A DNA stretch of 43,082 nucleotides from Candidatus Omnitrophota bacterium (GTDB lineage: Bacteria > Omnitrophota > Gorgyraeia > Gygaellales > Profunditerraquicolaceae). The stretch is taken from the NCBI GenBank assembly GCA_011620275.1, contig WOZK01000006.1, positions 1 to 43,082 of the forward strand, given 5' to 3'. This document shows positions 1-43,082 of this stretch, piece by piece (position 1 is the stretch's first letter; each line of letters starts with the position of its first letter). The notes under the pieces are model-generated. The model did not search any database, was not told the origin of the DNA, and saw only the letters and a list, made by a program, of their open reading frames with translations. The position numbers and the translations under genes were made by a program.

Positions 1-83
1 AATGACGATTTTAAAAATAATCGGGAAGAAAAATATTTTCTAACAAAGTACTGTCCTAATTGATTAAAGACAGGGGGAAGTGA

Positions 84-563
84 ATGAGAAAGAGTATAGT
101 AGGCGTCATAGGAGGACATTTTTGTTCCGGGGAGACTAACGAATTGGCTGAACGTCTTGGTGCGGCTCTCTCGGAGACTGCGGATACTATGGTTTGCGGA
201 GGGCTGGGAGGCGTGATGGAATCTGCCTGCCGCGGTTTCCGCAAGGAAGGGAAGTTGACCATCGGAATCATTCCCGGATATAACAAAGAGGACGCCAATC
301 ATTTTGTGGACGTCGTTATTCCCACCGGGATGGGATTGGCAAGAAATCTATTGGTGGTCAAAAGCGCCGATGTCGTCGTGGCGCTGCCCGGCAGATCGGG
401 CACTCTTTCGGAAATAGCGTATTGTCTGCAGTTTGATATTCCGGTAATCAGCCTGAATTCCTGGGATATTCCGGGCGTGATAAAGGCGGAAACTATCCCC
501 GAGGCCGTAGAGAAAGTCCGGGAGATACTGGAGAAGCAGAGTTCTTGTGAGCAGCTTCGGTAA
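84..563 (+). CDS. TIGR00725/LOG-like Rossmann nucleotide-binding protein
   Basis: Encodes 159 residues with the glycine-rich pattern of the SLOG/LOG superfamily (TIGR00725 branch). An N-terminal strand carries VIGG, followed by MVCGGLGGVMESA at about residues 36-48 and a later PGRSGTLSEIAYCLQ block at about 102-116, which matches the PGGxGTxxE nucleotide-binding motif. Known relatives bind or hydrolyse nucleotides; the substrate here cannot be read. The ATG at 84 has a purine-rich GGGGGAAG site just upstream. A terminator-like hairpin follows at 591-637, so this gene may be transcribed apart from the carB half. The family call is secure, the function is not. Confidence 0.8.
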   Translation: MRKSIVGVIGGHFCSGETNELAERLGAALSETADTMVCGGLGGVMESACRGFRKEGKLTIGIIPGYNKEDANHFVDVVIPTGMGLARNLLVVKSADVVVALPGRSGTLSEIAYCLQFDIPVISLNSWDIPGVIKAETIPEAVEKVREILEKQSSCEQLR

Positions 564-590
564 CCCCGGCCGGCAGTCGTTCCCGGGCCG

Positions 591-637
591 ATCCCGCCGC
601 AGGAAGCGAATAACTTGTAAGGGAAGCGGGATTTTTT
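591..637 (+). terminator. Possible Rho-independent terminator after the LOG-like gene
   Basis: ATCCCGC at 591-597 pairs with GCGGGAT at 626-632 and runs into six T residues (632-637). The loop of about 28 bases is long, so this may be a weak terminator or an attenuator in the leader of the carB half. It lies just before the AGGAGG site at 645-650. Confidence 0.4.
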
Positions 638-656
638 ATCACGCAGGAGGATATAA

Positions 657-2297
657 GTGCGAATCTCCAAAAAAGACGAAATAAACAGGACCGCCGCCGG
701 TCCGCGCAAAGAATCTTCCGGCAAAAGCGGAAAGGTCGTGATACTCGGCGGTGGGCCTAATCGCATAGGCCAGGGCATAGAGTTCGATTATTGCTGTTGT
801 CATGCGGCGTATGCCTTGAAAGAAGAAGGAATAGAGAGCGTGATGGTCAACTGTAACCCGGAGACGGTCTCTACGGATTATGATACTTCCGACAGACTGT
901 ATTTCGAGCCGATAACCGTGGAGGATGTGCTGAACATCGTGGATGCGGAAAAACCGATGGGGGTAATAGTGCAGTTCGGCGGACAGACGCCGCTGAATCT
1001 GGCTATCCCTTTGCGCATGGCCGGGGTAAACATTCTGGGCACCAGCGCCGAGAACATCGACGTCGCCGAGGATAGGAAACTTTTTAAGCAGATGCTGGAT
1101 AAACTCGGGCTTCTGCAGCCGGAAAACGGCACCGCTTTCGCTTTTCAAGAGGCAAGAGAGGTCGCCTCCCGGATAGGCTATCCGGTACTTGTCAGACCGT
1201 CCTACGTTCTCGGCGGCAGGGCTATGGAGATCGTTTACGACGAGAACAATCTGGAGAGATTTATCGCGGCCGCCGCCCAGGTCTCGGGTGAGCACCCCGT
1301 GCTGATAGATAAATTTATCGAGGACGCTATTGAAGTGGATGTGGATATGATAGGAGACGGACATGATTTCGTTATCGGCGGGATCATGGAGCATATAGAA
1401 GAAGCCGGCATACATTCCGGGGATTCGGCCATGGCCCTGCCTCCTTATACGTTGTCGGAAGATATCCTTGCCCGGATTCGGGAAGCCACCTGTAAAATGG
1501 GCAGGGAGTTGAACGTGAGAGGGTTGATGAACGTGCAGTTTGCCGAAAAAGACGAGAAGCTTTACGTGCTGGAAGTAAATCCTCGCGCCTCGCGCACGGT
1601 GCCTTTCGTCTCAAAGGTGATCGGCGCGCCCCTCGCGAAGCTGGCCACCAAAATAATGCTTGGCAGGAAGCTTAAAGATCTGGGGTTCACCCGGGAGATT
1701 GTTCCTTCGTACGTAGCGGTGAAGGAATCGGTTTTTCCTTTCAGCCGTTTCCCGGGAGTGGATATAATACTGGGTCCCGAGATGAAATCCACGGGAGAAG
1801 TAATGGGCATAGACTGCGATTTCGGCAGCGCCTATATTAAAAGCCAGATTGCCGCCGGGCAGAAGATTCCCCTGAAGGGCAACGTTTTTATCTCGGTCAG
1901 GGACAAGGATAAACGTTCCATAGTGATGATTGCCAAGCAGTTGCACGAGATAGGCTTCAACATTTTCGCCACCCAGGGGACCGCCGGGGCCCTGCAGCGG
2001 AATGGTATCCCGGCCACCACGCTGGCGAAGGTCGCCGAAGGCAGGCCGAACGTGCTGGACCTGATGAAGGACGGCAAGATACAGATGGTCATAAATACCC
2101 CGTCGGGACGGACTCCAAGGCAGGATGAGGTAAAAATACGGTCGCACGTGGTGCTGTATAACGTCCCTTACACCACGACTATCTCCGGGGCGCAGGCTAC
2201 GGTCAACGGTATCTCCGCTCTTTCGAAAAAGAGGTTATCTGTCAGGTCTTTGCAGGAATATCAGAAAAACGTCGGCGGGAGACGGAAGCATGCCTGA
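657..2297 (+). CDS. carB: Carbamoyl-phosphate synthase large subunit, C-terminal half only
   Basis: The 546-residue product matches only the second half of CarB (about 1,070 residues in one-chain forms). This half phosphorylates carbamate to carbamoyl phosphate for pyrimidines and arginine. It opens with [17 protein letters not shown] (about residues 30-46), then shows [36 protein letters not shown], the EVDVD metal-site stretch and [16 protein letters not shown]. The last ~140 residues are the MGS-like allosteric domain (ATQGTA, INTPSGR). The start is GTG at 657, six bases after a perfect AGGAGG (645-650), so this is a designed start and not a truncated one. The ATP-grasp half that makes carboxyphosphate is not upstream. 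Some archaea and thermophiles also split carB. The gene overlaps mutM by 8 bases. Confidence 0.92.
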
Positions 2298-3090
2298 ACT
2301 TCCTGAAGTGGAGACCGTGCGCAGGGAACTGGAAGAGCGCGTCAGCGGCAGGAAGATAGAAAAAATAAACGTGAACGCGCCCCGTCTGCTGCGCGGCATA
2401 TCCGAGAAATCCTTTATATCTCAGGTAACGGGGGCCTCCATTACCGGCGTAAAAAGAGCGGGCAAACTGCTTATTATAGAACTTTCCTGCGGTAAAGCGA
2501 TCACCGTGCATTTGAAAATGACCGGTCAGCTTGTCTATCCCGGCGACGGCAAAGCCAGCCGGGTCCGTTTCCTGCTGTCGGGAGGCGGACATCTCGATTT
2601 CAACGACCGGAGGCTTTTCGCCGAAATCGGGTTGACCGATGACTGGCGCAAAACCAGTTTCGTAGAATCTCTCGGCCCGGAGCCTTTCGACGTCTCTCCG
2701 GCCGTTTTTCACGCCATGCTTTCCGGGCGGAAGACGAAAATAAAACCGCTGCTTTTGGACCAGACGTTTATGGCGGGAATAGGAAATTTGTACGCGGCGG
2801 AGTCCTTATTCCGCGCCGGCATACACCCGGCCAGGGAAGCCCGTTCTTTGTCCGCTAAGGAATCCGGCCGACTGCTTATGGCCATCTCAAAAACATTGAA
2901 AGAGGCGATAAGGCATAAAGGGTCTTCTCTCGATCAGTATGTAAGGCCGTCGGGAGAGAAAGGGGATTTTGTTCGCTTTCATAAAGTTTACGGTAAAGAA
3001 GGGCGGGAGTGCGGGAAGTGCGGAGGCACTATAAAGAGGATTTCGTTGGGGGGAAGAGGCACGTATTTCTGCCCGCGCTGTCAAATCTAA
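2290..3090 (+). CDS. mutM: Formamidopyrimidine-DNA glycosylase (Fpg/MutM)
   Basis: A 266-residue bifunctional base-excision enzyme that removes 8-oxoguanine and formamidopyrimidines and cleaves the abasic site. It begins MPELPEVE, with the catalytic Pro2 and Glu3. It has the K57-type lysine in RAGKLLI, the H2TH block [18 protein letters not shown], and a C-terminal zinc finger (C-x2-C...C-x2-C) containing the conserved [18 protein letters not shown] replaces the more usual GNxYADE. Length is normal. It overlaps the carB half by 8 bases and is followed after 2 bases by the next gene, so all three are probably co-transcribed. Ten of its 17 isoleucines use ATA, in contrast to the genes that follow. 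Confidence 0.95.
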
Positions 3091-3092
3091 TT

Positions 3093-3653
3093 ATGAAAAG
3101 ACGGATCAAACTCAACGTTGTGGTTATTCTCTTGTCCCTGGCAGTGCTTGTGTTTTTCCCTTATAAATTATTACGGATTTCTACGGGTTTTTTTGACAGC
3201 ATATTAGAGGTCGCGGGGATCGCCTTCATCCTTTTCGGCCAGTTGCTGCGTGTTTCTGCGCGCGGGCATAAGGCGCGCGTATCCGCTAACGGCCACAGCT
3301 TGGTCACTGACGGCCCGTACTCCATGGTGCGCAATCCGATGTACCTTGGTATTGTTCTCATTGGTTTTGGGGTGGTGATCTTTGCTTTCCATCTCTGGGT
3401 GTTTGTTGTGTTCGCTGTCTTTTTTTTGCTGCGCTATCTCCACCTGTTTATGATCGAAGAGGCGCATTTGAAAAAGATGTTCGGTGAAGAATATTCCGCG
3501 TATCTGAAAAGGGTCCCGCGGCTTGTTCCAAATCCGCGGTTTTTGTTCGCTAACGATATCTCTACCTATTTGCCGGTAAGATTTGCCTGGTTCCGCGGGG
3601 AATTGTTCAGCATTGCCGCGATCCTGGGAGCGATCTTGGTTGTCGAGGGGTAG
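3093..3653 (+). CDS. Isoprenylcysteine carboxyl methyltransferase-like membrane protein
   Basis: The 186-residue product is read from ATG 3093, two bases after the mutM stop; a longer frame from 3009 would run through the mutM zinc finger. It has hydrophobic segments at about residues 8-25, 30-50 and 85-115. It carries the ICMT/PEMT signature GPYSMVRNPMYLG followed by EEAHLKKMFGEEYSAYLKRVPRLVP, which forms the S-adenosylmethionine and substrate site in this integral membrane methyltransferase family. The substrate in bacteria is usually unknown. The protein ends at TAG (3651-3653) in a hydrophobic stretch (SIAAILGAILVVEG), and the same frame stays open for 41 more codons with another membrane helix (see 3666-3779). 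The annotated end may therefore be an internal nonsense codon. Confidence 0.75.
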   Translation: MKRRIKLNVVVILLSLAVLVFFPYKLLRISTGFFDSILEVAGIAFILFGQLLRVSARGHKARVSANGHSLVTDGPYSMVRNPMYLGIVLIGFGVVIFAFHLWVFVVFAVFFLLRYLHLFMIEEAHLKKMFGEEYSAYLKRVPRLVPNPRFLFANDISTYLPVRFAWFRGELFSIAAILGAILVVEG

Positions 3654-3665
3654 GAAAACTACGCC

Positions 3666-3779
3666 ATGGGCGGCTGGCCGCTTGTTTTTGCCGAATGCTG
3701 CCTTTTTGGGATGATCATTATTTTCTATTATCTTTTCATCTGGTTCCTTTCAAAATGCAATGAAGACGCGAGAGCATAA
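3666..3779 (+). CDS. Small one-helix membrane ORF, in frame after the methyltransferase stop
   Basis: From ATG 3666 a 37-residue frame encodes GGWPLVFAECC, then a strong membrane helix (about GMIIIFYYLFIWFL) and a short charged tail. It is in the same frame as the methyltransferase, only four codons past its TAG, and overlaps the pyrK start by 20 bases. No clear Shine-Dalgarno site precedes it. It could be a separate small membrane protein, or the C-terminal helix of the methyltransferase cut off by a nonsense mutation or sequencing error. I favour the latter but cannot prove it. Confidence 0.35.
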   Translation: MGGWPLVFAECCLFGMIIIFYYLFIWFLSKCNEDARA

Positions 3780-4557
3780 AGCCGAGATCCTGGCGCATAA
3801 ACGTATCGACGAACGGGTGCAGTTGATGACGCTCGCTTTTCCCGCGCCTTGTGCTGTTCCCGGACAGTTTGTGATGGTGAAAGCCGGGGTTGGCGGCGAT
3901 CCTCTCTTGCGCCGTCCGATCAGTATCCATCGCCGGACAAAAACCGGTATTGAGCTTCTTTATGAAGTGGTCGGACAAGGGACGGCGTTATTGGCGGCAT
4001 TGAGGCCCGGTGCGGAGGTAAGTATCATCGGTCCGCTGGGGAACGGATTTCCTTTGGTTGCGGCAAAAGGCCGCACACCGGTCTTGGTCGGCGGAGGGAT
4101 GGGAGCAGCGCCGCTCGTTTTTCTCGCCGAGCATCTTACCGCGGCTGCTTCGATAAAGCAGCCTGTCGCGCTTTTGGGCGCGCACACTAAAAAAGGCCTG
4201 CTTTGCGTAAAAGCATTCCGCACAGCCGGCTGCCGGGTGATCACGGCAACCGATGACGGCAGTTGCGGCCGCCGCGGATTTGTTTCCTGCCTGCTGAAGG
4301 AATTACTGGAAAGTACGGCAAGAGAAAACGCGGTGATTTACAGCTGCGGGCCGCGGCCCATGCTTAACAGTATCTATGAACTCGCCGATACTGCGGGAGT
4401 TGCGGCCTATGTTTCCCTGGAAGCGCATATGGCCTGCGGCATCGGCGCGTGCCTGGGCTGTACTGTTGCGACCACTGCGGGCAATAAACGTGTCTGTAAA
4501 GACGGGCCGGTGTTCGCCGCACAGGAAATACTCTGGGGGCAGGCAGATGAAAACTGA
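3760..4557 (+). CDS. pyrK: Dihydroorotate dehydrogenase electron transfer subunit
   Basis: The 265-residue FAD and [2Fe-2S] subunit of class 1B dihydroorotate dehydrogenase passes electrons from PyrD to NAD+. The FAD domain shows PGQFVMVK and RRPISIH; the NAD-binding part has GGGMGAAPLVFLAE and a CGPRPM motif. The C-terminal cluster is CGIGACLGC, with a fourth Cys about 15 residues later (VCKDGPVF). Length is typical. It overlaps pyrD by 11 bases, as expected for subunits made together. No obvious Shine-Dalgarno site precedes ATG 3760, so translation may be coupled to the upstream frame. Confidence 0.95.
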   Translation: MKTREHKAEILAHKRIDERVQLMTLAFPAPCAVPGQFVMVKAGVGGDPLLRRPISIHRRTKTGIELLYEVVGQGTALLAALRPGAEVSIIGPLGNGFPLVAAKGRTPVLVGGGMGAAPLVFLAEHLTAAASIKQPVALLGAHTKKGLLCVKAFRTAGCRVITATDDGSCGRRGFVSCLLKELLESTARENAVIYSCGPRPMLNSIYELADTAGVAAYVSLEAHMACGIGACLGCTVATTAGNKRVCKDGPVFAAQEILWGQADEN

Positions 4558-5494
4558 TCTGAGCGTCCGTATCGGCTCGCTGCATTTAAAGAATCCGGTA
4601 ATGGTCGCTTCCGGCACATTCGGCTATGCCGAAGAATTCAAGGATTTCCTCGACCTGCGCCAGCTTGGCGCGGTGGTGACCAAGACCGTCACGCTTAAAC
4701 CCCGTTCGGGTAACCCCAGCCCGCGCACCTGCGAAACGCCGTCGGGTATGCTCAATTCCATCGGTCTGGAAAACCCCGGGCTTGAGGTTTTTCTCAAAAC
4801 CAAGCTTCCTTTTGCCGCAAAACTCGGCATTCCGCTTATCGTCAGTATAGCTTCCGAGTCCGATCCGCAGGAGTTCGTTGAATTGGCTTGCAGGCTGGAG
4901 CGGGTGAAATCGGTTTCCGCCCTCGAACTGAATATTTCCTGCCCGAACGTCAAGCATGCCGGCGCAGCCACGGCCTTGATCTCCCAGGATCCCGCGGCAA
5001 CAAAAGCTGTTGTGCGTTCTGTGCGCAAGGTGAGCACAAAAACGATCATTACCAAGTTATCCCCCAATGTTACCGATATTGTTCCGATTGCCCAGGCAGC
5101 GCAGGCCGGCGGCAGTGACGCGATCGCCCTGATTAATACGCTTACCGGCATGTGTATCGATGTGCGCAGGCGTAGATCGCGGATCGCCATGCCGGTCGGG
5201 GGGTTAAGCGGCCCGGCGGTCAGGCCGGTCGCCGTGCGTATGGTCTGGGAGGTATACAGGAAAATTAAAATTCCCATTATCGGCATGGGTGGTATAATAG
5301 ATACATTCAGCGCTTTGGAATTCCTCATTGCCGGCGCTGCCGCCATCAGCGTGGGTACGGCGAATTTCGTTGACCCCGCTGTTTCCGGGCGGATCATCGC
5401 GGGATTAAAAGAATATGCACTTGAAAACAAGATCGCCAGTGTTCGATCATTGACCGGGAGTATCGTGAAGCCATGCGTCCAACCGAAAAAGTAA
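4547..5494 (+). CDS. pyrD: Dihydroorotate dehydrogenase catalytic subunit, class 1B
   Basis: The 315-residue FMN enzyme oxidises dihydroorotate to orotate in pyrimidine synthesis. The start is ATG 4547 (MKTDLSVRIGSLHLKNPV), chosen because homology begins there and GGGGGCAGG lies just upstream; a longer frame from 4376 reads through pyrK. Motifs seen are MVASGTFGYAEE, TKTVTLKPRSGNPSPR, NSIGLENPG, the catalytic-Cys block ELNISCPNVK (class 1 enzymes use Cys as base), and the FMN phosphate region IPIIGMGGI plus GAAAISVGTANF. It overlaps pyrF by 22 bases, giving a compact pyrK-pyrD-pyrF unit. Confidence 0.95.
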   Translation: MKTDLSVRIGSLHLKNPVMVASGTFGYAEEFKDFLDLRQLGAVVTKTVTLKPRSGNPSPRTCETPSGMLNSIGLENPGLEVFLKTKLPFAAKLGIPLIVSIASESDPQEFVELACRLERVKSVSALELNISCPNVKHAGAATALISQDPAATKAVVRSVRKVSTKTIITKLSPNVTDIVPIAQAAQAGGSDAIALINTLTGMCIDVRRRRSRIAMPVGGLSGPAVRPVAVRMVWEVYRKIKIPIIGMGGIIDTFSALEFLIAGAAAISVGTANFVDPAVSGRIIAGLKEYALENKIASVRSLTGSIVKPCVQPKK

Positions 5495-6189
5495 TCCTGG
5501 CTTTGGATGTTGATTCCCTGCCGAAAGCACAAAAGCTCATCAAGCAGCTCGGGAGCGCGATCGCGGTTTTTAAGATCGGCCCAGTGCTTTTTACCGCGGT
5601 TGGCCCGCAGGTGATCAAGCAGGTGCGTAAAGCGGGGAGCCGGGTTTTTCTCGACTTGAAATTCCATGATATCCCCAACACCGTGGCTGGCGCTGTACGT
5701 ATGGCAACCCGCCAGGGGGTTTTCATGCTTACCGTGCACACCTGCGGGGGCCGGGAAATGCTTGCTGCTGCCGCTGCGGCAGCAGCCGACGAAGCAAAGA
5801 AGATCAAAGGAAAAAGGCCGCTGGTGGTCGGAGTGACGGTTTTAACCAGCGATAAAGCCGGCGCAGATACCCGCAAAGAAGTCTTGATGCGGGCACTCCT
5901 GGCCCGGGATTGCGGGCTTGATGGCGTGGTTTGCTCAGTGCAGGAAGCCGCGGCAGTGCGTAAAATCTGCGGCAAAAGATTTATTATTGTTACTCCGGGT
6001 ATCCGGCTGGGCACAAGCCCGTCCCGGCGTAATATAGATTGGCGCCGGGGACAGAGTGTCGGGATTGATGATCAAAAACGCGTGGCTACCCTGCAGGCAG
6101 GTTTGGCTGCCGGAGCGGATTATCTGGTGGTCGGCAGGCCGATACTGGAAGCCCGGGATCCGCTGCAGGCGGTTCACAGTTTATTCTAG
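5473..6189 (+). CDS. pyrF: Orotidine 5'-phosphate decarboxylase
   Basis: The 238-residue TIM-barrel enzyme converts OMP to UMP, the last step of de novo UMP synthesis. It starts LALDVDS, has the catalytic DLKFHDIPNTV motif (the Asp-Lys-Asp network), the phosphate-binding TPGIRL and the C-terminal VVGRPIL with its Arg. Length is normal. It overlaps pyrD and ends 15 bases before the ATPase E gene, with no terminator between them. Pyrimidine and ATPase genes may therefore share a transcript. Confidence 0.95.
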   Translation: MRPTEKVILALDVDSLPKAQKLIKQLGSAIAVFKIGPVLFTAVGPQVIKQVRKAGSRVFLDLKFHDIPNTVAGAVRMATRQGVFMLTVHTCGGREMLAAAAAAAADEAKKIKGKRPLVVGVTVLTSDKAGADTRKEVLMRALLARDCGLDGVVCSVQEAAAVRKICGKRFIIVTPGIRLGTSPSRRNIDWRRGQSVGIDDQKRVATLQAGLAAGADYLVVGRPILEARDPLQAVHSLF

Positions 6190-6204
6190 GAAAGAGGTAT
6201 ACCT

Positions 6205-6810
6205 ATGGCAGAGACGATCAAAGAGCTCCTTGATAAGATCCACGAAGAAGGAATTCAGGCAGCGCAATCCCGGGCCGCCGCTATTGAATCTGAAGCGAAA
6301 CTCCAGGCGCAAGCGCTCATTCAGAAAGCGCAGGCCCAGGCAAAACAGATTATTGAGGAGGCGAAGCTGTCCGCCCAGAAACTTGAGCAGACGACCAAAG
6401 TCGGTTTGCAGCAGGCAGGACGCGATACCCTGCTTGAACTGCGCCGCCAGATCAACCGTATGTTGGATGCGTTGATCAAGCAGCAGGTAGCCGGCGCCCT
6501 GTCTCCTCAAGAGCTGGCGGGGATCATTGCCTCGCTGGCAAAGCAAGCGCCCGGACAGGATGTGATCGTCACGTTGAGCCCTCAGGATCAAGCACGGATC
6601 GAACAGGAATTCCTGGCGCAGCTTAAAGAGCAGGTGAAAAAAGGCATCGTGCTTAAAGCCTCCGACGATATTTCCGCCGGGCTGGTGATCAGTTTTGATG
6701 GCGGCAGGTCCCAGTTCGAGTTTACCGATCAAGCCCTGGTCGAGTATATCGGCGGATCGCTCAAGCCCAAACTATCCGCGATCCTTAACGAAGGGCAGGA
6801 CAGCAGGTAG
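6205..6810 (+). CDS. atpE: V/A-type ATPase subunit E (peripheral stalk)
   Basis: The 201-residue subunit E forms the peripheral stalk of the rotary ATPase. The first ~85 residues are a long Ala/Gln/Lys/Glu-rich helix (EEGIQAAQSRAAAIESEAK...), and the rest is the globular part that sits on the A3B3 head. AAAGAGGT precedes ATG 6205 at good spacing. It opens the order E-DUF2764-A-B-D-I-K, known from Chlamydiae, spirochaetes and Bacteroidetes. None of its 18 isoleucine codons is ATA, a marked difference from mutM upstream. Confidence 0.88.
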   Translation: MAETIKELLDKIHEEGIQAAQSRAAAIESEAKLQAQALIQKAQAQAKQIIEEAKLSAQKLEQTTKVGLQQAGRDTLLELRRQINRMLDALIKQQVAGALSPQELAGIIASLAKQAPGQDVIVTLSPQDQARIEQEFLAQLKEQVKKGIVLKASDDISAGLVISFDGGRSQFEFTDQALVEYIGGSLKPKLSAILNEGQDSR

Positions 6811-6812
6811 CG

Positions 6813-7343
6813 ATGGCCTCTTTTTATACCTATCTGATCGCCAGTTTGCCGGTGCTGCAATGGGGGGCCAAACCGCCGTTGAGCTATCAGCGTTTTCTCG
6901 AGCAGTGCACGGGATTGATCCCTGACGGCGACCTGGCATTGGTTGCGGGGCTTGACCTGGTAACGATTACAGAGCGGGAACAGCTTCAGCCGACGCTGGA
7001 CGCGCTACGCCGCTTTGAGACCGCTTTGCGCAATGAACTGGTCCGGTTACGGGCCGGGCGGAAGAAAGTCGAGCCGCAGCAATACCTGCGCGCAGAGCTC
7101 AGCGGTGCAAACGATCCTTCAGTGCACTCAAGCGCGCTGGCGGCTTTTCGCAGCCCGTCGCTGCTGGAAGCGGAAAAGATACTCGATAAGCAGCGCTGGG
7201 ATTTTGCCGATGAAGCCGCCGCCGGGCATTATTTCGATTTCGATCAGTTGATCGTTTTTGCCTATAAACTGTTGCTTATGCTGAAGTGGGATGTCGTTGG
7301 GCATGCCCAAGCCGAACCTGCGTTGGAATCGGCGCTCGCCTAA
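6813..7343 (+). CDS. DUF2764 protein of the bacterial V-type ATPase operon
   Basis: The 176-residue protein begins ASFYTYLIASLPVLQWGAKPPLS, the typical opening of DUF2764. This family is found almost only between subunits E and A in bacterial V/A-ATPase operons that lack recognisable subunits C, F and G. It starts two bases after the E stop. Its likely role is a stalk or connector subunit replacing one of the missing ones; that is inference from position, since no catalytic motif is seen. Confidence 0.8.
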   Translation: MASFYTYLIASLPVLQWGAKPPLSYQRFLEQCTGLIPDGDLALVAGLDLVTITEREQLQPTLDALRRFETALRNELVRLRAGRKKVEPQQYLRAELSGANDPSVHSSALAAFRSPSLLEAEKILDKQRWDFADEAAAGHYFDFDQLIVFAYKLLLMLKWDVVGHAQAEPALESALA

Positions 7344-7362
7344 GACAAATCAAGGAACGAAT

Positions 7363-9117
7363 ATGCATGAACAAAGAAGCGGGACAGTGGTCAAAATCAA
7401 CAGTAACATGGTGGTTGCCAGAGTCGAGGCACCGGTGGTGCAGAACGAAGTGGCCTTTATCGAGCACGCCGGTGAACGATTAAAAGCCGAAGTTATCCGC
7501 GTGCGCGCCTCGCTGGTGGAAATGCAGGTGTTTGAGGATACCCGCGGCCTGCGCCTTGGAGAAAAAGTTGTTTTTACCGACGAACTGCTCTCGGTTGAAC
7601 TGGGACCCGGTTTGCTCGGGCAGATATTTGACGGCTTGCAGAACCCTTTGCCGCAGCTGGCGGAAAAATTCGGGTTCTTCCTTAAGCGCGGCGAGTACCT
7701 CGAAGCTCTTCCTGACCAGGCGCAGTGGGAATTCGCCCCGCTGGCCAAGGCTGGGGATACCGTACGCGCCGGGAGCAAACTCGGGACGGTCCCCGAAAAG
7801 ATCTTCAAACATGCGATCATGGCCCCTTTTGACCTTTCCGGCACATGGGAAGTGGAACGGATCAGCCCGTTCGGCCGCTATGACCTGAAAACGCCGGTCG
7901 CGCGGTTGAAAAACGCCGAGGGCAAGCAGCGGGATGTTTTCCTGCAGCAATCCTGGCCGGTGAAGATCCCGATCAAAGCCTACGCGGAAAAATTGCGCCC
8001 TTCCAAGACTCTGGTGACCAAGATGCGCCTGATCGATTCGTTGTTTCCCGTCGCCCTGGGCGGCACCTATTGCATTCCCGGACCCTTTGGCGCCGGCAAA
8101 ACAGTATTGCAGCAATTGACCAGCCGCCATGCCGACGTAGATGTTGTGATTATCGCTGCCTGCGGTGAACGCGCCGGCGAGGTGGTGGAGACACTGAAGA
8201 CCTTTCCGACTCTCACTGATCCGCGTACCGGTAAACCCTTAAGCGATCGTACGGTCATTATTTGTAATACCAGTTCCATGCCGGTCGCTGCCCGTGAATC
8301 AAGCGTCTACACCGCAGTGACCATCGCCGAATATTACCGCCAAATGGGATTGAATGTGCTCCTCCTTGCTGATTCAACTTCGCGCTGGGCCCAGGCCATG
8401 CGCGAAATGTCCGGCCGTCTTGAAGAGATCCCCGGCGAAGAAGCCTTTCCGGCATACCTGGAATCGCGCATCGCTTCTTTCTACGAACGGGCCGGCCTGG
8501 TCAGGCTCAATGACGGATCAACCGGTTCGGTGACCATCGGCGGTACGGTCAGCCCTGCCGGCGGCAACTTCGAAGAGCCGGTGACCCAGGCGACGCTTAA
8601 GGTGGTCGGCGCATTCCACGGCCTTTCCCGCAGCCGTTCGGACGCGCGCAGGTATCCGGCTATCGACCCTTTGATCAGCTGGAGCAAATACCCGAGTTTC
8701 ATCTCTGCCGGGCAGAAAGAGCGCGGGCATCAGGTGTTGCGCAAAAGCAATGATGTCTCACAGATGATGAAGGTTATCGGCGAAGAAGGCACGTCGCTGG
8801 CGGATTATATCGACTATCTCAAGGGAGAGTTCTTCGACTCTGTCTATTTACAGCAGAACGCTTTTGATCCCGTCGATGAAGCGACCGGCCAGGAGCGCCA
8901 GGAGTACCTTTTCGCTTTTATCCACGAGATCCTCGATGCCGATCTGGCTTTCGGCGACAAACCCGAGGCATTGCAATTCTTCCAGAAACTCAGGCAGTTG
9001 TTCCGCAGCTGGAACTCCGCTGCCTGGAAATCGAAGGAGTTCGCCGCCCTGGAAGAAGAGATCGGCCTGCTTGTTGAGAAGAAACGCGGCCCGGAGAAAG
9101 AGAAAGCCCATGCATAA
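7363..9117 (+). CDS. atpA: V/A-type ATPase catalytic subunit A
   Basis: The 584-residue catalytic subunit is read from ATG 7363 after AAGGAACG; the upstream extension from 7291 reads through DUF2764. It contains the N-terminal barrel, the bulge (non-homologous) region typical of A subunits (residues ~110-190), the P-loop GPFGAGKT with Lys246, [10 protein letters not shown] and [28 protein letters not shown]. The C-terminal helical domain is intact. It hydrolyses or makes ATP in the A3B3 head. It overlaps subunit B by 8 bases. Confidence 0.96.
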
Positions 9118-10408
9118 AGTCTATACCAAAATCGTTCAGATCGCCGGTGACGTGATCACGGTGGAAGCCGAAGGTATCGGTTACCTCGACATCGCCGAAG
9201 TGCAGACGCGCCGGGGGATGTCCCTGGCCCAGGTGATCAGGATCGACGGCGCACGCGTCTCCTTGCAGGTGTTTGCCGGCAGCAAAGGCATTTCTACCGG
9301 CGATAAGGTGCGATTCCTCGGCCACCCCATGCGGGTTGCCAGCGGTGATAATCTCCTGGGCAGGATCTTTAACGGCAGCGGGCTGCCTCTGGATAAGGGG
9401 CCGGCGTTGACCGAGAACCTCGTCGATATCGGCGGCCCTTCGGTGAATCCGGTTAGGCGCGTTGTCCCGGGGAAGATGATCCGTACCGGTATCCCGATGA
9501 TCGATGTGTTCAATTCCCTGGTCGAATCGCAGAAACTGCCGATCTTTTCCATTGCCGGTGAGCCGTATAACGAGCTGCTGGCGCGCATCGCTGTCCAGGC
9601 CGAGGTCGATTATATCATCCTTGGAGGCATGGGCCTCAAGCATGACGATTATTTGTTCTTCCGCGATACACTTGAAGAAGCGGGCGCGCTTTCCCGGTCG
9701 ATCTTCTTTATCCACACCGCCGCTGACCCGACCGTCGAATGCCTGCTCGTGCCGGATATCAGCCTGGCAGTGGCCGAACATTTTGCCTTGAACGGCAAGC
9801 GGGTGCTGGTGTTGTTGACCGACATGACCAATTTTGCCGACTCACTCAAAGAAATCGCCATTACGATGGAGCAGGTACCGTCGAACCGCGGCTATCCCGG
9901 CGATCTTTACAGCCAGCTGGCCAGCCGTTACGAAAAGGCGGTTGATTTCGATACCGCCGGTTCGATTACCATCCTGGCCGTGACCACCATGCCCGGCGAC
10001 GACGTGACCCATCCGGTGCCGGATAATACCGGTTATATCACCGAAGGGCAATTCTATCTGAAGAATGCCGTGATCGAGCCGTTCGGTTCGCTTTCCCGCC
10101 TGAAGCAACAGGTCAACGGCAAGACCCGTTCGGACCATCGCACGATCATGGATACGATGATCCAACTTTTTGCCGATTACCGCGAGACCCTAGAAAAACA
10201 GGCGATGGGTTTCCAAATGAGCGCTTGGGATAACAAGCTGTTACAGTACGGTAAGCGGTTTGAAAACGAGATGATGTCCCTAAAGGTGAATATTCCGCTG
10301 GAGAAAGCGCTGGATCGGGGCTGGGAGATCCTGGCCGACTGTTTTGCGCCGGAAGAGACGGGAATTAAGAAGGCGCTGATCGAGCAGTACTGGCCGAAAA
10401 CACGCTGA
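9110..10408 (+). CDS. atpB: V/A-type ATPase regulatory subunit B
   Basis: The 432-residue non-catalytic nucleotide-binding subunit alternates with A in the head. ATG 9110 gives [21 protein letters not shown] and is in the right frame; the region upstream belongs to subunit A. Motifs include [16 protein letters not shown], the degenerate P-loop region [33 protein letters not shown] and [24 protein letters not shown]. Length is normal for bacterial B subunits. The structured spacer 10409-10581 separates it from subunit D. Confidence 0.96.
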
Positions 10409-10415
10409 ACGCGGC

Positions 10416-10564
10416 CGCTGCGGATTGTTTCCGCAGCACCGCTCGCATTTCCCCGGCGAGGAAATGCTCGCTCGGGGAAAATATTCGCTCCCGGTAATCC
10501 CGCGGGCACGCCTCGGACCTTGCCCGCTCATATTTTCAACGTGCTGCGGAAACAATCCGCAGCG
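10416..10564 (+). repeat. Inverted-repeat element with internal hairpins between ATPase B and D
   Basis: A 24-base arm at 10416-10439 (CGCTGCGGATTGTTTCCGCA + GCAC) is the exact reverse complement of 10541-10564. Each arm can also fold on itself (GCTGCGGA/TCCGCAGC, 8 bp). The interior holds CATTTCC/GGAAATG and GCGGGCA/TGCCCGC stems. The whole 173-base spacer has no coding frame. It resembles a paired REP (REPIN) or a small MITE inserted into the operon, or an mRNA processing structure that sets B:D levels. Confidence 0.7.
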
Positions 10565-10581
10565 CCCACGCTCACGGTGTT

Positions 10582-11193
10582 ATGGCTAAGATAAAGCTTA
10601 CAAAAGGTGAACTGAAGAAGCAACGGGATGCGCTGCGGCAATACCAGCGCTATCTGCCCACACTGCAGTTGAAGAAGCAGCAGTTGCAGATGGAAATATT
10701 GAAATTTCTGGCGCTTATGGATCAGATCCGCGCACAGGAAGAAGAAAAGAAAACCGCCTGTCTCTTGTGGGCGGGGCTTCTGGCTACCTCTGGCATTGAT
10801 CTTGCGCTTTGGCTGAAGCCCTCGGCCGAGATCGTCGCATCCAGGAATATCGCCGGGGTTGAAGTGCGGCTGCTCGAGCGGCTGGATTTCGCAGCCGCAG
10901 AGTATGACCTTTTCACTATGCCCTTGTGGCTTGACCGCGGCCTGGAATTATTGCGCGAAGAGAAAAGTCTGCGTATGCAAATGCGCATGCTTGAGCGCGC
11001 GGTTGAGACGTTGCGCCATGAACTGCGGATAACCACGCAGCGGGTCAACTTGTTCGAGAAGGTGAAGATCCCGGAAGCCGAAGAGGCTATCCGGGTGATC
11101 AAGATATCCATCGGAGACCAGATGGCAAATGCCGTCGGCCGTAGCAAGGCAGCAAAGCGCAAGATCGAAGCGTTGAACGAGGTGCTGGTATGA
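10582..11193 (+). CDS. atpD: V/A-type ATPase subunit D (central rotor stalk)
   Basis: The 203-residue protein is almost wholly helical, with the N-terminal coiled coil (KIKLTKGELKKQRDALRQYQRYLPTLQLKKQQLQ read in two parts, residues 3-36) and a C-terminal helix ending RSKAAKRKIEALNEVLV, as in the rotor shaft subunit D. It links the head to the membrane ring. Its stop overlaps the next start as ATGA (11190-11193). It lacks strong sequence motifs, so the call rests on helical pattern, length and operon position. Confidence 0.88.
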   Translation: MAKIKLTKGELKKQRDALRQYQRYLPTLQLKKQQLQMEILKFLALMDQIRAQEEEKKTACLLWAGLLATSGIDLALWLKPSAEIVASRNIAGVEVRLLERLDFAAAEYDLFTMPLWLDRGLELLREEKSLRMQMRMLERAVETLRHELRITTQRVNLFEKVKIPEAEEAIRVIKISIGDQMANAVGRSKAAKRKIEALNEVLV

Positions 11194-12962
11194 TCGTCGG
11201 CATGAAAAAGGTTTCGGTGATCGCGCAGTCTAAAGATGCGGTAGATGTTGTGCGTCAGTTGCGTTCTTTGGGCGTGCTGCATGTGGAGCATCAGCAGCAG
11301 CCCAAGGGGAAAGATATCGCCGCGCTTACCGACACCATTGCTTTGGTCGGCACAGCGGCCGGCATACTTGCTTCTTTTCCGCAAGCGCGAGGAATAGCTC
11401 AGGAACCTGGAGGAAAACACGGGCAAACGGCTGAACAGTTCTGCCGGCATATCATTGATTGCTCCAAACGCAACGAACAGATGGAAGAGTTCGGCCGCAG
11501 CCTTAAAGCGGCCATTGTTGCCTGGCAGCCTTGGGGCGATTTTGATCCGCAGCGGATCGCCGAATTTTCCGCCGCCGGGGTCTTTGTGCAGTTGTTCCAG
11601 ATACCGTCAGCTGAGGTCGCCGGTTTACCGCCCGGCCTTATCGTCAAACGCGTGGGCGCGGAAGCAGGGATCGCCAATTGCCTGGTCATTGCCCGGCAGC
11701 GTGTACAGCTTCCCTATAAAGAATTGATCCCGCCGAAAATCGGTTTATCGGCGATGCAGCGTAAAGTCGAGGAAGACAGCCGGGTGGTCAGTGCACTGAG
11801 AAATGAGCTTATCGAGGCGCAGCGTTATTCGGCTTGGTTGCTTGAGTATAAAGAAAGCTGTATCAAAGAAATGGGTTTTCAGGAAGCGCTGGCTGGCATG
11901 GGCCAGCAATCGGCGCTTGCGTTTATCCGCGGTTTTGTCCCCCAAGGGGAGGCTGTTGCCGTCCTGGAATCACGCGCCCGACGTGAACGTTGGGCGTTGT
12001 TGATCGAAGAGCCGTCTGTAGACGATACCGTGCCGACGCTTTTACGCAACCCAAAATGGGTGGAGACGGTTAAACCGGTGCTGGCGCTTTTGGGTATCAC
12101 CCCGGGATATCATGAACTCGATGTAAGCATGATGTTTTTGGTTTTCTTCAGCCTGTTCTTCGGTATCCTGATCGGCGACGCCGGATATGGATTGGTTTAT
12201 CTGTTCTTGACCGTTTGGTTGCAGAAAAAGGCGCGGTTGAACTCATCGATGCGGCAGACCGTACATCTGCTTTACGTCCTGAGTTCCTGTGCGGTCCTCT
12301 GGGGTGCGCTTACCGGGACATTTTTCGGCCAGGAATGGCTGCGTAATCTTGGCATCCAGCCGCTGGTTGGCCGGCTGAACGACGTTACCTTCATGCAAAC
12401 GTTCTGTTTTTTCCTTGGCGCCCTGCATTTATCCCTGGCGCACGGATGGCGGGCAGCTTTGAAAGCGCCGTCTTTGTCGGCATTGGCGGATATCGGCTGG
12501 ATCGGCGTGCTCTGGACGGCTTTCTTCCTGGCGCGCACCTTAATCTTGAGCGCCGCTTTCCCGTCGTGGGGAATCAGGCTGGCGTATGCGTCGGTGGGCC
12601 TGGTCATACTTTTTACCAATCCCCAGCGCAATATGTTCAAGGCTGTCGGTGAAGGCCTGGGTACGGTGGCGTTGAGTTTGATGAATAGTTTTACCGATGT
12701 GGTATCATATGTGCGCCTTTTTGCCGTGGGCCTGGCAGGAGTTGCTATCGCTGAAACAACCAATGGCATGGCCGGGGGATTGGGAAGCGGTGTTATTGCC
12801 ATGGTTGCCGGGGTATTGATTGTTGTTATCGGCCATGCGTTGAATATCGTGCTAGGGCCGATGTCGGTCCTGGTGCATGGGGTAAGGTTGAATGTGCTGG
12901 AGTACTCAGGGCATGCGGGTGTGACCTGGAGCGGCGTGCCGTACGAGCCGCTGAAAGAATAA
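11190..12962 (+). CDS. atpI: V/A-type ATPase subunit I (membrane stator a-subunit)
   Basis: The 590-residue subunit has a cytoplasmic helical arm (about residues 1-310) and a membrane domain with seven or eight helices (from about 312, DVSMMFLVFFSLFFGILIGDAGYG). The essential arginine of the ion channel is seen in SYVRLFAVGLAG (Arg509). An alternative start is ATG 11202, four codons in. It forms the half-channels that pass ions to the subunit K ring. The size is slightly short of eukaryotic a-subunits but normal for bacteria. Confidence 0.93.
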   Translation: MIVGMKKVSVIAQSKDAVDVVRQLRSLGVLHVEHQQQPKGKDIAALTDTIALVGTAAGILASFPQARGIAQEPGGKHGQTAEQFCRHIIDCSKRNEQMEEFGRSLKAAIVAWQPWGDFDPQRIAEFSAAGVFVQLFQIPSAEVAGLPPGLIVKRVGAEAGIANCLVIARQRVQLPYKELIPPKIGLSAMQRKVEEDSRVVSALRNELIEAQRYSAWLLEYKESCIKEMGFQEALAGMGQQSALAFIRGFVPQGEAVAVLESRARRERWALLIEEPSVDDTVPTLLRNPKWVETVKPVLALLGITPGYHELDVSMMFLVFFSLFFGILIGDAGYGLVYLFLTVWLQKKARLNSSMRQTVHLLYVLSSCAVLWGALTGTFFGQEWLRNLGIQPLVGRLNDVTFMQTFCFFLGALHLSLAHGWRAALKAPSLSALADIGWIGVLWTAFFLARTLILSAAFPSWGIRLAYASVGLVILFTNPQRNMFKAVGEGLGTVALSLMNSFTDVVSYVRLFAVGLAGVAIAETTNGMAGGLGSGVIAMVAGVLIVVIGHALNIVLGPMSVLVHGVRLNVLEYSGHAGVTWSGVPYEPLKE

Positions 12963-12976
12963 CCTACGAGGAGGAA

Positions 12977-13438
12977 ATGGTGGAGACGAACCTGCTGGTA
13001 CAGTTTAAGGATTTGGGCATCGGTATGGTTTTGGCGTTGTCCGCTTTTGGTTCCGCTGCCGGTGCCGGTATTGCCGGTATGGCGGCGATCGGCGCCTGGA
13101 AGAAGAATTTTGTCCAGAACAAAACACCTTCATTCATGCTCGTCGCTTTTGTCGGCGCGCCGCTGACCCAGACCATTTACGGGATGATCGTGATGAACAA
13201 GATCGCAGAGCTTGCCGCCAAGGGACAGTACCTCTGGGGGATCGGGGCTTTCTGCGGTGCGGCGATGGGGCTTAGCGCCTATTTTCAGGGGAAATGCGCG
13301 GCTGTCGCCTGCGACGCCATGGGAGAGACCAACAAAGGCTTCGGCAATTATATCGTGGTGCTGGGCATGACCGAGACCGTGGCTTTGTTCGTGATGGCTT
13401 TTACTTTGGGAATCCTCGGCAAAATTTCCGGAGTGTAA
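12977..13438 (+). CDS. atpK: V/A-type ATPase proteolipid subunit K, predicted Na+-binding
   Basis: The 153-residue proteolipid has four membrane helices (two fused hairpins). AGGAGGAAA lies just before ATG 12977. The ion-binding Glu is in LGMTETVALF (Glu133); the first hairpin has no carboxylate but carries Thr64-Gln65 (APLTQTIYG), and the second has Gln104 (YFQGK). These match Thr64, Gln65, Gln110 and Glu139, side-chain ligands of Na+ in Enterococcus hirae NtpK. One carboxylate per four-helix unit is the classical V-type arrangement. It is the last ATPase gene; tRNA-Val follows after 6 bases. Confidence 0.93.
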   Translation: MVETNLLVQFKDLGIGMVLALSAFGSAAGAGIAGMAAIGAWKKNFVQNKTPSFMLVAFVGAPLTQTIYGMIVMNKIAELAAKGQYLWGIGAFCGAAMGLSAYFQGKCAAVACDAMGETNKGFGNYIVVLGMTETVALFVMAFTLGILGKISGV

Positions 13439-13444
13439 ATTTGA

Positions 13445-13519
13445 GGGCGCTTAGTTCAGCTGGTTAGAACGCGTGATTTACATTCACGAGATTCAGAGGT
13501 TCAACTCCTCTAGCGCCCA
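13445..13519 (+). tRNA. tRNA-Val (anticodon TAC)
   Basis: Acceptor stem GGGCGCT (13445-13451) pairs with AGCGCCC (13512-13518), discriminator A13519. D arm GTTC/GAAC; anticodon stem CGTGA/TCACG with loop TTTACAT, anticodon TAC at 13479-13481; T arm AGAGG-TTCAACT-CCTCT. CCA is not encoded. The variable loop reads as six bases. Confidence 0.93.
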
Positions 13520-13525
13520 TATTTG

Positions 13526-13553
13526 GGGGACACGTCCGTACGGACGTGTCCCC
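13526..13553. repeat. Perfect 28-bp palindrome between the two tRNA genes
   Basis: GGGGACACGTCCGT (13526-13539) is followed directly by its exact reverse complement (13540-13553). Flanking TTT and AAA extend the pairing past one bulged G. With no loop bases it is more like a REP element or a cruciform site than a normal terminator, though it could end transcription from either side. Confidence 0.8.
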
Positions 13554-13608
13554 AAACAAAATTGTTGCTAAGCCGGCGATTTTAACATAGAATTAAGTAC
13601 CATTTTGT

Positions 13609-13684
13609 GGGGTCGTAGTGTAGCCTGGTTCAACACGTCGCCCTGTCACGGCGAAGATCGCGAGTTCAAATCTCGTCGACCCCG
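13609..13684 (+). tRNA. tRNA-Asp (anticodon GTC)
   Basis: Acceptor GGGGTCG (13609-13615) pairs with CGACCCC (13677-13683), discriminator G13684. D arm GTGT/ACAC; anticodon stem TCGCC/GGCGA with loop CTGTCAC; T arm GCGAG-TTCAAAT-CTCGT. CCA is not encoded; TTTTCT follows, which may help end transcription. Confidence 0.94.
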
Positions 13685-13714
13685 TTTTCTCTCCCCTTCT
13701 CCTTTCCGATCCAG

Positions 13715-13728
13715 GAACGCCGGCGTTC
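13715..13728. repeat. 14-bp perfect palindrome upstream of the tRNA-binding protein
   Basis: GAACGCC is followed directly by GGCGTTC. It sits in the 127-base spacer between tRNA-Asp and the next gene. It could be an operator or a chance palindrome. A TATAAT at 13784-13789, about 22 bases before ATG 13812, may be a -10 box, but no good -35 is seen. Confidence 0.3.
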
Positions 13729-13811
13729 GATATCGCCAAGACCCCCACGGTAAAACAGCCCTGCTCGGGGCCTCTATTTATGATATAATACTAACGAACA
13801 GGAGGATAGAC

Positions 13812-14132
13812 ATGGCGACGATAGATGATTTCAAGAAACTGGAATTCAGGATTGCCGAGATAAAAGATGTCGTCGAACACCCGCAGGCAGACAGGCTTTA
13901 CGTGCTGAAGGTCGACGTGGGAGGCAGTGAAAAACAGATCGTCGCCGGCATCCGCGCCGGTTACGGAAAGGAAGATTTGGTTGGGAAACAGGTTGTGCTG
14001 GTGAATAATCTCGAACCGGCGGTACTGCGCGGCGTGGAGAGCCAGGGGATGCTGCTGGCGGCTTCGGACGAGCAGGGAGTGTGCTTGGTATCTCCGCTGC
14101 GCAGGGTGACTCCGGGCAGCGTGGTGAAATGA
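13812..14132 (+). CDS. MetRS beta-subunit-like / CsaA-type tRNA-binding domain protein
   Basis: The 106-residue protein is a single OB-fold tRNA-binding domain of the kind found at the C terminus of methionyl-tRNA synthetase (MetG beta) and in CsaA. Typical parts are DFKKLEFRIAEIKDVVEHPQADRLYVLKVDVG, QIVAGI, and GKQVVLVNNLEPAVLRGVESQGMLLAA (each given as shown, residues ~5-85). AGGAGG at 13800-13805 precedes ATG 13812; a longer frame from 13605 would run through tRNA-Asp. It may join a MetRS catalytic subunit encoded elsewhere. The stop overlaps the next gene's ATG. Confidence 0.88.
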   Translation: MATIDDFKKLEFRIAEIKDVVEHPQADRLYVLKVDVGGSEKQIVAGIRAGYGKEDLVGKQVVLVNNLEPAVLRGVESQGMLLAASDEQGVCLVSPLRRVTPGSVVK

Positions 14133-14626
14133 TAAGACAACTGCTGGATTGCTCCGTTTGCCTGCAATGCCGGGGGTGCTGCCGATTCTCGGAGGGGAAC
14201 TCCATGTGGGTCCCTGTCCTCAGCAGCGCAGAGCAGGACAGCGTTTCTAAGGCCTGCCCCGGGGAGGGCGTCGTTGCCGACGGGAGGCTTGCTACCGTCC
14301 CAGATCCCGAAGAGGGGCTTCATTATTGCGTTCTTTTTTCTCCTTCCGGGAATTCCTGTAGGCTTTATTCCCGCCGTCCGTTGGAGTGCAGACTTTATCC
14401 TTTTTTGATAAATCTTAATCCCGATAACAGCAGAGTGTTTCTCTGTTTGGACATGAACTGCCCGTTCGCGGCCGAGCACCACAAAGATTCTTCTTTCCGC
14501 GAATACGCCGCGTATCTGGCGGAGTATCTTAATTCACCTGCGCGGCTGGAGCTTTTTCGCAGGGAGAAGCGGCTGCTCCAGTCTTATCCGGGGGAGATGC
14601 CGGAGTTCGCCGAAATCAAGATTTGA
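14129..14626 (+). CDS. YkgJ-like CxxCxxCC cysteine-cluster protein
   Basis: The 165-residue protein has the pattern of the YkgJ / CxxCxxCC family (PF03692): CLQCRGCC at residues 10-17, then a Cys in HYCVLF, NSCRLYSRRPLECRLYPF, and CLDMNC. These cysteines probably bind zinc or an iron-sulfur cluster; the biochemical role of the family is not known. ATG 14129 overlaps the previous stop. The next gene begins within two bases, so the three small genes here are likely one transcript. Confidence 0.78.
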   Translation: MIRQLLDCSVCLQCRGCCRFSEGNSMWVPVLSSAEQDSVSKACPGEGVVADGRLATVPDPEEGLHYCVLFSPSGNSCRLYSRRPLECRLYPFLINLNPDNSRVFLCLDMNCPFAAEHHKDSSFREYAAYLAEYLNSPARLELFRREKRLLQSYPGEMPEFAEIKI

Positions 14627-14628
14627 AA

Positions 14629-15534
14629 ATGGGACCGGTCGATCTGCTGCCTGAACATAAACCCTGTTTTTTGGAATACCTCTCGCTTTTCAGCGGCTGC
14701 CGCCTGAGCGCTTACGCCGCGGAGAATATATACATCTGGAGCGGGCTTTACAGGATCAGATGGACGATATACGAAGACTGCTTTTGCGTTTTTTTCGAGG
14801 ACAAGAACGGACGGTTCCTTTATCTTCCGCCTCTTGGTAAAGAGGAAGAGCGCCGGAGGGAAGCGGCGAGTAGAAGTTTTCTTTACATGCGGGAAAAGAA
14901 CGGGGATGCCGCCGGGGTCGGCAGAATGGAGAATGTCCCCGGGGAAATGCTTGTCTCTTTCGGCGAAGCTTACCGGGTCCGGCCTTCGATGCGCGAATAT
15001 ATCTGTTCCAGAGATGACCTGACGGGACTGCGCGGCAACGCCTTCAAACATAAACGGGCCTGTTGCAATCATTTCGCCGGGAACTACGGATACGAATACC
15101 GGGATTTCCGTTTCGCCTCGCGCAAAGAAATACACGAGCTTTACGGGATCTGGGCGGGACAGCGGCGGAAGAGAAAAGACAAGGTTTACGACGGGATGAT
15201 CGCCGACTCGCGCCTGGCGCTGGACAGGGCTCTCTCGGCCTCCGGCGTGCTGGCTTACCGCGGAGGGGCGCTTTTCGTGGAGGGGAAATTGAAGGGGTTC
15301 ACTCTCGGGTATCCCCTGAACGCGGATACCTTCTGCGTGCTTTATGAATTCACCGATCTTTCCTGCAAGGGCGCCGCGCAGTTCATCTTCCGGGAATTCT
15401 GCCGCAGCCTGGACGGGTATCGGAGTATAAACGTGATGGACGATTCCGGACTGGAGAACCTGCGCAGGGTAAAGATGTCTTATCGTCCGCGGGAGATAGT
15501 GCAGGCATACTCCGTCTTTCCCGCGGGGGCATAA
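14629..15534 (+). CDS. DUF2156 / phosphatidylglycerol lysyltransferase-like protein
   Basis: The 301-residue protein resembles the GNAT-fold DUF2156 domain (LPG_synthase_C type). It has SREEI-like early boundaries (VRPSMREYICSRDDLTGL), GNAFKHKRACCNHF (typical G-x-x-x-x-x-K-R-N stretch), GVLAYRGGALFVEGKLKGFTLGYPL and a closing SYRPREIVQAYSV. Members transfer aminoacyl groups or have unknown acyltransferase roles. ATG 14629 is used; TTG 14623 would add two residues and make a TTGA overlap with the previous stop. No membrane domain is present, unlike full MprF. Confidence 0.72.
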   Translation: MGPVDLLPEHKPCFLEYLSLFSGCRLSAYAAENIYIWSGLYRIRWTIYEDCFCVFFEDKNGRFLYLPPLGKEEERRREAASRSFLYMREKNGDAAGVGRMENVPGEMLVSFGEAYRVRPSMREYICSRDDLTGLRGNAFKHKRACCNHFAGNYGYEYRDFRFASRKEIHELYGIWAGQRRKRKDKVYDGMIADSRLALDRALSASGVLAYRGGALFVEGKLKGFTLGYPLNADTFCVLYEFTDLSCKGAAQFIFREFCRSLDGYRSINVMDDSGLENLRRVKMSYRPREIVQAYSVFPAGA

Positions 15535-15607
15535 AATAACTATGCAACCGGCAGTGAAAGAGATAGAATGTAGGACAAAAGCGGCAGTGATTTCAAACCC
15601 GGCAATC

Positions 15608-17971
15608 ATGGCAAAAAAAAGTCGCACAATAACGTCCGTTCTCTCAGCCGCATGCGCGGCGCTAATGTTATTCTCCGCCGGCTGCGGTGACGGATCTCCT
15701 GTTTCCGAAGCGCGCAATTATGTTTACCGCTCCGACGTATTCTATAAACGCGCGGTGGCCATTTACCGCAGCATAAAAGGTCCGCAGGCGAGACTGGAGC
15801 TGGGGAGTCTTTATTTCTCCCGAGGGGAATACGAACAGGCGGCCGCCGAATTGTCCGGGCTGGATTTTCCGGAAGCCCAGCGTATGCTGGCCATGTCCTA
15901 TTTCCGCTCCGGTGATTTTACCGGCGCCCTGGAAATATTTAAAAAGAATCCGGGCGGGGACGGAGAATATCTTTATTATTACGGCCGGACCTGCGAAAAA
16001 CTCAACTTGTTCGAAGACGCCCTTTCCGTTTACAGGAAGATAAAAGCAGGAGAATTCCTGGCTCTTGCCTCTGAAAGGATAGAATCCATCGTCAAGTCAT
16101 CCGGACCGAGCACGGCCGGCGGCGAGATGCGAGCCTTGATAAGCTCCTCCGGAGGGCAGGCCGAGTATCCGGAGGCCGGGGCCTTGATACTGTTCGCCCG
16201 GGAGTCGGTTGAGATCACCCCGGACAACAGGGAGGTCAGCGACTGCCATTACGCGGTGAAGATCTTGAATCAACGCGGCAAGGAGGATTTTTCGGAAGCC
16301 AAGATAGAGTACGATTCTACCTATGAGAAAGTGGAGTTGGGATTCGCGCGCGTGATCAAGCCCGACGGTTCAATGGTCGAGGTCGGAGGGCGACACCTGC
16401 GGGACGTTTCGAAATATCTCAATTTCCCGCTTTACAGCAATGCAAGAGTTCTCATTATTTCCTTTCCGGAATTAGGAGAAGGAGCGGTAATAGAATATAA
16501 ATTCCGCATAGTGCGCAACGAACTGCTGGCGGAAAAGGAATACGTCTCTCATTATCCGGTAAAGAGCTCCGAACCGATCCTGCACGCAGACTTTTCCCTG
16601 CGCCTCCCTCCCGGCAGAGAGGCCAGGATAAAGCTGTTGAACGAGAAGTTCAACGATTTCGGGGCGAGGCTCGCCCCCTCCGTGGAGAGGGATAAAGACT
16701 CCATAGTCTACAAGTGGAGCTTCCGTTCCGTCCCGCAGATAATCCCCGAGCCGCAAATGCCGCCCTCCGCGGAAATAAACCCTTCCATACTAATATCCTC
16801 TTTTTCCTCCTGGCGGGAGATATATGACTGGTGGGATTCTCTTTCCCGGGATAAGATCGCGAGCGACGGGCCGGTCCGCCGCAAAGTGAAAGAACTGCTG
16901 CATAAATGCCGTTCGGAAGAGGAGAAAGCCCGGGCGATTTATAATTATTGCGCCGGGCAGATCAGATACGTGGCGGTGGAATACGGCCGGGCGGGATACG
17001 AGCCGCACAATGCGGGAGATATTTTCCGCAATAAATACGGGGATTGTAAGGACCAGGCGGTGCTGCTGGTAACCATGCTGCGAGAAGCCGGTCTGAAAGC
17101 CTGGCCGGTATTGATACCAACGCGGGGCACGTATAATCTTAATCCTGACTTCCCGGCGGTCATATTCGATCACTGCATCGCGGCTGTGGAATTGAGCGGC
17201 GGAATTGTGTTTATGGATCCCACGGCCGAGACTTGTTCTTTCGGCGATCTGCCGACCGGTGATCAAGCCCGCAGGGTGCTGATTTTTCGCCCGGAAGGCT
17301 ACGAGATCGCAGAAACGCCTCTTTTCCCCCCGGGGCATAATCTGCTCGTGCAGGAGTTGAAGATATTCCCGCAGAAACAATACGGTATTTCAGCTTTGAG
17401 AAAGGTCACCGCCGGCGGAGTGTACGGCCAGGGTCAGAGATACTGGCTGCAGTACACGCAGCCGGATATGATCAAGCAGTCGCTTACTCAAAGGATACAG
17501 GAGATCGCCGTGGGCGCGGAGTTGGAGGGGTATGATATCTCCGGTCTGGCGAACCTGGATCTTCCGGTAGTCCTGAGTTATTCATTCCGCGGCGGGGATT
17601 ATTTTATTCCGGCGGGAGATTTGCGCATCCTTCCAGGGATGGCTTACGCCGACACTTCTCTGACGGCAAGAGTAAAGAGGATTTATGATATCGAATTCGA
17701 TATGCTGGACCGCCGGGAAAGCGTGCAGGAGATTGTCCTGCCGGCGGGATGGAAGATCAGGTATCTGCCCGGTAGTTTCAGCGAGGAAAGCCCGTGGTTA
17801 AAGGTGGACGTGGAATATTCCCTTAAAGGCAATAGTCTTGTATTCCGGCAGAAAACGGAAATCAAGCGTAGAAGGATATCCGCAGCCGAATACGAAAATT
17901 TCCGGGAATTCTCCCGGCGGCTCGCCCTGAAGACAAAAGAGCGCGTTGTTCTTGAAAAGGAAAAAAGATGA
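15608..17971 (+). CDS. Lipoprotein with DUF3857 and transglutaminase-like domains
   Basis: I take ATG 15608 because it gives a clean lipoprotein signal (MAKKSRTITS, hydrophobic stretch, lipobox FSAGC with Cys26); ATG 15542 would add 22 residues before it. The 787-residue product continues with TPR-like helices (about 50-150), a DUF3857 beta domain (about 200-390) and a transglutaminase-like core. The core keeps a full triad: Cys480 (YGDCKDQ), His522 (FDHCIAA) and Asp537 (FMDPTAE). A beta-rich C-terminal part follows. The mature protein would be membrane-anchored on the periplasmic side. Substrate unknown; it may act on peptides or cell-wall amides. The stop overlaps the PilZ gene start. Confidence 0.82.
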   Translation: MAKKSRTITSVLSAACAALMLFSAGCGDGSPVSEARNYVYRSDVFYKRAVAIYRSIKGPQARLELGSLYFSRGEYEQAAAELSGLDFPEAQRMLAMSYFRSGDFTGALEIFKKNPGGDGEYLYYYGRTCEKLNLFEDALSVYRKIKAGEFLALASERIESIVKSSGPSTAGGEMRALISSSGGQAEYPEAGALILFARESVEITPDNREVSDCHYAVKILNQRGKEDFSEAKIEYDSTYEKVELGFARVIKPDGSMVEVGGRHLRDVSKYLNFPLYSNARVLIISFPELGEGAVIEYKFRIVRNELLAEKEYVSHYPVKSSEPILHADFSLRLPPGREARIKLLNEKFNDFGARLAPSVERDKDSIVYKWSFRSVPQIIPEPQMPPSAEINPSILISSFSSWREIYDWWDSLSRDKIASDGPVRRKVKELLHKCRSEEEKARAIYNYCAGQIRYVAVEYGRAGYEPHNAGDIFRNKYGDCKDQAVLLVTMLREAGLKAWPVLIPTRGTYNLNPDFPAVIFDHCIAAVELSGGIVFMDPTAETCSFGDLPTGDQARRVLIFRPEGYEIAETPLFPPGHNLLVQELKIFPQKQYGISALRKVTAGGVYGQGQRYWLQYTQPDMIKQSLTQRIQEIAVGAELEGYDISGLANLDLPVVLSYSFRGGDYFIPAGDLRILPGMAYADTSLTARVKRIYDIEFDMLDRRESVQEIVLPAGWKIRYLPGSFSEESPWLKVDVEYSLKGNSLVFRQKTEIKRRRISAAEYENFREFSRRLALKTKERVVLEKEKR

Positions 17972-19896
17972 TGCAGCAACAGCAGCAGAACCAGGCCGAC
18001 CAGGAACGCAGGCAATACATACGTCTTGATTCAGTTTTGCCCGTGCAGTTCCGCGTTTTCGGCAGGGATAAGAAAGAGGATTCGCCGGACTGGCTGCAGG
18101 GATTTACCAGCGATATCAGCAAGGGCGGTATCTGTCTTGCTATCAATAATCCTTCCCGGCAGCTGCTGGAATTCGTCTCTGATCCGCAGGCGGTGCTGGA
18201 TTTGATCATCGAGATCCCGTTGATAAAGACTCCCGTTACCGCCAGCGGGCGGGTTGCCTGGGTCAAGGAAGTGCCCGGCCCGGGGCGCAAATGCCTAATA
18301 GGACTCATATACGAGAATATCGATGCGGGGCAAAACGACCGTATAATGCGTTACGCCATAACGAAAAAGGCCGTTTTCCCCTCTTCGGTGGCTGCGATTA
18401 TCCTGCTCGGCCTATTCCTGGGGGTCAACAGCTACATGAATATGAAGCTGTTGAAGGGCAACAAGATGCTGGTCAAACAACTGGTCACCATCCTGCAGGA
18501 ATCGGTGATGGCCAAGCAGAAGATCAGCGATATCAGCAAAGAAAAACAGGACCTGCAGCTTAAAATGCAGGCGTTGCAGGTGCGCATGGATTCTTTGGAA
18601 GCGGAACGCCGGAAAGAGAGCGAAGAGAAACGCAAGGCGGAAAAACTCACCGCGGCGTTAAACAGCCTGACAAAAGAGAAAAATGAACTGCAGGCGCAGC
18701 TGATCGCTCTTCAGCACAAGGAGAATAAGGTTACGGAAGAACTGCTGCAACTGGACAAGCGGCGAACCGTAGTGGAAAAGGCCAACTTCGACAAGATCTA
18801 CCACTGGCTGACTGTTCATCAGAATCCGCGCACCGGATTAGTGATGAGCTTCGAGGGTGACGATTCCCTGAAGGATTGGGCGTTCATCTACGACCAGTCG
18901 CTGGCTATGCAGGCGTATTTACTTTTTTCCGACACGGAGAGGGCCAGGACTATGCTTGATTTCTTCGCCAAAAAAGCCAAGCGCGGGGACGGTTTGTTCT
19001 ACAACGCCTATTACGCAGACGACGGCTCGCCGGCGGAATATGTAGTCCACTGCGGGCCGAACATCTGGCTCGGGATAGCGGCGCTTCACTATACCGATAG
19101 GACTGGAGACAGGGCGTACCTGCCGCTGGCAGAAGATATATACGCCGGTGTGATGAGGCTGCAGGGCGCCGACGGCGGACTGCGGGGCGGACCGGAGGCG
19201 GAATGGTTCTCTACCGAACACAACCTGGACGCTTATTCTTTCTGCAACATGCTCTATAAAATGACGGGAGACACGGAGTATCTCGTCGGCAGGGACAAGA
19301 TACTGAACTGGTTGGTGGTTAACACTTATAACCGCAGCGATATCCCGATAAACCGCGGTAAAGGCGATTCCACGATAGCCACCGACACCTACGCCTGGGC
19401 GATCGCCGCCGTGGGGCCGGCGCAGCTGGAGGCAGTGGGGATGAATCCCGACAAGATCATGGAATTCGCCGAGGAACATTGCGCGGTTGAGGCGGAGTAT
19501 GTAAAGCAGGATAACCGGACTGTCAAGATCAAAGGATTCGATTTCTCGGCCGCAGAACATCTCGCCCGCGGAGGAGTAGTATCTTCCGAATGGACCGCCC
19601 AGATGATACTGGCATTCCGCATAATGGCCGATTTTTACTCTGCCAAGGGAATAGAATCGAAAGTCCAGATGTACGAGGCGAAGGCGGACGAATATCTAAA
19701 CGGGCTGGTCAATCTGATCGTTTCCAGCCCGTCTCCTTCCGGTCAGGGGCAGAGTTGTCTGCCTTATGCCACCCAGGATTCCGTGGATACCGGACACGGC
19801 TGGATATCTCCGAAAGGCAAACACACCGGTTCGGTCTCCGGCACGGCATACACTCTTTTTGCCTATTACCGCTATAACCCGTTGGAAATAGAATAA
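17968..19896 (+). CDS. PilZ - TM - coiled coil - six-hairpin glycosidase-like fusion
   Basis: The 642-residue protein has four parts. Residues ~12-130 are a PilZ domain with the c-di-GMP motif R15-x3-R19 and D49-x-S51-x2-G54 (DISKGG). Residues ~136-156 are one membrane helix. Residues ~165-270 are a charged coiled coil. Residues ~275-640 form an alpha-helical repeat domain with WAFIYDQSLAMQAYL, GPNIWLGIAALHY, WFSTEHNLDAYSF, DTYAWAIAAVGP and SGTAYTLFAYYR, the look of (alpha/alpha)6-barrel glycosidases. With the PilZ part in the cytoplasm, the hydrolase part would be periplasmic. Two ATGs lie in tandem (17968, 17971). The catalytic acids are not assigned. Confidence 0.75.
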   Translation: MMQQQQQNQADQERRQYIRLDSVLPVQFRVFGRDKKEDSPDWLQGFTSDISKGGICLAINNPSRQLLEFVSDPQAVLDLIIEIPLIKTPVTASGRVAWVKEVPGPGRKCLIGLIYENIDAGQNDRIMRYAITKKAVFPSSVAAIILLGLFLGVNSYMNMKLLKGNKMLVKQLVTILQESVMAKQKISDISKEKQDLQLKMQALQVRMDSLEAERRKESEEKRKAEKLTAALNSLTKEKNELQAQLIALQHKENKVTEELLQLDKRRTVVEKANFDKIYHWLTVHQNPRTGLVMSFEGDDSLKDWAFIYDQSLAMQAYLLFSDTERARTMLDFFAKKAKRGDGLFYNAYYADDGSPAEYVVHCGPNIWLGIAALHYTDRTGDRAYLPLAEDIYAGVMRLQGADGGLRGGPEAEWFSTEHNLDAYSFCNMLYKMTGDTEYLVGRDKILNWLVVNTYNRSDIPINRGKGDSTIATDTYAWAIAAVGPAQLEAVGMNPDKIMEFAEEHCAVEAEYVKQDNRTVKIKGFDFSAAEHLARGGVVSSEWTAQMILAFRIMADFYSAKGIESKVQMYEAKADEYLNGLVNLIVSSPSPSGQGQSCLPYATQDSVDTGHGWISPKGKHTGSVSGTAYTLFAYYRYNPLEIE

Positions 19897-19957
19897 GCGC
19901 GCGGCCATGAGGAAACGTTTTAATCAAACCGCAGAAATCCCCGGTTTTCAAGCCGGA

Positions 19958-20036
19958 ACCTTGGCTAATTGGAAAGCCAAGTGTTCACTTGTGTGACACC
20001 TTGGCTAATTGGAAAGCCAAGTGTTCACTTGTGTGA
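19958..20036 (+). repeat. Two tandem copies of a 39-base hairpin unit (40-bp period)
   Basis: Copies at 19958-19996 and 19998-20036 are identical and are split by one base. Each holds TTGGCT/AGCCAA, an overlapping CAAGTG/CACTTG, and TTCAC/GTGAA stems that cannot all form at once. They lie in the 142-base gap after the PilZ gene; T8 follows at 20051-20058. Only two copies, with no spacers, so not a CRISPR array. Confidence 0.85.
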
Positions 20037-20038
20037 AA

Positions 20039-20797
20039 ATGCCGAAGGGATTTTTTTTGGTATCTTACAATACCGGTTTAATCGAAAAAGAAACTTCGGG
20101 TACCCCTGAGCGGTTCCGCAGGCGCACTACTACTGCCAAGGCTCGTCGAAGGATCAGCACGGGGAGCGCCATTATTACCGTTTACCGCAGGCTTTTTTCC
20201 TGTTTCGGCAGCCAGCGTTGGTGGCCCGCGAAGACGCGGCTGGAAGTGGCCGTCGGAGCCGTGCTGACGCAGAATACCAGCTGGCGCAACGTGGAGAGGG
20301 CGATTGCCAATCTCCGTAAGGCAAAAGCGCTTTCTTTCCGGGCCTTGCGCGGAATGCCCCGGGAGAAACTTTCGGCCTTGATACGTCCGGCGGGGTATTA
20401 TAATATAAAGGCCGTGCGCCTGGCCTGCCTGATGGAATTCTTCGATAGGGAATTTGGAGGGAACCTTGACAGGGCGAGAAGTACCGAGACACAGGACCTG
20501 CGCGAGCGGCTGCTTGCCGTTAAAGGGATAGGCCAGGAGACCGCCGATTCCATACTTCTTTACGCCTTCAACAGGCCGGTGTTCGTGGTGGACGCCTATA
20601 CCCGCAGGTTCGCCCTGCGGCACGGGCTCCTGAACGGCGGGGAGGATTACTCGGCGGTGCAAAAATTGTTTATGCAGAATTTGAAATGTGATGTAAAATT
20701 ATTCAATGAATACCACGCTTTGATCGTGCGCTTGAACAAGGATTTCTGCCGCAAAAAAGATCCTTTATGCGGGAATTGCCCTTTAAAAGGGATTTAA
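20039..20797 (+). CDS. Endonuclease III-domain DNA glycosylase (MagIII-like)
   Basis: The HhH-GPD fold is clear from TVYRRLFSCFG, WWPAKTRLEVAVGAVLTQNTSWRNVE, the hairpin LLAVKGIGQETADSIL and the catalytic Asp in FVVDAYTRRFALRHG. The Lys that makes endonuclease III a lyase is replaced (GIGQE), pointing to a monofunctional glycosylase such as 3-methyladenine glycosylase III. The C terminus has C-x6-C-x2-C and then stops, so the fourth iron-sulfur Cys is absent. ATG 20039 gives 252 residues, but the first ~44 do not look like the family; homology starts near 20171, where GGGGAG precedes an ATT codon. A TTG at 20009 lies in the tandem repeat. Confidence 0.8.
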   Translation: MPKGFFLVSYNTGLIEKETSGTPERFRRRTTTAKARRRISTGSAIITVYRRLFSCFGSQRWWPAKTRLEVAVGAVLTQNTSWRNVERAIANLRKAKALSFRALRGMPREKLSALIRPAGYYNIKAVRLACLMEFFDREFGGNLDRARSTETQDLRERLLAVKGIGQETADSILLYAFNRPVFVVDAYTRRFALRHGLLNGGEDYSAVQKLFMQNLKCDVKLFNEYHALIVRLNKDFCRKKDPLCGNCPLKGI

Positions 20798-20882
20798 TCA
20801 GGCCGGGTTCTGTTGGTTAACGTAACCGAAAACCGATACCGGTTTATTGACCTTAGCCGTTATCGGAAGCTTCAAAAGATTC

Positions 20883-20901
20883 GACAGCCGAGTCGGCTGT
20901 C
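20883..20901. promoter_or_regulatory. Hairpin in the leader of the FmdB-like gene
   Basis: GACAGCCGA and TCGGCTGTC pair around a single G (or seven pairs around GAGTC). No T run follows, so it is not a normal terminator; it lies 25 bases before ATG 20926 and may act on mRNA stability or as an operator. Confidence 0.3.
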
Positions 20902-20925
20902 CGTAAGAAATCAACGGGTAACAAA

Positions 20926-21150
20926 ATGCCGATTTACGAATACGATTGCCGGGATTGCGGTAGGCGTTCGGAGTGTTTACTGCGCAGCGCAGGAGAAGAA
21001 CCCGTATGCCAGTGGTGCGGAAGCCGCAGTCTGGCGAGGCTCGTGTCGCGCTTCGCCTTCAAATCCGGATCCGCATCCCCGCCTGAAGGACGCGCCTCCG
21101 CAGGATGCAGCGGTTGTTCCGGAGGGAATTGTTCGACGTGCGGTCATTAG
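20926..21150 (+). CDS. FmdB-family zinc ribbon protein
   Basis: The 74-residue protein begins MPIYEYDCRDCG and has a second CxxC pair (CQWCGS), the FmdB zinc ribbon (PF09723). The C terminus is rich in Gly, Ser and Cys (GCSGCSGGNCSTCGH), common in this family. Proposed as a regulator in methylotrophs; no function is established for most members. ATG 20926 gives the canonical N terminus; a frame from 20813 in another phase covers the same DNA and is a shadow. Confidence 0.87.
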   Translation: MPIYEYDCRDCGRRSECLLRSAGEEPVCQWCGSRSLARLVSRFAFKSGSASPPEGRASAGCSGCSGGNCSTCGH

Positions 21151-21165
21151 TATCGAAGGGTAAAG

Positions 21166-22314
21166 ATGATTAAGAAAAAGCGGCTTGTTTCTCTGTTAAA
21201 AAAGCTTATTTCCATAAATTCCGAGAATCCCGGCGGTAACGAATTCCGTATAGCCAGGTTTGCCGGAGATTATCTTGCCAGGCTGGGGCTTAAGATACAG
21301 ATATATGAGTTCAAAGAGAAACGTTCCAATCTGATCGCCCTCCTGGAAGGTAAAAACCGCGGGCGCTCGCTGTTGTTGACGCCGCATCTCGATACCGTGC
21401 CGTGCGGAGGCAGCTGGACAAAAAAACCGTTTGCGGGAACCGTCATCAACGGCAGACTTTACGGCCTGGGCGCCACCGACAGGAAAGGGGACCTTGCCGC
21501 GGCTATGGAAGCGATTACCGGTATTGTCGAGAGCGGCAGGGAACTCGAATACAATCTCATACTGGCCGCCACGGCGGATGAAGAGGCCGGTTCTCATTAC
21601 GGCATCATACCTCTGCTGGAGAAACGCATTCTCAATCCGGACGCGGCCGTGGTCCTGGATTCCGACGATTTCAGCATCGTGGTGGCGCAGAAAGGGTTGA
21701 TACATCTTACGGTGAGCATCCGGGGCAAGAGGGCTCACGGCGCTTATCCCTGGCTGGGCGACAGCGCCATAGATAGGGCAGCGGCCGTCATAAGCGATAT
21801 CCGGAAGCACAAATTTCCTTCCAGGCCGCATGAATACCTGCGTCCGCCCACGGTAAATGTGGGAACGATTCGCGGAGGGGATAAAGTTAACGTGGTGGCG
21901 GATCGGTGCGACTTCGAACTTGACATAAGGTATTTACCGGGGGCCTCGCCCGTCCGGATACTGTCGGAACTCAAAAGCATATTGAAAAAGAACGCCGCCG
22001 GCCGCTATAAAATAGCGGTGCAGAGTCTGCAACGTCCCTATAGCATCGGATTGGAGCACCCGCTGGTTGAACATCTTCGGGAGGCAATGCTTAGCCGCCG
22101 GGTAAGGCCGAAGATCAGCGGGTCGGAAGGAGCCACTGTGATCACCTTCTTTCAGGAACGCGGGATACCGGCGGTCGCGACCGGCTTCGGCTGCGAAGGA
22201 TGCAATCACATTAGCGACGAATACGTGAAAATAGACAACCTCTACAGAGGAGCGGGAATATTGGAAACCTTCCTGCGGAATTACAGTTTTTCTTCTGCGA
22301 AAGACCTGCGATAA
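21166..22314 (+). CDS. M20-family metallopeptidase (ArgE/DapE-like)
   Basis: The 382-residue di-zinc amidohydrolase has LTPHLDTVP (first metal ligand and Asp), GLGATDRKGDLAA (bridging Asp), the general base ADEEAGS, and a dimerisation lid domain starting at KGLIHLTVSIRGKRAHGAYPWLG. The late SGSEGAT-like block (KISGSEGATVITFF) and CNHISDEYV (metal-binding His) complete the core. It may deacylate an amino acid or cleave a dipeptide; ArgE, DapE and carboxypeptidase G2 relatives cannot be told apart here. It is spaced 10 bases from the PAC2 gene. Confidence 0.88.
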   Translation: MIKKKRLVSLLKKLISINSENPGGNEFRIARFAGDYLARLGLKIQIYEFKEKRSNLIALLEGKNRGRSLLLTPHLDTVPCGGSWTKKPFAGTVINGRLYGLGATDRKGDLAAAMEAITGIVESGRELEYNLILAATADEEAGSHYGIIPLLEKRILNPDAAVVLDSDDFSIVVAQKGLIHLTVSIRGKRAHGAYPWLGDSAIDRAAAVISDIRKHKFPSRPHEYLRPPTVNVGTIRGGDKVNVVADRCDFELDIRYLPGASPVRILSELKSILKKNAAGRYKIAVQSLQRPYSIGLEHPLVEHLREAMLSRRVRPKISGSEGATVITFFQERGIPAVATGFGCEGCNHISDEYVKIDNLYRGAGILETFLRNYSFSSAKDLR

Positions 22315-22324
22315 GGAGCAGCTT

Positions 22325-23293
22325 ATGAAGAGTGAAGGCATCAAAATATATAGGAAACCCCGTTTAAAAAACCCGTTTTTGATACTTGCCTGGCCGGGGA
22401 TGGGAGAGGTGGCTTTCAAATCGGCATCTTATCTTATCGAGAAACTGCATGCGGAACCGGCGGCTTCTATAGACTCGGGGAAATCCTTTTATCTCTCCGG
22501 CTGCAGCGTGCAGGACGGTATCGTGTCTCTGCCGGACCTGCCGGAGAGCAACTTTTACGTCTGGAAGAACAAGTCCGGGCAAAACGACATCGTGATTTTC
22601 CTGGGGAGCGCCCAGCCGGATCTCGCGGGGGCAGAGGAATACGCCGGGAAGATAATACAGGTGGCCAGACTGCTGAAGATAAAAACCGTCGTGAACCTGG
22701 CGGCAATCCCGCAACCGATCGAGCACACGCAGGTCCCCTCGGTCTGGTTTAGCGGTACCTCAGCTGCGGTGAACGCCGAACTGAAAAAATACAACCTTAA
22801 CCGGCTTAACGAAGGCCAGATCAGCGGAATGAACGGGCTTTTTCTCGGCATCGCCAAACGTGCCGGTTTCGAAGGTTTTTGTCTGCTGGGAGAGATCCCG
22901 TTGTATACAATCCAAATAGAGAATCCGCGCGCCTCTTATGCGGTTTTAGAAGCACTTTGCCGTATCCTCAAGCTCGAGATAGACCTAAATCCGCTGTTGG
23001 AACAAGCCCAGAGCATGGAGATGGAGATAAACAAACTGATGGATTTTCTCAAATCAGGGCCGCAGTCAAATCCTATAGGGGAGGATGAGATCGAGCGGAT
23101 AAAGAAAAGCCTCGGCCAGCTTACCCGGCTGCCGTCTTCGGTTAAGGAGAAAATAGAAAAGCTTTTTTCCCAGGTCAAAACCGACATCAGCAAGGCTGCC
23201 GAATTAAAACTAGAACTGGACAAGTGGAACGTCTATAAGGAATACGAAGACCGTTTCCTGGACTTGTTCAAAAAGAATGAGCAAAGCAATTGA
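22325..23293 (+). CDS. PAC2-family protein
   Basis: The 322-residue protein matches the PAC2 / COG1938 family: PFLILAWPGMGEVAFKSASYLIEKL, the mid-domain DIVIFLGSAQPD, and NGLFLGIAKRAGFEGFCLLGEIPLY. A C-terminal helical tail (about 230-320) is rich in Glu and Lys. Eukaryotic relatives help assemble proteasomes; the bacterial and archaeal members have no settled role. GGAG lies before ATG 22325. It overlaps the next gene by 17 bases, so the two proteins are probably made together. Confidence 0.82.
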   Translation: MKSEGIKIYRKPRLKNPFLILAWPGMGEVAFKSASYLIEKLHAEPAASIDSGKSFYLSGCSVQDGIVSLPDLPESNFYVWKNKSGQNDIVIFLGSAQPDLAGAEEYAGKIIQVARLLKIKTVVNLAAIPQPIEHTQVPSVWFSGTSAAVNAELKKYNLNRLNEGQISGMNGLFLGIAKRAGFEGFCLLGEIPLYTIQIENPRASYAVLEALCRILKLEIDLNPLLEQAQSMEMEINKLMDFLKSGPQSNPIGEDEIERIKKSLGQLTRLPSSVKEKIEKLFSQVKTDISKAAELKLELDKWNVYKEYEDRFLDLFKKNEQSN

Positions 23294-24032
23294 AGAACGC
23301 GGGTTCCAGCCGCGTTTTTACCGGGACTGGATGAAGACTAAAGGTCTGCATTCCGGGCGAGTGGCCGTGTGCGAGACCGACCTGCAGATAATTACCGATC
23401 TACCTCTCGATTACGATGATTGCCGCGCGGCGGTAGAGTCCTTCCGCAGCGATATCATAGCTTATATAAAGAAAGATAACCGTTTTCTGACGAGCCTGGA
23501 GCCGGTTAAAGTTTCTTCTTCGGCTGCGCCGTTGGTAAGGCGCATGGCGTCCGCCGGCAGGAGAGCGGGGGTCGGGCCGATGGCCTCGGTAGCCGGGGCT
23601 ATCGCCGAAGCTGTAGGCCGCCGCCTGCTGGATAAAGGGTGCAGGGAGGCCGTGGTGGAGAACGGAGGAGACGTCTTTCTCGCGGGCAAGGTCGCGAAAC
23701 GCGTGGGAATATTCGCCGGAAAGGATCTGCCCTGCTGGCGGGAATTGGCGATCAACGTCGCGCCGCGCGATATGCCTTTGGGGATATGCACCTCTTCCGG
23801 CGTTTTCGGGCATTCCTTCAGTTTCGGCCGCGCCGACAGCGTGGTTATTCTATCCCCGGACACCGCCCTGGCCGACGCGGCGGCTACCGCGGTCTGCAAC
23901 CGCGTTTCCTCGGCGGCAGACATGCGGGAAGCTATTTCTTTCGGTCGTTCGATCCGAGGGGTGTCCGGCATCATCATTATCGTAGGCAATAAACTCGCGA
24001 GCTGGGGCAAAGTGGAATTCATTTCCCGGTAA
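23277..24032 (+). CDS. UPF0280 (ApbE-like fold) protein
   Basis: The 251-residue protein shows the UPF0280 pattern: LHSGRVAVCETDLQI near the N terminus, VGPMASVAGAIAEAVG, the ENGGDVFL block, SSGVFGHSFSFGRADSVVIL, and DTALADAAATAVCNRV. These parallel the FAD/Mg site of the flavin transferase ApbE, but no FMN-transfer activity is known for UPF0280. Its 3' end is 4 bases from the GT4 gene. Several Ile codons are ATA, as in most of the window outside 3093-13440. Confidence 0.85.
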   Translation: MSKAIEERGFQPRFYRDWMKTKGLHSGRVAVCETDLQIITDLPLDYDDCRAAVESFRSDIIAYIKKDNRFLTSLEPVKVSSSAAPLVRRMASAGRRAGVGPMASVAGAIAEAVGRRLLDKGCREAVVENGGDVFLAGKVAKRVGIFAGKDLPCWRELAINVAPRDMPLGICTSSGVFGHSFSFGRADSVVILSPDTALADAAATAVCNRVSSAADMREAISFGRSIRGVSGIIIIVGNKLASWGKVEFISR

Positions 24033-24036
24033 CCTT

Positions 24037-25206
24037 ATGGTTATGCCGACGTTTAATCTTTTTTATGTCATAACAAAACTGGAACTGGGCGGAGCCCAAA
24101 CGCAGCTTTTATGTCTGGCCGGCGGGATAGACAAGAGGGAATTTTGTCCGCGTATAGCCGCTTCCCCGGGGATCCTTAGCGGCGCCTTTTCTTTGCTTGA
24201 GGGGGTTATCCCGGAGAAGGTTCGCTTCCTCGTCAGGCCGGCGCATCCGTTGAAAGATCTTTGCGCGGTTTTCGAGCTGGCGTTCTTGATGCGCCGCCGC
24301 GGGATACAGATTGTGCACACCCACAGTTCGAAAGCGGGGATTATCGGACGGCTGGCCGCGCGGCTGGCCGGCGTTAAAGTGATAATTCATACCGTGCACG
24401 GCTGGAGTTTTAATGATCGTCAGCCGCGTCCGGTCAGGGGGCTTTATGTGTTTTTTGAACGCGTGTGCGCCGGTTTCAGCGACGTCATTATCGCGGTCTC
24501 GGAACATGACAGACAGGCCGGATTGTCTCTCGGGATCGGCGGTCCGGACAGGTATGAATTGATCCGTTACGGTATAGATTTCAGCCGGTATCCCCGGAGA
24601 GACCGGGAATATCTGAAGCGTTCCTTCGGCCTGGCGGCTGAAGATAAGATCGTGTGCATGGTGGGATGTTTCAAACCGCAGAAAGCCCCGCTTGATTTCA
24701 TCAGGGCCGCCGCTTTCGTTTCGGCTCGCTGCCCTTCGGCCAGATTTCTGCTGGTCGGAGACGGCGCAATGCGTCCGGCTATAGAGCGGGCGGTGCGCCG
24801 CTCCGGCCTCCAGGGACACGTTATCCTTACCGGCTGGAGATACGACCTTCCGGAATTACTGGCCGGCATCGACGTTTTCGTCCTTACTTCTCTCTGGGAA
24901 GGATTGCCGGTGTCGGCGCTTGAGGCCTTGAAAAGCGGGGTTCCCGTGATCGCCACGGATACAGGGGGCATAAGAGAAGCGGTTGCGGACGGGGTCAACG
25001 GCTACATCGTGCCCCGCAGCGACCCGCAGGCAATGAGCGGCCGTATTTGCGGCCTGCTTCTGGACGAGGCATTGAGGACGAAGATGGCACGCAACGCGGC
25101 CCACAGCCTGGACAGCGGGTATTCCCTCGAGACGATGCTTTCGGACACGCAAAATCTATACAGAAGAAAAATGAGGGAGAAAACGGGAGATGTCCCAATT
25201 CTTTAG
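24037..25206 (+). CDS. GT4-family glycosyltransferase
   Basis: The 389-residue GT-B enzyme has the N-terminal KLELGGAQTQLL and HTHSSKAGIIGRLAAR of the acceptor domain. The C-terminal donor domain shows VGCFKPQKAPLDFI, LVGDGAMRPAIE, and ELLAGIDVFVLTSLWEGLPVSALEAL with the E-x7-E motif that holds the nucleotide sugar. It probably adds a sugar to a lipid-linked glycan on the cytoplasmic side. ATG 24037 or 24043 could start it. It overlaps the next gene by 17 bases, the start of the surface-glycan locus. Confidence 0.9.
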   Translation: MVMPTFNLFYVITKLELGGAQTQLLCLAGGIDKREFCPRIAASPGILSGAFSLLEGVIPEKVRFLVRPAHPLKDLCAVFELAFLMRRRGIQIVHTHSSKAGIIGRLAARLAGVKVIIHTVHGWSFNDRQPRPVRGLYVFFERVCAGFSDVIIAVSEHDRQAGLSLGIGGPDRYELIRYGIDFSRYPRRDREYLKRSFGLAAEDKIVCMVGCFKPQKAPLDFIRAAAFVSARCPSARFLLVGDGAMRPAIERAVRRSGLQGHVILTGWRYDLPELLAGIDVFVLTSLWEGLPVSALEALKSGVPVIATDTGGIREAVADGVNGYIVPRSDPQAMSGRICGLLLDEALRTKMARNAAHSLDSGYSLETMLSDTQNLYRRKMREKTGDVPIL

Positions 25207-26158
25207 AATGGCCGTTATTGCCGTTGCGGCATTTGCCGGCTCATGGTTTCTGACCGTCGGTTATATCCGCGCCGCCGGCAGGTTTTTTCATTCCTCTGCC
25301 GGCAGGATCCCTTCCGGAGCGGGGTTTGTCTTCGGGGTATGTTCCCTCGCGGCCGCGGCTGTTTTCCGGCCTGGCGGCGGAAGTGTTTTTTTACTTCCGG
25401 CGGCATTTATGCTGTTATCCGGCATTCTGGACGATATTTTCGAGTTCTCCGCGCCGGTAAAAATGCTTTTTCAAATAACGGCGGTGGCATTGTTGGCGCA
25501 TAACGGTTTGTCTCTGGGAATACTGTCTGCAGCGGCGGACGCGGTCTTGACGGTTATCTGGGTGCTCGGCATAACCAATGCCTTTAATTATCTGGATATT
25601 GTCGACGGCCTGGCCGCTTCCCTGGGGATAGTATCGTCATTTTCTTTCTTCATCTTGTTCGCCGCCTGCGGCGACTCTGCAAGGTCCGCCGTGTTCTTTT
25701 TTCTCTGTCTGTCATTATCGGGTTTTTTTCTCAGTAACTATCCTCCGGCAAAGGTGTATATGGGCAATACCGGCAGTCATTTCATAGGCTTTATGCTCGC
25801 GCTTGCTCCTCTTACATCCGTTTACGCCCCGGTGTGCGCGGGCACGAACATTTTGCCGTCGGCGGTTTTGATATCAGGGATGCCGGTTTTTGATACCGCT
25901 TTCGTAACATTGCTGCGTTTTTATCGGCGCCAGCCGCTTTTTAAGAAAAGCGGCGATCATCTCGCTTTGCGTCTTATCGGACAGGGAGTCCCTTTGAACG
26001 GAATACTGAAGCAAATGACCGCGGCCTCGGCGTTTTTCTGTGCCTCCGGGCTGCTGTTTTATTATCCTCCGTTGAGGCTGCTGTCCGCGGCGGCCGTGCT
26101 GCCGGCTTTGTTTATTTGTTTTCGGCTGGCCCGCGTGGCCGTGCGGGGCGGAAGATGA
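25190..26158 (+). CDS. WecA/MraY-like undecaprenyl-phosphate sugar-1-phosphate transferase
   Basis: The 322-residue polytopic protein carries the family motifs: LDDIFEFSAPVKMLFQ (Asp81-Asp82), NAFNYLDIVDGLAASLG, PAKVYMGNTGSHFIGF, PVFDT and GDHLALRL. It would move a sugar 1-phosphate from UDP to undecaprenyl phosphate and so start a glycan. The usual MGDxGS aspartate is Asn193 here. About ten hydrophobic stretches are present. Its 3' end overlaps the next gene by 4 bases. Confidence 0.88.
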   Translation: MSQFFRMAVIAVAAFAGSWFLTVGYIRAAGRFFHSSAGRIPSGAGFVFGVCSLAAAAVFRPGGGSVFLLPAAFMLLSGILDDIFEFSAPVKMLFQITAVALLAHNGLSLGILSAAADAVLTVIWVLGITNAFNYLDIVDGLAASLGIVSSFSFFILFAACGDSARSAVFFFLCLSLSGFFLSNYPPAKVYMGNTGSHFIGFMLALAPLTSVYAPVCAGTNILPSAVLISGMPVFDTAFVTLLRFYRRQPLFKKSGDHLALRLIGQGVPLNGILKQMTAASAFFCASGLLFYYPPLRLLSAAAVLPALFICFRLARVAVRGGR

Positions 26159-27453
26159 ACAGAAGAGAACGGATTGTGGTTATCGGGGCCGGTCTTTCCG
26201 GATTGAGCGCCGGTATCCGCCTGAGGGAAAAGGGAGCCGATTTCGTCGTCCTGGAACGAGAGAATGAACCGGGCGGGCTTTGCCGGTCGAGGGAGACCGG
26301 CCGTTTTATCTTCGATTGCTCCGGGCATCTGTTGCATTTCAGGACTCCTTTCGGATTCCGCGCTGTGGACCGGCTGCTGAAGGGCGAATTGACGAGATTC
26401 GCCAGGAAGGCGTCGGTACATCTGCGGGGACGCGATATTCCGTATCCTTTTCAGGCCAATCTTTACGCGTTGCCGGAAAAGCTGCGTCTTGAATGCGTGC
26501 GCGGCCTGCAAAACCGCGGCCGGACCGGACGAGATCAGGATTTTGCTTCTTGGATCGCGGCAAAGTTCGGCCTCGGCATCGCCCGGCATTTCATGCTGCC
26601 CTACAACAGGAAATTTTGGCGGTTTCCTTTAAGCAGAATGACATGCGGATGGACGCGTTCTTTTGTTCCCGTGCCTTCCCTCGGCAGAATGCTTTCCGGT
26701 GCGCGCGGAGGGGATGGAGAATTTCCGGGGTATAATTCCACGTTCTGGTATCCGTCCGCCGGCAGGATAGACGTGCTGCCGCGCAGCATGGCGGAGAACT
26801 GCGGGAACATATTCTACGGCCGCAGGGTCGTTCGTATAGACGTGAAACGCCGCGTAGTGCGCACTGCGCAGGGGGAAGAGTTCCCTTACGGCAGACTGAT
26901 CTCCACGATGCCGATGCCTGACCTCGGCGACGTGTGTCCCGGAGTGGGTAGGGAAGAAAAGGCGTGTTTGAGGCGGCTGAAATGGAATTCGCTTTTAATA
27001 TTCAGTCTCGGCCTTTCCGGAAAGCCGTCTCCCGCCGAGCATTGGATTTATTTCCCGGGGAAGGAGTTCGTGTTTTACCGCGTCTGCTTCCCGCACAATT
27101 TTTCTTCTTTCTCCGCCCCGGCAGGACGGGGAAGTGTTTACGCGGAGGTGTCTTATCCTCCCGGGAGGAGACCCGGAACGAAACAGTTGAGGCGGGAAGT
27201 ATTATCCGGTTTGCGCAGGGCGGGGATCGTTTCCGCAAAGACGCGCGTCTGCGCGGAGGATGTCCTGGAGATAAAATACGCCTATCCCGTTTACGACCGG
27301 AAATACGCCCCGTCGCGCAGGAGTATAATTTCAAGTTTTCTCTCTCGCGGAGTGGTTTTATGCGGGAGATACGGGAGCTGGCGTTATTTTTCCATGGAGG
27401 ACGCGATGCTGGACGGGATCTCGGCCGCGGAAAGAGCGGTGGGAGATGCGTAG
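26155..27453 (+). CDS. FAD-dependent amine oxidase / UGM-like protein
   Basis: The 432-residue protein begins with a dinucleotide fold VVIGAGLSGLSAGIRL and ERENEPGGLCRS, typical of protoporphyrinogen-oxidase-like and UDP-galactopyranose mutase-like flavoproteins. Later it has HFMLPYNRKFWRFPLSRMTCGW, seen in such proteins from sugar clusters, and a C-terminal FAD cap with YGSWRYFSMEDAMLDG. ATG 26155 was chosen over 26116 since the fold begins there. A role in making an unusual sugar (for example a furanose) is inference from context. Confidence 0.78.
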   Translation: MNRRERIVVIGAGLSGLSAGIRLREKGADFVVLERENEPGGLCRSRETGRFIFDCSGHLLHFRTPFGFRAVDRLLKGELTRFARKASVHLRGRDIPYPFQANLYALPEKLRLECVRGLQNRGRTGRDQDFASWIAAKFGLGIARHFMLPYNRKFWRFPLSRMTCGWTRSFVPVPSLGRMLSGARGGDGEFPGYNSTFWYPSAGRIDVLPRSMAENCGNIFYGRRVVRIDVKRRVVRTAQGEEFPYGRLISTMPMPDLGDVCPGVGREEKACLRRLKWNSLLIFSLGLSGKPSPAEHWIYFPGKEFVFYRVCFPHNFSSFSAPAGRGSVYAEVSYPPGRRPGTKQLRREVLSGLRRAGIVSAKTRVCAEDVLEIKYAYPVYDRKYAPSRRSIISSFLSRGVVLCGRYGSWRYFSMEDAMLDGISAAERAVGDA

Positions 27454-28222
27454 TTCGTTGAAGCTGATCCGGGAGAACCGGGGAATATTGCGCAGTATCG
27501 CGCTTTCGCAGCTGCGCGCGAAATACACGGGGACGGCGCTGGGGGCTGCATGGGGCGTTTTGAATCCGATCGCGGTCACCCTGGCGATAATCTTCGCTTT
27601 TTCGGTGGTATTAAAGATCAATATGGAAAAGTTTCCTCTTTTCGTTCTCGCCGGGTTTTTCCCCTGGAACTTCTTTTCGTCTTCCGTGAGCGAAGCCTCG
27701 CGCTCTTTCCTGGAAAGGAAGGATATCCTAAGGCAACTGGATTTTCCGAGGGCGGTGGTGCCTCTTGCCTATGCCTTGGCCGGTTTCGCCGATTATCTCA
27801 GGGGATGGATATTCATTCTGCCGCTGTTCGCGGTATTCAATCCCCAGGTGCTATTTTTTCTTCCCTGGCTGCCGGTGATATTGTTACTGAACCTGTTTTT
27901 CGTCTGCGGGTTCTGCCTTTTGGTATCGGTGATGAACGTTTATTACCGTGACACAGCGCATCTGTTGAATCTCGGCCTTATGTTCTGGCTCTGGACTACT
28001 CCTATATTTTATACAGCGGATATGATCCCGGGCAGGTTTTACTGGATAATAGCGTTTAATCCGTTGGCGCAGTACCTGGAGGCTTACAGGGCCGTTCTTT
28101 TTTCGGCACGCGCCCCGTCCGCCGGCGTTCTCTGCGCGTGCTCGGCATGGGCCTGTTTCAGCGCCGTAGCCGGGATGACGGTTTTCCGCGGGATGGAAGA
28201 GGATATACTTAAACGGTTGTAG
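27446..28222 (+). CDS. ABC-2 type polysaccharide export permease (Wzm/TagG-like)
   Basis: The 258-residue membrane protein has the N-terminal LKLIRENRGILRSIALSQLRAKYTGTALGAAWGVLNPI segment (given in its family pattern, residues ~3-40), then six membrane helices including FPLFVLAGFFPWNFFSSSV and PVILLLNLFFVCGFCLLV. Such permeases flip finished lipid-linked glycans to the periplasm together with a Wzt-type ATPase. It overlaps the flavoprotein gene by 8 bases, and the ATPase gene follows after 44 bases. Confidence 0.9.
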   Translation: MRSSLKLIRENRGILRSIALSQLRAKYTGTALGAAWGVLNPIAVTLAIIFAFSVVLKINMEKFPLFVLAGFFPWNFFSSSVSEASRSFLERKDILRQLDFPRAVVPLAYALAGFADYLRGWIFILPLFAVFNPQVLFFLPWLPVILLLNLFFVCGFCLLVSVMNVYYRDTAHLLNLGLMFWLWTTPIFYTADMIPGRFYWIIAFNPLAQYLEAYRAVLFSARAPSAGVLCACSAWACFSAVAGMTVFRGMEEDILKRL

Positions 28223-28266
28223 CCGCTACGCGGGCAACGGCGCATAACAGGGGAGAAACACCGGGT

Positions 28267-30969
28267 ATGAGCATTATCAGGTTCAACGACGTCTGGGAGA
28301 TGTTCAGGATAAGGTTCTCCGGAGAAGGGCGCTCCTACTGGAAGAACTACTGGGCGCTGCGCGGGATAACTTTTTCCGTCTCCGAAGGGGAAGTCCTGGG
28401 TATCATGGGAGAGAACGGATCGGGTAAAACAACGATACTCAAACTTATCGGCGGGATCATCCGTCCGGACCGCGGAAGCGTGGAAGTGAAAGGGAAGGCC
28501 GCCGGGCTGCTGGAACTGGGAGCGGGATTCCAGCCTGAACTTACCGGAAGGGAGAATGTGCTCATCTGTTCCGGAATGCACGGTTATTCCGGAGAGGCCG
28601 CCGAAAGAAAACTTAAAGAGGTAGACGATTTCGCCCGTATCGGAGATTTTATTAATGCCCCGGTTAAGAACTATTCCCAGGGCATGTTCGTGCGACTCGC
28701 TTTTTCTTTTGCCGTCAGCCTGGAACCGGACATCCTCCTTATAGACGACAGTCTGGCAGTGGGCGACGGAGATTTCCAGAAAAGCTGTATCGACAAGATA
28801 ATGTCCTTGAAAGAATCAGGCCGCACGATAATCTTCGTCACCCACGATACCGGCCTGCTGAACAAGATAGCCACCCGGGCGCTGCTTTTAAAAAACGGCA
28901 GGTTAATGGAGGATTCGCAGCCGGAACGCGTCGGCGCCTTTTACGCCCTGGTTTGCGGCAGCCCGGAGGGGAAAGCCGCCCTGGAATCCGGCAGGCTGCG
29001 GATGGTGTTTAATAACGGGACATTATTCTTTTCCTGGGACGGAAGGCAGGTGACTTCCGAGAAAGGGATATTCGTGTATTTGCTCTGTGCCGGAGAATGG
29101 CTCTTGTCTCATTCGGGGCAATGGAGAATAACCGGCGGCGGCGGGGACAGGATAGAGGCGGAGGGGATTTTCCCGGACAAGGGGATCTCTTTGAAATGGA
29201 TCATAGAGCTCGCGGAGAACGGCGGCGTCCAGTGGGACATATACGCGTATTCCGAAAACGGCGCGCCTCTTGTGTCCGACTGCCGGATGGAATTTTGCTT
29301 CGACCGCGCCTACAACGAGTGGTTCACGAACCTTTCCCGAGGCAGATTGGGAGCGGTATCATCCGTCCAGGCAAGAGAAGCGTCCTCCGAAAGGATCCGT
29401 TATGCTGCGGTAAAGCCGGAGGAACGGGAAGAAGACCGGGGAGCCGCGCTTCCGGAGGTGGTGGTGGAGCCGCGCAGGGATAACGGGGATAGTGATGGAG
29501 TGGAGGTGCTGGACGGGGAAGACAATTTCGGCAGGATGATGCTGCGTAGCGCCCATCCGCCTTTGCCTTCGGCTCCGAAATGGCGTTCCGCGGCAGCGTA
29601 TTTCTCCGGAAGGATATTTTTCCGCCGGCAGGCCGTTCCGGTGCAGGCTGCCGCGGATGATAACGAAAAGGAACTGGTCTCCGGGGACAGCAGATTTATT
29701 TTTCGCAACGGCGAGTTGCTTATGATCAGCGCCGGCGTTCCTCTTACTTTTTCCCGGCATATATACGCGGAGATATACGGAGACAGGCGGATATACGATT
29801 CCCGCGAGGCCGGCTGGAAAGTCAGAAAGACGGGCCCGGATAGAATAGTGGCCTGCGGATTCTGGCCGGGAGCGGTATTCCGGCAGATTTGGGAAATACT
29901 GCTGTCCGCCGACGGGACGCTGCGGTTGAAGATATGGTTGGTGTGCCGGGCCGTTTCTTTATTCAGAAGGAGAAGACTGCAGGTAATGTGTTCGTCTTCC
30001 TATTCGTCGTATTTCAGCTGTTTCGGTTCCGGAGAGTTTCCCGCCAGATTCTGCACCGAGGAATACGACGTGCTGCAAAGATGTCTGCCCTGCGGCGACC
30101 TGGGAGTTTTAGACGCCAGCGGGAAACTTCCCACCCTCTCTCTCTCGTTTGAGGAAGAGGAGAATAATTTCGCGAAAATCATGAATTCCGACCTTTTCAA
30201 CCGCAGCCGCATATTGAGTGTGGAAAAAGTGGAGCCGGAGGAAAAACTGTTGTTTTCTCCCGGCAGGCACCACTGTTTTTCCGTTTCCATCAGGGCTTTT
30301 CCTCCCGGGACGGACCTCTCCGCGGGGGCGGTACTCCGTTCCGGTAAAGCCGGACTGCTTTTTTCCGGGGGAAGATTCGCGCTTATCCATGAAGGAAAAA
30401 CCTTGAGCGGCGATATAGGGTTGTATGTTTCTTTCCGTTCCGGAGGGCGGTGGCACGATTCGGTGTCCAAAGCGGTATGGAAACTGGATTCCTGCAAGGA
30501 AGGGGAATTGGCGTGTTCCGCGCAGTGGAGGCGGCTGCCCATAAAACAAACCTGGCGTATTTACGCGAAAGGCAAAGGGAGGTTCGCGATACGGGTAGTC
30601 TTGCTTGTGACCGGGGATACAGTGCTGGAAAGGCAGCAATTCAACCTGGCGCTCCGCGAGGTTTACAGTCTGTGGTCTCACCGTTCCCGCGGCGGCGTGT
30701 TCGGCGTGTTCCCGCGCGATACAGGAGACGACTGGCAGACTGTGGAGACGGTTCCCGCCGGCGCGCAGCCGTTAAGCGCCTCCTGCGCGGGGAACGGCCT
30801 GCCGGAAGTGGAGTTGTCCGTAGATGAAATAAGGGAAGGATGGAGGCTGGAAGCGGTTAATTCCGATCTCTGTTACCGTTCCAGAGTGCTGCGTTTGAGT
30901 AATGCAGGGGAGACAACGCTTTCTCCGGGAGAAAGCGTATTTTTTTCCGGAATGCTGACGGTAGGATGA
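28267..30969 (+). CDS. Wzt-like ABC ATPase with a ~660-residue triplicated C-terminal extension
   Basis: Residues 1-235 are a complete export ATPase: Walker A GENGSGKTT (Lys54), ELGAGFQPELTGREN, signature YSQGM (136-140), Walker B ILLIDD (Asp160-Asp161) and switch His193 (VTHD). The usual catalytic Glu after Walker B is Asp161. Residues 241-900 hold three related units starting at SG near 241, 472 and 692, each with ..F..G.L, a tryptophan pair, then IxAxG-like and QxWxI segments. The last two end with NSDL-x2-RSR-x-L and a SPG turn. In Wzt proteins the C-terminal beta domain binds the glycan cap; here it is far larger. The stop overlaps the next ATG. Confidence 0.87.
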   Translation: MSIIRFNDVWEMFRIRFSGEGRSYWKNYWALRGITFSVSEGEVLGIMGENGSGKTTILKLIGGIIRPDRGSVEVKGKAAGLLELGAGFQPELTGRENVLICSGMHGYSGEAAERKLKEVDDFARIGDFINAPVKNYSQGMFVRLAFSFAVSLEPDILLIDDSLAVGDGDFQKSCIDKIMSLKESGRTIIFVTHDTGLLNKIATRALLLKNGRLMEDSQPERVGAFYALVCGSPEGKAALESGRLRMVFNNGTLFFSWDGRQVTSEKGIFVYLLCAGEWLLSHSGQWRITGGGGDRIEAEGIFPDKGISLKWIIELAENGGVQWDIYAYSENGAPLVSDCRMEFCFDRAYNEWFTNLSRGRLGAVSSVQAREASSERIRYAAVKPEEREEDRGAALPEVVVEPRRDNGDSDGVEVLDGEDNFGRMMLRSAHPPLPSAPKWRSAAAYFSGRIFFRRQAVPVQAAADDNEKELVSGDSRFIFRNGELLMISAGVPLTFSRHIYAEIYGDRRIYDSREAGWKVRKTGPDRIVACGFWPGAVFRQIWEILLSADGTLRLKIWLVCRAVSLFRRRRLQVMCSSSYSSYFSCFGSGEFPARFCTEEYDVLQRCLPCGDLGVLDASGKLPTLSLSFEEEENNFAKIMNSDLFNRSRILSVEKVEPEEKLLFSPGRHHCFSVSIRAFPPGTDLSAGAVLRSGKAGLLFSGGRFALIHEGKTLSGDIGLYVSFRSGGRWHDSVSKAVWKLDSCKEGELACSAQWRRLPIKQTWRIYAKGKGRFAIRVVLLVTGDTVLERQQFNLALREVYSLWSHRSRGGVFGVFPRDTGDDWQTVETVPAGAQPLSASCAGNGLPEVELSVDEIREGWRLEAVNSDLCYRSRVLRLSNAGETTLSPGESVFFSGMLTVG

Positions 30970-33116
30970 TCACACCGGGTGAATACGGGATTGTTGGGCC
31001 ATTGAAAAGCGGCGGCATCCGCGCAGCCGGTAAACCGGCAAAAGGATTTCCTGCGTCCCGCGGACAAGCCGTTTATTTCGCCTTTTTGTTGTCTTTTTGC
31101 TGTTACGGCCAGGGACTTCAGGCGGCTGATTCTCCGGCGAAAGAATTTTATTCCGCGCGGTGGAGGATAGCGGCCGATTCAGGCTGGGCCGCGTCTTCCG
31201 GCGGGGAAGTAGAACTTTATAGCCGGACAAAGAGTTTTCCGGCCGAGCTTCGCTATTCATTTAAGAAAAACAATCTCTGGCAATGGCCGGAAATAACGTT
31301 TTCGCTGGACCTTCAGAAGGCGGGGGATTTAAGCGGATTTTCCTGGCTCAAAGTTAGGCTGCGTGGTCCGGCGAACGAAGAGATGTACATCGTTGTGACG
31401 GTCGAAGATAAGAAAACCGGGGCGTTGAAACCTTGTATATGCCGGATCCGCACGGCCGGCTACCCGGTGGATTACAAATTGCCTTTTTCGGCGTTTGTCG
31501 TCTCCCCGGACTGGACGGTGCGCAACCCCGGCTATTCACCGGATATAGAGTGGGAGAGAGTGCGTTCGATCGGGATGCATAAAAAGGGCAGAGACGGCGG
31601 CAAGGGTAGTATCTTTTGGGAACGCCTGGCGTTTTATAGAGGGGACTGTCCTTCGCCTTACGATATAGAAAAAGACAGAAGCGCTTCCCCGCGGCACTTC
31701 TCGGTTTCCCTGGAAAAACACGGAAGAAAAAACGTTTACTACGGCCGCGTGGAGATAATCCCCGCGAAAGGGGCAAGCAGGACGGTGAGCCGTTATTTAT
31801 ACGGAGCTAACCTTGCCAGCTGGCTGGATCTTCCTGAAGAGGAACAGGTCAGGCTTTTAAGCCCGGCGTTCCTGCGTCTGGGTGGGCCTTTCCTTGATCG
31901 TTATTCCTGGAGCAGCGGGATTTATACTTTCCCCGGGTCCGCGTTGAGGGTGAGGATGTTTTCACTGGACAGGTTCGTGCGGTTTTGCCGCGCCGTCGGA
32001 AGCGAACCGATGATACAGATAAATGCTTTGGGTTATCGCGGTGAATCCGGCGACGGCTTCAGTGTGGATAAAGAGGCCGCGGCGATGGTGCGATATTTGA
32101 ACGGCGATCCGGGCCGCGGCGTAAGGTTTTTCGAGATAGGGAACGAGCCGTTCATTTGGCACCTGACGCATCCCGACTTGCACCCGCAGCCTTGCTCTGC
32201 GGAGGAATATTCCGTCCGTTTCGAAAAGATAGCCGGGGCCATGCGCCGCGCTCAGAGTGAACTGCAAAACGGGCTGGATATCAAGATATTCGCGCCGGCG
32301 ATTTCCACAGCCTGGCAGGGATGGCGCGACTGCCTGGACGGAGAGGAGAACGCCGTAGAGAAATTCCTTACCGGGTGCGCTTCTTTAAAGGATGAAGCCG
32401 ACGGCAGACCTTTGCTGGACGTCTTGAGTTTTCATCTCTTCAATTCTTTTGCCGCTGACGGAGGACGGGAGGTTCAGCACGGCAACGCGGCCTTGCTCGA
32501 CGCTGCCGCCGTATGGTGGAAGAAAGACTACGTCAACAGTTATGACAAGGCGTTCGCCGCGGGGGATAAACCGGCGGTATTGCCGCGTTTCAGGAAGTGG
32601 ATCGCCGATTACGGGCCAGGACTGGATCTGGCGGTCACGGAGTTTAATATCGAGTCCGAATCGATGATAAATTACGATATGCTCTGGAAGGTACTGTATT
32701 TGAGCGACCTCTACGGTATTCTCGCGGAAGGAGGCGTTGATTACGCCGCACAATTCTGCCTGAATTCATCCGACCAGAACATAGCGATGCTGGACGATAC
32801 CGGAAAAAAAACCGCCTTGTATCATCCGTTCAGGCTGTATTCAAATTATTTTTCCGGGGTCTTGATGGACAAAAAAGTCGTCCCGCAGGACTGGGTGAGC
32901 GTATATGCTTCCCGTCAGGGCGGGAATTATACGCTAATGGCGATCAACAAAGCGAACGAAGCCAGAGATACGGAATTTCTGATCGGAACGGACAGCGGGG
33001 GCAGCGTGATCTTTAATCGCAGGCTGCCCGCTTTGAGTTTGAGCTGTATCAGGCTGAAAGGACCCGCTTATAAGGAAGCGGAAGTATGGGAATATGGCAG
33101 AGCACAGATCCATTGA
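30966..33116 (+). CDS. Secreted GH44-like TIM-barrel glycoside hydrolase
   Basis: The 716-residue protein has a long basic N-region, then a hydrophobic stretch (about 37-54) ending in LQAADS, read as a signal peptide; TTG 31002 would give a shorter one. Residues ~60-210 are a beta-sandwich like carbohydrate-binding modules. The catalytic barrel keeps RFFEIGNEPFIWHLTHPDLHP with the likely acid/base Glu394 and DLAVTEFNIES with the likely nucleophile Glu559, matching clan A and most like family GH44. GH44, GH39 and GH51 relatives cannot be fully separated by eye. It may trim the exported glycan. It overlaps the next gene by 23 bases. Confidence 0.8.
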   Translation: MITPGEYGIVGPLKSGGIRAAGKPAKGFPASRGQAVYFAFLLSFCCYGQGLQAADSPAKEFYSARWRIAADSGWAASSGGEVELYSRTKSFPAELRYSFKKNNLWQWPEITFSLDLQKAGDLSGFSWLKVRLRGPANEEMYIVVTVEDKKTGALKPCICRIRTAGYPVDYKLPFSAFVVSPDWTVRNPGYSPDIEWERVRSIGMHKKGRDGGKGSIFWERLAFYRGDCPSPYDIEKDRSASPRHFSVSLEKHGRKNVYYGRVEIIPAKGASRTVSRYLYGANLASWLDLPEEEQVRLLSPAFLRLGGPFLDRYSWSSGIYTFPGSALRVRMFSLDRFVRFCRAVGSEPMIQINALGYRGESGDGFSVDKEAAAMVRYLNGDPGRGVRFFEIGNEPFIWHLTHPDLHPQPCSAEEYSVRFEKIAGAMRRAQSELQNGLDIKIFAPAISTAWQGWRDCLDGEENAVEKFLTGCASLKDEADGRPLLDVLSFHLFNSFAADGGREVQHGNAALLDAAAVWWKKDYVNSYDKAFAAGDKPAVLPRFRKWIADYGPGLDLAVTEFNIESESMINYDMLWKVLYLSDLYGILAEGGVDYAAQFCLNSSDQNIAMLDDTGKKTALYHPFRLYSNYFSGVLMDKKVVPQDWVSVYASRQGGNYTLMAINKANEARDTEFLIGTDSGGSVIFNRRLPALSLSCIRLKGPAYKEAEVWEYGRAQIH

Positions 33117-34998
33117 TATATCGGTAGTGATCCCCACTTATAACCGTAAACGGCTGTTGGAAGAATGTCTTGATTCGCTGTTGTGCCAGGACCTTCCCGG
33201 CGGATCTTTCGAAATAGTAGTAGTGGACGACGGTTCCTCCGACGGTACCGGACTTTTTGCCGGCGGACCAGGAAATGCCCGGGGCAATATACGTTATATA
33301 AGACAGGAACGCCGCGGTCCGGCGGCGGCGAGGAATACCGGAGCGGCGCATTGCGGCGGACGGATAATCGCGTTCATAGACGATGATTGCCGCGCCTGCC
33401 CCGGGTGGCTGCGGGGCATTCTGGACGCGCACCGGCTGCATCCTTCTGCGGCGGCCGTAGGCGGATATACGCTGCCTGATCCGGAAGGCGGCATAGCGCA
33501 GGAGGTAAGCCAGTTCCTGAGCAACAGCAGCATTGAGATGGACTGCGGCAGAGGCAGGGAGCCGATATTTTTCCCTACCTGCAACGTCTCGCTTAAGCGA
33601 GAGATCTTTTCACGCTGTGAATTCGATCCTTCTTTCCCTTTCCCGGCGGGGGAAGATCTGGAGTTTTTCTGGAGGCTGCATAAACAGGGGGAGGGGTTGG
33701 TTTTTGACCCCAAAATCAGGGTTGTTCACCGCCGCCTCCCCGGTCCGGCGGCTTTCTGCAGGCAGGCTTATCTTTACGGCAGGGGGAATCTGCTGGTAAA
33801 GCGCCTTCACCGCGACCATGTGTTGCTGCAGGAGTTAAAGACCGGGCGGTTCGGTTTCTGGGCCGGCATGCTGGTAAATATGGCGAAGGTCCCCAGGTTC
33901 GCTTATTGCCTGTGCCGGTTCTTCGCGCGTTCCCAGGGGGCTTCTTACGGGCGGTTCAAAAAGGCAGGCGTGTTTTTCTTTTTCTGCCTGCATAAAATAG
34001 CGTATATTTTCGGTAATGTCGCGGAGTTCTGCAGCGGCCGCAGGCTTCCTTTTGCTGTTCCGCAGCTTTTAATACTGGACGTCACGCATAAATGCAATCT
34101 GCGTTGCCGTATATGCGATATCTGGAAAAATGCCGATCGGGAAAAAGATATCCCCGGCAGATACGTCCGCAAACTGTTGAAGGAAGCGGCATCTTCCGGC
34201 ATACAAGAAGTGGCTTTTTCCGGCGGAGAAGCCATGCTGCGCAGCGATATATTGGACCTTCTGGCATGCGCCCGCGGACTGGGTTTGAGGGGAGTGGGAT
34301 TGCTTTCCAACGGGATCGCCGTGCGGCGTGATTTCGGGAAGCTGGAGCCGTTTCTGAGGGACGGGACGGTTGTTCCCGTTCTGTCCTTGGATTCTCTGCG
34401 TCCGGAACTGCATAATTACGTGAGAGACGACGCGCGGGCCTGGGAGAATTCGGTCGAGGCGCTCAAGTCCCTGGCGGATTTAAGAAAAGAAGCCCTGGGA
34501 GTGAAATTCAGCTTGATCAGCATCGTTTTCGAGCGGAACCTTGAGGAGCTTGAAGATCTTTATGTGTTTGCGCGCGAGCTGGGCGTGTGTAATATCCAGT
34601 ACCAGCCGCTTTTGGCCAACAACCTGAAGATGTCGGAGAGAAAAAACGCGGAGTTATGGGTGAAGCCCGGGAGTTTCGGCAGACTGGAACGCGCAGTCGA
34701 AAGGCTCATTGCGCGCGGGCGTTCGGACGGCGGGTTCCTGCGTAATTCGGAAGGCAATCTCAGGCTGTTCAAAAAATATTTTGCCGGTGAGTTGGCGCCC
34801 GGGGACTGCGTTTGTTCATCCGCCGGCAGGACCGTTCTGGTCGCCAACGACGGGTACTGCCGCACCTGTTTTTCCGCTTACGGAGATATCCGCAGGCAAA
34901 GCCTGGCGGATATACTTTCAGGACCGCGGATCAATGAGGCCAGGGAACGCGTGCGTAAATGTCCATGGCCGTGCCTGCTTCCTTGTTTTTGCGATTAA
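33094..34998 (+). CDS. GT2 glycosyltransferase fused to a radical SAM domain
   Basis: Residues ~8-310 are a GT2 family domain: SVVIPTYNRKRLLEECLDS, VVVDDGSSDGT, RRGPAAARNTG, the metal-binding FIDDDC (Asp96-98) and PAGEDLEFFWRL. After a basic and hydrophobic linker, residues ~325-634 form a radical SAM domain with Cys334-x3-Cys338-x2-Cys341 (CNLRCRIC) and VAFSGGEAML. The C terminus has further cysteines: GDCVC, YCRTCFSAYGDIR and KCPWPCLLPCFC, like a SPASM or twitch auxiliary-cluster region. Both domains look intact. The upstream overlap with the GH44-like gene places it at the end of the exporter transcript. Confidence 0.88.
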   Translation: MAEHRSIDISVVIPTYNRKRLLEECLDSLLCQDLPGGSFEIVVVDDGSSDGTGLFAGGPGNARGNIRYIRQERRGPAAARNTGAAHCGGRIIAFIDDDCRACPGWLRGILDAHRLHPSAAAVGGYTLPDPEGGIAQEVSQFLSNSSIEMDCGRGREPIFFPTCNVSLKREIFSRCEFDPSFPFPAGEDLEFFWRLHKQGEGLVFDPKIRVVHRRLPGPAAFCRQAYLYGRGNLLVKRLHRDHVLLQELKTGRFGFWAGMLVNMAKVPRFAYCLCRFFARSQGASYGRFKKAGVFFFFCLHKIAYIFGNVAEFCSGRRLPFAVPQLLILDVTHKCNLRCRICDIWKNADREKDIPGRYVRKLLKEAASSGIQEVAFSGGEAMLRSDILDLLACARGLGLRGVGLLSNGIAVRRDFGKLEPFLRDGTVVPVLSLDSLRPELHNYVRDDARAWENSVEALKSLADLRKEALGVKFSLISIVFERNLEELEDLYVFARELGVCNIQYQPLLANNLKMSERKNAELWVKPGSFGRLERAVERLIARGRSDGGFLRNSEGNLRLFKKYFAGELAPGDCVCSSAGRTVLVANDGYCRTCFSAYGDIRRQSLADILSGPRINEARERVRKCPWPCLLPCFCD

Positions 34999-35012
34999 GC
35001 GCTTCCGGAGAG

Positions 35013-35040
35013 TTGACAAACTCCGACGGCAGCGGATAAT
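35013..35040 (+). promoter_or_regulatory. Sigma70-like promoter before the radical SAM array
   Basis: TTGACA (35013-35018), a 16-base spacer, then GATAAT (35035-35040), five of six matches to TATAAT. Transcription would start near 35047, about 25 bases before ATG 35071. The TTGACA also lies in an imperfect CGGAG/CTCCG hairpin, which might serve as a terminator remnant for the upstream gene. Confidence 0.65.
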
Positions 35041-35070
35041 GTTACAGAGAACTTATTAAGGAGAGCAGAA

Positions 35071-35154
35071 ATGTCCGACACCCTACCGGCTCGACTGCCT
35101 CGAGTGAGACGATACCAGAGGTGTCAAACATTTTTGCTCCGAGTAATACTATGA
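35071..35154 (+). CDS. Candidate 27-residue leader ORF coupled to the B12 radical SAM gene
   Basis: ATG 35071 lies seven bases after AAGGAG (35058-35063) and close to the predicted transcription start. The frame runs 27 codons and stops at TGA 35152-35154, overlapping ATG 35151 of the next gene. The peptide is very basic (six Arg, one Cys) with a hydrophobic end (FLLRVIL). Against a functional peptide, four of its six arginines are CGA, unlike neighbouring genes. It may be a translated leader, a peptide substrate, or fortuitous. Confidence 0.4.
   Translation: MSDTLPARLPRVRRYQRCQTFLLRVIL
35077..35135 (+). promoter_or_regulatory. Possible attenuator hairpin in the array leader
   Basis: GACACC (35077-35082) pairs with GGTGTC (35120-35125), enclosing a CTCGA/TCGAG hairpin (35090-35104). 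Five T residues follow at 35131-35135. It overlaps the 27-codon frame, so ribosome movement could change folding. The outer stem is short and the loop long. Confidence 0.35.
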
Positions 35155-36515
35155 GAATAGCATTGGTCATGCCGCCGCTTTACGGCGTGGATATGCCTCC
35201 TTTGGGTATTGCTTACGTGGCGGGGCGCCTGATGCAGGACGGGCATGAAGTCCGTATGTTCTGTCTGAATTCGGAGCTTTTCCATCTTAATCCGGACAAA
35301 CGGTATCTCTGGGATTGGGATAGTGCAGACGAATGGCGGTCCCTGGAAAGAGTGGGCGCGCATTTCGATCTACCGGCGCTTTTGCGGGAATGGACCGGCA
35401 GGATATCGTGTTTTTCACCGGGTATGGTGGGATTCAGCGTGAACAGCCATTCGCTGCCGCTGGCCGGGGCGCTCGCGGGTAGTATCCGCGCGGCCATAGA
35501 AGATATCCCTTTGATTTTCGGCGGGCCGATGTGCTCCGAAAGCGATATCTCAAGGGAAACGTGTCCCTGCGTCGACATATACGTGCGCGGAGAGGGAGAA
35601 GAGACCGTGTCCGCGATCGCGGCAGCCGTTGAGTCCGGGGTAGATTTACGAACCCTGCGTCTTCCCGGAACGGTGGTGAATACCGTTTCCGGGCTGCGGG
35701 ATAACGGACCGTCCGAAATGATCGGCGATATAGATTGCATCCCGTTCCCGGCGCTGGAATTGTTCGATCTGGAAAGGTATACAAATAAAGAAGAGATCCC
35801 GATACTTTTTTCCCGCGGATGCGATTTCGCCTGCCGGTTTTGCACCGATAAGCCGATGTGGGGAAAATACCGTATGAGGGCCCCGGAGAACATCTTTGCG
35901 GAGATGAAGAAACGGTATTCCTTCTGCGGCAGAAAAAAGTTTAAGTGTAACGATTTGATGGTCAACGGGTTACCGGCTGCGCTCGACAGGTTGAGTTCGC
36001 TGATAGCTTCTTCCGGCAGCGGTTTCTCCTGGGGAGGTATGGCCAGGGCTTCGGAAAAAATGACGCGCCGGCAGGCGGAAAGGTGGAGAGCCGGCGGGTG
36101 CAGTTATCTTACTTACGGGGTGGAGAGCGGTTCACAAGCGGTATTGACGGATATGGGGAAGCCTTCGAAGAAGGCCTTGTTCTTTTCCTTCTCGGCGGCG
36201 CACGAGGCCGGGATTAAGGTCAATACACTCTGGATGGTCGGATATCCGAGTGAGAGATGGAGGGACTTTTTTCATACCCTCTTCTTTTTACTGCGCCAGC
36301 GCGGTAATATAGACGAGTTCGTCAGCGTGAGCTGCTGTTATATACCGAGGCTTTCCTGGCTGGGAAGGCACACCCGGGAATTGGGGATTAATTGTGGTCA
36401 AGGGGGCAACTGGTATAACAGCAAAGGTAATAACGCGGCATTGCGCCGCCTGCGCAGAAAACTCCTGCTTATTTACGCCCGCTTGATCGGGATCTACAAG
36501 GGAGGGATATCTTAA
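35151..36515 (+). CDS. B12-binding-type radical SAM protein
   Basis: The 454-residue protein begins MRIALVMPPLYGVDMPPLGIAYVAGRLMQDGHEV, typical of the cobalamin-binding domain of class B radical SAM enzymes (residues ~1-150, quoted in part as residues 1-34). LIFGGP and VRGEGEETV follow. The radical SAM core has Cys224-x3-Cys228-x2-Cys231 (CDFACRFC), then MARASEKMT and the TYGVESGSQAVL block. ATG 35151 is preferred; GTG 35121 would add ten residues. Such enzymes do methyl transfer or ring and carbon-skeleton chemistry on unactivated carbons. The substrate is unknown. Confidence 0.86.
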   Translation: MRIALVMPPLYGVDMPPLGIAYVAGRLMQDGHEVRMFCLNSELFHLNPDKRYLWDWDSADEWRSLERVGAHFDLPALLREWTGRISCFSPGMVGFSVNSHSLPLAGALAGSIRAAIEDIPLIFGGPMCSESDISRETCPCVDIYVRGEGEETVSAIAAAVESGVDLRTLRLPGTVVNTVSGLRDNGPSEMIGDIDCIPFPALELFDLERYTNKEEIPILFSRGCDFACRFCTDKPMWGKYRMRAPENIFAEMKKRYSFCGRKKFKCNDLMVNGLPAALDRLSSLIASSGSGFSWGGMARASEKMTRRQAERWRAGGCSYLTYGVESGSQAVLTDMGKPSKKALFFSFSAAHEAGIKVNTLWMVGYPSERWRDFFHTLFFLLRQRGNIDEFVSVSCCYIPRLSWLGRHTRELGINCGQGGNWYNSKGNNAALRRLRRKLLLIYARLIGIYKGGIS

Positions 36516-36523
36516 GGAAAGAG

Positions 36524-37585
36524 ATGCGTAAATTCACCAATCTACTCCGGCTTGCCGGATTCTGGCTTTCCCGGCGCGTCAATTATCCGTTCGTTCCTCC
36601 TCAGACGGTGCAGTTCTCGTTGACTTCACGCTGTAACCTGCGCTGCAAAATGTGCAGTATCTCCGGAAGGCAGCCGGAGGAGGAAGAGCTTTCCACTTCT
36701 TGTGTAAAGGGGCTGATCGAACAGGCGGCGGCATGGGGAGTTAATGAAGTCCTGTTCACGGGAGGAGAGCCTTTCCTGCGCGGCGATATTTACGAGCTGT
36801 GTTCTTGCGCCGCCGGGAACCGTATGAGAAGTATCATAACCACAAACGGCACGCTTCTGGACCGGGACGCCTGCCGCAGGCTTGCCGCCTGCGGCGTCGG
36901 GCACGTGCATTTCTCCTTGGACGGACTGGAAAGGACGCATGATTTTCTCCGCGGCAAAGGAACGTTCGCGTCCGCGGTCAAGGCGTTCGGGCTCCTGCAG
37001 GATGAGCGGGCGCGAGGCGCGGCCTTTTCCCTCGGCGCGGCCTTCACGGTAATGGATATTAATGCCGGAGAACTTTGCGATTTTGTCCGATTTTGCGCGG
37101 GACTGCGGGTGGACGTGGTCAATTTTCAGCCGTTTACTCCCGATAACGGCGATTTCAGCGTTGATGATCCCGGCTTGCGTTTCTGGCCGGGTCCGGAAAA
37201 GATAGCGTTGTTGAAAGAGCAGATCGAGGAACTCGAGAGGATGGCGCCGGGCAGACCGGCGATTCTTCAGGAACCTTCGATGCGTCTTCTTCCCGAATAT
37301 TATGCCGGCACCCTCGGGCCGCGCGACTGGACCTGTTTCGGGGGCTTCAAGACGGCATTTATTTGTTATTCGAAAAAGGCTCCGTTGCTTTATACCTGCC
37401 ACGGTATTTGCGGCGGGCTGGATAAAATGAAACTGCCGGAGGCATGGAAGTCTCCCGAGGCATACCGACTGCGGCTGCACTCCCGCTCCTGCGCCAAGCC
37501 TTGCCTGCAAAGCTGCTATTCTTTTTCTGCCGCGTCCAGCCTCGGGGCGATCATGAAAAAATGCCTGAAAGGGAGCTGCGCATGA
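36524..37585 (+). CDS. Radical SAM protein 1 of the tandem set (SPASM-like C terminus)
   Basis: The 353-residue protein has Cys37-x3-Cys41-x2-Cys44 (CNLRCKMC), EVLFTGGEPFLR for S-adenosylmethionine binding, ITTNGTLLD and FSLDGLERTHDFLRG. The C-terminal half carries TCFGGFKT, a YTCHGICGG segment and CAKPCLQSC near residue 330, a likely auxiliary iron-sulfur site. AAGGAAAGAG precedes ATG 36524. Its stop overlaps the next gene as ATGA. It is clearly related to the following three proteins, pointing to tandem duplication and divergence. Confidence 0.88.
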   Translation: MRKFTNLLRLAGFWLSRRVNYPFVPPQTVQFSLTSRCNLRCKMCSISGRQPEEEELSTSCVKGLIEQAAAWGVNEVLFTGGEPFLRGDIYELCSCAAGNRMRSIITTNGTLLDRDACRRLAACGVGHVHFSLDGLERTHDFLRGKGTFASAVKAFGLLQDERARGAAFSLGAAFTVMDINAGELCDFVRFCAGLRVDVVNFQPFTPDNGDFSVDDPGLRFWPGPEKIALLKEQIEELERMAPGRPAILQEPSMRLLPEYYAGTLGPRDWTCFGGFKTAFICYSKKAPLLYTCHGICGGLDKMKLPEAWKSPEAYRLRLHSRSCAKPCLQSCYSFSAASSLGAIMKKCLKGSCA

Positions 37586-38832
37586 GCGAAAACCGGTATT
37601 CCGTTCGTTTTGAGGAATTATTCGGTTTCTACGCGGGCAGGGAAACCGGCGTCCCCCTTGTGCCGCCGGAACACGTTTATTTTTCCTTGACCAACAGGTG
37701 CAATTTGAAATGCAGGATGTGTTCCGTCTCCGGGGGAGGGGACGGCGAGATGGAGACCGGGGAGGTGTGCGCGATAATCAGGCAGGTTAAAGAACTCGGG
37801 GTGCGGCATCTGATATTATCCGGAGGAGAAGCCTTGCTGCGCCGTGACCTTAAGGAAATAGTGTCTTTTTCAGTCGCCAGCGGCATAGAGATGGTGGATA
37901 TTATCACTAACGGCACGCTCCTGAATGAAGAGACGGCCGACTTCTTCGTGAAAGAGGGGTTGAATCATTTGACGGTATCCCTTGACGGGTTGAGGAAGAA
38001 TAACGATTATATACGCGGTGAAGGGGTATTCGATAGAGCTGAAGCGGCCATGGATATCCTCAACCGTGTTAAAAAGACGCACAGCAGACGCAATCCCACT
38101 CTCGGGATAAACTTCACGGTAATGGACAGGAACGTGGAGGATATGCTTCCCATACTCGATTTTGCCGGCGGCAAGGAGTGTAATATCGTGGTTTTTCAGC
38201 CGGTGCTCTTCGACAACGTGAAAATGCACGTGAAACAGAAGAGTCCGCTATGGCCGTGCGGGGAGAAACTTCGTTTGCTGGAGGAGAACCTGAAGAGGCT
38301 GCAGGAACTAAAAAGTGATCCGCGGCATACCCCCATGATTTATACTTCCGATCAGGTATTGTCTCTCATGCCGGCATACTTCCAAGGAAGGATGCCCGCC
38401 GGCAGGATCGGCTGTTACGAGGGGTTAAAGAGGATGGTTATAACTTCCGGCGGCCAGGTCTGGAGCTGTCTGGGCATATACGGAGACGCGCGCAGGGAAA
38501 AATTGGCTGATATCTGGGTTTCGGCTTCGGCGCGCCGCGTAAGGGAAAAAGCCAGGCGTTGCCGCAGGCATTGTCTGCAGGATTGCGTTTATTTTCCTTC
38601 CTCGGTGGCGGCGGAGGCGCTTAAAGTAGTCGCCGGCGCGCCGGAAGAAGAAAAGGCGCTTGCCGCGGCCTCGCTGGAATCCGGACTGAAAAAGACCGGC
38701 GCGGCGCTTGCCGCGGCCGGCGCCGGCTTCATCGGGAAAATACGCGGCAGGAACGCGCTCGATGCGCTTAAGGCGAAGATCCGGTCTGCTGATGGGCGCG
38801 ACGGAGGGCGGAAGAGGGGGGCATGCGGATAG
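37582..38832 (+). CDS. Radical SAM protein 2 of the tandem set, with Ala-rich tail
   Basis: The 416-residue protein starts at ATG 37582 (after GGGAG); the frame open from 37444 covers the previous gene. It has Cys40-x3-Cys44-x2-Cys47 (CNLKCRMC), LILSGGEALLRRDL, ITNGTLLNEE and VSLDGLRKNNDYIRGEG. The C-terminal cluster reads GCYEGLK, WSCLGIYGDARR and RCRRHCLQDC. A long Ala/Glu/Lys-rich tail (about 345-416, with a hydrophobic AGAGFIG stretch) is absent from its neighbours and may bind a partner or the membrane. Confidence 0.88.
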   Translation: MSENRYSVRFEELFGFYAGRETGVPLVPPEHVYFSLTNRCNLKCRMCSVSGGGDGEMETGEVCAIIRQVKELGVRHLILSGGEALLRRDLKEIVSFSVASGIEMVDIITNGTLLNEETADFFVKEGLNHLTVSLDGLRKNNDYIRGEGVFDRAEAAMDILNRVKKTHSRRNPTLGINFTVMDRNVEDMLPILDFAGGKECNIVVFQPVLFDNVKMHVKQKSPLWPCGEKLRLLEENLKRLQELKSDPRHTPMIYTSDQVLSLMPAYFQGRMPAGRIGCYEGLKRMVITSGGQVWSCLGIYGDARREKLADIWVSASARRVREKARRCRRHCLQDCVYFPSSVAAEALKVVAGAPEEEKALAAASLESGLKKTGAALAAAGAGFIGKIRGRNALDALKAKIRSADGRDGGRKRGACG

Positions 38833-39998
38833 AAGGGGATTGCGTAAAAGAATTCAAGCGGGACCTGGCGTATCATTTTTCCGAGGAGATGAATCATCCT
38901 TTTGCCAGGCCGAAATGGGTCTATATAAGTCTCAGCCATAAATGTACCTATTCCTGTAAAATGTGTGGAGTGGTAAATATTCTTAAAGGGCACGAACTCT
39001 CGGGGGAGACCGTTGTTTGCGCGCTTGAGGAAATAGCCTCCTGGGACTGGGACAGCACGGTCGTTCTGACCGGGGGCGAGCCGTTCCTGCGTCGTGACAT
39101 TTTTGATATCATCGGCCGCGCCGTATCGGCCGGAGTGCGCACGGAGGCGGTCTCCAACGGTTCTCTTATCGACGAAGCAATGGCCGAGCGTATCGTCTCC
39201 AGCGGTTTAAAGAACATCGCAGTTTCGCTGGACGGGGCGCTTCCGGAAACACACGATTATTTCCGCGGTAAAGGCGCTTTCGACGCCGCCTTGCGCGCGG
39301 TGAGAAATCTGGCCGCGGCAAAAAAAAGGTTCGGCCGCGGTCCGCAGATATCGGTCTGGAGCACGATTATGAAAGAAAATATTCCGGAACTGTCCCGCAT
39401 GCCGGCCCTGGCTGTTTCCGAGGGCGCGGAATGTTTCGTTATGCATCCGGTGATCGTGGCGCAGGACGATATGCAGAACACCTCCGGCAGCGCGCCTTTC
39501 TGGCCGGGAGAAAAGGAGATAGGTATCCTGCGCGAACAGATAAAATTGATTACCGCTCCCGGAGGCGGTTGCGGGGTCACCGCTTTCCTGCATGACCCCG
39601 CCCTTTGGGCGGATTATTTCTCCGGACGGCTGGAGAGACGGCAGTGGAAGTGCAATCCTTTCGTTTTCATAAATATCGGTCCGGATGGAGAGATCAGGAG
39701 CTGCGGGGAGTCTTTCGGCAATATAAAAGACGCGGGCATAACGGCCGCTCTTTTTACCAGGGAGGCGTCGGAGGCAAGGGAGAAGATGAAGAAATGCCGC
39801 AAGCCCTGCCTGCAGACGTGCTGGGCGCATCCCGATGCCGACACCATTTCAGTGCTTACCGAAAAAATTATAGTGTCTTCACGTAACATCCCCGGCCGCG
39901 CGGTATTGCTGCGCGAGTGCCTTGCGGAATTGAAAGAATACAAGACTATCCTGAAGGGTAAGCCGGTATACACAAGAGGAGATAAATGTTCCAGATGA
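38823..39998 (+). CDS. Radical SAM protein 3 of the tandem set
   Basis: The 391-residue protein has Cys41-x3-Cys45-x2-Cys48 (CTYSCKMC), VVLTGGEPFLRRDI, VSNGSLID and VSLDGALPETHDYFRGKG. C-terminal cysteines are in WKCNPFV, RSCGESFGNIKD and KCRKPCLQTC. It keeps SPASM-like layout but has CTYSC in place of CNLxC. It overlaps the gene before it by 10 bases and the one after by 13 bases, so this is one translational unit. Confidence 0.87.
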   Translation: MRIEGDCVKEFKRDLAYHFSEEMNHPFARPKWVYISLSHKCTYSCKMCGVVNILKGHELSGETVVCALEEIASWDWDSTVVLTGGEPFLRRDIFDIIGRAVSAGVRTEAVSNGSLIDEAMAERIVSSGLKNIAVSLDGALPETHDYFRGKGAFDAALRAVRNLAAAKKRFGRGPQISVWSTIMKENIPELSRMPALAVSEGAECFVMHPVIVAQDDMQNTSGSAPFWPGEKEIGILREQIKLITAPGGGCGVTAFLHDPALWADYFSGRLERRQWKCNPFVFINIGPDGEIRSCGESFGNIKDAGITAALFTREASEAREKMKKCRKPCLQTCWAHPDADTISVLTEKIIVSSRNIPGRAVLLRECLAELKEYKTILKGKPVYTRGDKCSR

Positions 39999-41173
39999 AA
40001 GAGATCATATTTTCCCTGACCTCCAGGTGCAATTTGAAGTGCGTCATGTGCGATATCCCGGCTTCCCGCAGCAGAGAATTGCCTACCGGCGTTCTTTTTG
40101 CCGCGCTGGAAGACGCCGCGGCTTTAGGCGCTTCCACGGCCGTATTCAGCGGCGGAGAACCTCTGCTGCGGACGGACATTTACGATCTGGCGGAGTTCTC
40201 CAGGGATCTGGGAATGAGCGCTTGCCTTACCTCAAACGGCTGTCTTATCGACGAGGAGACCGCCGGAAGGATCGCCGACAGCGGGGTGGGCGTGGTGAAT
40301 ATTTCCCTTGAAGGGGATAGACAGGTGCATGAAAGACTTCGCGGCCCCGGGTCTTACGAGAAGGCATTGCGGGCGTTGCGCCTGCTGCGGGCCAGGGGTG
40401 TGGAGACGACTATCGCCTCTACGGTCTCAAGATATAATTATTCCTCTCTGGAACATATAGTGGAACTGGCCGGGGAAACAGGAGCGACCACGCTCAAGTT
40501 TCAGCCTTTCAGCAGAATATTCGTTTCTCCGGGCAGGAATTGCAGCGAATTCCTCCTTGGGGAAGTGGAGGCCGGCATCGCTATGGAAACCCTGCGCGGC
40601 ATACATAAGCTTTGCGGAGAGCGCGGTATATCGGTCAATCCTTTGCCGTATTTGGAACGCATCCCCGCGTATCTTTCCAGAGGGATCGGCGGCAACGCGG
40701 CCAGTTGCCGGGCGCTTTTTTCTTCCTGCCCGGTGGACGCCTCCGGTAAGGTCTTTCCCTGCTGGGTATTGTCCGGCAAGGATATGTTGATAGGAGATAT
40801 ATCTCGAACACCTTTGAGGGAAATATGGGGTAATGTCAGGCACCGCGATATCATCAGCCGTATCAACAGCCGCAGCTGCGGGGGGTGCCTGATGAGTTGT
40901 TACGACGCGAACTTCAGCCGTTCCGTTGCCGGACCGTCGGCCGGATTCTTCGGGCAGGCGGTCTCTCCGGTGCGCGGGGCGGCGCTGCGGAAACTGAAGA
41001 GGAAAATAATGTTCTACGCCGCTTATCGGGGGTCTCTCCGGAGTTTGCTGCGTCGTCTTTTGCCGTCACCGCCCCGCCGTGCCTCGGCGGAGCGGTCAAT
41101 CCCGGAAAGAAAGATCGCCGAGATCGAAAAAGCGGAGGAGATGATCAAGAAGGAATTAAAGCGTTCGAAATGA
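39986..41173 (+). CDS. Radical SAM protein 4 of the tandem set, basic C-terminal tail
   Basis: The 395-residue protein lacks the N-terminal extension of its neighbours; the cluster motif is Cys15-x3-Cys19-x2-Cys22 (CNLKCVMC). AVFSGGEPLLRTDI, LTSNGCLIDEE and ISLEGDRQVHERLRG follow. The auxiliary region has SCRALFSSCPVDASGKVFPCW and SCGGCLMSC. The last ~70 residues are rich in Arg and Lys with a short hydrophobic stretch, perhaps membrane-associating. AGGAGATAA precedes ATG 39986. The stop overlaps the GT2 start as ATGA. Confidence 0.87.
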   Translation: MFQMKEIIFSLTSRCNLKCVMCDIPASRSRELPTGVLFAALEDAAALGASTAVFSGGEPLLRTDIYDLAEFSRDLGMSACLTSNGCLIDEETAGRIADSGVGVVNISLEGDRQVHERLRGPGSYEKALRALRLLRARGVETTIASTVSRYNYSSLEHIVELAGETGATTLKFQPFSRIFVSPGRNCSEFLLGEVEAGIAMETLRGIHKLCGERGISVNPLPYLERIPAYLSRGIGGNAASCRALFSSCPVDASGKVFPCWVLSGKDMLIGDISRTPLREIWGNVRHRDIISRINSRSCGGCLMSCYDANFSRSVAGPSAGFFGQAVSPVRGAALRKLKRKIMFYAAYRGSLRSLLRRLLPSPPRRASAERSIPERKIAEIEKAEEMIKKELKRSK

Positions 41174-42426
41174 AGATATCCTGTTACGTTCCCCTGTATA
41201 ATAATGCCGATACGATAGCCTATTGTCTGGATTCGCTGCTGAGGCAGTCTTTGGCTCCAGAAGAGATCCTGGTAGTGGACGACGCCTCTTCAGATCAAAG
41301 CCCGCAGATCGCGGCGCGGTATCCGGTGAGATTGATCAGACATCCCGGCAATCGGGGACTGGCAGCGGCCAGGAACACTGCCCTTAAAAACATAAGCGGA
41401 GAATTTGTCGCTTCCATAGATGCCGATTGCACGGCAGATCCCGGATGGCTTGAGTCTCTCGCCGGCGCGCTGTCATCTTCGCCGCGCGCGGCCGGGGCCG
41501 GCGGGCGGGTCATGGAAACCCAGGCTTCTTCGGTTTTCGACCTGTGGCGGGCCGCGCATATGCGCCAGTTCTGGCAGGAAAACGAAACAAACCCGGTTTT
41601 TCTTTTCGGGGCCAATACTCTTTTCCGCTCCGACAACCTGCGGATGATAGGCCTGTACGACGAATCTCTCGGGAACAACGCCGAGGATGTGGATATCTGC
41701 TGCAGGCTGAAAGTCTCGGGAAGCGGCCTGGTCTATTGTCATAACGCCGTAGTGTATCATCAAAAAAAAGACAGCCGGAGGTCGTTGTTCAACAGCCACT
41801 GGAACTGGCACATGTCATATTACGAGAAAACAGGGTGGTTCCGGAATGATTTCAGCGCCAAGATAAAGGAAAACCTTGGGATGGCCAATCGTTATCTCGA
41901 GGAAGACATCGCCGCCGGCCGGCATCAATTGTTATATCTGGATTTCCTGCTCGGGATGTTTTATTTTTTTAAAGACTTTCTTTATATTAAGGGCAGTTAT
42001 ATTAATCCTTCCCCTGCGGTATTATGGGCCGCATTGGCCGATCTGAGACTGAATGAAGCATTTTCCCGCGGGAACAACCGGGTTTTCCGTTTCGATTGCG
42101 GGGAAGCCGGATACGCCGCCGACTTCCTGGCAGCAGCTTTGTCGATCGGAGGAGAGATCAAGCGTAAATTTCCGAATAAAAATTTCCTGGCACGCATATA
42201 CGGCAATCTGCTGGAAGCCGTCTACGGCATAGAAGACAGGCAATTGTCAGGAATGATGGAGGCGCTCTCGTCCATCAACTGGGACTGGTTGACAGACGGT
42301 AATTATCCCCTCTCGGGAGAGGCGCTGCTGCCCGCCTTTAAGGAGGGGTTGTCTTCCTGGCTGGATATCCTGGTTACCAGGTCCGGAGATACCCCGACTT
42401 GGATAGAATTGGCTTCCAGAGAATAG
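41170..42426 (+). CDS. GT2-family glycosyltransferase closing the radical SAM array
   Basis: The 418-residue protein begins ISCYVPLYNNADTIAYCLDSLLRQ, has LVVDDASSDQS, RGLAAARNTALKN, the DxD site IDADC (Asp84-Asp86) and a late NNAEDVDICCRL acceptor block. A C-terminal helical part of about 190 residues has no match I recognise. ATG 41170 was chosen since the frame from 40885 runs through the previous gene. With the GT2-radical SAM fusion at the other end, the array starts and ends with GT2 domains. Confidence 0.87.
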   Translation: MKISCYVPLYNNADTIAYCLDSLLRQSLAPEEILVVDDASSDQSPQIAARYPVRLIRHPGNRGLAAARNTALKNISGEFVASIDADCTADPGWLESLAGALSSSPRAAGAGGRVMETQASSVFDLWRAAHMRQFWQENETNPVFLFGANTLFRSDNLRMIGLYDESLGNNAEDVDICCRLKVSGSGLVYCHNAVVYHQKKDSRRSLFNSHWNWHMSYYEKTGWFRNDFSAKIKENLGMANRYLEEDIAAGRHQLLYLDFLLGMFYFFKDFLYIKGSYINPSPAVLWAALADLRLNEAFSRGNNRVFRFDCGEAGYAADFLAAALSIGGEIKRKFPNKNFLARIYGNLLEAVYGIEDRQLSGMMEALSSINWDWLTDGNYPLSGEALLPAFKEGLSSWLDILVTRSGDTPTWIELASRE

Positions 42427-42502
42427 GCGTCCAGATATTGAGGGAAGAGATACTGCTTTTTGTAACGCAGCTTCAGAGTTTACCGTATTGAAAGGAGACA
42501 AG

Positions 42503-43082
42503 ATGTCGAGAAAGAAGATTCCGGTTGCAAGGATCCTGATATTTTTTTCCTGGGCCGTCCCGTTGCTTACGGCCGCCGCCGCGTCCGCGGTTTTATTCCT
42601 GCAGGATAAACCGTTGTTCATCTCGGGGATATTTTTACTGCTGGCGGCAAGTTTGATTCCTGCTGTTTTACTGCGCATGTGCGCCAATCTCACGCAGATG
42701 GTCTTCGAGATGCAGAATATCCTGCAGTATACTTACAAAGAGCACTCGCAGGCGCTTTCTTCGCTTGCGGCAAACGTGCAAAGTATGCGCAAGGAGGACA
42801 TTGCTGTCTTGATAAGGGAGATAAACGCGCGGCTGCTTGCCGGGAGTTCCGAGGCGGCCGAGGGAGTTTCGGAGATGACAGGGCTCCTTTCCAGGATAGC
42901 GGAAGGACTAGACTCCTTGCCGGGCAAGATAGGGCCGCACCACGAAGAAGATATGCTTATGATCATGAGAGAGCTGAACGCGAGGATCCTTTCCGGGAAT
43001 GTGGAGATCGTAGAGGCTGTAAGCGCTTTGCCGGGCAAGATAGGGCCGCACCACGAAGAAGATATGCTTATGATCATGAGAG
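42503..43082 (+). CDS. Two-TM protein with 37-residue tandem repeats (3' end outside window)
   Basis: AAAGGAGA precedes ATG 42503. The visible 193 residues hold two membrane helices (about 11-33 and 38-58), then a helical region with repeats. EDIAVLIREINARLLAG (98-114) and EDMLMIMRELNARILSG (149-165) align, and LPGKIGPHHEEDMLMIMR occurs twice, 37 residues apart. The frame is open at the window end, so the gene is partial and more repeats may follow. No family is recognised. A structural or scaffold role at the membrane is possible. Confidence 0.82.
   Translation, partial: MSRKKIPVARILIFFSWAVPLLTAAAASAVLFLQDKPLFISGIFLLLAASLIPAVLLRMCANLTQMVFEMQNILQYTYKEHSQALSSLAANVQSMRKEDIAVLIREINARLLAGSSEAAEGVSEMTGLLSRIAEGLDSLPGKIGPHHEEDMLMIMRELNARILSGNVEIVEAVSALPGKIGPHHEEDMLMIMR
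42917..43082 (+). repeat. 111-bp direct repeat in the last gene
   Basis: The 55 bases at 42917-42971 recur exactly at 43028-43082, the window edge. The period is 111 bases (37 codons), so the reading frame is kept. Exact DNA identity, not just protein identity, points to recent expansion or exchange. The array may continue beyond the window. Confidence 0.9.

Follow-up and report, generated by a model that had tools for sequence, protein, structure and literature searches.

A candidate surface-glycan export locus in Omnitrophota with an array of radical SAM genes

What would a bacterium do with six consecutive radical SAM genes placed among glycosyltransferases and downstream of an ABC exporter? 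Radical SAM enzymes that act on sugars are known from a few small-molecule pathways, which usually contain one or two such enzymes each. The array studied here lies in a 1.48-Mb Omnitrophota MAG (36 contigs, 92.5% complete), whose closest named relative is Candidatus Omnitrophica UBA5776 (shared genes 91 to 95% identical). The window, that is, the whole stretch of DNA analyzed, comprises 43,082 nucleotides (contig C18:1-43082). We consider it probable that this is an ABC-exporter-dependent surface-glycan locus in which most tailoring enzymes are radical SAM proteins, acting by the route proposed below.

We lettered the seven genes across 33094-42426 F, K, A, B, C, D, and G; downstream are H, K2, and a last GT2 gene (Table 1). 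The initial annotation described this region as six radical SAM domains bracketed by GT2 domains, made up of one fusion, one B12-type protein, and four paralogs in order. Gene-by-gene Pfam searches recovered exactly this series, including both GT2 domains, but the array is not closed at 42426, because H, K2, and a further GT2 gene follow. H extends past the window end across an N-run and stops near contig position 43397. The short gaps and overlaps described earlier are also present: Distances within 35121-42426 range from −13 to +8 nt, and elsewhere neighboring open reading frame (ORF) ends mostly overlap, with larger gaps of 44, 61, and 122 nt, the last of these between F and K. The more likely starts of B and G are 37582 and 41170. 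The upstream initiator, exporter, and hydrolase were correctly recognized as well (genes starting at 25190, with PF00953, and at 27446, 28267, and 30966). Permease and ATPase thus stand side by side in one locus with a polyprenyl-phosphate initiator, GT4, and GT2 genes. The GH44-like gene appears to be an accessory of some loci, because it also adjoins F in another genome (G125).

Table 1. Features of the locus, with positions in the window unless marked as contig positions.
Feature	Position	Strand	Basis and context
GT4 glycosyltransferase	24037..25206	+	Pfam; left flank of locus; syntenic in several F-type loci
WecA-like (PF00953) polyprenyl-phosphate sugar-1-phosphate transferase, presumed initiator	25190..26158	+	syntenic relatives in G278, G267, G155, G133, G125
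FAD-dependent oxidoreductase, amine-oxidase family	26116..27453	+	Pfam; syntenic relatives
ABC-2 permease, Wzm-like	27446..28222	+	relatives 37-42% identical adjoining Wzt in other loci
ABC ATPase, Wzt-like, 900 aa, with C-terminal extension of three homologous beta domains	28267..30969	+	ATPase by Pfam
Beta repeats of Wzt extension	about 28969-29655, 29656-30309, 30310-30966	+	hhalign
GH44-like glycoside hydrolase	30966..33116	+	domain match; adjoins F in G125 too
F: GT2 fused to radical SAM/SPASM	33094..34998	+	Pfam
K: B12-binding and Radical_SAM protein	35121..36515	+	Pfam; orthologs in L032, L035 at 48-51%
A: radical SAM with SPASM-type Cys cluster; variable middle	36524..37585	+	Pfam
B: radical SAM/SPASM; variable middle	37582..38832	+	Pfam
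C: radical SAM/SPASM-like; constant right flank	38823..39998	+	Pfam
D: radical SAM/SPASM; constant right flank	39986..41173	+	Pfam
G: GT2 glycosyltransferase; constant right flank	41170..42426	+	Pfam GT2, 9e-32
H: membrane segment, coiled coil of variable length, conserved C terminus	42488..43082 (window end)	+	
K2: second B12 radical SAM	contig 43394-44752		outside window, after H
Last GT2	contig 44724-45596		outside window, after K2; contig end follows

The proteins encoded by F and A to D look like live enzymes, because their CxxxCxxC and GGE motifs are intact and F shows no variation at its acidic GT2 residues. In F, Pfam finds GT2 (PF00535, 2e-31), Radical_SAM (3e-17), and SPASM (3e-4), and Radical_SAM is found in all of A, B, C, and D (6e-20 to 3e-25). 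SPASM reaches or exceeds the Pfam cutoff in F, B, and D, falls below it in C, and is unreported in A; the Cys cluster is present in all five. As first described, a terminal cluster (C-x2/3-C-[LM]-x2-C) occurs in five of the six proteins, K being the one without it. Orthologs keep this motif, and 89 of 118 related domains contain it, versus 0.5% of shuffles. It is therefore real yet unremarkable alone, being an ordinary SPASM-type Cys cluster. F is a single ORF in nearly all relatives, and in one genome (G240) it is represented by two adjoining ORFs, GT2 and then radical SAM. An invariant Cys of B, before 'NIVVFQP', was considered as an epimerase-like H-donor and set aside; it lies at a strand start, probably outside the active site.

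The locus recurs with a conserved plan. Among 285 sampled Omnitrophota genomes, F was found in 15 and C in 12, and all 12 genomes with C also carry F (chance of such nesting 1e-18, ancestry ignored). The three genomes with F only are explained or uninformative: The contig ends 1.9 kb past F (G125), C is split into two ORFs (G147), or the contig begins inside F (G227). The shared plan is GT4, WecA, FAD, Wzm, Wzt, F, a variable middle, C, D, G, H, K2, and GT2. Between these constant ends, the radical SAM genes are swapped. K, A, and B, along with other radical SAM families, make up the middle in the window and two relatives (L032 and G198), and five further genomes (G278, G267, G155, G251, and G133) have a different radical SAM family together with B12 types there. 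Wzt is relocated in G155 with the rest of the set together, and G166 carries A and B at a second locus, which has a Wzm/Wzt pair to itself. A pattern-based scan with B returned eight loci, seven of them under Omnitrophica or Omnitrophota titles and one titled only 'bacterium'. A comparison of clusters across genomes had been set as a test beforehand, and we find that in different families the set and the exporter stay together. The refuting pattern named in advance, radical SAM genes occurring in relatives without the glycosyltransferases and exporter, did not appear: Wherever enough contig is available, A, B, C, and F loci adjoin Wzm/Wzt, and most K2 loci have the permease or ATPase in view.

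K2 is more widespread, occurring in 55 of the 285 genomes, roughly a fifth. We read 20 sampled K2 loci out to ~10 kb on each side. A permease or ATPase was in view at 16, and two more had the exporter's beta domain only. At the two negative loci, the sequence is masked just upstream (G142) or the contig ends about 1.9 kb upstream (G126). Genomes that lack F (including G051, G094, and G081) have parallel loci with Wzm and/or Wzt and a K2-like protein; in the largest, at least ten radical SAM/SPASM genes are present. One 40-kb stretch contained as many as 19 radical SAM motifs. We place the locus as the F-type form of a wider class, found repeatedly across Omnitrophota, of Wzm/Wzt loci with arrays of radical SAM genes.

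Our strongest new evidence comes from a beta domain that, by sequence profile, is common to the exporter and radical SAM enzymes. The ~650 C-terminal residues of Wzt form three homologous repeats of ~220 aa each (hhalign probability 99.9 to 100). Neither the single repeats nor the whole extension matched Pfam, and the extension had no match by sequence in the PDB. Its AlphaFold model is all-beta (pLDDT 80, pTM 0.48). Among its leading PDB matches in Foldseek are 1,2-beta-oligoglucan phosphorylase, beta-galactosidases, a galactosaminidase, and MdoD, all at low TM-scores; the list also has unrelated beta proteins at low probability. Because TM-scores are low for this three-domain query, we take these matches as a lead only: The predicted structure suggests a sandwich fold of glycoside-enzyme type that may bind glycan. 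Repeat profiles match 23 radical SAM–containing proteins from 17 genomes at 35 to 128 bits per repeat. The clearest example is G217, where an ABC ATPase (Walker A at 52) is followed by two repeats, then K2, a third repeat, and a radical SAM/SPASM domain, all encoded by a single 1902-aa ORF directly after Wzm. Across the 285 genomes, the beta domain occurs in 57, K2 in 55, and both in 51 (log10 p = −44, ancestry ignored).

The paralogs of the array appear to have split before the locus spread, because in a FastTree phylogeny of 106 radical SAM sequences A, B, C, and D each form a single branch (support 99 to 100). F, including lower-identity members, is also a single branch (support 99), and further recurring families, X1 to X6, occupy the variable middle. 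Families f1, f20, and f36 are intermingled in both main F clades, a pattern compatible with horizontal transfer or with ancient duplication and loss. Relatives of X1, X3, and X6 were also found in the host genome at the end of contig C15 (L040 11704-17497); part of the expected set may thus lie off-locus, or a second locus may exist.

We propose that the WecA-like enzyme would load the first sugar on a polyprenyl carrier and that GT4, the GT2 half of F, G, and the last GT2 would lengthen the polyprenyl-linked glycan. The beta domains of the Wzt ATPase may then hold the chain while F, A to D, K, and K2 change its sugars by radical chemistry; dehydrogenation, decarboxylation, ring contraction, and C-methylation are examples of candidate reactions. 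Wzm/Wzt would export the chain after modification. The earlier suggestion that the array performs successive steps on one scaffold is plausible.

Several lines of evidence favor a glycan as the substrate. WecA, GT4, GT2, and Wzm/Wzt families lie in one gene run; gene order is conserved around the variable middle, with the genomes bearing C all falling within the F set; Wzt repeats are fused to radical SAM domains, once within the ATPase chain itself; the beta domain and K2 co-occur, and K2 loci mostly have an exporter; and structural matches of the extension, at low TM-scores, are largely carbohydrate enzymes. Sugar chemistry is further suggested by the GT2–radical SAM fusion in F and by the nearest relatives of two other proteins. 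K2 is closest to HpnJ (NCBIfam TIGR03471), whose sugar substrate is attached by a GT2 enzyme, over most of its length, at 234 bits (265 for its G278 relative) versus a cutoff of 577.6, with AprD4 among its other curated matches. In PDB profile comparisons, C is closest to BlsE, a cytosylglucuronate decarboxylase that acts on a sugar acid. Against the glycan reading, SkfB, a peptide enzyme, is nearest to A and D by profile and comes first in the Foldseek list of C. In this list, DesII and BlsE are also among the top matches and near level with SkfB, so the fold of C does not separate a sugar from a peptide substrate. It also counts against a glycan that some loci have far more radical SAM enzymes than glycosyltransferases, a ratio not expected if the repeat unit is short, and that radical SAM/SPASM genes are plentiful in the phylum generally.

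The SkfB matches bear most directly on a RiPP or glycopeptide, in which SPASM proteins would modify a small ribosomal peptide that glycosyltransferases decorate and the ABC transporter exports; peptides are also frequent targets of SPASM enzymes. Yet a search for a precursor peptide gene found no ORF of at least 20 aa wholly within the two gaps tested at the locus, the Pfam scans detected no RRE/PqqD-like domain, and curated RiPP-maturase models scored far below their cutoffs. Moreover, the initiator is of WecA type and the exporter of Wzm/Wzt type, in place of a peptide exporter. We find no positive support for the peptide reading and regard it as unlikely. Thus, of the two products named in the initial annotation, the glycan is favored by the linkage of the set to the exporter and by the exporter-domain fusions, whereas the glycopeptide is not. 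The enzymes could instead mature a protein, such as the exporter, the beta domain, or another envelope protein, by altering its amino acids in the manner of sulfatase maturases. Protein maturases do exist among SPASM enzymes, and the beta-domain fusion could provide a protein contact, but one protein would need very many diverged enzymes, and the GT2 fusion and the HpnJ and BlsE leads indicate sugars; we judge this improbable.

A lipid or cofactor pathway, whether hopanoid-like, tetrapyrrole-like, or other, might use an ABC exporter incidentally. The best curated names point this way: The B12 types come nearest to HpnJ and BchE, and several SPASM types to AhbC/AhbD/NirJ. All, however, fall far below cutoff (HpnJ 234 versus 578 bits and AhbD 121 versus 500), and the locus has WecA, GT4, and GT2 rather than lipid or tetrapyrrole genes, so such a pathway is quite unlikely too. 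We rejected the cofactor and heme names for A to D (AhbD, NirJ, and tungsten maturase) as generic and scoring far under their cutoffs. No curated NCBIfam family exceeded its cutoff for the array proteins; hence, the genes do not all match one known pathway. Last, radical SAM genes might merely pile up in polysaccharide regions with no common pathway, given 43 Radical_SAM matches in the 1.48-Mb host genome and SPASM domains in 28 of 29 relatives. This reading is already disfavored by the data and seems very improbable: The ortholog groups are supported, their order is conserved, their ends overlap, and fusions recur across families.

Returning to the glycan reading, our findings would imply a large hidden surface-glycan chemistry in an uncultured, widespread phylum. 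The unannotated beta domain common to exporter and enzymes offers a handle on the enzymes' substrate. More tentatively, and with somewhat less than even confidence, we suggest a new class of system, in which radical SAM enzymes are tethered to the exporter ATPase through a shared glycan-binding domain, and in some species by direct fusion, and rebuild the held lipid-linked glycan stepwise; swaps of radical SAM cassettes between constant ends would then diversify the surface polymer across the phylum. The label of new class would be deserved if the beta domain proves to hold the radical SAM substrate. In the Cariaco Basin, where Omnitrophota are among the phyla expressing biosynthetic clusters, radical SAM proteins and glycosyltransferases have been named as frequent tailoring genes of such clusters (PMC9902471). 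The word 'radical' is absent from the main Omnitrophota survey (PMC10066038), and we found no described system of a glycan exporter with a radical SAM array in the open-access literature, which is weak as evidence of absence.

Among known systems, SPASM peptide maturases such as SkfB share the domain plan and Cys cluster of the array, but differ in having a precursor peptide or RRE, neither of which was found here. The sugar radical SAM enzymes BlsE, DesII, and AprD4 share its fold and type of Cys cluster; in their pathways, a soluble metabolite is the substrate of one or two such enzymes, and neither an exporter nor a polymer is involved. In hopanoid synthesis, HpnI, a glycosyltransferase, and HpnK, a deacetylase, act first, and HpnJ then makes the cyclitol ether from the attached glucosamine (PMC12583986). 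The HpnI-HpnK-HpnJ route resembles our proposal in that a glycosyltransferase is followed by a radical SAM enzyme on one attached sugar, and K2 is nearest to HpnJ, although at 234 to 265 bits against a cutoff of 578; the locus has no hopanoid genes and many more radical SAM enzymes. We group the locus with ABC-dependent glycan export loci, because its initiator and exporter are of known kind. Like O-antigen, teichoic-acid, and capsule loci of this type (Wzm/Wzt, TagGH, WecA-initiated), it has a WecA-like initiator, GT4 and GT2 glycosyltransferases, an ABC-2 permease, an ATPase with an extended C terminus, and constant ends around a variable middle. It differs from them in that radical SAM genes fill the middle where those loci have nucleotide-sugar genes, and in that the ATPase extension consists of three repeats without a Pfam family, which elsewhere are fused to radical SAM domains.

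The gene H, between the GT2 gene G and K2, which encodes the second B12-type radical SAM protein, specifies a membrane and coiled-coil protein. Its coiled coil varies in length (relatives, 112 to 274 aa), and the C-terminus is conserved (..CDxxDMNxNIxQIxxFFExIExHLDxKK). The window's copy contains tandem units, and the assembly has an N-run there. Several contigs end within H, perhaps because of its repeats. H is a candidate protein that could act as a length ruler or tether for a polymer.

Coordinates of the features discussed
Feature	Location	Description
H	window 42488-43082; L039:489-1398	two membrane segments, coiled coil, conserved C-terminus
1902-aa ORF	L104 (G217:C27:30001-50000) 7066-12774	one ORF, multi-domain fusion
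Largest F-type locus among those read	L059 and L060 (G198:C5:60001-100000)	
F-less parallel locus	L098, L090, L091 (G051:C7:160001-218000)	
F-less parallel locus	L092, L093 (G094:C2:1-40000)	
GDSL-lipase proteins	L069 12063-15064; L035 517-3116; L034 372-1817	
Second radical SAM-rich region	L041 and L042 (own genome C9:1-35000)	
Radical SAM array	L040 11704-17497 (own genome C15 end)	X1, X3 and X6 relatives

The G217 ORF joins, in order, an ABC ATPase, beta repeats, a B12 radical SAM domain (K2), a beta repeat and a radical SAM/SPASM domain. The G198 locus, of the type carrying F (the GT2-radical SAM/SPASM fusion), encodes 18 proteins with 19 CxxxCxxC motifs in 40 kb; an asparagine-synthase-like protein and a TPR protein lie downstream. 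The loci lacking F feature Wzm-Wzt, two kinds of fusion (beta-domain/radical SAM, and one containing K2) and at least 10 consecutive radical SAM/SPASM genes.

Elsewhere in the window's own genome, the C9 region encodes about nine B12-type radical SAM proteins, accompanied by UbiA, two sugar epimerase-family proteins, a DegT aminotransferase, a PMT-type glycosyltransferase, U32 peptidases, an LptD-like protein and UDP-glucose dehydrogenase. Primase and sigma-70 genes immediately precede the C15 array, which is cut by the contig end; one of its proteins (731 aa) bears two radical SAM domains. GDSL-lipase proteins, most with TPR repeats, are repeatedly found within or adjoining radical SAM arrays, where they possibly perform an acyl-transfer or esterase step.
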